Source: a virus
IMG/VR virus record: IMGVR_UViG_3300046457_000194
Span: 1-45,910 of that record
DNA length: 45,910 nucleotides
Reading direction: 5' to 3' (one strand)
How positions within the stretch are numbered: position 1 is the first letter of the stretch; each line of letters starts with the position of its first letter. The position numbers and the translations under genes are program-made. Positions 1-45,910 of this stretch are shown one piece after another. Below the pieces are notes generated by a model. The model did not search any database, was not told where the DNA came from, and saw only the letters and a list, made by a program, of their open reading frames with translations.

Positions 1-117
1 GCAATGGCGGCACGCGTGATCCACGAGCACCCACCGCTCAGCCTTCGGCGGCTTCGGAAGCGGATTTGCCGGACCATCAACCGGCACGTCGCCGAACAGG
101 AAGAGCTGCTGCGTCAT
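1..117 (-). CDS. Partial gene, N-terminal 39 codons
   Basis: An open frame starts at an ATG at 117 and runs off the left edge of the window without a stop. The start overlaps the stop of the previous gene as ATGA, the coupling used throughout this operon, which supports a real gene. The visible part is proline-rich and ends in a Cys-x-x-Cys pair (CRHC) that could belong to a zinc-binding domain. The family cannot be named from this fragment. Confidence 0.6.
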   Translation of the reverse strand, partial: MTQQLFLFGDVPVDGPANPLPKPPKAERWVLVDHACRHC

Positions 118-623
118 GCACGCTCCAGAACGCAAACCGGATGCGGAATCGCACAGCCGAACACGACGGACGTCGATTCGCTGCGCGCGATCGACACCAG
201 CGCCTCGACACTCGTCGCGACGTCCGCAACGGCGCGCACTACACCCCGGCCGCCGGATACGCACGTCACCGACGCCGTGCCGATGCGCGCGAGCTTGCGC
301 GGACGACCGCCTTTCGCGTTGCGCCCGCGCTTCGTTTCGAGCGTGCGGTTGTAGCAGCTCACGCAGATGCGATCGCCGATGAGCCGCGTCGCGCCCGTCA
401 GGCACCGCGCGCACGTCCGGCGCTTGATCGCCGTGACCTTCACTTCGACGTGTGCGTGCTTGGCGCCGATCGGGCAGCCCGCGCAGGCGAGATAGCCGCC
501 GCCCTTTTGCGAGCCCTGAAACTGCGTCACGCATCGATCCACCGACAACGACGCGCGCAGCTTGGCGCATTCGAAGTATTGGCCTTCGACGCCCGGATAA
601 GTGAAGTACTCGATGTTGCTCAT
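114..623 (-). CDS. Zinc-ribbon protein with AT-hook-like segment
   Basis: This 169-residue protein has Cys-x-x-Cys pairs at about residues 47/50, 71/74 and 87/90; the last two are spaced like a zinc ribbon. They are followed by a basic stretch with a GGRPRK core near residues 105-110, resembling an AT-hook. Together these suggest a nucleic-acid-binding protein. It is late in the early-left operon and overlaps its neighbours by ATGA at both ends. A role as a regulator of later genes is possible but is inference; no family is recognised. Confidence 0.7.
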   Translation of the reverse strand: MSNIEYFTYPGVEGQYFECAKLRASLSVDRCVTQFQGSQKGGGYLACAGCPIGAKHAHVEVKVTAIKRRTCARCLTGATRLIGDRICVSCYNRTLETKRGRNAKGGRPRKLARIGTASVTCVSGGRGVVRAVADVATSVEALVSIARSESTSVVFGCAIPHPVCVLERA

Positions 624-1090
624 TCGAACGCCAGAAGTTGATTGACCACGAGCTCAACCTCTTGCTCGCTCGCGAAGTGCGCATGGCGCAAAATCTTGTT
701 CCACACGACGCGCAGCACCGAGGCATACACGTCGTTGAATTCATACTCGTCGCACTTCGCGAAGCTGATCGACTTCGCTTCGAGCCGAACCTGCCCGTCG
801 ATGCCGTAGCTCGCCGTGTAGTGCCCCGCGAGAATCAGAATGTCGCGGCGGAATGTCTCGATGTTTTTCGAGAGCTTTTCGCCGCGATACTCGTGTTCGC
901 CCGCCGGTTCCCACACATCGAAGGCGAGCTCGATGAGCTTGAAGAACTTGCGATGAAATTTGATGTTCCGCGCCTTGGTTGCCTCTACGCCAACCCCATC
1001 GCCGAGCTTCAACGAGTCCACGAACTTCATGGCTTGCTCGCAGACCGGCGCGAGCAGCCCGCCCTGCACCTTCTGAAACATGGCCTTCAT
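620..1090 (-). CDS. DUF1367 family phage protein
   Basis: The 156-residue product has the DUF1367 signature: an N-terminal segment ending near LAPVCEQA, the core KARNIKFHRKFFKLIELAFDVW, split here only by conservative changes, and a WEPAG stretch. DUF1367 proteins are common in the nin-like or replication regions of temperate phages and have no established function. The gene is coupled by ATGA overlaps to both neighbours, so it is part of the early-left operon. Confidence 0.85.
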   Translation of the reverse strand: MKAMFQKVQGGLLAPVCEQAMKFVDSLKLGDGVGVEATKARNIKFHRKFFKLIELAFDVWEPAGEHEYRGEKLSKNIETFRRDILILAGHYTASYGIDGQVRLEAKSISFAKCDEYEFNDVYASVLRVVWNKILRHAHFASEQEVELVVNQLLAFE

Positions 1091-1473
1091 GCGAACTCCT
1101 TCGCGAGCACGCGCGCCCGTTCAGCTTCATCCTTGAACCCGGCGGCGATCCTGTCGGCTGCGGCCTTGCCGAGCAGATAGGCCCACTCCTGATAGAGCGC
1201 GCGCTTGTCGTTCGGCGTCTTGCACTTCGCGGCGCGCTCGAATTCCGCCTTCAGGCGACGGCCGCACGCGCAGGCGATCGCGAACTCGCGCGCCACGCGC
1301 TCGGCCTCGTCGCGCGGCTTTTTCCCTTCGAACTCCTGCTGTGCGGCGGCGGCCTGATAGACCGCCTCGTCGGCGTCCGTCCAGTAGATCCCCTTGCGTA
1401 CCGCCGTGCCCTTCAGACCGGACAAACCACCGCCCGACTGAAAGCGCAGCGTGACGAGATCGGATGCGCTCAT
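1087..1473 (-). CDS. Hypothetical early protein, 128 aa
   Basis: The start is placed at the ATG at 1473 (MSASDLVTLRF) because it overlaps the stop of the DnaC-like gene as ATGA. An in-frame upstream start at 1497 would overlap that gene by 28 bases. The protein is helix-rich and charged in its C-terminal two thirds, with a CxC pair (ACACGR) in the middle. I do not recognise a family. It lies between a helicase loader and a DUF1367 gene, in the DNA-replication operon. Confidence 0.7.
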   Translation of the reverse strand: MSASDLVTLRFQSGGGLSGLKGTAVRKGIYWTDADEAVYQAAAAQQEFEGKKPRDEAERVAREFAIACACGRRLKAEFERAAKCKTPNDKRALYQEWAYLLGKAAADRIAAGFKDEAERARVLAKEFA

Positions 1474-2273
1474 GCGCGGCTCCGGTACGAATCCCAATCG
1501 AACACATGCACGCGGCCGCCGCCTTCGCGCAGCCGATCGACCACGCGCGGCGTCAGGTATTTCTCGATGCCTTCGAGCGACTCGTTCGAAATCACGATCG
1601 TCGGCTTGCAGGCGTCATAGCGGCCGTTGAGAATCGCGAACAGGATCATTTGCTCGTTGTCGCCGCCGCCCTGAATGCCGACTTCGTCCAGAATCAGCAG
1701 ATCGGGCTCGACAAACTTCGCGATCGACTCGCGCTCGGAGAGCTTCGAGCCCGGCCGATACGACTCGCGCACGAATTGCACCGCTTCATACGTGCGGGCG
1801 AAGAACGGCAGAGCGCCCATGCGCGCGATCTGCCGGGCGATCGACACCGCCAGATGCGTTTTGCCAGTGCCGGGCTTGCCGCACAGAATCAGATTCTTGC
1901 CCGTCTCGCGCACCGTCTCCCACGACGCCGCATAGTCGGCGCACACGTCGAGCGCGGCCTTCTGCGCAGGCGTCTCGACTACATACGACTTGAGCGACGC
2001 GTCGGCGAAGCGCTTCGGAATCTCCGCGCCTTGCCAGCCGCTCAGCAGGTTCGTGCGGCGCGCGGTGCGCATCGTCTCGGCGACTTCGGCCGCTGCCGAC
2101 TGCGCTTCGCGCTCTTCCATGCACTTCATGCAGCCCGCCCACCGCTTGACGCCCCCGAACGTCGAGGCGAGCTCGACATACGCGCCATGCGTCGCGCACA
2201 CCGCGTCGCGGCGCTCCATCTCGACTTTGCCAAGCATGGCCGCCACCGGCTGAAAATCGTCAGAACGTGCCAT
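1470..2273 (-). CDS. DnaC-like AAA+ helicase loader
   Basis: The 267-residue protein has a Walker A loop CGKPGTGKTH at 131-140, Walker B LLILDEVG at 192-199, a sensor-I-like VISN at 227-230 and an arginine-finger region near DRLRE. This is the DnaC/DnaA-type AAA+ layout of proteins that load the replicative helicase. A small N-terminal cluster (C26, H29, C48, C51) looks zinc-binding, as in many phage DnaC homologues. The ATG at 2273 gives a normal N-terminus; a longer in-frame start encodes an arginine-rich shadow of the upstream gene. It overlaps the replication protein gene by 14 bases, consistent with a primosome pair. Confidence 0.92.
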   Translation of the reverse strand: MARSDDFQPVAAMLGKVEMERRDAVCATHGAYVELASTFGGVKRWAGCMKCMEEREAQSAAAEVAETMRTARRTNLLSGWQGAEIPKRFADASLKSYVVETPAQKAALDVCADYAASWETVRETGKNLILCGKPGTGKTHLAVSIARQIARMGALPFFARTYEAVQFVRESYRPGSKLSERESIAKFVEPDLLILDEVGIQGGGDNEQMILFAILNGRYDACKPTIVISNESLEGIEKYLTPRVVDRLREGGGRVHVFDWDSYRSRA

Positions 2274-3162
2274 CGGCCTTAATCCCCTTGTGATAGTCGA
2301 TCGCGTCGTAGTCAGCCATCGTCTTAGGCTTGCCCGAGACGATCGGCGCCGCCGCCTTGTGCATGTGATTCCAGACCTTTTGCATGTCGCGCAGCAGAAT
2401 CGCGACGTCGTGCTGGCATTGCTCATAGAAGCCGCCGAGCGTCACGTAATGCGCGACGAGCTGCGGTGCCTTCTCGGCTCCCACGGTTTGCACGATGGAC
2501 TTCAGTGCGGCATTGACCTTCGCGCTGCGCAGCGGCTCGATGCCGTAGCGCTTCGCATATGCCGCCGCATAGGCTTCCCACGAAGCCGTTGTTACCGGCG
2601 CAGCTTTTTTCTTGGGCGCGCTCGGCGTCGCGTCAGCGGCGACGGAAGGTTTTAGATGGTTTACTTCATTGGGTACTTCATTGGTTTCATTCGGGTGTCC
2701 ACCAGACACCAAGGTAGTGTCAGAGTGGAACCCCGGTAGTGTCTGACTGACACCACCAGAAACAGGTGGTGTCTGTTGGACACCACCGGATTTTTGCACC
2801 GGAGCGATACAGTCATCGAGCGTGCCGTCATCAAAATCGGTCACATCGACGGCAGGCGCCGACACGAACGAGTTATCGGGCGTCTTGAGCCGATAGACGT
2901 TGCTCTTGTTCACACCGTTCGCCTTTTTGCGCTTCGTGACCGAGATCCAGCCTTTATCGGTCGCGCCCTTCACGGCGCGAATCGCCGACGAACGCGAGAT
3001 GCTCGCCATGTCGGCGATCGTGTTGAAGCTCGGCCATGCGGGCGTGCCCATATCGTTCACATGCGACGCGATGACGAGCAGCACGATTTTCTCGTAGCAC
3101 GTCAGAGCGTCGGCGGGCGCCTTGAGCACGGCCGCCCGGAAAGTCCATTCAGGCGCGGCCAT
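2260..3162 (-). CDS. Winged-helix phage replication protein (O/DnaT-like)
   Basis: The 300-residue product begins with a helix-turn-helix domain at about 20-95, with the helix pair around TIADMASISRSSAIRAV followed by a wing. It then has a low-complexity linker and a C-terminal helical domain with WEAYAAAYAKRYG. This matches phage replication initiators and primosomal proteins that pair with a DnaC-like loader, here the next gene. The stop of the HNH gene overlaps the ATG at 3162; a GTG at 3165 is an alternative start. It probably drives lytic replication, separate from the plasmid initiator at 14.8-15.7 kb. Confidence 0.85.
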   Translation of the reverse strand: MAAPEWTFRAAVLKAPADALTCYEKIVLLVIASHVNDMGTPAWPSFNTIADMASISRSSAIRAVKGATDKGWISVTKRKKANGVNKSNVYRLKTPDNSFVSAPAVDVTDFDDGTLDDCIAPVQKSGGVQQTPPVSGGVSQTLPGFHSDTTLVSGGHPNETNEVPNEVNHLKPSVAADATPSAPKKKAAPVTTASWEAYAAAYAKRYGIEPLRSAKVNAALKSIVQTVGAEKAPQLVAHYVTLGGFYEQCQHDVAILLRDMQKVWNHMHKAAAPIVSGKPKTMADYDAIDYHKGIKADGTF

Positions 3163-3557
3163 CACGCATCACCCCGCTCAAACACGAAGGTGAACGTCTT
3201 TTCGACCGGCAGCACCGCGCCGAGCGCTTCGAGCGCGCGAACCTGCTTCGGCGTCACGATGCCCGCGAGCGGCGAGAACCGCACGCGCAGCGCGTCACGC
3301 AAGCGCTGCAGATCGCCGTCACACTTCGCCGAATTGCACGACTTGCACGACTTGCACGAGGCGCGCAGATTGCCCTCTGTGTCCGAGCCCCCCTTCGAGC
3401 GCGCGACGATATGATCGACGTGCATCGATAGCACGCCCGGCAGATCGTCGCCGCAATACTGGCAGCGCCCGCCAGCGGCTTCAAAAAGCCGCCGCTTGAA
3501 CTTCGTTGAGAACGTCGTTCCGTTTGCACGGAGGACGCTGGATTCGATTCTGAGCAT
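3162..3557 (-). CDS. HNH endonuclease-like protein
   Basis: The 131-residue protein has the HNH zinc-finger core: a CQYCG pair near residue 33, then HVDHIVARSKGGSD, then a Cys-rich stretch ending CNSAK. Catalytic His in DHI and Asn in the final CN are present. A 9-bp tandem repeat in the DNA at 3334-3360 extends the last motif to three Cys-Lys-Ser-like units, so the exact zinc ligands are ambiguous. The start ATG overlaps the RusA stop as TAATG. A role in DNA processing alongside RusA is likely; a homing role is possible. Confidence 0.88.
   Translation of the reverse strand: MLRIESSVLRANGTTFSTKFKRRLFEAAGGRCQYCGDDLPGVLSMHVDHIVARSKGGSDTEGNLRASCKSCKSCNSAKCDGDLQRLRDALRVRFSPLAGIVTPKQVRALEALGAVLPVEKTFTFVFERGDA
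3334..3360. repeat. 9-bp tandem repeat inside HNH gene
   Basis: Three adjacent copies of TTGCACGAC (the last ends in G) encode repeated Cys-Lys-Ser in the HNH zinc finger on the minus strand. The array is in frame, so slippage would change copy number without a frameshift. Confidence 0.85.
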
Positions 3558-4036
3558 TACTGGTCAAGCTCCTGAATAAACACTTCCACGCGCGGCTCAT
3601 CGGCGTAGCGCTTTTTTCCCGCGTCGTCCACGATTTGCGAGTCGTCCACAAAGACGACGCCGTTCATCGCGTCAAACACGGCTTTTTTGAAATTGTCGAG
3701 ATCCGGCTTACTCACCGGGTAAAGCGAGCCCGCGCGCGCAGCTTCGCGCGCAGCCTTCGTCCAGCTCTTCGGAATGGGCAGGTAACAATCGACGCGAGCG
3801 AACAGCGGCCCGGCTAGCGGCTTTGCGCCGAGCATCGCGCGCAGCGCCGCGACGCGCACCGCCATCTCGAAATCGACGGTTTTCTTCGGCGTATAGGTGC
3901 GCACGACTTCACGCCCGCCGATGCGTGCGCGGCCAAAGCGCGGCCGCAACTTAGGCTTAGGCTCGACGCGCGCGACAAATTGAATCGTCTTACATGACGA
4001 TTTTTTGTCTTGACAATTTGCAGAATTGATTGTCAC
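3557..4036 (-). CDS. rusA: RusA-type Holliday junction resolvase
   Basis: The protein of 159 residues carries the RusA hallmark: SKPDLDNFKKAVFDAMNGV at about 109-127 followed by VFVDDSQIVD at 128-137. These supply the acidic residues (D112, D114, D131 or D132) that bind magnesium in RusA. RusA enzymes resolve four-way junctions made during phage recombination and replication. The best start is a GTG at 4036; there is no in-frame ATG and no obvious Shine-Dalgarno sequence, so the first 15 or so residues are uncertain. An ACCTGACAGGT palindrome lies 17 bases upstream. Confidence 0.93.
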   Translation of the reverse strand: MTINSANCQDKKSSCKTIQFVARVEPKPKLRPRFGRARIGGREVVRTYTPKKTVDFEMAVRVAALRAMLGAKPLAGPLFARVDCYLPIPKSWTKAAREAARAGSLYPVSKPDLDNFKKAVFDAMNGVVFVDDSQIVDDAGKKRYADEPRVEVFIQELDQ

Positions 4037-4052
4037 TTTGCGCTTTTTTAGT

Positions 4053-4065
4053 TACCTGACAGGTA
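4053..4065. promoter_or_regulatory. Operator palindrome upstream of rusA
   Basis: TACCTGACAGGTA is a perfect inverted repeat around one central base. It lies between the cro-like gene and rusA. The same ACCT-N3-AGGT pattern recurs at other promoters in the window, so it is read as a binding site of the repressor or Cro protein. Confidence 0.7.
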
Positions 4066-4074
4066 CAATTCTTC

Positions 4075-4284
4075 TCAGTCAGCCAGCACTGAGGGATTGC
4101 ACAAGCCGTGCAGCGTGATCGTGTCGCCCGATGCCTTGATGATTTTCAGGGCCATATCAGCGGACGGTCGCTTGTTCGGTTCATACATGAGCTGGCGGAT
4201 GTAGGACAGCTTGGTACCGGCCTTTTCCGCCAGTTCGCGGAGCCCCTCGGTACCGTGGGCTAGGGAGTATTCGTAAAGAGTCAT
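4075..4284 (-). CDS. Cro-like helix-turn-helix regulator
   Basis: The 69-residue protein contains a helix-turn-helix at about 15-45 (LRELAEKAGTKLSYIRQLMY) followed by a short C-terminal tail, in the size and style of Cro/YdaS-type switch proteins. It is divergent from the repressor at 4429 and heads the early-left operon, the classical Cro position. The ATG at 4284 is preferred over an upstream in-frame ATG because it fits the domain and the predicted transcription start. There is no Shine-Dalgarno sequence before it. Confidence 0.85.
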   Translation of the reverse strand: MTLYEYSLAHGTEGLRELAEKAGTKLSYIRQLMYEPNKRPSADMALKIIKASGDTITLHGLCNPSVLAD

Positions 4285-4291
4285 GCGCCGA

Positions 4292-4320
4292 ACTTTACCC
4301 GTCAGATAAACAAAAGTAAA
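4292..4320 (-). promoter_or_regulatory. Promoter of cro-like gene
   Basis: On the minus strand TTTACT (4320-4315) and TAAAGT (4297-4292) are 17 bases apart, a good sigma70 arrangement. Transcription would begin at about 4285, at or next to the ATG at 4284, which predicts a leaderless message. A degenerate operator fills the spacer. Confidence 0.65.
4297..4307. promoter_or_regulatory. Operator in cro promoter
   Basis: ACCCGTCAGAT matches the ACCT-N3-AGGT palindrome at six of eight positions and is flanked symmetrically by TTT and AAA. It lies between the -35 and -10 elements of the cro promoter, as expected for repression. Confidence 0.55.
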
Positions 4321-4428
4321 GCGGCTCAGGCACTTGCGCAACATTCCGGCCGGGCTGATGATTCACCCTTCCGGGACTAGGCGAACAATAAAAAGACCAC
4401 CCCCGAAACAACGGGATATAGACAAAAA

Positions 4429-4869
4429 ATGGAAATCAAAGAAACGCGGCTGAGCAACTTCCTAACCCTTGCAAGTGGCTACTCGAAAATCATCGAGTTT
4501 TGCGAAGCTGTAGCAATGGCGCCAAGCTACTTTAGTCAGGTGAAGCGCGGACAGAAGGCGATCGGAGATGATCGCGCACGACAGATTGAAGAGGCTCTGT
4601 CACTTCCTAGAGGTTGGATGGATACTGTTCATGACCAGCCAGTCACGCCGTCTCGATTGCCGTCCGATGACCTTGGAGTGGTCTATGCACTATCTGGCCT
4701 TCCAGACTCAATTCGTCAAAACATCAAAACGCTGATCTACAACTTAGCCGCCGAGTACTCTGCTCGCGCGCCAAGTACAGGAAACGCTCGAAGCCCTGCG
4801 CGCAAGCGTCAGGAGCCAACAGCAGACGATGACGAATCCGCAACCGCTGCCGCCCACTACACACATTAA
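4429..4869 (+). CDS. Prophage repressor (XRE-type HTH)
   Basis: The 146-residue protein has an N-terminal helix-turn-helix at about 18-62, with FCEAVAMAPSYFSQVKRGQK as the DNA-reading part, then a helical segment and a polar, probably disordered tail. It lacks the S24 peptidase domain of LexA-cleavable repressors, so induction may work differently from lambda. It is divergent from the Cro-like gene, with a shared 144-base region between them. It is the best candidate to bind the ACCT-N3-AGGT operators. A possible -10 (TATAGA at 4417) is close upstream; no convincing -35 is seen. Confidence 0.85.
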   Translation: MEIKETRLSNFLTLASGYSKIIEFCEAVAMAPSYFSQVKRGQKAIGDDRARQIEEALSLPRGWMDTVHDQPVTPSRLPSDDLGVVYALSGLPDSIRQNIKTLIYNLAAEYSARAPSTGNARSPARKRQEPTADDDESATAAAHYTH

Positions 4870-4883
4870 ATTGTGGAGGCTCT

Positions 4884-5147
4884 ATGCAAGAGGGCACCAC
4901 TGTAGAAGCAAGCCCGCCTCTTAGAGAATTGTGGGCACGATGGCGAAGATCAGACGGCAGATGCTATGCCGCGACAATACAGAAAGACTTGTTTGGAAAT
5001 TGGTCAATCATTGCGCTTTGGGGCTCAGAGAGTGACCCCCGCAAAGGGGGGCAATCAATTCATCCTGTAGCGACCCGAGAGGACGCCCAAGCCTATATGG
5101 ACGCCCTGCACCATACGCGCATCGCGCACGGCTATAAGCCTTACTAG
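4884..5147 (+). CDS. Stand-alone WGR-domain protein
   Basis: The 87-residue protein is essentially one WGR-like domain: an RWRRSDGRCYAA strand, KDLFGNWSIIALWGS in the centre (the WGR position reads WGS), then an alpha segment with EDAQAYMDAL and a terminal GYKPY. WGR domains bind nucleic-acid ends or nicks in PARPs and in bacterial fusion proteins. It follows the repressor by 14 bases with a GGAGG ribosome site, so it is probably expressed in the lysogen. A prophage-state function such as exclusion or defence is inference. Confidence 0.7.
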   Translation: MQEGTTVEASPPLRELWARWRRSDGRCYAATIQKDLFGNWSIIALWGSESDPRKGGQSIHPVATREDAQAYMDALHHTRIAHGYKPY

Positions 5148-5184
5148 CCGCCCCTCTACCCTGCGTCGTCAGGGTTGCCCGACG

Positions 5185-5207
5185 TTCATACCATACCACT
5201 CATACCA
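5185..5207. repeat. CATACCA repeat cluster, copy 1
   Basis: Three CATACCA heptamers start at 5187, 5192 and 5201. The 20 bases at 5185-5204 are identical to 13219-13238 just upstream of parA. A role as a binding site for the small partition protein is possible. Confidence 0.65.
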
Positions 5208-5258
5208 TTGTGGCGACGATCGCGCGCGCACTGGCTCCCCCCTTTACCTTGCTCAAAA

Positions 5259-5286
5259 CTGACTGTTGTACAAATACACCTATAAG
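5259..5286 (+). promoter_or_regulatory. Candidate promoter of recombination operon (distal)
   Basis: CTGACT (5259-5264) and TATAAG (5281-5286) are 16 bases apart. The -10 is overlapped by the perfect operator ACCTATAAGGT, which supports a regulated promoter. Confidence 0.5.
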
Positions 5287-5288
5287 GT
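5278..5288. promoter_or_regulatory. Operator, early-right promoter region
   Basis: ACCTATAAGGT is a perfect ACCT-N3-AGGT palindrome, extended by matching C and G flanks to 13 bp. Its centre is 36 bases from the next operator. Confidence 0.65.
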
Positions 5289-5310
5289 GAAAAAATTTGG
5301 TCAAGACCTA

Positions 5311-5341
5311 TTGACCCGACAGGTAAAGTCGATGGTAGAAT
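5311..5341 (+). promoter_or_regulatory. Candidate promoter of recombination operon (proximal)
   Basis: TTGACC (5311-5316) and TAGAAT (5336-5341) are good hexamers but 19 bases apart, longer than ideal. The -35 is overlapped by the operator at 5314-5324. The first gene of the operon starts 53 bases downstream of the -10. Confidence 0.5.
5314..5324. promoter_or_regulatory. Operator, early-right promoter region
   Basis: ACCCGACAGGT matches the ACCT-N3-AGGT palindrome at seven of eight positions and shares the GAC centre of the rusA operator. It overlaps a -35 hexamer. Confidence 0.6.
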
Positions 5342-5393
5342 TTAGCTCAGGGATTAACACAAGGTAAAGTCCCGCTACCGGAGAAGAAGAGCT

Positions 5394-5708
5394 ATGAAAA
5401 CCGCACGCAGCCTGTCAGTCGTTCCCGAGCGCGAAGCAATCGCCGCCGCACAATCCCTCTCCCGCCCGATCATCCGCCGCCCGTCGAGCTTCGTGCCGAC
5501 CGAGGGGCACAAGCGCATGTACGAGTTGCTCGGCGTGAATTGGGTCTGTCATCCGGAATACGTGCCGAAGGCCCGTCATAGCTTCAATCCGGACATTTAC
5601 GGCCCGGCCCGTCAAGACTTCCTCAACCGCATCGCCTACTGCGCGCGCGTCGATCGCGAGCGCAACCCCGCCTTCCGCCGCGCCGAAGCCATTCGCGCCG
5701 CTATCTAA
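5394..5708 (+). CDS. Hypothetical early protein, 104 aa
   Basis: First gene of the rightward operon, behind an AGAAGA-type ribosome site. The basic N-terminal half has an RRPSSF segment and the second half has aromatic motifs (NWVCHPEYVP, YGPARQDFLNRIAYCARV). There are two isolated cysteines and no membrane segment. I do not recognise a family. Its position before the Bet gene suggests an early function, but no role can be assigned. Confidence 0.65.
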   Translation: MKTARSLSVVPEREAIAAAQSLSRPIIRRPSSFVPTEGHKRMYELLGVNWVCHPEYVPKARHSFNPDIYGPARQDFLNRIAYCARVDRERNPAFRRAEAIRAAI

Positions 5709-5732
5709 ATTCCGCACGAGGACACCCCAATC

Positions 5733-6797
5733 ATGGGCGCTAATAACGACGTCGTCGCGTTTAGCAATAACGCGATTCAAGCATTCAACATCGAGCAAAA
5801 CGAGCTGATCGAGACGCTCGAAGCATCACTCTATCCGGGCGCATCGCACAACAGCATCAAGCTCGCAATCGGCTACTGCAAGGCGTCGAATCTCGATCCT
5901 ATGCAGAAGCCCGTTCATATCGTGCCGATTTGGGACAAGAACATCGGCAAGATGCGCGACGTCATCATGCCGGGCGTCGGGCTGTATCGCACGCAAGCAG
6001 CGCGTTCCGGCCTCTACGCAGGCATGACAGAAGCCGAATTTGGGCCGGACGTGACCGAGAATCTCGCGGGCGTCACCGTCACCTTCCCGCAGTGGGCGCG
6101 CGTCGTCGTCAAGAAGCTGCTTCCGAACGGCACCATCGCTGAGTTTTCCGCGAAGGAATACTGGAAGGAAAACTACGCGACGGCCAAGCGCGACACGCTC
6201 CAGCCGAACGCAATGTGGAAGAAGCGCCCCTACGGCCAGCTTGCCAAGTGCGCAGAAGCGCAGGCGCTTCGCAAGGCATTCCCGGAGAGCGTCGGATCGG
6301 CGCCGACCGCCGAAGAAATGGAAGGCCGCCACGCAGAACACGACATGGGCGCGGCCGATGAAGTCGGCGGTGCGCAACAGACGCAGCCGCAGCACGGCAT
6401 CAAGCGCAAGTCGGACGGCGACAAGCAAGCCACACAGCAGCAAGCCGAACAGCAGCCGATCGGCACCGCGTCGGAAGTCATCGACGGCGAAACCGGCGAA
6501 ATCATTCAGCCGAGCGAGCCCGCTCAAGCGGCGGCCGCCGCGAAAGCGCAGCCCGCCACGCAGCAGGCGCAAGCCGCATCGCAGCGAAATCGCGAGCCGG
6601 GCGATGACGACGAGCAGATCGGCAACGACAGCCCGCCCGCATCGGCCGGGCTCATCAAAGTCGCGCAGAGCAAAGTCGCGGCCGCGAATCTGACCGATGA
6701 AGCCGCCCTCGCCGCGCACGGCCTGAAGAGCTACGAAGGCATGAGCACGGCCACGGCGAACAAGATCATCGCTTGGGCCAAGGCGAACAAGCAATGA
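5733..6797 (+). CDS. bet: Phage recombination protein Bet (RecT/Redbeta-like)
   Basis: The 354-residue protein matches the Bet family: N-terminal LIETLEASLYPGAS, then YCKASNLDPMQKPVHIVPIWD, GVGLYRTQAARSG and a core ending AQALRKAFPES near residue 187. These proteins anneal complementary single strands during recombination. The remainder is a long Gln/Ala/Glu-rich linker (about 200-305) and a C-terminal helical module ending in IIAWAKANKQ. The extended tail is longer than in the minimal family and may contact the SSB or exonuclease encoded downstream. The stop overlaps the exonuclease start by ATGA. Confidence 0.95.
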   Translation: MGANNDVVAFSNNAIQAFNIEQNELIETLEASLYPGASHNSIKLAIGYCKASNLDPMQKPVHIVPIWDKNIGKMRDVIMPGVGLYRTQAARSGLYAGMTEAEFGPDVTENLAGVTVTFPQWARVVVKKLLPNGTIAEFSAKEYWKENYATAKRDTLQPNAMWKKRPYGQLAKCAEAQALRKAFPESVGSAPTAEEMEGRHAEHDMGAADEVGGAQQTQPQHGIKRKSDGDKQATQQQAEQQPIGTASEVIDGETGEIIQPSEPAQAAAAAKAQPATQQAQAASQRNREPGDDDEQIGNDSPPASAGLIKVAQSKVAAANLTDEAALAAHGLKSYEGMSTATANKIIAWAKANKQ

Positions 6798-7414
6798 TCG
6801 CGCTGCGATTCGACGCCGAGACGCACACGTACTGGCTCGGCGATCGCAAAGTGCCCGGCGTCACGTCGATTCTGGCGCCGTTGAATGACTTCTCATTCAT
6901 CAAAGCCGAAGTACTCGCCCGCAAGGCGGCACTCGGCAGCGCCGTGCACTTCGCATGCGAGCTCATGGATCAGGACGATCTGGATTGGGGCTCAATTCCG
7001 AGCGATCTGCTGCCCTACGTCGAGTCTTACGCGCAGTTCAAGGTCGATACGCGGTTCGTGCCGCATGCGATCGAGCGCCGCGTGCTGCACCCGACGCACC
7101 TGTATGCGGGCACGCTCGACCGAACGGGCCTCATGTACGACGACCCGGCGCTGGTGGATCTGAAGTGCGTCGCGCAGTTGAGCCCGGCAACGGGCGTTCA
7201 GACGGCGGCATACAAGGCAGCACTCGAAGCCGAAGGCGACACGTTCGAGCACCCGATGCCTCAGAAGCGCTACGCGTTGCAGCTTCGCCCGGACGGGAAG
7301 TATCGATTGAAGGAGTACAGGGAGCCGACCGATTGGCCGACGTTCCTCGCACTCAAAACCGTGTACGCATGGAATCAACGAAACGGAGTGGACAAAAAAA
7401 ATGACGAACATTAA
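6794..7414 (+). CDS. PD-(D/E)XK exonuclease (Cas4/RecB-like)
   Basis: The 206-residue protein has the nuclease motif series of the RecB/Cas4 superfamily: a GSAVHFACE helix with H52, AGTLDR with D109, VDLKC with D122 and K124, and a QTAAYKAAL helix. It should resect double-stranded ends to make the substrate for Bet, as Red alpha does in lambda. The ATG at 6794 overlaps the bet stop by ATGA and gives the expected N-terminus. The end overlaps the next gene by 14 bases. Confidence 0.9.
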   Translation: MIALRFDAETHTYWLGDRKVPGVTSILAPLNDFSFIKAEVLARKAALGSAVHFACELMDQDDLDWGSIPSDLLPYVESYAQFKVDTRFVPHAIERRVLHPTHLYAGTLDRTGLMYDDPALVDLKCVAQLSPATGVQTAAYKAALEAEGDTFEHPMPQKRYALQLRPDGKYRLKEYREPTDWPTFLALKTVYAWNQRNGVDKKNDEH

Positions 7415-8150
7415 CGAAACCGAAATTCAAGCAGTCACCGCAGTCGCACCGTTCAACGGCAAGACGATTACCGTCAACCTGCCCGACGAAGCCGCGCTGC
7501 AGGCGCAAGTCGATGCGGCCGTCGCGACCGCCGAGAGCTACACCATCGACTGCGTCGAAGTGCTGGCACTAGCGAACGATGACCTGCGCTCGATCGCGAC
7601 CGCCGTCAAGGACATGGATGCGCTGCGCACGACGTTCGTGAAGCCGCTCAACGATGAAGTCAAGATCATCAATGACCTGTTCCGCCCCTACACCGCCGGG
7701 CTGACGCAAGCGCGCGCCATTCTGGAGCCGAAAATTCTCGCGTTCCAGCGCGAAGAAGCCGCCCGCGTGCGTGAAGAGCAGCGCATCGCCAACGAGAAGG
7801 CCGCCGCCGAGCGCCGCAAGCTCGAAGAACAGGCGAAGGCCGCCGCACAGACTGGCGACGAAGAGACGGCGTCGGCGCTCGCCGTCGCGGCCGAAGTGAT
7901 GGTCGCGCCCGTCGTGCAATCGACCGTCACCACCAAGGGCACCGGCACGAGCGCGCGCTCGACGTGGAGCGCCGAAGTCGAGAACCTGCACGAGCTCGTG
8001 AAGTACGTCGCGGCCAATCCGCAGTTCATCGGCCTGCTGGCGGCGAACGCGACGGCGCTCAACGCTCAGGCGAAGTCGCTCAAAGGCGCGATGCAGATTC
8101 CGGGCGTCAAGGCAGTCGAAAAAGTCGGCTTGGCGGTGCGCCGCAGCTAA
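7401..8150 (+). CDS. Coiled-coil protein of recombination operon
   Basis: The 249-residue protein has a folded N-terminal part (about 1-95) and a strongly charged coiled coil at about 105-155 with repeated Glu-Arg-Lys heptads. A C-terminal domain (about 185-249) ends in VGLAVRRS. A GGAG ribosome site lies in the exonuclease gene. It sits between the exonuclease and SSB genes and is followed by a strong terminator. The family is not recognised; an accessory role in recombination is suggested only by position. Confidence 0.75.
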   Translation: MTNINETEIQAVTAVAPFNGKTITVNLPDEAALQAQVDAAVATAESYTIDCVEVLALANDDLRSIATAVKDMDALRTTFVKPLNDEVKIINDLFRPYTAGLTQARAILEPKILAFQREEAARVREEQRIANEKAAAERRKLEEQAKAAAQTGDEETASALAVAAEVMVAPVVQSTVTTKGTGTSARSTWSAEVENLHELVKYVAANPQFIGLLAANATALNAQAKSLKGAMQIPGVKAVEKVGLAVRRS

Positions 8151-8157
8151 TCCACAC

Positions 8158-8182
8158 GCGGCCCGTTCGCGGGCCGCTTTTT
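8158..8182 (+). terminator. Rho-independent terminator
   Basis: An 8-bp GC stem GCGGCCCG/CGGGCCGC closes a TTCG tetraloop and is followed by five T residues. It ends the bet-exonuclease transcript, or attenuates reading into ssb 14 bases later. Confidence 0.85.
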
Positions 8183-8195
8183 CTCGAGAAACATC

Positions 8196-8675
8196 ATGGC
8201 ATCCGTCAATAAAGTCATCCTCGTCGGCAATCTCGGCGCCGACCCGGAAACGCGCTATCTGCCGAGCGGCGACGCCGTCGCCAACATTCGTCTCGCGACG
8301 ACCGACCGCTACAAAGACAAGGCAAGCGGCGAGATGAAAGAGCTCACCGAATGGCACCGCGTTTCGTTTTTCGGGCGTCTCGCTGAGATCGTCAACGAGT
8401 ACCTGAAGAAAGGCGCGAGCGTCTACATCGAAGGCCGCATTCGCACGCGCAAGTGGACGGATCAGAGCGGGCAAGAGCGCTACTCGACCGATATCGTTGC
8501 CGACCAGATGCAGATGCTCGGCGGCGGCAAGCGCGAAGGCGGCGAAGGCGGCGGATACGAGCGAAGCAGCTCGCCGCGCGCGCAGCAGGGCCAAGGCGGC
8601 GGCCAGCCGCGCAATCAGCAGCGCGCGCCAAGCGGCAGCGGATTTGATGAGATGGATGACGATATTCCCTTCTGA
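8196..8675 (+). CDS. ssb: Single-stranded DNA-binding protein
   Basis: The 159-residue protein is a full-length SSB. The OB-fold (about 1-110) begins [20 protein letters not shown] and contains [13 protein letters not shown] and [12 protein letters not shown] Gly/Gln-rich linker follows, and the protein ends in the acidic tip DDDIPF that recruits repair and replication partners. It binds single strands for phage replication and Bet-mediated annealing. It follows a terminator by 14 bases, so it may be expressed partly by read-through or from a promoter not recognised here. Confidence 0.97.
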
Positions 8676-8723
8676 TTCGTAGTACTAATAACCCACAACC
8701 CACCCATAAAGGAAGTTCGCAAC

Positions 8724-9161
8724 ATGGCACGAGTAGCAAAGGCAGCAAAGGCGAAGCGTTACGCGATCAATTCGGCGCAGGCAGCATATGCAGCCGGTTT
8801 TCTGACCGCCGCGCAGCAGTACAAGGGCATTCTCGTGAACGGCGCGCGCTCGTTCGGCGATGCGGTCGATCAGTTCCAGAAGATCGAAAGCAGCGTGGCC
8901 GAAATCGCGAAAAAGCACATCACGGCCGATTTGACGACGCAAGGCGCGAAGCTCGACGGCTTCGACTTCCAGCTCGAAAACACGCCGAAGGGTCTGTTCA
9001 TCGAGCTCGTGCCGGTTCAGATCCCTCCGCAAGTGCAAGCTCAGCTTGCCGAGCAGCAGAAGCAGGTAGCAGCCGCCAAGAAGGCAGCCCCGGCCGCCCC
9101 GCTCGCCCCGGCCGTCGTCAAGCGCCCGACCATGAAGCGCGCGCTCGCCGCAGCGAAGTAA
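8724..9161 (+). CDS. Hypothetical protein with Ala/Lys-rich ends
   Basis: The 145-residue protein starts with a basic Ala/Lys-rich stretch and has a conserved-looking centre (KKHITADLTTQGAKLDGF, then ENTPKGLFIELVPVQ). It ends in another Ala/Pro/Lys-rich tail. An AAGGA ribosome site is well placed. No family is recognised. It continues the early operon between ssb and an HNH-like gene. Confidence 0.65.
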   Translation: MARVAKAAKAKRYAINSAQAAYAAGFLTAAQQYKGILVNGARSFGDAVDQFQKIESSVAEIAKKHITADLTTQGAKLDGFDFQLENTPKGLFIELVPVQIPPQVQAQLAEQQKQVAAAKKAAPAAPLAPAVVKRPTMKRALAAAK

Positions 9162-9167
9162 GGCCCA

Positions 9168-9443
9168 ATGTACCGCTCTGAGGCGTATCTCGCGCTCGTG
9201 CGCAGCCTGCCGTGTGCGCAGTGCGGCGCGATGCCCTCAGAGGCGGCACATTCAAACCTGCTGATCCACGGTAAGGGCCGCAGCATCAAGGCAAGCGACG
9301 CGGCGACGTTCCCGCTCTGCAAGCCGTGCCATACGCACTTCGATCAGGGCGGCGTCCCGAGCGAAGAAGCCGAGGCGCTCACGCACCAGTGGATCGCGGA
9401 CACCCATATTCGGCTCATCGAGCTCGGACGAATCAAGTTTTGA
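9168..9443 (+). CDS. HNH/DUF968-like zinc protein
   Basis: The 91-residue protein has a CAQCG pair near the N-terminus, an AAHSN segment, then GKGRSIKASD and PLCKPCHTHFDQGG. This Cys-x-x-Cys, His, Cys-x-x-Cys-His pattern is typical of small phage nucleases of the HNH, Ref or DUF968 type that act on recombination intermediates. The exact family cannot be decided by eye. The gene is only six bases after its neighbour. Confidence 0.75.
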   Translation: MYRSEAYLALVRSLPCAQCGAMPSEAAHSNLLIHGKGRSIKASDAATFPLCKPCHTHFDQGGVPSEEAEALTHQWIADTHIRLIELGRIKF

Positions 9444-9452
9444 AGGAAAGCA

Positions 9453-9758
9453 ATGCGAACGCTGGACGCAATCGAGCGCGACCTGAGAGCCGCATATGAC
9501 GTGCAAGATCCACTCGTCGCGCAATTGAATGAAGCCGTGCGCGGAGCACGCGAAGGCAAGCCGCCGCTTTCGGCGTCCGAATACGACGACCTGAAGCACC
9601 GCGTCGATTCCGCGCGCGGACGGGTTCAGGCGCTTATCAACGAGCGCAAGCGCACGCGCGCGGCAAACCGCGCAGGCAGCACCACCGAAGAAATTGACAA
9701 GGCGATCGAGCTGCTCAAACGCAGCGGCTTTGTCGTCGTACATGGGAAAGCAGAATGA
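9453..9758 (+). CDS. Hypothetical helical protein, 101 aa
   Basis: The product is mainly helical and charged, with a segment rich in Arg and Glu at about 40-70 that could form a coiled coil. A short C-terminal strand (SGFVVVHGK) ends it. An AAGGA ribosome site precedes the ATG, and the end overlaps the next start by ATGA. No family is recognised. Confidence 0.65.
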   Translation: MRTLDAIERDLRAAYDVQDPLVAQLNEAVRGAREGKPPLSASEYDDLKHRVDSARGRVQALINERKRTRAANRAGSTTEEIDKAIELLKRSGFVVVHGKAE

Positions 9759-10138
9759 CGATCCAATTCAACAGACCCGGCGAAATCACAGCAAACGACG
9801 TCGCGAGCGTCGGGCGCTACGTGACGCCCGCGCCCGACGTAGCGATCGCCGGGCCGATTACCGGCTTCAAAGTGAAGAAAGGGCGCAAGCACAGCCACTA
9901 TTACAAGGCGTGCCCGTTCGATGAAATCGACTTCTACCGCATTGTGCTTCTGTTCGGCATCACAGACCCATGTGTTCAGCATGCTCTGAAGAAGTTGCTC
10001 GTCGTCGGCGGGCGTGGCAGCAAAGACGCCGATCAAGACGTTCAGGACGTCATCGACACGATGGAGCGCTGGAAAGAAATGCGCGCCGAAGAAGAAAACG
10101 CCCGCATGTTCGCCGAAGTAGCACACACGCAGCAGTGA
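9755..10138 (+). CDS. Hypothetical protein, 127 aa
   Basis: The start overlaps the previous stop (ATGA). The N-terminal half has strands around VAIAGPITGFKVKKG and a HSHYYKACPFDEIDFYRI motif; the C-terminal half is helical (DVQDVIDTMERWKEMRAEEE). The proline, aromatic and acidic pattern looks like a folded protein, but I do not recognise a family. It lies in the early operon of small unknown genes. Confidence 0.65.
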   Translation: MTIQFNRPGEITANDVASVGRYVTPAPDVAIAGPITGFKVKKGRKHSHYYKACPFDEIDFYRIVLLFGITDPCVQHALKKLLVVGGRGSKDADQDVQDVIDTMERWKEMRAEEENARMFAEVAHTQQ

Positions 10139-10145
10139 TCCCATA

Positions 10146-10165
10146 GGACCGGCCCGCGCCGGTCC
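10146..10165 (+). other. GC hairpin between early genes
   Basis: GGACCGGC and GCCGGTCC form an 8-bp perfect stem around a CCGC loop. There is no T tract, so it is more likely a message-processing or stability hairpin, or a weak terminator. Confidence 0.5.
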
Positions 10166-10187
10166 CATACCCGCACCAGAGTCAGAA

Positions 10188-10718
10188 ATGCCCGTCAGCA
10201 AGAAACGCAAGTCCGGCAAGCGCGCGCCCGGCGCCGCGATCCAAAAGTACGTCATGGCGAAGATGCAGCGCGAGCACGCGCACAACGTCAGGCGCAACAC
10301 CCTGCCCTTTTCGCACCCGTTCAATTCGTTCGCGATGGATCAGGTGTTCGGGCCAGTCGAGGCGATCATCCACGGAATCGCGGAGACGGGCGAAGTCCAC
10401 ACGCATCAAGGCGACCCGGTTTTCTTTCATGAGAAAGAAGGCATTTGGTTCCCTATCGCGCCGACACTGCGCGATATGTGCACGACATTCGAAATTGCCG
10501 GGCGCAGTCTCGGCGTCGAGCCGCAGATCCAAGGCGTGCAGCAGCTAATCAAGAAGCTGCACTACGGCATGCCGCTGGAGAAGCGCGATACGGACGCTGC
10601 GCTAGAATCGCTGCGCTGGATGCGGGAATTCACGCTGCCACTCACCCCCGCGCAAATGTCGGGCTTCCTGCGATCGACGCAGATCAAAGTGGAGCTCGAC
10701 AGGCAGCTCACACACTGA
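10188..10718 (+). CDS. Hypothetical early protein, 176 aa
   Basis: The protein begins with a very basic tail (KKRKSGKRAPG), suggesting nucleic-acid contact. The body includes FGPVEAIIHGIAETGEV, a WFPIAPTLRDMCTTFE stretch and LRWMREFTLPLTPAQM. It is weakly reminiscent of phage proteins that precede late-early functions, but no family is recognised. The ribosome site is weak. It is followed after six bases by a gene with a signal peptide. Confidence 0.65.
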   Translation: MPVSKKRKSGKRAPGAAIQKYVMAKMQREHAHNVRRNTLPFSHPFNSFAMDQVFGPVEAIIHGIAETGEVHTHQGDPVFFHEKEGIWFPIAPTLRDMCTTFEIAGRSLGVEPQIQGVQQLIKKLHYGMPLEKRDTDAALESLRWMREFTLPLTPAQMSGFLRSTQIKVELDRQLTH

Positions 10719-10724
10719 CAAAAC

Positions 10725-11069
10725 ATGAAAAAGCTCCTGTTCGCCCTTTTGCTCACCGCCGCCCCGATTGCCGCACTCGCGTACAAGATTCCCATCCGGA
10801 CAGACGCAAACGGCCACTACATCGGGTATTTCAAGCGGCTCGACGCGGAAGGGACGGGGCTGATTCTCACAAACATTCCATGCCCTACCCCGCAATACGC
10901 AGACCGATCCGTCGCGGTTGAGTACGCCAGCGGCGCGCGCGCGCGGCGCGGCTGCTGGAAGGCAGATGCTCAGGGGCAAGGCGGCATCATGATCTATTAC
11001 ACCAACGGCACGAATCAGCATGACTGGCTTAACCGATACCACTACGTTGACGAAGTCCCCATCCTCTAA
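10725..11069 (+). CDS. Small exported protein
   Basis: The 114-residue protein opens with a clear signal peptide: a KK start, a hydrophobic run FALLLTAAPIAALA and likely cleavage before Tyr20. The mature part is about 95 residues with two cysteines (near residues 53 and 84) that could form a disulfide in the periplasm. It is expressed with the early genes, so it could alter the envelope of the infected cell or lysogen. No family is recognised and function is unknown. Confidence 0.7.
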   Translation: MKKLLFALLLTAAPIAALAYKIPIRTDANGHYIGYFKRLDAEGTGLILTNIPCPTPQYADRSVAVEYASGARARRGCWKADAQGQGGIMIYYTNGTNQHDWLNRYHYVDEVPIL

Positions 11070-11289
11070 ATCCGCGATCGCCGTCTACGGATGCCACAAC
11101 AAGCCGCGCGAGCCCAAGACGTATCTCGCTCAGGACGGATACACCGAGCCTGTCGATCTAGGTTGGGGCAATTTGCACCGCGCGGCACGCTGGATCGAAG
11201 TGAAGCCCGTTATGAGCCTGCCATGCGCTTACGACCACGCGGCAACTGATCCACGCTGCGCGGCGTGCAAGAACATGCCGACGAAATGA
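11020..11289 (+). CDS. Hypothetical protein with C-terminal Cys cluster
   Basis: This frame overlaps the exported protein gene by 50 bases if the ATG at 11020 is used; a TTG at 11047 would reduce the overlap and starts closer to the recognisable part. The product has a YGCHN segment, a WGNLHRAARWIEV motif and a C-terminal CAYDHAATDPRCAACKN cluster that could bind zinc. It ends the operon before an operator-rich gap. No family is recognised. Confidence 0.55.
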   Translation: MTGLTDTTTLTKSPSSKSAIAVYGCHNKPREPKTYLAQDGYTEPVDLGWGNLHRAARWIEVKPVMSLPCAYDHAATDPRCAACKNMPTK

Positions 11290-11331
11290 GCGGCACCGCA
11301 CACTTGAGGTAAAGAAACAACGTGTAACTTT

Positions 11332-11342
11332 ATCTCTCAGGT
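11332..11342. promoter_or_regulatory. Operator, 11.3 kb promoter
   Basis: ATCTCTCAGGT matches the ACCT-N3-AGGT palindrome at seven of eight positions and abuts the -35 hexamer of the promoter at 11342-11370. Confidence 0.5.
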
Positions 11343-11370
11343 TGAGTTTTTTACCTGACAAGCTCATAAT
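11342..11370 (+). promoter_or_regulatory. Promoter of the 11.4-13.1 kb operon
   Basis: TTGAGT (11342-11347) and CATAAT (11365-11370) are 17 bases apart, a convincing sigma70 promoter. Two operator-like sites overlap its -35 and fill its spacer. The first gene starts 52 bases downstream with an AGGA ribosome site. Confidence 0.7.
11353..11363. promoter_or_regulatory. Operator in promoter spacer
   Basis: ACCTGACAAGC has a perfect left half and GAC centre of the operator consensus, with two mismatches in the right half. It lies entirely between the -35 and -10 elements, so binding would block the promoter. Confidence 0.5.
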
Positions 11371-11421
11371 TTCCCTCGCCAGTAAATCAAAAGCGCGACC
11401 GCGCAACAGACGAGGAAAACA

Positions 11422-12213
11422 ATGGGCATCACCAGCGAACACCTGACGGCGATTGACGAACTGCGCGCTCAACACGCGCGCATCGTGGAACTCGAAGCGC
11501 AACTCGCCGCGACGAAGAAAGACCTGATCGACGCACGTCAGCACGAGAAAGCCATTCGGCTGGATGAGCGCCAGAAAGCGGCCGCCGCAATCGAACAAGC
11601 GATGGAGAACGGCGCACTCGCGAAGAACGCGCCCGAGTCGTCGGCAAATTGGCTGTGCGACTTCTGGATGAAGGGCTTCAACAGCGCGGCAGACAAGCGG
11701 AGCCTGCAGCGTGCCGCCGATCACCGCCGCCGTCTATCGAACGAGCTCGACACCGTGCTCGATGACATTCGCCCCGCAATCGAGCATGTCCTCGCGAACC
11801 GCGAAGAATTCGGCGCCGATATCGGCCAGCGCATCGCGCCGATCATCTCCGACTACTTCCTGAAGGCATACGCGGCCGCGCCGCGCGTAGTGCGCGATCC
11901 GCACGCGCCCGGCGGCGCCGAGCTCGTCCACTTCACCGTCACCGCTACCAAGCACCTTTCGCACGGCACGCGGATCGACGTTTCGACCAACGAGGAAGCG
12001 CGCGGCTACGTCATCGAAATCACGAACGAAGCGCTGCCGAATGGCAAGCAAAAAATCAGCGTTCTTCAGGAAACGTTCGGTGAGATCCTCGCGATCATCG
12101 CGGAGCTCACCGGCCTTACGCTGCCCGGCGGCGTCAAGATCGAGCTCGACGGCAAGACGCTCGTCCTGCGCGCTCCCGAAGTCCTGATGATCGGCAACGC
12201 CAATATCGAATGA
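11422..12213 (+). CDS. Hypothetical coiled-coil protein, 263 aa
   Basis: The N-terminal 70 residues form a likely coiled coil (HARIVELEAQLAATKKDLID). Then come a WLCDFWMKGF motif, a helical region, and a C-terminal beta-rich domain from about residue 165 (strands around LVHFTVTATKHLS, GYVIEITNEAL, KIELDGKTLVL). The gene starts an operator-controlled operon and overlaps the next gene by ATGA. No family is recognised. Confidence 0.7.
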   Translation: MGITSEHLTAIDELRAQHARIVELEAQLAATKKDLIDARQHEKAIRLDERQKAAAAIEQAMENGALAKNAPESSANWLCDFWMKGFNSAADKRSLQRAADHRRRLSNELDTVLDDIRPAIEHVLANREEFGADIGQRIAPIISDYFLKAYAAAPRVVRDPHAPGGAELVHFTVTATKHLSHGTRIDVSTNEEARGYVIEITNEALPNGKQKISVLQETFGEILAIIAELTGLTLPGGVKIELDGKTLVLRAPEVLMIGNANIE

Positions 12214-12407
12214 GTCAGGCCAAGTGCCGCCTGTTCGGGCATCGGCGTCCGGACAGGCATACACAGGTTTTCGAAACGCCGACCGCCTCGATCTACCAGT
12301 GCCCGCGCTGTGGCGCGGCGGTGAAGCGCGATCCATCCGGCGTGAGCACCGTGCGACGCGCGGCCGTCGCGCAGGGCTCTTTCCCCTCTCCTATCAATTC
12401 TCAATGA
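12210..12407 (+). CDS. DUF1660-like zinc protein
   Basis: The 65-residue product has the DUF1660 pattern: an N-terminal KCRLFGHRRP followed by YQCPRCGAAVKR, giving a Cys, His, Cys-x-x-Cys zinc site. Such small proteins are common in temperate phages and have no known role. It is coupled to both neighbours by ATGA overlaps, which supports it over a longer reading of the phosphatase frame through the same bases. Confidence 0.7.
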   Translation: MSQAKCRLFGHRRPDRHTQVFETPTASIYQCPRCGAAVKRDPSGVSTVRRAAVAQGSFPSPINSQ

Positions 12408-13126
12408 CTCAACACGTCAAGCGCTTCGAGCGCAACACCGCCGGGCGCGACTTTGTCGTCGGCGACATTCACGGCTGTTTCGAGGCGCTCGCCGACTGCC
12501 TGAAGCAGATCGGCTTCGATGACACGCGCGACCGCCTCTTTAGCGTCGGCGACTTGGTCGATCGCGGCCCGGCGTCCGAGCAGGCGCTCGAATGGATCGC
12601 AAAGCCGTGGTTCCATGCGGTGCGCGGCAATCACGAGGAAATGGCGATCATGTTCGCCACCGGCAACATGCGCACGGACGTCTATCTCGCGAACGGCGGC
12701 GCATGGTTCGTCGGCATGGACAACAATGAGCAATTCCCCTTCGTGGACGCCTTCGACAAGCTGCCGTATGCGATCGAAGTCGAGACGGACAAGGGGCTTG
12801 TCGGCATCGTGCATGCTGAATGCCCGTTCGTGCGCTGGAGCGATATCGAGCCCGCGCTCGCGAGCGAGAACGGTGAGACGTTCAAGCAGATGCTCGTCTG
12901 GAGCCGTGATCGCATCGACAGCGGCGATCAGCGCCCGGTTCTCGGCGTCGTCGCGGTTTTCGTTGGGCACACGCCGCAGGCTGAGCCGGTTCGGCTCGGC
13001 AACGTGTTCTACATCGATACGGGCGCATGCTTCCGTCAATACGGCGTGCTCACGCTCGTGAATCTCGCCGAGCTCGATCTTTCCGCCGATACTCAGGATA
13101 TGAGCCCGCGCGTATCACCGGCATGA
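12404..13126 (+). CDS. Lambda-type serine/threonine protein phosphatase
   Basis: The 240-residue enzyme has the metallophosphatase motifs in order: GDIHG (20-24), GDLVDRGP (49-56) and RGNHE (74-78), then distal metal-binding histidines in VHAE and GHTPQ. It closely resembles the phage lambda NinI phosphatase group, which removes phosphate from Ser, Thr and Tyr residues. It should act in the host cytoplasm, perhaps reversing host kinase signalling; targets are unknown. The ATG at 12404 overlaps the previous stop. Confidence 0.93.
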   Translation: MTQHVKRFERNTAGRDFVVGDIHGCFEALADCLKQIGFDDTRDRLFSVGDLVDRGPASEQALEWIAKPWFHAVRGNHEEMAIMFATGNMRTDVYLANGGAWFVGMDNNEQFPFVDAFDKLPYAIEVETDKGLVGIVHAECPFVRWSDIEPALASENGETFKQMLVWSRDRIDSGDQRPVLGVVAVFVGHTPQAEPVRLGNVFYIDTGACFRQYGVLTLVNLAELDLSADTQDMSPRVSPA

Positions 13127-13171
13127 TGCTTTTCATGCCGCAGAGCTAATATCTGAAGTATCACCTGAATC

Positions 13172-13188
13172 GGCCGCATCATGCGGCC
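13172..13188 (+). terminator. Hairpin after phosphatase gene
   Basis: GGCCGCA and TGCGGCC form a 7-bp stem around TCA, followed by a T-rich but interrupted CATTTCATTTC. It is a plausible but imperfect rho-independent terminator, 46 bases after the stop. Confidence 0.55.
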
Positions 13189-13218
13189 CATTTCATTTCA
13201 TCCATATCGACGCCCCCA

Positions 13219-13300
13219 TTCATACCATACCACTCATATCCATCGCATCAATGGCCGGTATGAATCATATCAGCCGCATTGTGTGACCCCACACATACCA
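13219..13300. repeat. CATACCA repeats upstream of parA (centromere candidate)
   Basis: CATACCA heptamers begin at 13221, 13226 and 13294, with variants near 13235 (CATATCC) and an inverted GGTATGAAT at 13258-13266 facing ATTCATACC at 13218-13226. The first 20 bases repeat those at 5185-5204. Repeats just before parA are typical of centromeres bound by ribbon-helix-helix partition proteins; that assignment is inference. Confidence 0.6.
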
Positions 13301-13303
13301 TAA

Positions 13304-13314
13304 ACCTGATAGGT
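13304..13314. promoter_or_regulatory. Operator at parA promoter
   Basis: ACCTGATAGGT is a perfect ACCT-N3-AGGT palindrome. It abuts a TATACT -10 hexamer (13316-13321) located 27 bases before the parA start; no good -35 is visible. It places partition under the same operator type as the immunity genes. Confidence 0.65.
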
Positions 13315-13347
13315 ATATACTCCCGCCATTCATACGGGAGACGCCAT

Positions 13348-14031
13348 ATGGCAAATATCGTGCTATTCGGGGTAGGGAAGGGCGGCACTGGTAAGTCTAC
13401 GCTTTGCCAGAACGTCGCGGCCGTGCGCGCGTCGCTGAAGTATCGCACGGCGATTTTCGATCTGGATTGGCGGCAGGCAACGACGGGCAAATGGTGCATG
13501 GAGCGCAAGACGAAGCCCGAGCTCGCGCAGATCGACGTCGCCGTTTTGCCCGAAAGAGAGCTGCCGGACGTCGAGGCGGATATCGAATATTTTGGCCTTC
13601 GCCTCAATCGGATGATGCCCGAGTACGACGATATTTTCGTCGAAGTGGGCGGTCAAGACGGCGAGCTGCTGCGCGCGGCGATGACCGTCGCGGATAAGAT
13701 CGTCGCGCCGATTATCCCGTCGCCCGCCGACTTCAACACCGTTCCGGACTTCGCGAAGCTCGTGCGCAGCTTCGACAAAAAGCTCGACGTCTCGATCGTG
13801 CTGAACGAAGCGAACGAGTCGCCAAGGCTCACGCGCGACATTGTCAAAGGCATGGAGGACTACGAGGACGCCTTCGGCCTGTACAAGACACAGATCGGCG
13901 GGCGCGTCGCGTTTAAGTACGCAATGGCGGGCGGTTGGGCCGCACATGAAATCCCGACGAAGCGCCAAGGGTTCGACGCCGCCGCCGCGCATGAAATCAA
14001 AGACCTGTATCTGGAGATTTTCGGACGATGA
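13348..14031 (+). CDS. parA: ParA-family partition ATPase
   Basis: The 227-residue protein has the deviant Walker A VGKGGTGKST (9-18) with the signature lysine, a FDLDW motif for Walker A', and a C-terminal helical end. Its size is that of the small ParF/type Ib ParA proteins, which lack an N-terminal DNA-binding domain. These ATPases move plasmid copies apart by gradients on the nucleoid. The Walker B strand reads IFVEVGG, with Glu where Asp is usual. The ATG at 13348 is used; the stop overlaps the partner gene by ATGA. Confidence 0.9.
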   Translation: MANIVLFGVGKGGTGKSTLCQNVAAVRASLKYRTAIFDLDWRQATTGKWCMERKTKPELAQIDVAVLPERELPDVEADIEYFGLRLNRMMPEYDDIFVEVGGQDGELLRAAMTVADKIVAPIIPSPADFNTVPDFAKLVRSFDKKLDVSIVLNEANESPRLTRDIVKGMEDYEDAFGLYKTQIGGRVAFKYAMAGGWAAHEIPTKRQGFDAAAAHEIKDLYLEIFGR

Positions 14032-14441
14032 ACGCTTCGATCATGAAACCGAAGAGCCGCGACGTGCTTGCAGAGTTGCAGGCGAATAACTCGATCATCC
14101 GGCGCGGCACTGCCGAACCGACTGACGAGGGCCAGGAACCGCCCGCGCCCGCGCAGACGACGATCGACACGGCCAAGCCGCCAGCAGCGGCGCCAGCGGC
14201 CGGAAAAGCGGCGAAGAACGCGAAGGGGAAGGGCGCCGAAGGCTACCCGTGGGAAGAGGCGAGTGCGCGCGTGCCGAAGGTGTTCAATCTGCGGTTCAAC
14301 GAAATCGAGTATCAGGAACTTTGGTATCTCGGCGAGACGACCCTCGGCGACTCGATGCACTCGATCGCGATGCGCGGCGCGATGAAGGAGATCCACCGGA
14401 TGCTGAAGGAGCGGGGGATAGAGCCGCCGAAGTCGCGCTAA
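14028..14441 (+). CDS. Small ParB/ParG-like ribbon-helix-helix protein
   Basis: The 137-residue protein has a flexible Ala/Pro/Lys-rich N-terminal half and a C-terminal ribbon-helix-helix-like fold at about 86-130: a strand KVFNLRFNEIEYQEL, then helices through LGDSMHSIAMRGAMKEIHRML. That architecture and the overlap with parA match centromere-binding partners that stimulate ParA through their mobile N-terminus. It probably binds the CATACCA repeats and may repress parA. Confidence 0.75.
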   Translation: MNASIMKPKSRDVLAELQANNSIIRRGTAEPTDEGQEPPAPAQTTIDTAKPPAAAPAAGKAAKNAKGKGAEGYPWEEASARVPKVFNLRFNEIEYQELWYLGETTLGDSMHSIAMRGAMKEIHRMLKERGIEPPKSR

Positions 14442-14463
14442 CCACCCCCTTGCAAGCCGCTTT

Positions 14464-14529
14464 TCGGGTTTTGACTCCCGCCTATGATGGACAACGGCTT
14501 GCGGGCGGATTCGGGTTTTGAGTCCCGCC
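14464..14529. repeat. Two inverted iterons
   Basis: TCGGGTTTTGA occurs at 14464-14474 and 14511-14521, each followed by a CCCGCC run. It is the reverse complement of the iteron core downstream, and 14511-14529 is an exact 19-base inverted copy of 14686-14704. Inverted copies beside a plasmid origin can regulate copy number by initiator-mediated pairing. Confidence 0.8.
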
Positions 14530-14544
14530 TGCTGCCTTTGATTA

Positions 14545-14566
14545 AAAAGCATTAGAAAAGCATTAG
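14545..14566. repeat. 11-bp tandem repeat in AT-rich origin segment
   Basis: AAAAGCATTAG is repeated twice head to tail, one helical turn apart, within the only AT-rich stretch of this region. This is the form of a DNA-unwinding element. Confidence 0.7.
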
Positions 14567-14610
14567 CATAAAAAGGGACGGGCCGCGATGCCTTATCTGA
14601 CAAGGCGGGA

Positions 14611-14621
14611 GCCTGAGAGGT
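14611..14621. promoter_or_regulatory. Operator-like site beside the origin
   Basis: GCCTGAGAGGT matches the ACCT-N3-AGGT palindrome at seven of eight positions. It is eight bases before the first iteron and could connect the switch protein to replication, but one such match by chance is plausible. Confidence 0.35.
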
Positions 14622-14628
14622 GCGTGAC

Positions 14629-14730
14629 TCAAAACCCGATAGAGCGGGATTCAAAACCCGATAATTCGTGACTCAAAACCCGATAGGCGGGACTCAAAAC
14701 CCGATAGCAAATGTTTCTCAAAACCCGATA
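14629..14730. repeat. Five direct iterons of the replication origin
   Basis: The 13-base core TCAAAACCCGATA begins at 14629, 14651, 14673, 14694 and 14718, spaced 22, 22, 21 and 24 bases, so all lie on about the same face of the helix. Spaced iterons directly upstream of a TrfA-like gene define a theta-type plasmid origin. Confidence 0.93.
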
Positions 14731-14731
14731 G

Positions 14732-14740
14732 TTATGCACA
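14732..14740 (+). promoter_or_regulatory. DnaA box
   Basis: TTATGCACA fits the DnaA consensus TTATNCACA exactly and starts one base after the last iteron core. It indicates that host DnaA assists the initiator. Confidence 0.75.
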
Positions 14741-14797
14741 TCGCAGCCGAGGCGGTACGTGATAGTCTCGGCGGCATCGACAAGAGAGCCCTCGCCA

Positions 14798-15652
14798 ATG
14801 ACGAAGCCGAACGCACTTCAGTTGCTCGACCAGCGCGCGCAGGAGCGCGAGCAAGCCGCCGAGAAGCGCAAGTCTCGGCCCGTTCCGACGCAGCTTTCGC
14901 TGTGGCCCGAACGCGTGCGCGGGCTCCCGAACATGCTCGCACGCTGCGCGCTCTTCACGGCAGCCGGACATAAGGAAGAGCGCAGGGAATTCAACAAAGA
15001 TACGATCTTTTCTGTCGAAGGCTTCACGATGAAGTACAGCGGCCCGGAGCTCCGACAGGACGATCAAGACGTGTTCTTGCAGCTCGTCCACATGACGCGC
15101 AGCCTGCAGCCCGGCGAGAAGCTGAACGTTAGCGGATACGCCATTCTTCAAGCTCTGGGGTGGGATACGGGCGGCCGCGAGTACAAGCGGTTGCGCGAGC
15201 ATATCGACCGCATGGCGGACGGCAAGCTCGATATCGTCGGTACCATCGGCGGCGAGCCGTTCCACTTCAAGGGCGGCTTGCTGCCTTCAATGCTGACGAT
15301 CGGCGCGCACGCGCGCACGCGTTTTTCGCTCTGGATTGACCCAAGCGTCATTGCGCTCTTCGGCGAAGAGCAATACACGCTCATCGATTGGGCCGACCGG
15401 CTTGAGCTCGGCCCGCTCGCAAAGTGGCTGCACAGCTTCTATTTCACCCATCGCAAACCGTTCGCGTATCGGGTCGAGACACTGCATAAGCTCTGCGGAA
15501 GCCGGACGAAGGAGCTTAGGAGCTTCAAGAAGGCGCTCGCCAAGACGCTCGAAGGATTGAAGGCTTCGGGCTTTCTCGAATACGTGAAGATCGACGGCGA
15601 CTTGGTTCTCGTGCGCCGCGCGCCGGTCAAAGAAACGCAAGCCGCCGCCTGA
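14798..15652 (+). CDS. TrfA-like plasmid replication initiator
   Basis: The 284-residue protein matches the TrfA family of broad-host-range plasmid initiators: an N-terminal charged helix, then PTQLSLWPERVRGLPNMLAR, a DDQDVFLQLVHM segment, and tandem winged-helix regions through LGPLAKWLHSFYFTHRKPF and RSFKKALAKTLEGLKASG. Winged-helix domains of this kind bind iterons and recruit DnaA and helicase. The gene lies just after the iterons. The ATG at 14798 is chosen; a GTG at 14759 has an acceptable ribosome site and would add 13 residues. Confidence 0.93.
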   Translation: MTKPNALQLLDQRAQEREQAAEKRKSRPVPTQLSLWPERVRGLPNMLARCALFTAAGHKEERREFNKDTIFSVEGFTMKYSGPELRQDDQDVFLQLVHMTRSLQPGEKLNVSGYAILQALGWDTGGREYKRLREHIDRMADGKLDIVGTIGGEPFHFKGGLLPSMLTIGAHARTRFSLWIDPSVIALFGEEQYTLIDWADRLELGPLAKWLHSFYFTHRKPFAYRVETLHKLCGSRTKELRSFKKALAKTLEGLKASGFLEYVKIDGDLVLVRRAPVKETQAAA

Positions 15653-15670
15653 ATATCGACAGGAGTTGCC

Positions 15671-15892
15671 ATGAGCGAAGAACCGAAGGATCTTGTATTG
15701 GTGCGGCTCGATAAGGTGCTTTCAGAAATGCAGGCATTCCGCGCCGAGGCTCACAACGACATGCTACAGGTCAAGGCGCGCTTGACGGCCGTCGAGAAGC
15801 AGCTCGCCAATCAGGGCGAGTCAATCGCCGCGCAATGGGAGCACTTCGACAAACTCGAAGAGCGCCTGCGCAATCTGGAAATGAAGGCATGA
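15671..15892 (+). CDS. Small coiled-coil protein
   Basis: The 73-residue product is a nearly continuous amphipathic helix (LVRLDKVLSEMQAFRAEAH and ARLTAVEKQLANQG), predicting a coiled coil. An AGGAG ribosome site precedes the ATG, 18 bases after the initiator gene. Similar short coiled-coil genes often follow plasmid initiators, but function is unknown. Confidence 0.65.
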   Translation: MSEEPKDLVLVRLDKVLSEMQAFRAEAHNDMLQVKARLTAVEKQLANQGESIAAQWEHFDKLEERLRNLEMKA

Positions 15893-15923
15893 TTTGCGCT
15901 AACGATCCCCGTGTGGAGCAAGC

Positions 15924-16151
15924 ATGCAGCCTGTCATGAAGGTGACGCATCGCGAGTGGGAGATACGCTCCTTTCCAGAGCGCAAGGGCTTTCTCTGGCA
16001 CGCGTGGGTCGAGGTCGAGCGTGGTCCGTGGGAGGACGAGGACGACGGCCAGATTTTCAACTTCACCGACATTGGCTACTACGACACGGAAGCGGCCGCC
16101 GCTCAGCGCGGCGTCGCGTGGGCGAAGGCGTGGCTCGATAGCAACTACTGA
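15924..16151 (+). CDS. Hypothetical protein, 75 aa
   Basis: The product is a compact acidic beta-alpha protein with a VTHREWEIRSFPER strand, a WHAWVEVERGPWEDEDDG hairpin and a C-terminal helix (AAAAQRGVAWAKAWLDS). A GGAG site nine bases upstream supports the ATG at 15924; M5 is an alternative. The stop overlaps the next start as TGATG. The domain looks like small proteins shared among proteobacterial plasmids and phages, with no known role. Confidence 0.65.
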   Translation: MQPVMKVTHREWEIRSFPERKGFLWHAWVEVERGPWEDEDDGQIFNFTDIGYYDTEAAAAQRGVAWAKAWLDSNY

Positions 16152-16411
16152 TGAAAAGACCCGGCGCGGTGGCTCTCGGTGACGTTGCGGCGCGCGCAAA
16201 GGCGCTCGATGTGGCCTGCACGCGCTGCGATCGGCGCGGCCAGTATCAGCTTGGGCGGCTCGTTGCGCGGCTCGGCCCGGATTTCCCGATGACCGATCTG
16301 GCCGACAAGCTGGTCGATTGCACGCGGCGAAATTCGCCCGCGTGGAGCGAGCGCTGCGACGTGTATTTCCCCGGCCTCGCCAAGATCATGAGCGACGAAC
16401 AAACTTCGTGA
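16151..16411 (+). CDS. Hypothetical protein with CxxC, 86 aa
   Basis: The protein has one Cys-x-x-Cys pair (ACTRCDRRG), a central LGRLVARLGPDFPMTDL motif and a C-terminal ERCDVYFPGL, giving four cysteines suited to a zinc ribbon. It is coupled by TGATG to the previous gene. This resembles small uncharacterised proteins of proteobacteria, and no function can be assigned. Confidence 0.65.
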   Translation: MKRPGAVALGDVAARAKALDVACTRCDRRGQYQLGRLVARLGPDFPMTDLADKLVDCTRRNSPAWSERCDVYFPGLAKIMSDEQTS

Positions 16412-16421
16412 GGAAACTCAG

Positions 16422-16640
16422 ATGCAGGGGACAACTTGGACCTACGAGGAAATAACGAAAGCCGCCGAGGAAACTATTATCGACGCAATGACCGACGCCG
16501 CCCACAAAGCGGATGCGCGCGACTTTCACCGGGGTTCGGCATGTGGCGTCCACGCAATATGGGCCTACCTGACTTATCGGAAGCATCCAGACTGGGACAC
16601 GGACAACGAGCGGCTCAAGAGCCTCATGCAGTCCGGGTGA
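16422..16640 (+). CDS. Hypothetical protein, 72 aa
   Basis: The product is helical, with an N-terminal EEITKAAEETIIDAM and a conserved-looking FHRGSACGVHAIWAYLTY segment with one Cys and two His. A GAGG ribosome site precedes the ATG. It is the last plus-strand gene; the late region converges on it from the other side. No family is recognised. Confidence 0.6.
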   Translation: MQGTTWTYEEITKAAEETIIDAMTDAAHKADARDFHRGSACGVHAIWAYLTYRKHPDWDTDNERLKSLMQSG

Positions 16641-16697
16641 TAATCCTTATTATGTCAACAGGCGCATTGCGCGCGGCATAAACCACGCGCCGCGCCT

Positions 16698-17237
16698 TCA
16701 CCTGACCGGCAGATTCAAGTCGCCAAAACCCTTGTTGCGCAGCGTTTCCGTCACGCGGATGCGCCAGTCGTGCGACGCCGTGATATCGCTCACGATATAG
16801 GTAAAGGCGCCGCCGAACACGACGGCCAGCACGCCGATCGCCCACCATGCGCCTCTACCGCGATTAACCCACGCATCGACGCGCTCCTTCGTGTGCGTCG
16901 ATGCCGACTTCAGATCGCTCATTTGGCGCTGCAAGTCGCTCAGCTCCTTTTGGATCATCGCGGACGTCTCAGCGCGGCTTTCGTCGCGTGTGCGGCGGAA
17001 TTCGTCGCGCACTTCGTCAATGCGCTCATGTACTCGACCCATCGATTGCGTCACCTTCTCAAGCGATTGCGCGTAACGGTTCTCCAGCTCGCCGAGCCGA
17101 TGCTCGAAGCCGTTGTAACGTTCCGTCAGCGCGGGGATAGTCATGATGACCGGCCGCATCTCTTCCATCCAAGTATGGATCTGCGTGAGCTGGATCTGAA
17201 TCACAGCCGCGTCGGTCGATTTAAGGTTATCGGGCAT
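16698..17237 (-). CDS. Coiled-coil membrane protein
   Basis: The 179-residue protein has a long coiled coil at about 40-120 (heptads through FEHRLGELENRYAQSL and RVHERIDEVRDEFRR) and one membrane segment at about 129-150 (WWAIGVLAVVFGGAFTYIV). A short basic C-terminus follows. The ATG at 17237 is preferred because an upstream GTG lies inside a terminator hairpin. The ribosome site is weak. It is the last late gene; a role in the host envelope such as exclusion is possible but unsupported. Confidence 0.65.
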   Translation of the reverse strand: MPDNLKSTDAAVIQIQLTQIHTWMEEMRPVIMTIPALTERYNGFEHRLGELENRYAQSLEKVTQSMGRVHERIDEVRDEFRRTRDESRAETSAMIQKELSDLQRQMSDLKSASTHTKERVDAWVNRGRGAWWAIGVLAVVFGGAFTYIVSDITASHDWRIRVTETLRNKGFGDLNLPVR

Positions 17238-17241
17238 AAAT

Positions 17242-17268
17242 GGAAAAGGGGCACCGGTTAGATGCCCC
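17242..17268 (-). terminator. Rho-independent terminator after hydrolase gene
   Basis: On the minus strand GGGGCA and TGCCCC pair across a 9-base loop and are followed by TTTT. It lies 17 bases after the stop of the papain-like hydrolase gene and probably ends the late transcript. Confidence 0.7.
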
Positions 17269-17284
17269 ACAATAGCGTCACGAA

Positions 17285-17749
17285 TCAGGCGACTGAAAGC
17301 CCGGCGCCCGCCGCCTCACGCCGCAGCGTTACGGCGAAAAGATTCGGGTCGTAGCGCCACGGCTCATCGAAGCCGAGCGCGGCCGCAACCGATTCGGAGC
17401 AGAACCACTTCGCCTTATCGCCCTCTTCCGGCGACCAGACGAAGTGAAGCAGCCCGAGCACGTCATACGGCTGCCCGGCGTGTGCTTCGAACCATGCGAT
17501 CGCGGCCGCCTCTTGCGCGGGCGTCGTCGGCACGTCGATGACGTCCCAATCGGCCGCATCGAGCACGAGCGTCGTCGTGCGCACGCCATGATCCAGATAC
17601 GCCGACGACCAGCAAATTGCCTGACCGTCCGGCGTCTCGCCGATGACGAGCTCGCAATGCGAATATGGCCCCACCGTCCACCACTTCGTCGCGACGCCAA
17701 GCCAGCCCTTCACGCCGGGATGACGCCCCTTGAAGAACGCTACCTTCAT
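17285..17749 (-). CDS. Permuted papain-like (YiiX/NlpC-type) hydrolase
   Basis: The 154-residue protein has the permuted NlpC/P60 arrangement: PYSHCELVIGE with His31 and an acidic Glu33 come first, and the presumed nucleophile Cys117 comes late in WFCSESVAAALG. This order is typical of YiiX/YebB-like amidases or acyl hydrolases. Next to tail fibre genes it may cut peptidoglycan or a lipid-linked substrate during entry, but substrate is unknown. The ATG at 17749 overlaps the previous stop by ATGA. Confidence 0.75.
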   Translation of the reverse strand: MKVAFFKGRHPGVKGWLGVATKWWTVGPYSHCELVIGETPDGQAICWSSAYLDHGVRTTTLVLDAADWDVIDVPTTPAQEAAAIAWFEAHAGQPYDVLGLLHFVWSPEEGDKAKWFCSESVAAALGFDEPWRYDPNLFAVTLRREAAGAGLSVA

Positions 17750-18300
17750 GCAGGCCACCCCGTAGACCAGTCATACGCGTAGACGTCGGCAGCCGTCGTC
17801 TTGATCGCGTCGATTGCGTCCTGATGTTGCGCCGAGGCGCCGAACGCCGCCCCTTCGCGCGCCATGATCGCGCTCTTCAGTTGGACGAACAGATCGAACG
17901 TCATCGTCATGTACGTGTTGTCGGCGGTGCGCCAGTACGTCGCGTAGGCAGGCAAAGACCCCGCACCGACCACGTTCATGATCTGGATCTTGCTCGTCAG
18001 GTCCGTCTGGAAGGTCTTTCCATTGAACGGCGTGAGCAACAGCAGATCGTCGCGATGCGCGCGAATCTGCGCCTTCACGGCAGCCTGAGCGGCTGCGAGC
18101 AGCACCGCCGGGTCAACCGGCGGCGCATCGGCGAGCGCGCCGTTGCTTACGATTTTCGAGCCTTGATTGCTGATGCAGAACTGCCATTCGGCTTCGGTAA
18201 TGTCGATGACTGCCGCGCCTTGCGGCGCAGGGCTATCGACAGTGTCATAGAAGGCAACGATGTTGCCGTTTGCGTCGTATGCAGCTTGTTTTTGACCCAT
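17746..18300 (-). CDS. Tail fibre assembly-like protein (DUF4376-like)
   Basis: The 184-residue protein has an N-terminal part with AAYDANGNIVAFYDTVD and a W residue after VIDITEAEW, as in tail-fibre assembly or DUF4376 proteins. A C-terminal helical domain has IRAHRDDLLLLTP and LTSKIQIMNVVG. DUF4376-type proteins follow fibre genes and often serve as chaperones or end-caps. It directly follows fibre gene 2. The first eight residues also start a 27-codon remnant at 19150, evidence of module duplication. Confidence 0.75.
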   Translation of the reverse strand: MGQKQAAYDANGNIVAFYDTVDSPAPQGAAVIDITEAEWQFCISNQGSKIVSNGALADAPPVDPAVLLAAAQAAVKAQIRAHRDDLLLLTPFNGKTFQTDLTSKIQIMNVVGAGSLPAYATYWRTADNTYMTMTFDLFVQLKSAIMAREGAAFGASAQHQDAIDAIKTTAADVYAYDWSTGWPA

Positions 18301-18304
18301 GATC

Positions 18305-19063
18305 TTATTTCCCTATTGCCATCCAATAAACCGTCGTCGCACTTCCGGTATTCACATTCATGAAGTTGAAGCCGGTCAACGTTATCGAGTTGGTCCCGGT
18401 CATATAGAAGTTCCCTCCACTAAGCGCAAAACCTTGCGTTATCCCGTAGCAGTTCGAAGGGAATGCAATCGGAAATGTCACCGCGCTCGTGCTGTTAATC
18501 GGAATGGTCAAGCTACCCCACTGGATAATCAAACCAGAGGGCAGCTTTTGATAACCGTTCGACGCGATAGACGAGCCAAACGCCGTTGATGACTTCCCGA
18601 GTTGAAGCGAGCCGCCGAATGCCTGCCAGCCAGAGCCGAATTTGACGATGTAAACGCTATCGCCGTATGCCACCACTGGCGTGACATTCCCGCCTGAACC
18701 GGAGTAAACGATGCCGTCACCCGAAGCGGGCGAAATTGTGGCTTTGGCCGTTGAGTTTGACGTACCGACGAAGCAAAAAATCGTTCCGTTCGCCACGGAC
18801 GACAAAGCGGGCAGCGTCAGCGTGATATTGGACGTCGCCGAAATGCCGAGCATCTGGCCCGCGTAAGAGGCGGGAATGTTGCCGGTCGCGTTCAATGGTT
18901 GGATGCCGCTCATGTTCCCGAGCGCCTGCTGCACGAAGCCCGTCGTCGCGGCGAGCAACGAGTTATCAAACTGCGCAGGCGTCGCGGGCAGCAAGATATT
19001 GTTTGATCCATCGATCGAGAGAAGCGACCCGAGCTTCGCCAGAGTGGCCGAAAGAGCGCCCAT
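18305..19063 (-). CDS. Second tail fibre protein
   Basis: The 252-residue protein has a short N-terminal linker with [10 protein letters not shown], a beta-rich centre with many Gly, Ser and Thr, and a C-terminal domain beginning [14 protein letters not shown] and ending VYWMAIGK. That end is the gp53-like receptor-binding domain seen in many fibres and is shared with the long fibre upstream. It lacks the baseplate-binding N-terminus of a full fibre, so it may be an alternative tip or a partner subunit. Confidence 0.8.
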
Positions 19064-19066
19064 ATA

Positions 19067-19150
19067 TCAGACTCCGAAAAAATGAAACGCGAGCAATACA
19101 CGCGCGGCTATCTCCCGCGCGCGCTCGTATGCGGCTTGTTTTTGGCCCAT
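19067..19150 (-). pseudogene. 27-codon remnant of fibre assembly gene
   Basis: The frame starts MGQKQAAY, the same eight residues that begin the assembly protein at 18300, and the DNA around both starts is nearly identical. After that it diverges and stops, ending three bases before fibre gene 2. It is most simply the stump of an assembly gene that once followed fibre 1. It also places a GGAG ribosome site for fibre 2, so it may persist as a leader. Confidence 0.7.
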
Positions 19151-19153
19151 GAT

Positions 19154-22123
19154 TTAATATCCGATCGAGATAAAGTTTCCGGGCTGCGTGACAACTGACG
19201 CACTGGAGTTCCACACTTGGAAGTTGGCTTTCGCGTTGCCTCCACCTGCGCCATTGATACCGTTGATGACCGGACTTCCAGAGGCAGTCGCGCCAGCCGT
19301 CACAACCGTTGCGAGAGCGGCATTCGGGTAGGCAATCGGGAAGGAGACAACAACGCTCGAATTTGCTGCGATTTGAGCGACTGGCCCCCACTGGATAATC
19401 AGACCGCTCGGCAGCTTTTGATAGCCGGACGTGGAGAGGGACTTGGCGAACGATCCCGCCGTTTGCAATTGCCCCGATCCAGCGAGTTGAGTCCACGCGG
19501 TATTCTTGTTGACCAAGAAAATCGCGTCGTTCGGGAGCAGCGTCATTGACGTAGCTGCCGTGACCGAAAAGTTGTCCGATCCCTGCGTCACAATGGTGAC
19601 GTTGAAGGTGCTCAGGTTCGATATCCAAATGCCCGATCCAGCGTTCGGCAACGTGCCCGATGCGGGAAGCGTGAGCGTGACAACACCGCTCGAACCGAAT
19701 ACGCGCACGTTCTGGCCTACGTTAGCCGCCGTGAGGGTTGTCGATGCAGAAAGCGTTATGTCATTCGCAAGACTGCCGAGCGCCCGCTGCACAAAAGCCG
19801 TCGTCGCGAGCTTTGTCGTGTTGTCGAACTGCGCAGCCGTGACGCCCGTATCGCCGCCCGCGAGCATGACCGGGCCGCTGAACGTGCCGCCCGCAGGCGT
19901 CATCGCATTGGCGACCGAGAACGACGAGAACGCGATAATCTCGACTTCTTCGCCGCCGAGGCAGCCCGCCCCGCCGTTGTAGCCCGTGAGCGTCACCGTC
20001 GCGCTATTCGTGGCCGTCACGTCGCTCGGCGCTTGCACCGCACCATTGACCGTGACCAAGACGTTTCCGACCGTATAGATCGCATTGAACGTGCTTTGCC
20101 CCGCCGACGCGGTGAACCAGTAGCGCGTGAATGCGCTGGTCGATGCAGCGCCCGCGAGCACGACGTTCGTGCCGTCGCTATAGGCGACAACCGAGTTCGA
20201 CTGCGGAATGATCGCCGTCGCGCCGCTCGCGCCCGAGACGCCCACATTCAGCGTGTAGGCGCCAGTCGTGTTGTTCGCGATGATGTACTGGCCGGTACCG
20301 GGCGGCACATACACCGTGATCGAGCCCGTCAGCGCGCCGGTCAGCAGAATGATGCCGACGCCCGCCTGAGTGGCCGTCAGCGTCACATTGGCGTTTCCTG
20401 CCACGTTGACGGTCGTCGCGCCATTCTTCGCGTTCACGACAAATGCAGTCGTGGCAACGCGGGTTGTGTTCGTGCCAGCCGTCGCGGTCGTCGCCGTGAT
20501 CGCGCCCGCCACTTGCAGCAGCGTCGCGCCGTCGTCAGCGGCCGCGCCGACGAGCACACGCCCGCCCGACTGCATAAGCTGCATCGTTGTGAGCGCCGTA
20601 CCGCCGCCGGTCGGACGATTGATCGCAAGCGCGTTCTGCGAGACGCTATATACGTCGTTGATCGAGCGCACCACGAAGCTGCCGCCCGACGTGTGCAGAA
20701 CTTCCCAATACTTTTCATCGGTCGGCGCACCTTCGCGCGACAGGTAGATCGAAGTCTGCCCGGCTCCGCTGCCATTCGAGGCGATCAGCGCCTTTTGCGC
20801 GGCGACGCCCTTAACGGTACCTGTCGCCGAGATGGAGCCCGCGACTTGCAGCTTGTCCGTGCCGTTGTCGGTCGTCGTGCCGATCAGAAGCGTGCCGCTC
20901 AGATGGTTCGACGCGGAACCGTCCAAGTAGAGGTTCCATTTGGCATTGCCAGAACTCATGCGGCTGCGCACGCCGTAGTTAGTTCCGGCGCCGCTGAAGT
21001 CCTGAACGTACACACCCGTATAGGTTCCGACCGTCGCGCCTGAGCCGATCGTCGGCGTGTTGGCGTAGAAGCCGATCAGGTTCCCCATCGTGAACGCCGA
21101 AGCCTTCACTTTCGGGGCCGCAGTGAACGCGTAGCCGCCGCCGGTCGTTGTCTCGTTGAACTCTTGCGCGTGGAAAAAGCCGTATGCCGTCGTAGACGTG
21201 CTGAGGCTCACGCCGTTCGCGTAGTACGCGACGTTGTTCGACGGCGACGTAACCCCGCCGCCTACGGTCATGTAGCCGTCAGCGTTGAGCGCGAAGCCCG
21301 AGGTATTCCACACGCCGCTGTTATCGCCCGGATCATTGGCGATCTTGAGAACGCCGTTATCCATCAGCAAACGCATGTTCTTCGCGTTCGCCGTCTGGTC
21401 GATGAGCTGAATCGTCGGCTGATACGACTCGATCGACAGGCCGCCGCCAGTGCCCGAATAGGCGTCGGCCACGCGCAGCGTCGGCGTGTTCAGCGCCGCC
21501 CACGCGCTTGCCGTGTTGGTCGAGCCGCTCGGCGAAACCATGCCGCCGGTCAGCGGCAGATAGCCGAGCCCGTAGACGTTCGTGCCGTCCGTCAGAACCT
21601 TCTGCGAGCCGGTCTGCGGCAGATCCATCGTCGTGCCGCCCGCCGTCGCGCTCTTGAGCGTGATCGAGTACGAGCCTGACGTCGAATTGCGCATGATCCA
21701 CGACGAAGCCGAGCCCGGCACCGTGATCGTGATATTGCCGGTGAGCGCGCCAGTGAATTCGATGAACGCATAGCCCGCCTGCACGGCCGAGAGCGTGACG
21801 TTCGCGCTGCCCGCGACGTTGATCGCGATGCGGCCTTTGGACGTCGCTTGAACGAACGCGGTCGTCGCGATCTGAACGCTGGAGTCACCGATACTTGGCG
21901 CGGCCGTTTTCGGCGTGCCAGTGAGCGTCGGCGAGAGCAGCGGCGCGAGCGTGGGCGTGAGCGCGTTGATCGTATCGACTTGGCTCTTGAGGTAAGCCGT
22001 GCGGTTCGCGAGGTTCGTCGCTGCCTTGTTCGCGATGCCGTTCGTCCCGCCGAGGACCGCGTCGTTCGTCGCGATCAGGTAGACGGCGGAATCGTAGTTG
22101 ACTGTTTCGACAATGTTTGCCAT
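19154..22123 (-). CDS. Long tail fibre protein
   Basis: The 989-residue protein begins with a helical fibre N-terminus and then carries repeated modules. Two long copies start at TTAFVQATSKG and TTAFVVNAKNG and share NVAGSANVTL- and TGALTGNI-like strands; a third TTAFVQ module lies near the end. The receptor-binding C-terminus starts [14 protein letters not shown] and ends NFISIGY, like fibre 2. It should bind the host surface. Gly/Ser/Thr-rich beta repeats and length fit a trimeric fibre. Confidence 0.9.
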   Translation of the reverse strand: MANIVETVNYDSAVYLIATNDAVLGGTNGIANKAATNLANRTAYLKSQVDTINALTPTLAPLLSPTLTGTPKTAAPSIGDSSVQIATTAFVQATSKGRIAINVAGSANVTLSAVQAGYAFIEFTGALTGNITITVPGSASSWIMRNSTSGSYSITLKSATAGGTTMDLPQTGSQKVLTDGTNVYGLGYLPLTGGMVSPSGSTNTASAWAALNTPTLRVADAYSGTGGGLSIESYQPTIQLIDQTANAKNMRLLMDNGVLKIANDPGDNSGVWNTSGFALNADGYMTVGGGVTSPSNNVAYYANGVSLSTSTTAYGFFHAQEFNETTTGGGYAFTAAPKVKASAFTMGNLIGFYANTPTIGSGATVGTYTGVYVQDFSGAGTNYGVRSRMSSGNAKWNLYLDGSASNHLSGTLLIGTTTDNGTDKLQVAGSISATGTVKGVAAQKALIASNGSGAGQTSIYLSREGAPTDEKYWEVLHTSGGSFVVRSINDVYSVSQNALAINRPTGGGTALTTMQLMQSGGRVLVGAAADDGATLLQVAGAITATTATAGTNTTRVATTAFVVNAKNGATTVNVAGNANVTLTATQAGVGIILLTGALTGSITVYVPPGTGQYIIANNTTGAYTLNVGVSGASGATAIIPQSNSVVAYSDGTNVVLAGAASTSAFTRYWFTASAGQSTFNAIYTVGNVLVTVNGAVQAPSDVTATNSATVTLTGYNGGAGCLGGEEVEIIAFSSFSVANAMTPAGGTFSGPVMLAGGDTGVTAAQFDNTTKLATTAFVQRALGSLANDITLSASTTLTAANVGQNVRVFGSSGVVTLTLPASGTLPNAGSGIWISNLSTFNVTIVTQGSDNFSVTAATSMTLLPNDAIFLVNKNTAWTQLAGSGQLQTAGSFAKSLSTSGYQKLPSGLIIQWGPVAQIAANSSVVVSFPIAYPNAALATVVTAGATASGSPVINGINGAGGGNAKANFQVWNSSASVVTQPGNFISIGY

Positions 22124-22130
22124 TCGTGCC

Positions 22131-22574
22131 TCAGAAGGTAATGAGCCACGAACCGGACAAGGTAATGTCCGTCTGCTTCACCAGTGCCGCGAGCCGCACC
22201 TTGCGCGCGAAGAGCTTGCCGTTGGTCGTGAGCAGACCGAATTCCTGAAGCGACATGCCGTTAGCCTCAGTCGTGCCGAGCGAGAAGTTGAACTGCACCT
22301 GATTGGTCGCGGGAAACGTGACGGAATCGAACGCCTTGGCGTATTGACCAGTGAGCACGGTATCGGTCAGCGCGGGCGTCGTGCCGTTCGTGCCGAAGCC
22401 CATTTGCGTGATCGCCCACCCGGCCGTGTTGCCGAGTGCATTGCACTGGATTTGTTTCGATGCCGTGACGACCAAGTTCGGCGCATCGAGCACGTCGATG
22501 AGCTTTCCGTTCCGGTACGCGCGGCAGATGAGATGCCCGACCGGCGCATCTCGTACTTCGTCGCGAAGTTGCAT
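22131..22574 (-). CDS. Baseplate-to-fibre structural protein
   Basis: The 147-residue protein starts with RDAPVGHLICRAYRNGKLID and has a beta-sandwich pattern through QMGFGTNGTTPALTDT and LQEFGLLTTNGKLFARK. This matches small tail proteins coded between the J/I baseplate genes and the fibre. A linker between baseplate and fibre is likely from position. A GGAG ribosome site precedes the start, and the late-gap motif lies 26 bases upstream. Confidence 0.7.
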   Translation of the reverse strand: MQLRDEVRDAPVGHLICRAYRNGKLIDVLDAPNLVVTASKQIQCNALGNTAGWAITQMGFGTNGTTPALTDTVLTGQYAKAFDSVTFPATNQVQFNFSLGTTEANGMSLQEFGLLTTNGKLFARKVRLAALVKQTDITLSGSWLITF

Positions 22575-22586
22575 AGGGTGACTCCA

Positions 22587-22607
22587 GAGAGTGTTCTAGC
22601 CACTCTC
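22587..22607 (-). other. Stem-loop before baseplate-fibre gene
   Basis: GAGAGTG and CACTCTC form a perfect 7-bp stem with a 7-base loop. It directly follows the conserved half of the late-gap motif and precedes the GGAG ribosome site. There is no T tract. Confidence 0.6.
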
Positions 22608-22617
22608 GCGTCACGAC
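22600..22617 (-). promoter_or_regulatory. Late-gap motif, site A
   Basis: GTCGTGAC GCGAG AGTGG on the minus strand. It fits the seven-site consensus GTCGTGAC-NNNAN-NNTGN and lies upstream of the baseplate-fibre gene at 22574. Confidence 0.65.
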
Positions 22618-22629
22618 CGCATGCGTGGA

Positions 22630-23631
22630 TCAGCCGTTCAGCGTCTCATCGAATGCGCTGCCCGAGCTGTAGTTGATTTCGCCGTTGAATGTGCGCGTGC
22701 CGTCATAAACGGTCGCCTGCGTCCAGTGGATCGAGCCGCTATCGCCGGGCATGGGAATCGTCGGCTCAACGATCGTCGGGATACCCACGTTCGCGGCGAT
22801 AGCGTTGCCGCCGTCGCTGCCGTTGAAGCCGGTATCCGTCAGCGTAGAGCCGACAAGCGCGAACGAATTCAGGTGCATGCCCGCGTCGCGCAGCGTCTCG
22901 ATGCGGGCCTTGACCATCGTCGTGTAAGCGTTCACGTCGTCGGCGCCGAGCAGGTCATACCCCGCTTGCACGTCGAAGAGCCCGAGTACTTGCGGCGACA
23001 TGGAATTCGTCGCAACGTACAAGTCGGTCACTGTCACTTTCTGGCCGAGCAGCTCAAAGAGCGCCGACTCGATCGCGACGTTATTGCCGCGCGGGCGCAG
23101 CACTTCCATGATGATGCGCGACGCGTAGGCGGCATCGATCTCATCCTTCTCGCGAGGGACGTTGAAATAGCCGCCCCACTCGTCCACCCATTCAGCAGTC
23201 GCCGTCGTGAGTGACATTTGCAGAAGCGCCTGCTTGATTTGCAGTGCGGCCGCGACGAGCTCACTCGCGAACGGCTCCAGCAGCGCCCACAGCGTCGATG
23301 AATACGCCATGAGATGATCGCCATTGCTTTGCGACTGGTCGCCGCTCGCATCGATCAGCACGCGCGCGGAAAGCGAGGTATTGCCGCTCGTGAGGTATGG
23401 CACTGTGATGCCCGGAACGGCCGCAAGAGCCGTCGCGAGCGTCGAGAGGGTGTATTGCGACAGATCGAACGAGAAAAGCTGCGTCGAGCCGCTCACACCC
23501 GTCAGAAAGCCGTCCTCAACCGTCCAGACGAACGCCCCGCCGCTGTAGTTGATGCGCAGCGCGAGATAGGCGTTTGCGTCTTTGCTGAAAGCGCGGTAGA
23601 TCGAGCCGAGAAGTTTTTGCGTGAGCTTCAT
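22630..23631 (-). CDS. Baseplate protein, gpI-like (tail protein I)
   Basis: The 333-residue protein follows the J-like gene and has, at about 165-220, EWGGYFNVPREKDEIDAAYA and helical RIIMEVLRPRGNNVAIE, resembling tail protein I and DUF2612-type baseplate wedge proteins. The N-terminal and C-terminal thirds are beta-rich. It is expected to join J to the fibre network at the baseplate edge. The start is one base after the J stop. Confidence 0.75.
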   Translation of the reverse strand: MKLTQKLLGSIYRAFSKDANAYLALRINYSGGAFVWTVEDGFLTGVSGSTQLFSFDLSQYTLSTLATALAAVPGITVPYLTSGNTSLSARVLIDASGDQSQSNGDHLMAYSSTLWALLEPFASELVAAALQIKQALLQMSLTTATAEWVDEWGGYFNVPREKDEIDAAYASRIIMEVLRPRGNNVAIESALFELLGQKVTVTDLYVATNSMSPQVLGLFDVQAGYDLLGADDVNAYTTMVKARIETLRDAGMHLNSFALVGSTLTDTGFNGSDGGNAIAANVGIPTIVEPTIPMPGDSGSIHWTQATVYDGTRTFNGEINYSSGSAFDETLNG

Positions 23632-23632
23632 G

Positions 23633-24754
23633 TTATTGCGTCGTCAGCGTGATCGTGCCCGGCATGACCTTTTGGCTCGCCGAGAGAACCGTGTTTGACG
23701 TCGGCGAAGCAAGCCAGAAGTCGGCGACGCCCGACGTGTCCATCGCGAGCTGCACGATCGTCGCGTATTGCGCGGGCACGCCGATGTTAAGCCCGGTCAG
23801 ATAGTTCGAAATGGCGGTTTGTACGGCCGTTTGAACGTCCGAGGGGATATACCCATCTTCAAGGATGATCGTCGCGGAGACGTTCACGCTTATGACCGTC
23901 GCAGCGATGATATCGACGCGCGCGCCTGCGGCCTTATAGCCCGGCACCGCCGTGCCGTCCGACTTGTAGTAGCCGTACACGACTTGCTTCGCGGCCGCGA
24001 TCAGCGACGCCGAGGCACCATTCACGCCATTGTGGATATACGCCTGCACGTAGCCCACCGGTTGCGTGTTATCAGTGATCCACGGCTCGACCACGTTCGA
24101 CGCAATCACTTGTTCGATGATGACGCCGTTCGAATCCGTCACGTTCGCGAGCGACAGCCCGTATTTCACCGCCGCGACCGTGCCGCGCTGGAGCGAGTTG
24201 ATGAATGCGATGAATCGCGCCTTTTGTTGCGCGTCTGTTTCGTCATCGGTCCCGGTCGTGAAGGCGCCGGTATTGGCTGCCGACACGAATCCGCTCGGCT
24301 GCGGCTGCAAAGTGAAGTCAGTGCCCGCCGTCAGGTTGCCGCTCGTGCCCGCCGTCGAGCAGGCGATATAGACGTCGGCATACGTGGCGCCCGCCGCGAT
24401 GGTCGCGTCCGCTTGCGACGTGAAGGTGAGCGCAGCGCCGACCGGCGTGAAGATCGTGCCCGCCGGGATCTTGAGCGCGCTCCCCTGCGCGGCAATTGTC
24501 ACACGGACGTTTCCGCTTGCCGCGACAGCGGAGAGCTTCGGGAAGTTGAAGCTCGTGTAGATCGCGGTCGGAATCGCCTCGCGCAAGCCGACGAACATTT
24601 GCTGATAGAGCTCTTCGAGTTCCATCGCGACCGCTTCCATGATCGTGCGCGCGATCGCGCCGATACGGAAGTCAGTGATCGCCGTCTGAATGGACTTCAG
24701 ATAGTTGATGCACGATGCGCTGATACTCGCGAAGTCTTTTACCTGAAATGCCAT
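23633..24754 (-). CDS. Baseplate wedge protein J (gp47-like)
   Basis: The 373-residue protein has the Baseplate_J pattern: an N-terminal helical region ending MELEELYQQMFVGL, then beta domains with LKIPAGTIFTPVG, ADVYIACSTAGTSGNL and TGTDDETDAQQKARF, and a C-terminal part with GYIPSDVQTAVQTAI. J forms the wedge that transmits the contraction signal in P2, Mu and T4 type tails. Gene order gp25, J, I matches these phages. Confidence 0.93.
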   Translation of the reverse strand: MAFQVKDFASISASCINYLKSIQTAITDFRIGAIARTIMEAVAMELEELYQQMFVGLREAIPTAIYTSFNFPKLSAVAASGNVRVTIAAQGSALKIPAGTIFTPVGAALTFTSQADATIAAGATYADVYIACSTAGTSGNLTAGTDFTLQPQPSGFVSAANTGAFTTGTDDETDAQQKARFIAFINSLQRGTVAAVKYGLSLANVTDSNGVIIEQVIASNVVEPWITDNTQPVGYVQAYIHNGVNGASASLIAAAKQVVYGYYKSDGTAVPGYKAAGARVDIIAATVISVNVSATIILEDGYIPSDVQTAVQTAISNYLTGLNIGVPAQYATIVQLAMDTSGVADFWLASPTSNTVLSASQKVMPGTITLTTQ

Positions 24755-25366
24755 TCAAACCACCGAAGTAAGGGAAATGGTTTGGCCGCTCACGATTTGC
24801 ACCCGCGCGGTCACATTGAATTTGTCGCCATTGACGACGGTCACGACGCTCGTCACCTGCTGCACGCGGTCGTCCTCAATGAGCGCCGAGCGCACATAGA
24901 GCGCGGCGAGCTGCGCGGTCGTCGGTCCCGCGCCCGTGCCGATCAGCTTCCTGATCCAGCTTCCGAATTCCGGATGAAAGACGAGCTCTTCCTTATCGAC
25001 GCCGATGCGCACTCTCAGCGCTTGCGAGAGGTTGTCGAGCCCTGAGACGACAGAGAGATCGCCGCCGTCGATGACGAGCTCGCCGTTGTGCAGCTCCAGA
25101 TCGGAGCCGAGCAGATCGGTCGATGCCGTCGCGTTCACTTGGCTCGCCGCAGTCGGCACGAGAATCGTCGCGCCCGGCGCGACCACTTGCGGGTCAGACG
25201 CATAGGCCGAATCCGTCGAGATATACGGCGGATGCAAGTCGTTAAACTGCGCAATGTCCGGCCAGCGCTCGGCATCGCCGAGCTCGCGCAGCGCGATACG
25301 CTGGAGCGTGTCGGTTTGAAGAACCGTGACTTGGCGCGAGCCGGACGGGATGAATTGACCAGCCAT
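24755..25366 (-). CDS. Baseplate gp25/W-like protein with LysM domain
   Basis: The 203-residue protein fuses two parts. Residues about 10-75 form a LysM-like module (VTVLQTDTLQRIALRELGD, then IAQFNDLHPPY). Residues about 90-200 match gp25/W, with LRVRIGVDKEELVFHPEFGSW and the RSALIEDDRV helix. LysM modules bind the tail tube or peptidoglycan; gp25 starts sheath polymerisation. The fusion saves one gene compared with P2. Confidence 0.88.
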   Translation of the reverse strand: MAGQFIPSGSRQVTVLQTDTLQRIALRELGDAERWPDIAQFNDLHPPYISTDSAYASDPQVVAPGATILVPTAASQVNATASTDLLGSDLELHNGELVIDGGDLSVVSGLDNLSQALRVRIGVDKEELVFHPEFGSWIRKLIGTGAGPTTAQLAALYVRSALIEDDRVQQVTSVVTVVNGDKFNVTARVQIVSGQTISLTSVV

Positions 25367-26535
25367 TAGCCCACCGTCAGCCCGTTATTGATGTTCGTGA
25401 GATGCGCCTGCACGGTCGCAAGGCTCGGCGGATTGGTCGCCGCGTCGATGCCCTTGAGCGCCGTGACCGAATTGGCCGCTTCGGTCCCGATCTGCACCTG
25501 AGCGGCGTTCGACTTCGCCTGAATCTGTTCGAACGTGTTGACGTTCAGATAGGCCGAGAGCGACGTGCCGCCCGCCGTCGATGAGCAGTTGGACGCGCCA
25601 TAGACGCCCGAAAAGTCTTGCAGGACGCGGCTTTGCTTGAAGCAGTTCGACAGCACGCAGAAGATATTGAAGAACGACGAGCGCACCTTCATGAACTGCG
25701 TTTTCACGTAGTTCGGAATCGACGCGATGGTCGAGAACACCGAGAACACGCTCGACGCCGCGCGCGTCAAGTCTTTCGCGATCGAGATGAGCCCGTAGGT
25801 CAGCGAATTCACCACCTTGAGCCCGGTCATAATCACGGTTTTCACGGCCGTGCAGACGGTTGTCACCACCTTCACGAACGCTTTCACCGAGGCGACGATC
25901 GGCCCGAGCGCCGACTTGATGGCGTCGTTGATGCCATTCAGGAAATCCATTGCGCTCTGCAGGGACGCGGCGAGCGAATCAAGACCGAGCGCCTGAAGCG
26001 CGCCGAACGTCGAGCCCGAGGCGGTTGCGCCGCCGGATGCCACGTATTGCGACAGATAGGTCATGCCGATCTGATACTGCGCGAGCAGCGGGCGGCGGCG
26101 GTCGCGCTTGAGCACGAACTGCGTAGGCGCGACGACCCACGCGATATCGTCCATCGCGTCCGAGAAGATGAGCTGAATCGTGTCCGGATCGAGCCCTTGC
26201 AGCGTCTTGAGCTGGCGCGACAGATGCCACGCGTTGAAGATGACGTCGTGCAGCGTTTTCATGCGCGCAAGACCGTCGTCGCCGTTGTCGTCCGGCCGCC
26301 AGCCGGTATGCCCGGAGATGGAAAGCGTCGGCACGCCCGGCCCGAACGAATCCGCCCACGCGCCCGAGCCGCCGAACGTCTGATGGACGGTCGTGCGCGA
26401 GCTTTCAGTGCGCGTCAACTCTTCCGGCCGGATATACAGCGGAATAGTCGCTAGAGGCTGACTTCCCTTGGAAGTGTCCTGAAGCGTGAAGCTGATCGGC
26501 CGAACGTCGGCTTTTTGCGAGGAAGGAGCGCTCAT
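25366..26535 (-). CDS. Tail baseplate/hub adaptor protein
   Basis: The 389-residue protein has an N-terminal beta domain (ISFTLQDTSKG, then LYIRPEELTRTES) and a segment with QLIFSDAMDDIAWVVAPTQF and RRPLLAQYQIGMTYLSQ, resembling the tube-contacting part of XkdP-type tail proteins. A helix-rich region of short hydrophobic stretches (about 215-300) follows, then a C-terminal tail. Its position between spike and gp25 genes supports a baseplate role. The exact family is uncertain. Confidence 0.65.
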   Translation of the reverse strand: MSAPSSQKADVRPISFTLQDTSKGSQPLATIPLYIRPEELTRTESSRTTVHQTFGGSGAWADSFGPGVPTLSISGHTGWRPDDNGDDGLARMKTLHDVIFNAWHLSRQLKTLQGLDPDTIQLIFSDAMDDIAWVVAPTQFVLKRDRRRPLLAQYQIGMTYLSQYVASGGATASGSTFGALQALGLDSLAASLQSAMDFLNGINDAIKSALGPIVASVKAFVKVVTTVCTAVKTVIMTGLKVVNSLTYGLISIAKDLTRAASSVFSVFSTIASIPNYVKTQFMKVRSSFFNIFCVLSNCFKQSRVLQDFSGVYGASNCSSTAGGTSLSAYLNVNTFEQIQAKSNAAQVQIGTEAANSVTALKGIDAATNPPSLATVQAHLTNINNGLTVG

Positions 26536-26539
26536 GCGC

Positions 26540-26557
26540 TCATCCTCGTGTCACGAC
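26540..26557 (-). promoter_or_regulatory. Late-gap motif, site B
   Basis: GTCGTGAC ACGAG GATGA on the minus strand, ending five bases before the start codon at 26535. An inverted repeat GAGCGC/GCGCTC follows with the ATG in its loop. Confidence 0.7.
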
Positions 26558-26560
26558 CGT

Positions 26561-27391
26561 TTAGACAGGCTGCCCCACCGTGCCGCCTTGCGGGTCGCTA
26601 TGGCTGTGATGCGGCAGGCTGATGCCACCCGACTTCACTTCGCCGCTAAAATCGGCCGAGCCATCGATCGTCATTGTCGAGCCGCCGCCCGAGCCCGCCG
26701 AGCCAGTCATGCCCGACTGGAATACGAAAGCGCCCTGCACCGTCACCGCGCCCGTAAATGTGCTCTGAGGCGAATCCACCGTGACAGACGGCGCCTTGAC
26801 CGTCGTCGCGCCCTGCGCGTTGATCGTCACCGTGCCGTTCGCATTCACGAGAATCGTGCCGTCAGGTGCGATATCGAGAGACGCGGCGCCGCCGCCCATC
26901 TCGATATGGAAATGCACGTCATGCGCGGTGTTGCGCGCGATTTTCCACTTGCCGTTATAGTCCTTGCCCGTCAAATCTTCGTGCGCGCCGCTCTTGCCGA
27001 TGCGCAGATACGCGCCGGACGGATGCGCGAGCTCAGTGTTGCCCGCGTCATCGATCGTCAGATAGACGTCCGACGCGTGCCGATAGATCATGCGGTTTGC
27101 GTCCGGAAAGAGGCACTGCGCGATCGCCGGATAGATGAAGCCGAGCACGAGCGGCACGCCCATGAACTGCGCGACCACCGCGACCATATCGCGCCCGCCG
27201 GTATTGCTTGACTTGTACGGGTCGTCGGGATTGTTCACGTCCGGAACCGGAATATCTGTGAAGCCCGTATTGCCCGATGCCGTGCCGACCATCACCTTGA
27301 CGCCCGGCACCGGCATATCGTTGTGCAGCATGACCAGATCGACCGTGCCCGACTCGCGATGCACGCCGACTACCTTACCCAATGACAGCAT
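26561..27391 (-). CDS. Baseplate spike protein (gpV/gp45-like)
   Basis: The 276-residue protein has an N-terminal OB-like domain (residues about 1-95, with VVGVHRESGTVDLVMLHND and VPLVLGFIYP) and then a stretch of short beta strands forming the spike stem. It ends LPHHSHSDPQGGTVGQPV; the His-x-His just before the tip is the iron-binding signature of piercing spikes in P2-like phages. It trimerises beneath the tube and perforates the outer membrane. Confidence 0.9.
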   Translation of the reverse strand: MLSLGKVVGVHRESGTVDLVMLHNDMPVPGVKVMVGTASGNTGFTDIPVPDVNNPDDPYKSSNTGGRDMVAVVAQFMGVPLVLGFIYPAIAQCLFPDANRMIYRHASDVYLTIDDAGNTELAHPSGAYLRIGKSGAHEDLTGKDYNGKWKIARNTAHDVHFHIEMGGGAASLDIAPDGTILVNANGTVTINAQGATTVKAPSVTVDSPQSTFTGAVTVQGAFVFQSGMTGSAGSGGGSTMTIDGSADFSGEVKSGGISLPHHSHSDPQGGTVGQPV

Positions 27392-28899
27392 TAGCTAATA
27401 CCCCCGAGATCCAGCTCGTCGTAATACGGCGTGCCTTGCGACTGCGAGCGATTCGCGAAGTTGGTCCCGCGCTCGACTTGCATCGTCGTGAAATACCCGA
27501 TGAACGGGATGAATTCTTGTGTGACGCCCGTCACGTAGTACTCGGCCGCCGGTTGAATGTCGTTATCCGTCTGGAAGCTCTGGACGGTCACATACATGCC
27601 CGCCTTGACGCGCTCGTTGCCGCGCACCTTGATCGTTCCGGATTCGAGCACGACGTTGTCCTTGTTCGCGTTCGCGAGGAACGTGCGGCGATCGGCGAGC
27701 CAGCTCAGCAGCGCCGCCTGTTCGGTCGTCGCCTGAGCGGCAGTCACAGAATCGGGGTTTTGCGCGGAAGGCGGCGCCATTGACACTTCCGCCTGCATCT
27801 TTCGGATGCCGAACACGTCGAGCGCCGAATTGACGTAGTCCTTCTTGTAGAACGAGCTCGGCGATCCCTGATTCGCTGCCATGCGCTGCGTGCCGTTTTC
27901 AATGAGCTGCCAGCGCGTGTTCGTCACCCAATAGAAATTGCCGACGTTCTCGTCGCTGCGCGAGAGCACAATTGATTGAACGACACCCATCGGCAGCACG
28001 AGCGATTCTGCCCACGCATTCGCATCGAGAAACTGCCCGGTCGCGAAGTCCTTGAACGGCGCGGGGCGCAGCACGAGATTGACGCCGTCCTCTGTGTCCT
28101 CTGTGTAGAGCTCGTTGAAGGCGCCGACGTCGAGCATCGCCGCGAGGAAGTCGTAAATAGCCCCTTCGCCATAGCCCGCGACCGAGAGCGGCGAGACGAG
28201 CGCCTCAGTGGAGACGACGGGCGAGAATTCCTTGACGACGGTCACGTCGAGCTCGCGCGGCGTCTGGAGCTGCCCGAGCTTCGTGAGATACGGGTTGATG
28301 ATGCCGGTCACGACCGTCGTGAGAAAGTCGCGGGCATTCATGATCTTCGCGGCGCCGCCGCTTGCGTACTGATGGAAGAACTTCAGCCCCGAGATAATGT
28401 CGTCGGCGACATACCCGCCGTTGAAGGTGTTGTAGAAGAGGCGGATGATGCGCAGCAGCTTGCCGTAATCGTGGCCCGTAATCGTCACTTGACGCTCAGG
28501 CACGCCCGACTCGATCGACTGGCCGCGCGTCACGCGCGAGACGAAGCCACGCATGACGATCGGCAGCTTGTAGCCGCTGCCACCCGATGACGCTTGCTGA
28601 TATTCAGACGGCGATCGCGCCATCCGAATTTCGATAATGTCCATCGGCTCGATCATCGCGTAGAGCGATTCGCCGAACTGGTTCGGCCGATCAGTAAGCG
28701 TGATCGAAAAGCCGCCCGCCGCTTCGCGCACCGACTTCGTCACCGTCACCGAGCCGTGCTCAGTGAGAAACGGCGTCAGATTGGCGCCCGTAAAGTTGGC
28801 GCCGTAGCGCGAGGCGGCCGCTTGCTTGCCGGTCACAATTTCGTCGCGCGCGCGAGCCTTGATAAGCCGCACTTCGCACTTCGGCTCGAATGTCCTCAT
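27391..28899 (-). CDS. Baseplate hub protein (gpD/gp27-like)
   Basis: The 502-residue protein lies between spike and tape measure genes, the usual hub position. Beta-rich segments such as GSVTVTKSVREAAGGFSITL, IVMRGFVSRVTRGQS and VQFQVTITGHDYGKLL-like strands followed by a C-terminal GMYVTVQSFQTDNDI region agree with D/gp27-type hubs that connect the tube to the spike. Start and stop overlap neighbours. The family call rests on order and secondary structure more than exact motifs. Confidence 0.8.
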   Translation of the reverse strand: MRTFEPKCEVRLIKARARDEIVTGKQAAASRYGANFTGANLTPFLTEHGSVTVTKSVREAAGGFSITLTDRPNQFGESLYAMIEPMDIIEIRMARSPSEYQQASSGGSGYKLPIVMRGFVSRVTRGQSIESGVPERQVTITGHDYGKLLRIIRLFYNTFNGGYVADDIISGLKFFHQYASGGAAKIMNARDFLTTVVTGIINPYLTKLGQLQTPRELDVTVVKEFSPVVSTEALVSPLSVAGYGEGAIYDFLAAMLDVGAFNELYTEDTEDGVNLVLRPAPFKDFATGQFLDANAWAESLVLPMGVVQSIVLSRSDENVGNFYWVTNTRWQLIENGTQRMAANQGSPSSFYKKDYVNSALDVFGIRKMQAEVSMAPPSAQNPDSVTAAQATTEQAALLSWLADRRTFLANANKDNVVLESGTIKVRGNERVKAGMYVTVQSFQTDNDIQPAAEYYVTGVTQEFIPFIGYFTTMQVERGTNFANRSQSQGTPYYDELDLGGIS

Positions 28900-31800
28900 C
28901 CTTTCTGCACTCCACTCGGCGAAGGCTGGTCATATTGCGTCGTGAATACGGGCGCCGCGCGTGGACGGCCGAGCTGATCCACGAGCACGATCTTGTGTTC
29001 GAAGGCGAATTTCTGAGCGCTGTTCGCGGCACCCCCGGCCATTGCGCCGTTCGGCCCGGCGAGCGCCGCTGAACCGCCGCCCGGCAGCGGCATGTCACCG
29101 AATCCGCGTGCAGCCTTGCGCGCGAACGCGGCCCCGGCCGGTTCCGCTTCCTGCGGCACTGTGCTAACCGAATAGGCCGAGCCGACGAGCTTGCTCACGT
29201 AGTTCGGGTCAGTGGCATATCGGCCATTCTTGCCGCGCATGAGCGCTTCGCCGAACTTGCGCGCATCGCCGCCCGCGCCGACCACGCCCGGAAAGTTGCT
29301 CTTGAGCATCTCGGCCCACTTCTTTGCGAAATCGACGTCCGAGTCGTACTGTCGATAGCGGTCGAGATCGCCGGTCATGTTGTCGCGCGCTTCGACGCCG
29401 CCGCCATCGAATTGTTTGACGTTGCCGAGATTGTTCGTGCCGGGAATGATGCTTCTGCCCCACCCGGTTTCATTGCCCCACATGCCGAGCACGACGTCGG
29501 GCGAAACGTTGAGCGCCTTCGCCGCAATCTCCGCCGCCCGGCCGTATTGCTTCTTGAACGCGGCGACGTTGCCGTTCGGGCCGCCGCTGCGCGCGTTCGC
29601 GCCGACGCCGAGATGGTCCGCGAGCTCGCCGAGGCGCGCGTCGCGGTCAGTGTCCGAGCCGCCGCCGCCGACGCGCTTGGCCCAATCCTTGAAATAGACG
29701 CCTGCGCCGCTCGATTCGGCCTCTTTGGCGGCCTTCTCGCGCACGTCCGCGAGCTTGCGGTTCGCCTCATCGAGCGCGGCCTGCTGCTTGGCGGAATAGT
29801 CAGCCGACAGGTATTGCGCCTTCTTCGCTTCGAGCCGCTTGAGCGTCGCGTGCGTCGCCGGGTCGCTGCCGTTGTGATGCTTCAGGAACTCTTTAATTTC
29901 CGCATCGACTTCGGCCGCCTTCGCCGCTGGCGAGTCTTTCATCGCAGCGTCGCGCGCCGCGACAGCGTCGTCGTATTGCGACTTGAGCGAGCGCTCGCCG
30001 GGCGTGAATTCGCGCGCTTCGACTTCCTTCAGGCGGTCGCTATCCGGTGCGAGCTTCTGCGCGATCGCGAGAATGCCCTCGCGCACGTCGTTGGTCATCG
30101 GAACGAGATGCGCGGCCATATCCTGCGTCACGTTCTTCAGATCGACCACGGCTTCGCGCACGCGCTGGCCTTCGTCCTTCGGCGACGAGACGACCGACGC
30201 AATCTGGATCAGCGCCGTGCGCAGCGTCTCGATACCCTGGCTATTGCCGTCCGTCGCGCCGTTGAGAATGCCCTGCAGCTTGTCGCGCAGCCCGGCGGGC
30301 AGCGACTCGTCCTTGACGTAGCCGCGCGCCATTTGGCGCAGCCCGTTCGCATCAGCCCCCGGAATCTCGGCGAGCATGGAGTAATCACCGCGCACCTTCG
30401 ATGGATCGACGCCCGCCTCGCGCAGCCGCGCCTCAGTCATGCCGAGCGTGCGGCCGGAATTGCGCGCTTCGAGATACGCGTTCGCCTGCGGAACGGAAAG
30501 CCCGGTATGGTTCGCGAGCGCGCTCACGAGCTGCGTCGTGTCGTTGCCGTATTCTGCGATGATCGAATCGACGTCGATATCTTGCAGGCGGCGGTTGCCC
30601 GACTTCTTCACGTAGGCGTCGAGCTGCGCCATGCGCGCCTTGTCCTTGCGCGAATGCGCGACGCGATAGGCCGACGAATCACGACCGAAGGCTTGCTCGA
30701 CGGTCGAATTCGGGTCCATCGCATTGACGTAGTCCAGATCGAACGCGGTGAAGCCCGGCAGTGCGTTCGTGAACGAGCGCATGCGGAAATTCTTCGACGC
30801 TTCGCCCATGCCGCCGCCCGCGTGCCACGTATTCGTCATCTGGCCGATGATGTTCGCAGCGCCCTTCGTGTCGAGCCCGTTCATGTGAAGCCCGGTGAGC
30901 TTCGACATTTGATCCAGAAAGCCGCTCATGTCGGGCGCGGCGCCGAGCGTCGCGCGCGCGGCGCGCTCGGTAAAGCCTTGCACGGCCGCGATCATCTCAT
31001 CGACTTTCGCGAAGCTGCCCGCCTTCGCCACGGCGTCGCCTATCATCATGGCGAGCCGCCGGTTGTCGGCGTCGTTGCTCGTCGCGCCGAAGTGGCGCGC
31101 GGTTCCGAACAGACCCACGCCCTGCGATGGATCAAGCCCGTAGCTGCGCGCGAAGGCGATGCTCGTGCGCACGTCGTCGCCAAGCCCGCGCTCGTTGCCG
31201 GGCGCGACGCCTGCCGTGCGCGCGAAGGCGCTGCCGAGCGCCACGACTTCGTTGTTCGCCACGCCAAGCCCGCGCGCGGCGTCGCGCAGCGAAGCGCGCA
31301 GCGTATCGAAGTCGGTCGTCGCCTGCCCCATCGAATGCCGAAGGTCAGTGAGCGCCGTATCCTCGTCTTGCGCGTCGGATACCTTGTCCTTGATTGCGCC
31401 GACTGCCTTGACCGCGCCGAACGCGAGCGCGCCGATGCCGAGCCCTGCCGCCATGCGGCCGATGCCGCCCATCGAGAGCAAGCCGCCTTCGCTTCCCGCC
31501 GCTTCCGCGAAGCCGCGGCCCGCGATGCGCCCGCCGATGCCGCCGCCACCCGTTGCGGTATGCGCGACGCCGCCGATCGCGTCCGACACAGCGCCCGCCG
31601 CGAACTGCGCGAGCGTCTTGACCTGTTTGGGCGTGGGCTGTTTCGGTTCGCGCGGCTCGCGCGGTGCGCGGGGCTCAGACGTCGGCTTCGACGCGGGCGC
31701 GGGCATGAGCGGCGACACATCGACGCCAGCGGCCGACAGTACTTGCCGCCGGAAGCGCCGCGCGTCAATCTCGGCGAGCGCCATCTTGCGCCAGCCGCCA

Positions 31801-32330
31801 TCCACGAAGTCGTCAAAGCCGACGTTCTTGATTTTGCCGCTACCGGCCGCGCCCGACCTTCGCCATTCGTCGTAACGCTTTTTCGCTTCGATCGCTTGCC
31901 GGTTCGAAAGCTGAATGCCTTCTTGCGCGAGCACGGCTTGCACTTTGCGCACGCGCTCGATGGTATCGGCAAGCCCCTTCAGATCGTTTACTTGCTGCTT
32001 GACCGCAGATGCGCCGCCCCCGCCGCCCGCGCCCTGACTGTTGAGCGCGTTCGCGAGATCCTCGGCGGCTTTCGCCGCGTCGGCGGCCGACTTCGCAACG
32101 TCATCGAAGTCGAGCTCGTGCCCGGCGTTGGCCGCTTCCTGCGTCGCCTCAGTCAGTTTCTCGACGGTATCGAGCAGCGCGTCGAGATCCTTCTGAGCCT
32201 TGTCGGTATCGATGCCAACCGTGCCCGCGTTGAGCGTGCTGTTGACTTCAGCGGCCTTATCGTTGACGGCTTGAAGCGCGGCAGTAACCGCCGACGCATC
32301 CGCCGAAAACTTAATCTGTGTACTGGTCAT
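28896..32330 (-). CDS. Tape measure protein with GH73-like domain
   Basis: The 1144-residue protein is long and helical, with Ala/Asp/Lys heptads at 1-140, a Gly-rich membrane-like stretch near 270-310 (AGLGIGALAFGAVKAVG), and long helical regions. Near 930-1055 is a glucosaminidase-like domain with Glu954 in WGNETGWG, followed by TNNLGNVKQ. This fold, related to FlgJ and GH73, would cut peptidoglycan when the tape is ejected. The length sets the tail tube length. It starts 19 bases before the end of the frameshifted chaperone. Confidence 0.92.
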   Translation of the reverse strand: MTSTQIKFSADASAVTAALQAVNDKAAEVNSTLNAGTVGIDTDKAQKDLDALLDTVEKLTEATQEAANAGHELDFDDVAKSAADAAKAAEDLANALNSQGAGGGGGASAVKQQVNDLKGLADTIERVRKVQAVLAQEGIQLSNRQAIEAKKRYDEWRRSGAAGSGKIKNVGFDDFVDGGWRKMALAEIDARRFRRQVLSAAGVDVSPLMPAPASKPTSEPRAPREPREPKQPTPKQVKTLAQFAAGAVSDAIGGVAHTATGGGGIGGRIAGRGFAEAAGSEGGLLSMGGIGRMAAGLGIGALAFGAVKAVGAIKDKVSDAQDEDTALTDLRHSMGQATTDFDTLRASLRDAARGLGVANNEVVALGSAFARTAGVAPGNERGLGDDVRTSIAFARSYGLDPSQGVGLFGTARHFGATSNDADNRRLAMMIGDAVAKAGSFAKVDEMIAAVQGFTERAARATLGAAPDMSGFLDQMSKLTGLHMNGLDTKGAANIIGQMTNTWHAGGGMGEASKNFRMRSFTNALPGFTAFDLDYVNAMDPNSTVEQAFGRDSSAYRVAHSRKDKARMAQLDAYVKKSGNRRLQDIDVDSIIAEYGNDTTQLVSALANHTGLSVPQANAYLEARNSGRTLGMTEARLREAGVDPSKVRGDYSMLAEIPGADANGLRQMARGYVKDESLPAGLRDKLQGILNGATDGNSQGIETLRTALIQIASVVSSPKDEGQRVREAVVDLKNVTQDMAAHLVPMTNDVREGILAIAQKLAPDSDRLKEVEAREFTPGERSLKSQYDDAVAARDAAMKDSPAAKAAEVDAEIKEFLKHHNGSDPATHATLKRLEAKKAQYLSADYSAKQQAALDEANRKLADVREKAAKEAESSGAGVYFKDWAKRVGGGGSDTDRDARLGELADHLGVGANARSGGPNGNVAAFKKQYGRAAEIAAKALNVSPDVVLGMWGNETGWGRSIIPGTNNLGNVKQFDGGGVEARDNMTGDLDRYRQYDSDVDFAKKWAEMLKSNFPGVVGAGGDARKFGEALMRGKNGRYATDPNYVSKLVGSAYSVSTVPQEAEPAGAAFARKAARGFGDMPLPGGGSAALAGPNGAMAGGAANSAQKFAFEHKIVLVDQLGRPRAAPVFTTQYDQPSPSGVQKG

Positions 32331-32911
32331 TTATGAGGGATTCCCAATCACCGTCGTTCGCTTCGAGCGTTTCAAGAATGTCGTCGGTATCGAAGTCGTC
32401 GTCCTCAAACTCTTCCGATGCAGGCGGGCGCGATGCGAATTCGTGCGCGTAGTACTCGGCTTCGACTTCCTCAGGCGTTAGCTCAAGAAAGCGCGGGTCA
32501 CGAGGCGACAGGTTGTACTTGCTGCGAAACCAGAATGAGATCGTCCTGTACGTCTCCCGCGCCGTTTGCTTCGCGCGCCGGGTTTGCTTTTTGGGGTCGT
32601 CGAAAGGAGTCCTCCTTTGCTTTGAGCGCCAGATAGACGTCGAGCACGCGGCCCTCAACGTCCGGCACCGAAGCAATGTCGATCTGCTCCAAATCCTCCC
32701 ACCCGGCAGGCGCTTCGACGCACAGAACCTTGTGCGCGGCCATGACCGCAGCTTGCGCGCGAATATCCGGATCTTCGTCGCCTGTCTCCTTCGTGAGACG
32801 AAGGTATTCGGCGCGAATGCGAATCTTGTCGCCGTAGGTACGGCGCGCGAATCGGAACGTGCCGACGCTCGGCACTTCCACGTAAAAATCGGTATCAGAT
32901 GGTTGACGCAT
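32311..32911 (-). CDS. Tail assembly chaperone, frameshifted long form
   Basis: Reading the 32911 frame up to about 32593 and then moving to the +1 (equal to -2) frame gives a 199-residue protein. Its C-terminal part has YNLSPRDPRFLELTPEEVE and the very acidic EEFEDDDFDTDDILETLEAND, and it stops at 32311. A CCCCAAAAAG run at 32596-32587 is where the frames can switch. Paired short and frameshifted long forms just before the tape measure gene are the hallmark of tail assembly chaperones, which coat the tape measure protein. The direction, +1 or -2, cannot be decided by eye. Confidence 0.75.
32498..32911 (-). CDS. Tail assembly chaperone, short form
   Basis: The 137-residue product begins MRQPSDTDFYVEVPSVGTFRF and includes PAGWEDLEQIDIASVPDVE and VLDVYLALKAKEDSF, resembling gpG-like proteins. 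It ends at 32498 if no frameshift occurs. It follows the zinc-finger gene by nine bases. The long form is described separately. Confidence 0.82.
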   Translation of the reverse strand: MRQPSDTDFYVEVPSVGTFRFARRTYGDKIRIRAEYLRLTKETGDEDPDIRAQAAVMAAHKVLCVEAPAGWEDLEQIDIASVPDVEGRVLDVYLALKAKEDSFRRPQKANPAREANGAGDVQDDLILVSQQVQPVAS

Positions 32912-32920
32912 GGTTTTTCC

Positions 32921-33127
32921 TTATCGGCCGTTGATGCGCTTGTGGCGGGCTTCTTTTTCGTAGTCATCGCGACAGCCGGTGTCGCAGAAGAGCAGCCCGG
33001 AATTGACCGGCTCATAGCAGTAGTGGCAGAAGTGCGTCGCCTTGAGTTTTGGCACCGCGAGCGCGGCGGCAATTTCAAGCTGGCGGGTCCGCTCTTCGAG
33101 CTCGGATGCGCGGTCGAATTCGTCCAT
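32921..33127 (-). CDS. Small zinc-finger protein
   Basis: The 68-residue protein has an amphipathic helix at 1-30 and then HFCHYCYEPVNSGLLFCDTGCRDDYEK, four cysteines in two pairs suited to one zinc. DksA-like and DUF2116-type zinc proteins of this size accompany phage late genes, but no specific role is known. A terminator and a late-gap motif lie upstream. Confidence 0.72.
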   Translation of the reverse strand: MDEFDRASELEERTRQLEIAAALAVPKLKATHFCHYCYEPVNSGLLFCDTGCRDDYEKEARHKRINGR

Positions 33128-33138
33128 GTTTCGAATAC

Positions 33139-33167
33139 AAAAAGGGCGACCGGATTGATCGCCCTTT
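33139..33167 (-). terminator. Rho-independent terminator after Rz
   Basis: AAAGGGCGA and TCGCCCTTT form a perfect 9-bp stem around a 9-base loop, running into further T residues on the minus strand. It lies between Rz and the zinc-finger gene. The late-gap motif ends at its first base. Confidence 0.8.
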
Positions 33168-33184
33168 CAGTGTCGAGTCACGAC
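33167..33184 (-). promoter_or_regulatory. Late-gap motif, site F
   Basis: GTCGTGAC TCGAC ACTGA on the minus strand, directly followed by the terminator stem. It fits the consensus at all 11 fixed positions. Confidence 0.6.
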
Positions 33185-33197
33185 TTCGCGTGCGGCG

Positions 33198-33746
33198 CTA
33201 CTTCGTCACGACGCTCGCGGCCGCCTGCTTCGTCACCCAATCCTGCAGCGCCTTCAGCTTTTCGAACTCGACGTGGCACTCGGCGTAGTTGTCGGAGACG
33301 GTTGAGGCAACGTCTTGAGCGGCGACGGCGGGACCATCAAGACTGACGGCGGTGTCGGGAAGGGGCACGCCGTTTGCGGCAGCGTCGTGGAGCAAGCGGA
33401 AGCCATAAGGCAGAGCGGGAGCAGAAAGCGGTACATATTTGGTCACCTGTTGGGTAATGGTCTTGCCTGCGTCGTGCACGACTTGCACGCGATCGACGTA
33501 TTGCGTGACGACTTGCGTTGTGACGGCCGCTTGCGCAGCCTGAGCCTTCGCGAGCGCGGCTGCTGCGACCAGCTTGTCGGCGTTCCACTGCTTCGTGACG
33601 TGCGCGGCGCCGAGCACGAAGCCGCCCGCAAGGCACGAGCCGATGACAAGCGCAGCAATCAGCACTTTGCGCAGCACCGGGAAGGCCCACAGGTAGCGCA
33701 GCGCTGCGCCCGTTGCGGCCATGCCGAGAATTGACAGCCAGATCAT
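33198..33746 (-). CDS. Rz-like inner-membrane spanin
   Basis: The 182-residue protein starts at the ATG at 33746, which overlaps the HNH stop by ATGA. It has hydrophobic segments near 1-18 and 29-50 and then an Ala/Gln-rich periplasmic helix (AAALAKAQAAQAAVTTQ), the expected pattern for an Rz spanin, with an extra first segment. A separate frame inside it encodes a proline-rich lipoprotein, the Rz1 partner. Spanins fuse inner and outer membranes at the end of lysis. Confidence 0.8.
   Translation of the reverse strand: MIWLSILGMAATGAALRYLWAFPVLRKVLIAALVIGSCLAGGFVLGAAHVTKQWNADKLVAAAALAKAQAAQAAVTTQVVTQYVDRVQVVHDAGKTITQQVTKYVPLSAPALPYGFRLLHDAAANGVPLPDTAVSLDGPAVAAQDVASTVSDNYAECHVEFEKLKALQDWVTKQAAASVVTK
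33254..33436 (-). CDS. Rz1-like outer-membrane spanin lipoprotein
   Basis: The 60-residue product lies wholly inside the Rz gene in another frame. It starts MYRFLLPLCLMASAC, a lipoprotein signal peptide with lipid-modified Cys15, and continues as a proline-rich tail (PFPTPPSVLMVPPSPLK). Small size, lipobox and proline content are the known Rz1 features, and embedded Rz1 genes occur in many phages. This makes a complete spanin pair. Confidence 0.85.
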   Translation of the reverse strand: MYRFLLPLCLMASACSTTLPQTACPFPTPPSVLMVPPSPLKTLPQPSPTTTPSATSSSKS

Positions 33747-34240
33747 TGCTTGGTCCCCTTGAGTTTGTGATCCACGCCCTTGACGTGCGCGATCGCCTTC
33801 GTGATCGACATACCCGGCTTGACCGAGCGCTGCGCGACCCACGTCGCAAACGTCGTGTCATGCACGCCCGCATCGATGCCGCGATGATGACCACCGGGCA
33901 CCGGCACGCCGTCAATCTCGCAGTGCCCGCAGAGCACGATCAGATTGCGAATGTCGTCGGGCGATTCGATCGGCTGCTCGCCGAGATGGTGCGTATAGCC
34001 GTATGGGTCGAAAACGTGCAGCGTGTCGAGCACCTTTTCCGGGTCGAGCGCGCCCCACAACGACCATTCGTGAATGTGATGCACTTCGGGGCTTTCCTTG
34101 CCGCCGCAGATCCAGCAGCCGAGCCCGAGCTGGCGCACGAGCGTGCGCTTGTTGCGCCGGAAGAGCGAGCTTTCGGTTCGCTTCTCGTGGTCCGGCGTCT
34201 CGATGTATTCGGTGAACGTGTGTTTGACTTCGTGCGTCAT
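33743..34240 (-). CDS. HNH-like protein in lysis cassette
   Basis: The 165-residue protein has a CWICGG pair, then EVHHIHEWSLWG, IVLCGHCEIDG and HHRGIDAGVHDTTFATWVAQR. The HHIH and Cys-x-x-Cys pairs match an HNH/zinc nuclease core. It is between endolysin and Rz and overlaps the Rz start by ATGA. Similar HNH genes occur in lysis or tail regions of some phages and could be mobile nucleases or packaging-related; the role is unknown. Confidence 0.78.
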   Translation of the reverse strand: MTHEVKHTFTEYIETPDHEKRTESSLFRRNKRTLVRQLGLGCWICGGKESPEVHHIHEWSLWGALDPEKVLDTLHVFDPYGYTHHLGEQPIESPDDIRNLIVLCGHCEIDGVPVPGGHHRGIDAGVHDTTFATWVAQRSVKPGMSITKAIAHVKGVDHKLKGTKQ

Positions 34241-34265
34241 GGGCGATGACTCCGTTGAGTAGCGC

Positions 34266-34283
34266 CCATCGTCACGTCACGAC
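34266..34283 (-). promoter_or_regulatory. Late-gap motif, site D
   Basis: GTCGTGAC GTGAC GATGG on the minus strand. ATGGGCG at its end can pair with CGCCCAT that covers the ATG at 34240, so the motif may also control translation. Confidence 0.7.
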
Positions 34284-34287
34284 TCGC

Positions 34288-34923
34288 CTACTTCTTGGCG
34301 GGAAAAGCCGACTCGTAGCGCGGCGCGCGCACGCGCATGACGTTCACCACGTAGTCGCGATTGACCTTGAAGAACGACTGACCGTAGCCCGAGACGGCCG
34401 TTTTTGCCTTCAGGCTCGTATGCTCGACGTGACCCCACCAGCGCGACTCGTCGCAGCCCTTCGTATTGCGGCAGAGCTCGCGATCCTTCAGCAACCCGCC
34501 AAGCCCGCCGTTGTACGCGGAGAGCGCGAAGGCATACTGGTTATCGGCGTCGGCTGCGCCCCTGATTTGACGGTAGAGGTTGCGGTCATACGCGACGAGC
34601 GCGCGAATCTGATACTTGGCGTCGAAGCGATCGCTCCATTGCCAGTCGCGCAGCGACTTGTCCCACTTCTTCGACTCTTCGAAGTTATTAAAGCGCGACG
34701 TGACCGTGAGCTGCCCGAGCCCGAAGCCGTACTCGCGCGACGTCTTGAGCTCGGCGCGCGGGTTCCAGCACAGCTTCGACTTCAGCGACGGGCAAGTCTC
34801 TTGCTCGATCTGCGCGGCGAGATACGCCGGATGCGGATGATCCGCCCACAGTGCGGCCGCTTCGGCGCGCACGAGGGGCAGATACGGAAGCGCGGCGTCC
34901 GGCGGGCTCAGTGCGACAGCCAT
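34288..34923 (-). CDS. SLT-type lytic transglycosylase (endolysin)
   Basis: The 211-residue protein contains the SLT motifs: QIEQETC with catalytic Glu42, EYGFGLGQLT (like the GLMQ motif) and ALSAYNGGLG. The protein has no signal peptide, so the holin is needed for release. It cuts peptidoglycan glycan strands to make anhydro ends. The ATG at 34923 overlaps the holin end by 16 bases. Confidence 0.9.
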   Translation of the reverse strand: MAVALSPPDAALPYLPLVRAEAAALWADHPHPAYLAAQIEQETCPSLKSKLCWNPRAELKTSREYGFGLGQLTVTSRFNNFEESKKWDKSLRDWQWSDRFDAKYQIRALVAYDRNLYRQIRGAADADNQYAFALSAYNGGLGGLLKDRELCRNTKGCDESRWWGHVEHTSLKAKTAVSGYGQSFFKVNRDYVVNVMRVRAPRYESAFPAKK

Positions 34924-35210
34924 ATCGCGTTCGCTATGAAAATGGAGCTCAGCACGAGCGCCACGGCGAGAAAGACGATCGCGGCCGGAAGCGGCTGATT
35001 CGCGGCCATCCCGACAAGCTCGCGCAGATCCACATACGGGAACAACACCTTGCGCAGCACATGCGAGGCGGCCGCGAAAAACACGACGACGGCGAACGAA
35101 TAGCCGATGGTGAGAGCGACCGGCAGATTGGTAAAAAGAATGAGCGCCGCCGGAATCAGCAGCGCCCACAGTCGCCAATCAAGCCGGGCGCGACGAAGAG
35201 AGTTCTTCAT
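34908..35210 (-). CDS. Holin-like three-segment membrane protein
   Basis: The 100-residue protein has a basic N-terminus and hydrophobic segments at about 14-31 (WALLIPAALILFTNLPVAL), 33-50 and 76-97 (AAIVFLAVALVLSSIFIAN). A small membrane protein with three segments immediately before an endolysin is the usual holin. Timing of host lysis would be set by its assembly. Confidence 0.8.
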   Translation of the reverse strand: MKNSLRRARLDWRLWALLIPAALILFTNLPVALTIGYSFAVVVFFAAASHVLRKVLFPYVDLRELVGMAANQPLPAAIVFLAVALVLSSIFIANAIWLSH

Positions 35211-35224
35211 TCGCGCCCCCGCCC

Positions 35225-35647
35225 TTACAGTTTCGTGCCCGACACGTCGAGCGCGTTGAACTGGCAGTTCGACGTGATGATCGCGTGCTTCGTCACGGTC
35301 GTATCACCGCTCGCGAACGAGCACGACACGATCTTGCGCAGCACACTGCCGTCGTCCTTCGACATGACGCAAATGTCGAACACAGCGCCTTCGAGCACCG
35401 CGTCGCCGTTCTCAGGCGTGAGCCCTTGATCGCGCAGCGCGCCGTTGAAGAGCACCATCGTCTCGGCCGAGACTTGGTGACGCGCCATGCCCGGCACCCA
35501 CTCGATGACGTGAATGTCACCGATGCCGCTCGCTTCCTGCAAACCGTAGTCGTCCGACATACGGATGTTTTGCAGCAGCCCGACCGTGTTGCCGTCGAAC
35601 TGAATGACGACCCGGTTGCCCGAGCGCGTCTTAACGTTGGTACGCAT
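35225..35647 (-). CDS. Tail tube protein
   Basis: The 140-residue protein follows the sheath gene and has a beta-rich pattern (NRVVIQFDGNTVGLLQNI, then GDIHVIEWVPGMARHQVSAE). This agrees with gp19-like tube proteins that form the inner tube of contractile tails. It is the size expected for the family. The holin gene follows 14 bases later. Confidence 0.87.
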   Translation of the reverse strand: MRTNVKTRSGNRVVIQFDGNTVGLLQNIRMSDDYGLQEASGIGDIHVIEWVPGMARHQVSAETMVLFNGALRDQGLTPENGDAVLEGAVFDICVMSKDDGSVLRKIVSCSFASGDTTVTKHAIITSNCQFNALDVSGTKL

Positions 35648-35661
35648 CTACGCGCCCTCCC

Positions 35662-37380
35662 TTATGCCGAAGCCGTGCCGCTGTACGGCACTGCGTACAT
35701 GAGCACCGACTCGTAATTGACCGGAATGACCGGGCTCGCTTGAAACGTGATCGCCACCTTGTCGCCCGAGAGCGAAACGCTCAGGTTCTTGTAGGCGGGG
35801 TTCTGCTTATCGCCGACCAAGACGCCGGGACCAGCAGGCGCAGCGGTCGCGCACAGGCGCAGCGCCGATTCAGCGGCCGCGTGGATCGAGCCGAGCGTGA
35901 GCGGCGTACCACCCTTGCCGAGATACGGCGCCACAGCGTCGCGCACCGAGCGCAGCGTGTAGTCCACAGCCGTGCCGCACGACAGCTCGACGCGGTTGTA
36001 GTTGGTGTTGGTGAGCCACGTCGAGATCGCCTTCGTCACGATGTAGCCGCGCGAATTCGACTCGACCGGAATGACGCCGCCCAAGATCAGACTGTCGGTA
36101 TCGGTCGGATTGCGCAGCGTGCGCTCGAAGCCCGCGACGGACAGCGACTTGTTCGTCATCGTCTCGCCCGGCGACAGACCGGCGAAGCCCGCAGCGATGA
36201 GCGCAGCGGTCATGTACGGCGCGAACAGCGTGTAATTGCCGCTGATGTCGTAGCTGTAGTAACCGAGATGCACCAGACCCGAACGATCCGAGTTGAGCGC
36301 CTTGGCCGCCAGCACCGCAGCCGCGTCGCTCGTGCCGAGCGCCGTGCCGTTGATTGCGCGACGTTCCATGCGCGCGACCGTGCTCATGTATTGAGCGTGC
36401 GCATCGGCCATAGCGGCGACAGCGGGCGAGCTCGACAGCGGCGTGAGCCACTGAACGTCGGCTGTTTGCGCGGTCGTGAATGCGTCTGACCATTCGATAT
36501 TGGTCGTCACACCATCGGAGCCGCCCGACAGATACGTGAACGGCACGATTGCGGGAACCTTGCCCGATCCAGCGAGGCGCGTCGCATTGACGTAAGGGCT
36601 CGATGCACCGTTGAACCAGTCCACCACCGCCTGCAGGTTCGCCGTCGCGGTGTAGAGCGCCGTCTTGACGTCCTGAGCCGTCACCGTGTCCAGACCATTG
36701 AGCGAAGCCGTCGCGCCGTTACCGTCGAGCACGGTCGCAGCGAAGCCGTTCGTCGCGTTGATGCGATCGACCACTTGCTGCACGGTCGGGAATTGCGTCA
36801 GATCGATCGTTGCGACCGGCGTAGCGGCGGGCGCGAACAGCGTGATCGTCGTGTCGGTCACGGTCATCGTCGCGCTCGCTTGCGCGCCCGAGTACTGCAC
36901 CGAGAACGCATTGCGATAGACGTTGTCGGCCGACGTGTAATCGTTGCCGAGCTGCGTCGTGAGCTTCAAGCCCTGCGTCGTGCCGTTCTCGATCTTGACC
37001 TTGATGTTGGCCGTGTACAGGCCGTAGTCGTCGGTCGAGAGCGCGATCGTCGGCGTTGCCGTCGAGTCGTTGAGCGTGAGCGTCGATTGCACAGCCGGGT
37101 TCACGCGAATCGCGTAGACCGTGGCCGGGCCACCCGTCTCCGCGCTCGGCGAGAAGGCTTTGCGGCACGCTTCCATGAGCTCGCCACCGCGCAGTGCTGC
37201 GATCGCTTCGGCGGGCGAGCCGAACTTCAGCACCGTATTGGGCTGTCCGCCCGTCGATTGACCGATGAGCAGAAGCGAGTTGCCTACGCTTGCGCCCTGA
37301 TCGGCCATTGCCGAATCGTCAACAGCGCTGACGACGGCCGGGGACGTGTACAACCGCCCGTTAAAAAACAAACCACTCAT
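35662..37380 (-). CDS. Tail sheath protein
   Basis: The 572-residue protein has a typical sheath layout: an N-terminal insertion-prone region with SPAVVSAVDDS, a large middle domain, and a C-terminal domain with HAAAESALRLCATAAPAG and VAITFQASPVIPVNYESVLM. Sheath proteins contract to drive the tube through the envelope. The adjacent tube gene and baseplate genes make this a certain contractile tail. Confidence 0.93.
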   Translation of the reverse strand: MSGLFFNGRLYTSPAVVSAVDDSAMADQGASVGNSLLLIGQSTGGQPNTVLKFGSPAEAIAALRGGELMEACRKAFSPSAETGGPATVYAIRVNPAVQSTLTLNDSTATPTIALSTDDYGLYTANIKVKIENGTTQGLKLTTQLGNDYTSADNVYRNAFSVQYSGAQASATMTVTDTTITLFAPAATPVATIDLTQFPTVQQVVDRINATNGFAATVLDGNGATASLNGLDTVTAQDVKTALYTATANLQAVVDWFNGASSPYVNATRLAGSGKVPAIVPFTYLSGGSDGVTTNIEWSDAFTTAQTADVQWLTPLSSSPAVAAMADAHAQYMSTVARMERRAINGTALGTSDAAAVLAAKALNSDRSGLVHLGYYSYDISGNYTLFAPYMTAALIAAGFAGLSPGETMTNKSLSVAGFERTLRNPTDTDSLILGGVIPVESNSRGYIVTKAISTWLTNTNYNRVELSCGTAVDYTLRSVRDAVAPYLGKGGTPLTLGSIHAAAESALRLCATAAPAGPGVLVGDKQNPAYKNLSVSLSGDKVAITFQASPVIPVNYESVLMYAVPYSGTASA

Positions 37381-37393
37381 AAGGAGTCTCCGG

Positions 37394-37666
37394 TTAAGCG
37401 GGCTGGATCAGGAACGCCGAATAGCGGTCCTTGAATTCGGACGGGAGCGCGCGCGTGCGACCGGCGGCCGATTCGACGCGATAGAACGCGCCGATCATTT
37501 CGATGCGGCGGTCGGTCGCGGACAAATTCGCGCAAAACTCTTCGATGCCCTGAACGAATTCCGAAACCACTTGCGGGCCGGTGTCCGTGTAGAGCGTGGT
37601 CGTCGCGGCGGGCGTCGTATCGGTAACGGCGTCGGCCGTGGCGTCATTTGCCTTGGGCATTGACAT
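37394..37666 (-). CDS. Hypothetical structural-region protein, 90 aa
   Basis: The product has a Thr/Ala-rich N-terminus and a helical C-terminal half (VSEFVQGIEEFCANLSATDRRIEMI). It precedes the sheath gene by 13 bases, in the block of head completion and tail genes. No family is recognised. Confidence 0.65.
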   Translation of the reverse strand: MSMPKANDATADAVTDTTPAATTTLYTDTGPQVVSEFVQGIEEFCANLSATDRRIEMIGAFYRVESAAGRTRALPSEFKDRYSAFLIQPA

Positions 37667-37675
37667 TCCCCTTCG

Positions 37676-38491
37676 TCAAAATTGGTAGTTGGTTGTGAGT
37701 TCTTCGACCGGCGAAACCGTCGCCTGAATCGACGCGGGCGCCACGCACGAGAAACTGCCGAGCGACTGAAACATCGGCACGTTGTACGTTTGGAAGTCCT
37801 CTTGATCGGAGAACTGAAGGTCAATCAGCTCCATCCCTGCGGCTTCAAAAACCTGCAAGTTGGCTTGCACGATTGACTTCACGAGATTGCGCAACGTGAT
37901 TCGCTCGTCGGAGCTCAGGCTAGAAATCGCAATCGCGATCTGATAGCGGCTGAGCCATCCTTCAAACTGGCCGATGCTTTCGTCGGTCGCATCGACGCCA
38001 ATCACTTCGCCGACCGCACGCTCAGCAGAACCGTCTGATTGAAGGTGTACCGTCACGACCGGGAAGCTCACGTCCTCAAACACAGGTGAGGCAGTGAGGA
38101 CCGGAATGACGCCGCTTTGCGGGAATATCGCCTGCCGCGCGACGGCGGCCGCAAGCCCCGCCGCGATGCGATCGCGCAGGTACGTCTGAACGTCTGTCTG
38201 GATGAATTCGAAGGAGCACTGCGGCACGACCGATGCGACCGCGCCCGCGCTCCATTGCGCGCCGTCGAAGTAGAACGGCTGATAGAAGTACGTGAGCCCG
38301 TCGATGAGCCCGGACGTATCCACCAAGTAAGTGTCAGAGCCGGTATAGACGAGCGTCGCGGCCGGGTCCGACAGTCCTGCGATATCGTTCGTCGTTTTGC
38401 GCAGGATCGACCACTTCTGCGCGCCCTGCGGCGGCTGAAGAATGACCGAGACGGCATTGCCTGCCGCAAGCGCTTGGAGGAACGAGATCAT
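37676..38491 (-). CDS. Structural protein, tail terminator candidate
   Basis: The 271-residue protein has an N-terminal beta domain resembling a fibronectin fold (SVILQPPQGAQKWSILRKTT, then TYFYQPFYFDG) and a C-terminal helical and beta part with LRDRIAAGLAAAVARQAIF, FEGWLSRYQIAIAISSLSS and DLQFSDQEDFQTYNV. The latter looks like tail terminator or completion proteins. It lies between connector genes and sheath, where a terminator is expected. The name remains inference. Confidence 0.65.
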   Translation of the reverse strand: MISFLQALAAGNAVSVILQPPQGAQKWSILRKTTNDIAGLSDPAATLVYTGSDTYLVDTSGLIDGLTYFYQPFYFDGAQWSAGAVASVVPQCSFEFIQTDVQTYLRDRIAAGLAAAVARQAIFPQSGVIPVLTASPVFEDVSFPVVTVHLQSDGSAERAVGEVIGVDATDESIGQFEGWLSRYQIAIAISSLSSDERITLRNLVKSIVQANLQVFEAAGMELIDLQFSDQEDFQTYNVPMFQSLGSFSCVAPASIQATVSPVEELTTNYQF

Positions 38492-38495
38492 GGGA

Positions 38496-38513
38496 CCATC
38501 GTCCCGTCACGAC
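38496..38513 (-). promoter_or_regulatory. Late-gap motif, site C
   Basis: GTCGTGAC GGGAC GATGG on the minus strand, beginning three bases after the upstream stop and ending four bases before the ATG at 38491. A GGGAC/GTCCC hairpin overlaps its end. Confidence 0.7.
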
Positions 38514-38516
38514 CTG

Positions 38517-39329
38517 TTAGCCGCCCATCTCCAGCGCTTTCTGAATGGCAGAGTCGAACTTCGGGCCGAGCGCGTCGGCGACGCCCTTCGCGATGTAGCG
38601 GCCGGGTTCGGGCTTCCTGATCCAGCCGCTCGACCACTCGCCCATGACGCGGAATGTGAGATAGGCGCTCGACGTCGGCGACTCGCTCGCGTTCGTTTTC
38701 ATGCGCACCATGCCCGCATAGATATCGGTCGCGTGATAGCTCTTCTTTTTCGGCACGAGCCCGGACGGGAGGCTTTCGCCCCACTTATATTTATTCCGAT
38801 GGATCATCACCGGGAAGCCGTTCTTGACGGCGCCCTGCTGATTCGCGACGATGCGCGTGCCAGTGATGCGCGACGGCTTCATTTGCGAAGCGACTTCGTA
38901 GATATCGGCGGGCATGGCGTCGGCATGCGCGTCGTATCCGGGCGTGTTGTGGCGGAAGGGAATAATGAGGTATCTCATCCCCTTGTGCTTGCCCTGCTTC
39001 GCCACGCGCACGCGCAGCGACGTCTTGAGCGCGTCCTTCAGATCGCGCGCCGGGCGCCCAAGCTCAATCTCCGTCGCCTTCGCGTAGCCCGCTTCGACCG
39101 TCACTTCGAAGGGGCCGCTGTTGTACCACTCGATCGAATTCGCGTATGCCTGCTTCTCGCCGACCCAAATGCCCGGCGCGTTCATGACGGCGCCCTTCCA
39201 CTGCTGCGTGGCGGCCTCGCCGAATGTCTGCACCGTCTCGGCGACGCGCCCGAGCAGCGCTTCGGCCTGCGCTTGCAGCATGTCGAGAACGGGCGCGAGC
39301 TCGACGCCGATCTTGTACTGCGCGCTCAT
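38517..39329 (-). CDS. Head-tail completion/minor structural protein
   Basis: The 270-residue protein starts with a helical stretch (VLDMLQAQAEALLGRVAETV) and then has WYNSGPFEVTVEAGYAKATE, similar to gp10/HK97-type minor structural proteins. The rest has basic beta segments (KKKSYHATDIYAGMVR). It overlaps no neighbour and precedes the terminator candidate. Placement supports a neck role; the family match is only partial. Confidence 0.65.
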   Translation of the reverse strand: MSAQYKIGVELAPVLDMLQAQAEALLGRVAETVQTFGEAATQQWKGAVMNAPGIWVGEKQAYANSIEWYNSGPFEVTVEAGYAKATEIELGRPARDLKDALKTSLRVRVAKQGKHKGMRYLIIPFRHNTPGYDAHADAMPADIYEVASQMKPSRITGTRIVANQQGAVKNGFPVMIHRNKYKWGESLPSGLVPKKKSYHATDIYAGMVRMKTNASESPTSSAYLTFRVMGEWSSGWIRKPEPGRYIAKGVADALGPKFDSAIQKALEMGG

Positions 39330-39330
39330 C

Positions 39331-39855
39331 TCACCACGGCCGGAAAGTCGAGCAGATCATCGTGCGCATCTCCGGACCCCACGGCGTCGCGCGGAACGCG
39401 TGCGTATCGGGCTCGAAATAGTTCCATGCTTTCCAACCGAACTTGAGCGACAGGTGCGGCCGCCCGAGCGCTACGTTGAAGTGCCGCCCATCGGTCGCGA
39501 TGAAAGTCGTATTCGTGCCGTCCGACGAGTAATGGACGACGCGCCACGCGGCCGGGTCGAACGCAATGCCCGCGACGTAATAGCCGAAGCCATAGCCCGG
39601 ATTGCGCCAGAGCCAGCGCGTGCGCAACCACCAGAGTTCAAACGGCCGCTTCGGAACGTGAAAGGAGAAATAGCCGTCCTGCCAGCCCGCATCGAGCGAC
39701 GCGTCGAAGGTCTGAAACCAGCGCAGCGCGCGCGGCAGATTGCCGTCCTTGTCCGCGAACGCGGCGACGAGCGGCGCGAGCGGAAACGACGCGAGCGTGA
39801 AGAGAACGTCGAGCAGCGCGAGCACGAGCCACAGGACGGCATACAGAGCGATCAT
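39331..39855 (-). CDS. DUF7338-like membrane-associated protein
   Basis: The 174-residue protein starts with a hydrophobic helix (residues 2-36, with LDVLFTLASFPLAPLVAAFAD) and then LPRALRWFQTFDASLDAGW. It contains WLWRNPGYGFGYYVAG, the signature of DUF7338-type phage proteins. They occur among structural genes with unknown function. The ATG at 39855 is the right start; longer readings pass through the next gene. Confidence 0.75.
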   Translation of the reverse strand: MIALYAVLWLVLALLDVLFTLASFPLAPLVAAFADKDGNLPRALRWFQTFDASLDAGWQDGYFSFHVPKRPFELWWLRTRWLWRNPGYGFGYYVAGIAFDPAAWRVVHYSSDGTNTTFIATDGRHFNVALGRPHLSLKFGWKAWNYFEPDTHAFRATPWGPEMRTMICSTFRPW

Positions 39856-39857
39856 TG

Positions 39858-40496
39858 TTATCTCCCGAAAAGATCGAAGCGACGCAGCACGACATTGCGC
39901 GGGAGCTTTGCGCCCGCATGATGCGGCCGGTCCCACGGCATATCGTTGAAGCAGAAATACTCTTGACGGCGGCGGCCGCTCATCGAGTACGTGATGCCCG
40001 GCGGCGGCGCACCATCGGGCCATGTAAGCGAGCCGTCCGGATTGATGACCGGCGGCGTCACGAGCACGAGCGTCCCGCCGTTGGGGCTGAAATACGCGAC
40101 GCGATCGATCGATACGAACGTCATATGCGACAGCGCCTTGTCGTTCACGCCCGCGACGAAGTTGATCGAGAACGGCTCGGAGCGGTTGACCATGACGACG
40201 CGGTCGTACTGGCCGATCGCGTAGAGCGCCGAGTCGGACGGAATCGACAGCACGACGTCGCCGCCGTCCCACATGCCGAAGGCCGCCCAATCCTTATGCG
40301 CCGAGCGCCCGGCGACGCCCGTCTTGCACTCGACAGGCGTATCCCACGTCCGGCCCTTGCCGCCGCACGACGGGCAATTGGGCTTTGCCGATCCAGAATT
40401 CGGGTTCACGCACGGGCATGCGTAGCCGCGCGACCACGTCACGAGCTGCCCTATGCCGTCGAGAAACGTGTTGAAGCGATCGGGGCTAAGCTGCAT
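39858..40496 (-). CDS. Structural/connector protein with zinc motif
   Basis: The 212-residue protein has an N-terminal CPCVNPNSGSAKPNCPSCGG motif, a four-Cys zinc site near residues 27-44, followed by a beta-rich domain. It starts at the ATG overlapped by TAATG with the small gene upstream. It lies in the neck block between capsid and sheath genes. No family is recognised; a virion-associated role is likely from position. Confidence 0.68.
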   Translation of the reverse strand: MQLSPDRFNTFLDGIGQLVTWSRGYACPCVNPNSGSAKPNCPSCGGKGRTWDTPVECKTGVAGRSAHKDWAAFGMWDGGDVVLSIPSDSALYAIGQYDRVVMVNRSEPFSINFVAGVNDKALSHMTFVSIDRVAYFSPNGGTLVLVTPPVINPDGSLTWPDGAPPPGITYSMSGRRRQEYFCFNDMPWDRPHHAGAKLPRNVVLRRFDLFGR

Positions 40497-40675
40497 TAGC
40501 GCGGCTCGCGATTGAGATTGTCGAGCGCCGCACGCATGCCCGCCGTCATTTCTCCAGGTTCGATGCCGCGCTGCTTCTCGAGCGACGTCTCGACGGGCTC
40601 ATAGCGGCCCGCACCGAGAAAGCGACACATGCGGCCCATATGCAGCACGATTGCGCCGAATTGCGGTTGATCCAT
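40496..40675 (-). CDS. 59-residue protein of neck block
   Basis: This short frame reads MDQPQFGAIVLHMGRMCRF and ends LDNLNREPR. Its stop overlaps the next start as TAATG, and its start is two bases after the previous stop. It fills a gap that would otherwise be empty, and this coupling is the main support. Function is unknown. Confidence 0.7.
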   Translation of the reverse strand: MDQPQFGAIVLHMGRMCRFLGAGRYEPVETSLEKQRGIEPGEMTAGMRAALDNLNREPR

Positions 40676-40677
40676 TT

Positions 40678-41442
40678 TCAGAACACTCCAATGACCGGGC
40701 CGAGCAGCTTCGTGCGCATAGCTTGAATGTCGGCATTGATGCCATCGGCGAACTTCGTGAGATCCACCGATTGCGATTGCGAAAGCCCGTCAGCCGAGAT
40801 AGAGCCCGACTGGGGCGTGAATGTGTCTTTGATGAGGCGAAGCGCAACGAGGCGCATGCACACGTCCTGAACGTCCGCATACATGAAGTGCGCGGGGTCG
40901 AGCCCGGCGGTGTACTGCACGCGGATCATGTTCGGCACCGTCGTGCCCGAATTCATCGCCTGCATCGCGAAGATATTGAGCGGGATATTGAGCCCGCCCG
41001 GTCCCGGCACGACGTTCACGAGCCCGATGCGCTTGTCGAGCTGAATCCAGCTCGTCGGCATGTCGATGACTTGCGCGTTGAGCGTCGGATAGATGAACTT
41101 CATCGACGTGATCGACTTCACCGGGCGCGATCGCAACATGAGCGTGCCCCACTGACCGACGCTGAAGAAGTCGGGCGTCATGTCGTAACCCGACTCGATC
41201 GCGTAGGGAGCGCCGTTGAGCGCGGCGATATCGTCGTCGGTCGGGTCGGCACCGCCGAAGATCATCGTCGGCGTGAGATAGACGCCAAGCTCGCGCTGAA
41301 GCTCGGCCTCGGCCGCCTCAAACTTGCGCGTGAGCAGCCCATCGGACGGCGCCACAGGCAGCGCGAAGTTCGCTTGCAGCAGCGGAAGCTGATCGGCGCG
41401 AAACTGCGCGAGCGCGTCGGCGATCGGGAAAAGCACGGTCAT
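40678..41442 (-). CDS. Head-tail connector-like protein
   Basis: The 254-residue protein has a helical N-terminus (FEAAEAELQRELGVYL) and a beta-rich centre with GTLMLRSRPVKSITSMKFIY, then a helical C-terminus with VCMRLVALRLIKDTF. This helical/beta order resembles head-tail connector proteins that close the portal. The ATG at 41442 is chosen; a start at 41478 would run into the late-gap motif. The connector label rests mainly on position and size. Confidence 0.7.
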   Translation of the reverse strand: MTVLFPIADALAQFRADQLPLLQANFALPVAPSDGLLTRKFEAAEAELQRELGVYLTPTMIFGGADPTDDDIAALNGAPYAIESGYDMTPDFFSVGQWGTLMLRSRPVKSITSMKFIYPTLNAQVIDMPTSWIQLDKRIGLVNVVPGPGGLNIPLNIFAMQAMNSGTTVPNMIRVQYTAGLDPAHFMYADVQDVCMRLVALRLIKDTFTPQSGSISADGLSQSQSVDLTKFADGINADIQAMRTKLLGPVIGVF

Positions 41443-41463
41443 GGAAAGCCTCTTTCGTTTGAT

Positions 41464-41481
41464 GCAGCATCGCGTCACGAC
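41464..41481 (-). promoter_or_regulatory. Late-gap motif, site G
   Basis: GTCGTGAC GCGAT GCTGC on the minus strand, starting one base after the T tract of a terminator. A GATGC/GCATC inverted repeat overlaps its end. Confidence 0.65.
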
Positions 41482-41482
41482 G

Positions 41483-41507
41483 AAAAAAAGGCGGGCCGCA
41501 GCCCGCC
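41483..41507 (-). terminator. Rho-independent terminator after 87-aa gene
   Basis: On the minus strand GGCGGGC and GCCCGCC pair around a TGCG loop, followed by seven T residues. It separates the capsid block from the connector block, so transcription must restart or read through. Confidence 0.9.
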
Positions 41508-41529
41508 AAAGTCACCCACCCTGAAATCG

Positions 41530-41793
41530 TTATTTGCGCGCGCGGCGCGGCGCAGGCTTCGGCGCGCTCGCGTCCTGCGCGGACTCGGCCGAGTCGTCCT
41601 GATCTTGCGACTGGTCGGAATCCGGTTCCGCGTCCGTATCGACCACTTCGAAGCCCGCAATCGAGGCGAAGTGATCCAGTTGCTCGTCGCTCAGCTCATC
41701 GACCGAATGGACGTGCTCGCCCACGCGCTCGAAGGCGACGCCGTTGATGTTCGTTGATGCGTTGGGCAGCTTGCAGATGACTTTGAATGCCAT
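41530..41793 (-). CDS. Small capsid-adjacent protein
   Basis: The 87-residue protein has a folded N-terminal half (KVICKLPNASTNINGVAFE, then VDELSDEQLDHFASIAGFE) and a disordered C-terminal tail rich in Asp, Ser and Gln, ending in basic PRRARK. It resembles head-completion or decoration proteins coded after the capsid gene. No definite family. Confidence 0.68.
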   Translation of the reverse strand: MAFKVICKLPNASTNINGVAFERVGEHVHSVDELSDEQLDHFASIAGFEVVDTDAEPDSDQSQDQDDSAESAQDASAPKPAPRRARK

Positions 41794-41811
41794 GTTCTCT
41801 CTCTGTTGTGA

Positions 41812-41841
41812 ATCGGGCCGAGGTTTGACGCCCGGCCCGAT
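41812..41841 (-). other. Strong hairpin between capsid and small gene
   Basis: ATCGGGCCG and CGGCCCGAT form a perfect 9-bp stem around a 12-base loop, 43 bases downstream of the capsid stop on the minus strand. There is no T tract; it may attenuate or stabilise the very abundant capsid message. Confidence 0.6.
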
Positions 41842-41883
41842 TGAGTTCAGCGCGCCGGGTTGCCCCGGCTCATCACCGTTCGA

Positions 41884-43338
41884 TTAGAACGGCTTCCACA
41901 GCGCGCCGGTCGGCACGATGTTCTTGATGACGATGTGCTGCTGGCGCTTCGCGATGCGCAGGTAGCCGAACAGCAATTGCGCCCACGGAATCACGGCCGC
42001 GTTCGTCGGGTACAGCGCGAACTTGGTCATCGGGAGCAACTGGCGCCAGTTGATCGCATCCGCACCCGAGCGCATATTCAAGATATACGCCTTGGTCGAG
42101 CCCGGAATGTCCGCGTTCAGATCGGTGAACACGGTCGTCGCGCCACCCGAAGCCGGGATACGCTTGACCAGACGCAGATCGCTCAGCGCGTTCGTGCCGT
42201 TGCGGCGGCCGCGATAGATCGCATAGCCCGTTTCCGAAGCCGACGACGAGCGCGTGATCGTCAGCGTCACGCTGCCGCCCACTGCCACGGCAACTTGCGA
42301 GGTCACGACGGCTTGCGACTCGCCATTGGCGTTCAGGCCGCCCACGGCGTAGTAGTAGTTGCCGTCTTGGCCGCTCGCCCACTGGCTCGATGCGCCGCCC
42401 GAAGCGTTCGCCGCTGCTGCGACGCCCGCCGGTTGGAATGCGTTGTTCGCGGTCGCGAAGGCCGGATAGCGCAGTTCGAACGGCGTGAGCTGCTTCTCGT
42501 CGCGAATGAAAACGTCCGGGCAGTTCTTGATCTCGCCCCACGACGTACGCATGCCGACCACCGGAGCGCCGAGCTCGATGCCGCCCGCGCCGACGTTCGT
42601 CAGGTTCACGCGGAAAGCCGGGTCGAGCTTCGTGTTCAGATCGCTCTGCACGAGTTGCGAGCTGAAGAAGTGCGTCGGCGTGCCGAAGTTGCCGAAGCCC
42701 GCGATCGTTGCCGCAGCCTGATCGATCAGATCGATCTGGTTCACCTGACCGCCGCGCGCGTCGATGACGTGGTCGGCCGAGTTCAGGCTCGCGATTTGCG
42801 CGCCGATGCCGTCGAATTCGGTCGGAACGATGGTCGAATCGCCTTCGAACGACAGGTATTCCGCGTCCGTCAGCAGTTGCAGCGCACCGTTTTGCGCTTC
42901 GACTGCTTCAGCTTCCACGATGTTGTTCGTGATCGACTGAACGAACGACACTTGGCGTTGGGTCATCAGGAACTTGACCATGCCGACGCGACGTGCGTAC
43001 TGGCCGGTAGCCTGATTGATGCCGCCGAGTTCGGTGTTGGTCGAGCCGCCGAGGAAGCCGCCGACGCCGGACTGTTCGGTCCATTCATCGACCGTCGCGG
43101 TCGCGTTCGACTTGGCGAGTTCATTGAAGAGAACGAAGTGCTTGTTCTCCTGAATGACGGTTTTCATCGTCTTGTCGAGCGACTGGATGCGCAATGCAGC
43201 GCCGCCGGTCAGCGTCGAAACGTCGGTACCGTAACCAGCCGACAGCGCTTTTTGCAGCGCTTCGGCGTCCGTCGAAGTCATGTCGCCGGTAACGACTTGA
43301 CCCGATTGGAGCCCTTGCAGGATTGCCGGGTTAATCAT
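41884..43338 (-). CDS. Major capsid protein with Ig-like insertion
   Basis: The 484-residue protein is the only large candidate in the head block and follows a scaffold-like gene. Its N-terminal 60 residues include LSAGYGTDVSTLTGGAAL. The core has helices and strands typical of an HK97 fold (LLTDAEYLSFEGDS, NQIDLIDQAAATIAGFGN). Residues about 327-422 form a Gly/Ser/Thr-rich beta domain (GGLNANGESQAVVTSQVAV, then TGYAIYRGRRNGTNAL) like a fibronectin type III or Ig domain, probably exposed on the shell. The core resumes at the end. Confidence 0.85.
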   Translation of the reverse strand: MINPAILQGLQSGQVVTGDMTSTDAEALQKALSAGYGTDVSTLTGGAALRIQSLDKTMKTVIQENKHFVLFNELAKSNATATVDEWTEQSGVGGFLGGSTNTELGGINQATGQYARRVGMVKFLMTQRQVSFVQSITNNIVEAEAVEAQNGALQLLTDAEYLSFEGDSTIVPTEFDGIGAQIASLNSADHVIDARGGQVNQIDLIDQAAATIAGFGNFGTPTHFFSSQLVQSDLNTKLDPAFRVNLTNVGAGGIELGAPVVGMRTSWGEIKNCPDVFIRDEKQLTPFELRYPAFATANNAFQPAGVAAAANASGGASSQWASGQDGNYYYAVGGLNANGESQAVVTSQVAVAVGGSVTLTITRSSSASETGYAIYRGRRNGTNALSDLRLVKRIPASGGATTVFTDLNADIPGSTKAYILNMRSGADAINWRQLLPMTKFALYPTNAAVIPWAQLLFGYLRIAKRQQHIVIKNIVPTGALWKPF

Positions 43339-43353
43339 CCATTCCCCCTAGAA

Positions 43354-44019
43354 TTAGGACAAAACTTTCGAAACGAGCTCGGCCGGAACAGGTTTCCCGA
43401 CTGCAAGTGCGTTTTCAGCAATTGCAACGTCACGACCTGTGATCGAGCCAGCATTGAACTTGTCCATCGCCTTCGCCATGAACTCGTCGGGCTTCACGCC
43501 TTCAGCAGCGGGCTTCGTGACGGCCGCAGCAGCGGGCTTCTCGGCGACGTTCACGACCGATGCGCGGCCGCGACCCTGCTTCGAAAGCGCATCGACCTTC
43601 GCGGCGAGCGACTTAAACATCGCGTCTTGCTTCTCGATGACGGCGCATGCCGTTTCGAGCGCCTTCGCCATGACTTCGCCTTCGGACGCTTGTGCGTCGA
43701 GGCGGCCCTGCAGGGCGCCGACTTGCTCGGTCAGCGCCTTGACGAGCTCAGTGCCGTCTTGCGCATCGATGACCGTGCCGTCGTCCAGCGTGATCGAGAA
43801 CGACTTGCCCATCGGCTCTTCGCCTTCGCCATCGCCGATATCGTCGTTGCCGCCTTCGCCAGCGGAGACGCCTTCGCCGCCTTCGCCGTTGCCGTCGCCG
43901 TTGGGCGTGTCGCCCGATTGCGCAGCGGCCGCCGCAATCTTGTTGTCATCCTCCGAGCCTTCGGCCGGAAGCGACTTTTGCAGCGTCTCGAAACGCTCCA
44001 GAAGAGCTTTGAAACTCAT
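43354..44019 (-). CDS. Scaffold-like acidic protein
   Basis: The 221-residue protein has a Gly/Asp/Glu-rich acidic region at about 25-70, a coiled coil at about 90-150 (LVKALTEQVGALQGRLD, then IEKQDAMFKSLAAKVDAL) and a C-terminal KPDEFMAKAMDKFNAGS domain. An acidic, helical protein directly before the capsid gene is characteristic of internal scaffolds. The C-terminal part could contact capsid subunits. A decoration role is less likely. Confidence 0.7.
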   Translation of the reverse strand: MSFKALLERFETLQKSLPAEGSEDDNKIAAAAAQSGDTPNGDGNGEGGEGVSAGEGGNDDIGDGEGEEPMGKSFSITLDDGTVIDAQDGTELVKALTEQVGALQGRLDAQASEGEVMAKALETACAVIEKQDAMFKSLAAKVDALSKQGRGRASVVNVAEKPAAAAVTKPAAEGVKPDEFMAKAMDKFNAGSITGRDVAIAENALAVGKPVPAELVSKVLS

Positions 44020-44022
44020 GAA

Positions 44023-44904
44023 TTACCCCTTTAGGTTGTGTTCCAAGTCACCCAAAAACCGTTCGGCGAAGTCGCCCGCTTCGTCAGCGGACAAACCGAA
44101 TTGCGTTTGAGCTTCGCGATGAATCTCATCGGCACGCGGCTTGAGCGCGCCCTTGAGCATCTTTTTCGCGACGTGATCGCGCATATCCCAATACGAGTGC
44201 AGCGTGCGATCGAGGGATTGCACTCGCATCGCCGCTCCACCAGTGAGCGACGCGGAATCTGTGCCGTAACCCGCGCTCAGCGCCTTCGCCAGATCGAAGC
44301 CGCCCGAGCCCCACGACTTCGTGAGTGCTCCGAACGGAACCGTACTGACGGTCGCGAGATTGGGGTTGACGGGCGTCTTACTGAAGCCGATGTTCGTCCA
44401 GCGGACCTTACGAATGAGCGCGCGGCGAGCCTTTGTCGCCGGGTCGATCCCGATTTCCTTTTCCTGAATGGCGCCTCCCACGGACGGGAACCAGCGCGCG
44501 GGCGGATTGAGCTCAGTGAGCGAAGCCCAAAACGCATTCGCCTTCTCGGCGGCCGCGCCCGTGCCCGCGTAAATCTGCCCCTTCACGAACGTCGCGCCCT
44601 TCTCCGCGCGCACGGCGACCGGGCGCCCAATCTCAAATAGCTCGTAATTGGGGATGCCCTGCTTCGCGCCGATCTGCGTGAAGTGGTCGATATCGAGGTT
44701 GCCGAACTTCAGGTAGTACGCGGCCGAATCGGCGAGCGCCTTCGCGAGCACGACTTCGCCTTGTTGGTCGGTCGTCTCGTTCGATGCTTCGAGATAGATG
44801 AATCGATCGGCGCCTTCCGTAATCGGCGTCGCCTTGAGCATGTCTGAGATGCTCAGGTACGCAGGAAGCGCGTCGAGAAGCGATTGATCGGCTGCATTCG
44901 TCAT
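44023..44904 (-). CDS. Prohead protease-like protein
   Basis: The 293-residue protein has an N-terminal domain with FIYLEASNETTDQQGEVVL, NLDIDHFTQIGAKQGIP (His74) and GRPVAVRAEKGATFVKGQI. These recall the core of prohead protease families, with an IGFSKTPVN segment near residue 173. A C-terminal part has ALSAGYGTDSASLTGGAAMR, which closely matches the capsid N-terminus, and ends in helices. Position before scaffold and capsid genes fits the role. The catalytic Ser is not certain, so the label is a best fit. Confidence 0.6.
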   Translation of the reverse strand: MTNAADQSLLDALPAYLSISDMLKATPITEGADRFIYLEASNETTDQQGEVVLAKALADSAAYYLKFGNLDIDHFTQIGAKQGIPNYELFEIGRPVAVRAEKGATFVKGQIYAGTGAAAEKANAFWASLTELNPPARWFPSVGGAIQEKEIGIDPATKARRALIRKVRWTNIGFSKTPVNPNLATVSTVPFGALTKSWGSGGFDLAKALSAGYGTDSASLTGGAAMRVQSLDRTLHSYWDMRDHVAKKMLKGALKPRADEIHREAQTQFGLSADEAGDFAERFLGDLEHNLKG

Positions 44905-44908
44905 GCGC

Positions 44909-44926
44909 CCATCGTGTCGTCACGAC
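44909..44926 (-). promoter_or_regulatory. Late-gap motif, site E
   Basis: GTCGTGAC GACAC GATGG on the minus strand, 13 bases after the T tract of a terminator and just before the ATG at 44904. It starts the head-gene block. Confidence 0.7.
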
Positions 44927-44939
44927 TTTTCGCGGGGAC

Positions 44940-44963
44940 AAAAAAACCCGCCGAAGCGGGTTT
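44940..44963 (-). terminator. Rho-independent terminator before head genes
   Basis: On the minus strand AAACCCGC and GCGGGTTT form an 8-bp stem around a TTCG tetraloop, followed by T residues. It ends the upstream message of small membrane genes. Confidence 0.9.
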
Positions 44964-44981
44964 GTCTCGAAGCCGGAGCGT

Positions 44982-45476
44982 TTAGCCCAAGCCGAGCCCA
45001 TGCTGCGCGTCGTGTTCAGCGCGAGACTTGGCGCGGTCGCACGCTTCGCGGCTCTCTCGATAGCTGAGCTCGATCTTGCGGCGAGCATCGCACGTCGTGC
45101 GCCACGACTCACCGACAAAGCGATAGGCTGCACGAATCGGGCTGAAGAGCGCGGCCAGCAGGAATGACAAGGCGATAAGCGGCAAGAAGATCAGCGGTAT
45201 AAGGAAGGACACCGCATAGCTAAGCTCGCGCACGATCCGGAAATTACTCGACGCTTCCCACGCTGAGCGAGTTCGCTCGGCCATCCATTTGCCGAAGCGC
45301 GGCACGAGCGTGCTCAGCGATTGAAGCGCCGCAGTGAGCCACAGCAGCGTCAGAAGCGCGTAGAGCGTCGCGGGCATTGGGCGACCCGCCTGCACTTGAA
45401 GGAACGTCGTATAGACGTTGAACACCATCATGGCTAGCGCCACGACGAAGAGGATGCTGAAAACCAGCTTTTTCAT
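44982..45476 (-). CDS. Small membrane protein with charged tail
   Basis: The 164-residue protein has hydrophobic segments at about 4-26 (VFSILFVVALAMMVFNVYT), 38-55 (LYALLTLLWLTAALQSL) and 87-112 (AVSFLIPLIFLPLIALSFL), and a charged C-terminal tail. The ATG at 45476 has an AGGAG site; an upstream start would add a Cys-rich leader without support. It lies before the head genes and is not a typical structural protein. Function is unknown. Confidence 0.72.
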   Translation of the reverse strand: MKKLVFSILFVVALAMMVFNVYTTFLQVQAGRPMPATLYALLTLLWLTAALQSLSTLVPRFGKWMAERTRSAWEASSNFRIVRELSYAVSFLIPLIFLPLIALSFLLAALFSPIRAAYRFVGESWRTTCDARRKIELSYRESREACDRAKSRAEHDAQHGLGLG

Positions 45477-45501
45477 TACAAGGCTCCTGCCGCATTGCGG
45501 C

Positions 45502-45603
45502 TTAGTGGATGGACAACAACATGAAAAATGCATACATCGCGGCGAACCACGGGCAATCGACCAGCAGCGCGACGATCGCGAACATGAAAAAAACGAACGC
45601 CAT
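45502..45603 (-). CDS. 33-residue membrane protein
   Basis: The frame reads MAFVFFMFAIVALLVD and ends FFMLLSIH, hydrophobic throughout with a single Cys-Pro break, so one hairpin or segment in the membrane. Its start overlaps the stop of the coiled-coil gene by ATGA. Coupling and composition make it a plausible gene. No family. Confidence 0.65.
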   Translation of the reverse strand: MAFVFFMFAIVALLVDCPWFAAMYAFFMLLSIH

Positions 45604-45827
45604 CACGCGACCGCCCGCCGAAGCTGATCGCGCTGCGTGACGAGCGTCATGTACTCATCACGACGCGCCGCATCGCCCACGACGCCGCCGGGCGCCATCG
45701 ATTCGAGCTTGGCTTCGACTTGCGCGAGCTCGGCCTGCGCGGCGCGGCGCAGTTGCGCACCTTGCGCGCGCGAGTGCGCGAGCTGGCGCGCGTTCTCGCG
45801 CATGAGGGAATGGATCTGTTCGGTCAT
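45603..45827 (-). CDS. Small coiled-coil protein
   Basis: The 74-residue product is helical and charged (RAQGAQLRRAAQAELAQVEAK), predicting a coiled coil. It lies between the partial gene at the right edge and the 33-residue membrane protein, overlapping the latter by ATGA. No family is recognised. Confidence 0.65.
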   Translation of the reverse strand: MTEQIHSLMRENARQLAHSRAQGAQLRRAAQAELAQVEAKLESMAPGGVVGDAARRDEYMTLVTQRDQLRRAVA

Positions 45828-45830
45828 GGG

Positions 45831-45910
45831 TCAGAAGCCTGAAAGGTGAGAGAGCAGATCGAGCTGGCGCATGTCAGCAGGCGGCGCTTCGGGTTCCGGC
45901 GCGGGCTCCT
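45831..45910 (-). CDS. Partial gene, C-terminal 25 residues
   Basis: An open frame entering from the right edge ends at a stop at 45833-45831 and reads a Pro/Glu-rich tail (EPAPEPEAPPADM) and then RQLDLLSHLSGF. In this position, before head genes, the portal protein gene would be expected. The fragment is too short to confirm this. Confidence 0.55.
   Translation of the reverse strand, partial: EPAPEPEAPPADMRQLDLLSHLSGF

Follow-up and report, generated by a model that had tools for sequence, protein, structure and literature searches.

The stretch of DNA analysed in the present study (the window) is the entire IMG/VR record IMGVR_UViG_3300046457_000194, which is 45,910 b long and classed as linear. 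It carries the genes for a ParA partition ATPase and a small partner protein, an iteron region and the gene for a TrfA-type replication initiator, which are contiguous and all on one strand. An earlier interpretation of the bare letters (the sequence-only reading) had placed ParA, iterons, a DnaA box and TrfA side by side at 13348-15652, and the domain matches and seven iteron cores found here confirm this with the coordinates exact. The features of the module are as follows.

13268-13347, unstranded: region upstream of parA, putative promoter and candidate centromere (parS)
13348-14031, plus strand: parA, Walker-type partition ATPase, 227 aa (Pfam MipZ, PHROG 164)
14028-14441, plus strand: ParA partner, probable ribbon-helix-helix centromere-binding protein, 137 aa (conserved gene order, low-confidence model)
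14463-14483, minus strand: iteron, inverted copy 1 (repeat search)
14510-14530, minus strand: iteron, inverted copy 2 (repeat search)
14536-14590, unstranded: AT-rich stretch, candidate DNA-unwinding element (60% AT against 38% in the window)
14623-14731, plus strand: five direct 20-nt iterons, starting at 14623, 14645, 14667, 14688 and 14712 (repeat search)
14732-14740, plus strand: DnaA box TTATGCACA, directly after the direct iterons
14798-15652, plus strand: trfA, plasmid replication initiator, 284 aa (PF07042)
15924-16411, plus strand: two small ORFs downstream of trfA, travelling with the module

Partition genes and plasmid origin

The ParA protein matched Pfam MipZ with 57.5 bits (cut-off 20.7) and phrog_164, "ParA-like partition protein" (E 2e-27), and its closest solved structure was ParF of TP228 (E 5e-8). 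It is short, of type Ib size, and has no N-terminal HTH, as in type Ib (ParF/ParG-like) systems; ParG, the partner of ParF, is a ribbon-helix-helix (RHH) protein. The partner gene, whose start overlaps the end of parA by 4 nt, had no Pfam or PHROG family match, and a PDB profile search with the C-terminal profile of its product found no RHH protein. The AlphaFold model of the partner (low confidence) has two C-terminal helices with a pLDDT of ~71 and a mostly disordered N-terminal part, and in a visual alignment the C-terminal segment corresponds to partner proteins from other ParA-TrfA modules. The small partner gene of the sequence-only reading was recovered, and the RHH fold assigned to it is plausible and at best probable. 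The order ParA-partner-TrfA is kept in the metagenomic relatives G001-G004, in a contig of Pararobbsia silviterrae DHC34, in Caballeronia C126 and on plasmid pTY921B. Upstream of parA, positions 13268-13347 are conserved in the alignment of the three sister phages (the window, G001 and G002) and carry repeats, and this region may serve as promoter and parS.

TrfA gave 95.4 bits with PF07042 (cut-off 22), as expected of a TrfA-family protein. Its true start is probably the ATG at 14798, which is conserved in G001, and not the GTG at 14759 to which the ORF extends. The iteron core CAAAACCCGA is present in seven copies in the window, all of them in the module, against 0.07 expected, and chance iterons were ruled out by this count; in G001, G002 and G003 too, the core was found beside trfA only. 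The direct iterons are spaced 21-24, and the AT-rich stretch is flanked by them on one side and by the inverted iterons on the other. A DnaA box lies at the equivalent place in G001 and G002. Hence iterons adjoining the gene, a DnaA box and an AT-rich region all accompany trfA, as in replicons of this family. The succession of inverted array, gap and direct array upstream of trfA was also observed in G002, G003, the Pararobbsia contig and two Burkholderia plasmids, and the core sequences differ among these phages and plasmids (CTCAAAACCCGA, CTAGAAACCCGA, CTCAAACCACGA); the same layout with different cores is expected if initiator and iterons diverge together. TrfA is predicted to bind these iterons and to support plasmid replication. 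The first of the two small ORFs after trfA is also present on Caballeronia plasmids.

Early operon

A second, DnaC-dependent replication operon had been claimed for this phage, and an O-like initiator and a DnaC-like loader are indeed encoded near the start of the window.

1470-2273, minus strand: DnaC-like helicase loader, 267 aa (PHROG 50, E 2e-65; start as in G001)
2260-3162, minus strand: lambda O-like replication initiator (HTH_36, 41 bits; PHROG replication initiation protein / O-like)
2695-2783, unstranded: three GTGTC-N5-GACAC palindromes inside the O-like gene, candidate lytic origin (repeat search)
4075-4344, minus strand: Cro-like HTH regulator heading the early operon with O and DnaC (phrog_35, 24 bits; HTH_3 below cut-off)
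4429-4869, plus strand: divergent repressor-like gene, prophage repressor candidate (phrog_5736, phrog_12107)

The early operon comprises the Cro-like, RusA, HNH, O-like and DnaC-like genes and is transcribed away from the repressor-like gene. The three palindromes are the only ones of their kind in the window and have an AT-rich flank at 2640-2700; an origin inside the initiator gene is the arrangement of lambda. In G001 the centre of the O gene has diverged, and a 15-nt repeat array is found there in place of the palindromes. These findings support a second, lytic origin inside the O-like gene, and such repeats, different in sister phages, are in line with the two replication modes that the sequence-only reading had proposed.

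Virion genes and phage group

Sheath and baseplate genes had been reported in the same window; PHROG matches agree, and a head protein and a protease are present as well.

17746-26535, minus strand: tail fibres and baseplate genes (PHROG tail and baseplate matches)
28896-32330, minus strand: large protein in tape-measure position with a glucosaminidase domain (Pfam PF01832, 46.5 bits)
35662-37380, minus strand: contractile tail sheath (phrog_279, E 1e-63)
41884-43338, minus strand: major head protein (phrog_752, E 1e-84)
44023-44904, minus strand: head maturation protease (phrog_1028, E 3e-33)

These genes assign the phage to the ~90-kb myophages of the PHB04/Dolphis/Mecenats66 group, in which Bordetella phage vB_BbrM_PHB04 (Phabquatrovirus), Pseudomonas phages Dolphis and Touem01, Aeromonas phage ST4 and Morganella phage Mecenats66 have genomes of ~86-95 kb. 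The sheath is 57% identical to that of PHB04, 54% to those of Dolphis and Touem01, 51% to that of ST4 and 35% to that of Mecenats66, within the 35-58% observed across PHB04 and its relatives. Virion gene order is the same as in PHB04, with 49% identity in the major head protein, 59% in the protease and 40-46% in the baseplate. PHB04 carries primase and helicase genes, whereas the window has the O/DnaC operon. In the phage collection there was no near-identical phage, and nothing of that kind beyond an 80-85% patch at SSB that the window shares with Bcep22-like podoviruses; Rfam and tRNA scans of the window gave no matches.

Full-length relatives

The sister records G001 and G002 are metagenomic like the window. 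The window aligns over nearly its full length with G001, mostly at 84-94% DNA identity, and covers about half of that genome (89,361 b). The ends of G001 overlap by 194 b with 99.5% identity, so that its map closes at about 89.17 kb, and this overlap is compatible with headful packaging. Headful packaging with a pac site was shown for Mecenats66, and the terminases of this phage, Dolphis and PHB04 fall into one clade (PMC9503643). Terminase and portal are absent from the window and were found in G001, in the half beyond the coverage of the window, which by this alignment is about half of a ~89-kb genome. The sequence-only reading had also noted that there is no integrase. Since the window is a linear half-genome, the absence there proves nothing by itself, but the claim is borne out by the full-length sister G001, where neither PF00589 (tyrosine) nor PF00239 (serine recombinase catalytic domain) was matched.

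A sheath scan of a genome collection of 84,980 species led to the cultured bacterium P. silviterrae DHC34. Its stand-alone contig of 90,347 b, whose ends share an exact 96-b overlap, carries terminase, portal, major head protein, protease, sheath, ParA, partner, iterons and TrfA; the genes for TrfA, the partner (126-139 aa) and ParA lie about 19 kb from the sheath gene. There is no tyrosine integrase (PF00589) on it, and one small serine resolvase of 214 aa was found, comparable to the 225-aa resolvase described for Burkholderia phage KS14 (PMC3091744). Among 398 sampled genomes of Burkholderiaceae, a sheath occurs in 2 and TrfA in 66, and only in Pararobbsia are both on one contig. The window itself is a metagenomic fragment, and its relatives suggest a host among the Burkholderiaceae. 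The DHC34 contig comes from a draft assembly and is a diverged relative, not the window phage itself. Taken alone, an end overlap fits a circular plasmid as well as phage DNA that is circularly permuted; more weight attaches to the isolate contig.

The DHC34 contig also bears on the question of a chimeric assembly, in which a plasmid replicon would have been joined to a phage contig. The metagenomic origin of the window, G001 and G002 speaks for such an artefact, but the same neighbourhood is seen in these three separate records of clearly different sequence and, in a diverged version, in an isolate genome. A chimera is contradicted by these separate assemblies, and we give it next to no credence.

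Position of the module

A tyrosine integrase was found in G005 and G007-G015, that is in 10 of the 11 IMG/VR relatives of at least 85 kb without TrfA (G006 has none), and in none of G000-G004. PHB04, Dolphis, Touem01 and ST4 have such an integrase, and Mecenats66 has none. In PHB04, Caballeronia C104, G005 and G007-G013 the integrase lies between the early helicase/recombination genes and the lysis/tail-fibre/baseplate genes (in G014 and G015 the slot was mapped on one flank); the corresponding neighbours border the ParA-TrfA module in the window, G001, G002 and Pararobbsia. By its flanking genes, the module occupies the slot that holds a tyrosine integrase in most relatives, PHB04 included. 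The integrase-type relative G009 is inserted as a prophage in the chromosome of Microvirga lupini, flanked by 51-b direct repeats (98%) at tRNA-Arg. Integration with attachment sites, the finding that the sequence-only reading considered contrary to a plasmid prophage, was thus seen in this integrase-type relative and in none of the TrfA-type elements seen. Within near-complete genomes only, there is a tendency towards either ParA or an integrase but not both, without significance (Fisher p 0.12). Caballeronia pedi was rejected as a further TrfA phage; the slot of its 49-kb phage contig is taken by an integrase, and its TrfA is on another contig with different iterons.

It could be argued that the phage still integrates, through an unrecognised recombinase or one in the missing half, and that its par/rep genes are plasmid-derived cargo. 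The window is indeed only half a genome, and in Touem01 an integrase coexists with a ParA, the latter encoded away from the former. We consider continued integration very improbable, as the full-length G001 has neither recombinase domain, the Pararobbsia contig stands alone, has overlapping ends and lacks a tyrosine integrase, and the module sits at the integrase position of the relatives.

Ancestry of TrfA

The TrfA tree places the proteins of the window, G001 and G002 with that of G003; this cluster is joined next by the TrfAs of B. glumae-type plasmids and of G004. The Pararobbsia protein is found with other Burkholderiaceae TrfAs, and a single origin of TrfA in the phages was rejected (p-AU 2e-6). 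In the sheath and ten-gene trees, Pararobbsia falls among the integrase-type relatives or beside G006 and not with the window, and forcing the two together in the capsid and tail trees was not rejected (p-AU 0.13 and 0.29). Judging from these trees, the TrfA replicons have separate ancestries and entered or were exchanged at the slot more than once, which may mean that the module was captured twice or that it was exchanged later within one lineage.

G003, a siphophage contig of the SSU5 type, encodes tail J, NrdA, SbcC and a ligase, and its portal is 51% identical to that of SSU5 and 62% to those of Acinetobacter plasmids of ~107 kb. The TrfA of G003 is 62% identical to that of the window, and the contig also has the iteron core of the window and both small ORFs that follow trfA (74%), whereas the SSU5-type phage-plasmids have a siphovirus-type tail and unrelated head genes. 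This sharing indicates movement of the module from one phage lineage to another, unrelated one. The Burkholderia plasmids pTY921B and B. glumae p86s5p resemble the window in a TrfA of 45% identity and in iteron architecture, and pTY921B also in the order ParA-small gene-TrfA; they differ in the iteron core (CTCAAACCACGA against CTCAAAACCCGA in the window), p86s5p has a longer ParB, and neither carries a virion gene cluster in the annotated stretches examined. Taken together, we incline, somewhat beyond an even chance, to the view that the "lysogeny slot" of these ~90-kb myophages takes either an integrase or a plasmid replicon, that TrfA was captured at least twice from separate plasmid lineages, that the module has been traded with SSU5-type phage-plasmids, and that, as a result, related incompatibility determinants are common to phage-plasmids of unrelated kinds and to conventional Burkholderiaceae plasmids.

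Discussion

The phage-plasmid interpretation of the sequence-only reading is supported by our results. A virion is encoded (structural genes in the window, terminase and portal in G001), a replication initiator and partition genes are present (TrfA, iterons, ParA), and the complete end-overlapping genomes, G001 and the stand-alone 90-kb DHC34 contig with its one small resolvase, are free of integrase. It is very likely, in our judgement, that the window derives from a temperate, contractile-tailed Burkholderiaceae phage of ~89 kb whose prophage is a low-copy plasmid maintained by TrfA and ParA, and which replicates lytically by O and DnaC. Its dormant state in the cell is most likely that of a plasmid. 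In this state TrfA would bind the iterons beside its gene and start plasmid replication with host DnaA, and ParA with its small DNA-binding partner would segregate the copies. Once the repressor is lifted, the early operon would make the O-like initiator and the DnaC-like loader, which would start lytic replication at the repeats inside the O gene, and the resulting concatemers would then be packaged by headful. During evolution, the module would have come to lie at the integrase slot, where TrfA replicons entered or were exchanged more than once.

Alternatively, the phage may be virulent or defective, and the TrfA-ParA segment decaying or unused cargo. The window phage itself is known from metagenomic sequence and not from a lysogen, and Mecenats66, fHe-Yen8-01, phiT5282EW and G006, with neither a tyrosine integrase nor ParA, may be virulent. 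This explanation appears to us very improbable, because ParA (97%) and TrfA (98-99%) are among the proteins best conserved with G001 outside the head genes and diverged phages and plasmids have retained the iteron architecture, conservation that points to selection; moreover, a repressor-like gene is present and a relative was found in a cultured host.

Phage P1 likewise combines a plasmid replicon and partition genes for lysogeny (RepA and ParAB) with a separate lytic replicon (RepL), but it has neither TrfA nor O/DnaC, and its virion family differs. The sequence-only reading had called a TrfA/iteron replicon with a second, DnaC-dependent operon in one phage unusual. This is in part too strong, as P1 was already known to have two replicons; it is the TrfA version that appears new. 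The closest precedents of the slot swap and of the plasmid prophage are the mycobacteriophages of cluster A and KS14 (PMC7157519, PMC3091744). According to the part of its report consulted, the contractile-tailed Burkholderia phage KS14 has ParA and lysogenises as a plasmid, but it is small and P2-like, and no TrfA/iteron replicon is mentioned there (PMC3091744); it gave no DNA match to the window in the phage-collection search. Mycobacteriophages swap integration cassettes for parABS, and the parABS/RepA phages of cluster A, like the window group, have a maintenance cassette at the integration-cassette position (PMC7157519); in contrast to the window, they are phages of Actinobacteria with ParB and RepA or RNA-based origins in place of TrfA/iterons.

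If our interpretation is true, chromosomal insertion and plasmid life are exchangeable cassettes in proteobacterial myophages, as known for mycobacteriophages, and a TrfA initiator, of the IncP plasmid family, can maintain the prophage of a tailed phage. Where phages and plasmids share TrfA iterons, plasmid incompatibility would either hinder lysogeny or offer a path for exchange. In the literature searched, no paper describing a TrfA phage-plasmid was found, as judged by title or abstract, and the phage-plasmid papers searched in full text did not mention TrfA or Burkholderia. A TrfA/iteron phage-plasmid appears to be new in the collections and papers searched. Among 50,697 phage records there was no TrfA match at E 1e-5, and phage-plasmids would therefore exist that the phage collection does not reveal. 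In PHROGs, the unannotated family phrog_26900 matches the window TrfA at 90 bits, so that phage or prophage sequences with such proteins already existed.

Other elements with and without ParA, TrfA or integrase

The 112-kb 'plasmid' RHOApe of Rhodovastum atsumiense (NZ_OW485606.1; L060, L061, L062) carries terminase, portal, sheath (45%) and RepA genes, and gave no match to phrog_164 ParA, a ParA-like partition protein family, or to tyrosine integrase. By its virion genes this phage-plasmid falls into the window's group, but it uses another initiator, RepA. The TrfA of an SSU5-like contig of 111 kb (G003; L086-L091) is 62% identical to that of the window, and the two share their iteron core.

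In the end-overlapping 94-kb IMG/VR relative G006 (L081-L085), tyrosine integrase, serine recombinase, phrog_164 ParA and TrfA were all not found. An end-overlapping 91-kb contig from a Rhodospirillales MAG (G024:C1; L117-L121) belongs to the window's virion group; neither TrfA nor tyrosine integrase was found on this contig, and its ParA is placed as follows:
88765-89445, ParA, close to the tail-fibre slot

An integrase-type relative (G026:C1; L162, L163) is inserted in the Microvirga lupini chromosome at tRNA-Arg, flanked by 51-b repeats. ParA and a tyrosine integrase occur in one genome in Pseudomonas phage Touem01 (PP179325.1, W02; 24279-24905), where the two are located apart.

The Pararobbsia phage-plasmid (G025:C11) encodes a serine resolvase of 214 aa (67809-68231), possibly with a role in multimer resolution; a similar small resolvase is described for KS14, a P2-like Burkholderia phage with a plasmid prophage (PMC3091744).

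Individual genes in the window

The centre of the lambda O-like initiator gene (O gene) is diverged from that of the full-length sister record G001, and three further genes were recorded:
3162-3557, HNH endonuclease gene 1, adjoining the O gene; missing in G001
33743-34240, HNH endonuclease gene 2; missing in G001, found in the sister phage G002 and in G006
8192-8574, SSB gene; DNA 81-85% identical to Bcep22-like podoviruses

The SSB gene is an isolated mosaic patch.
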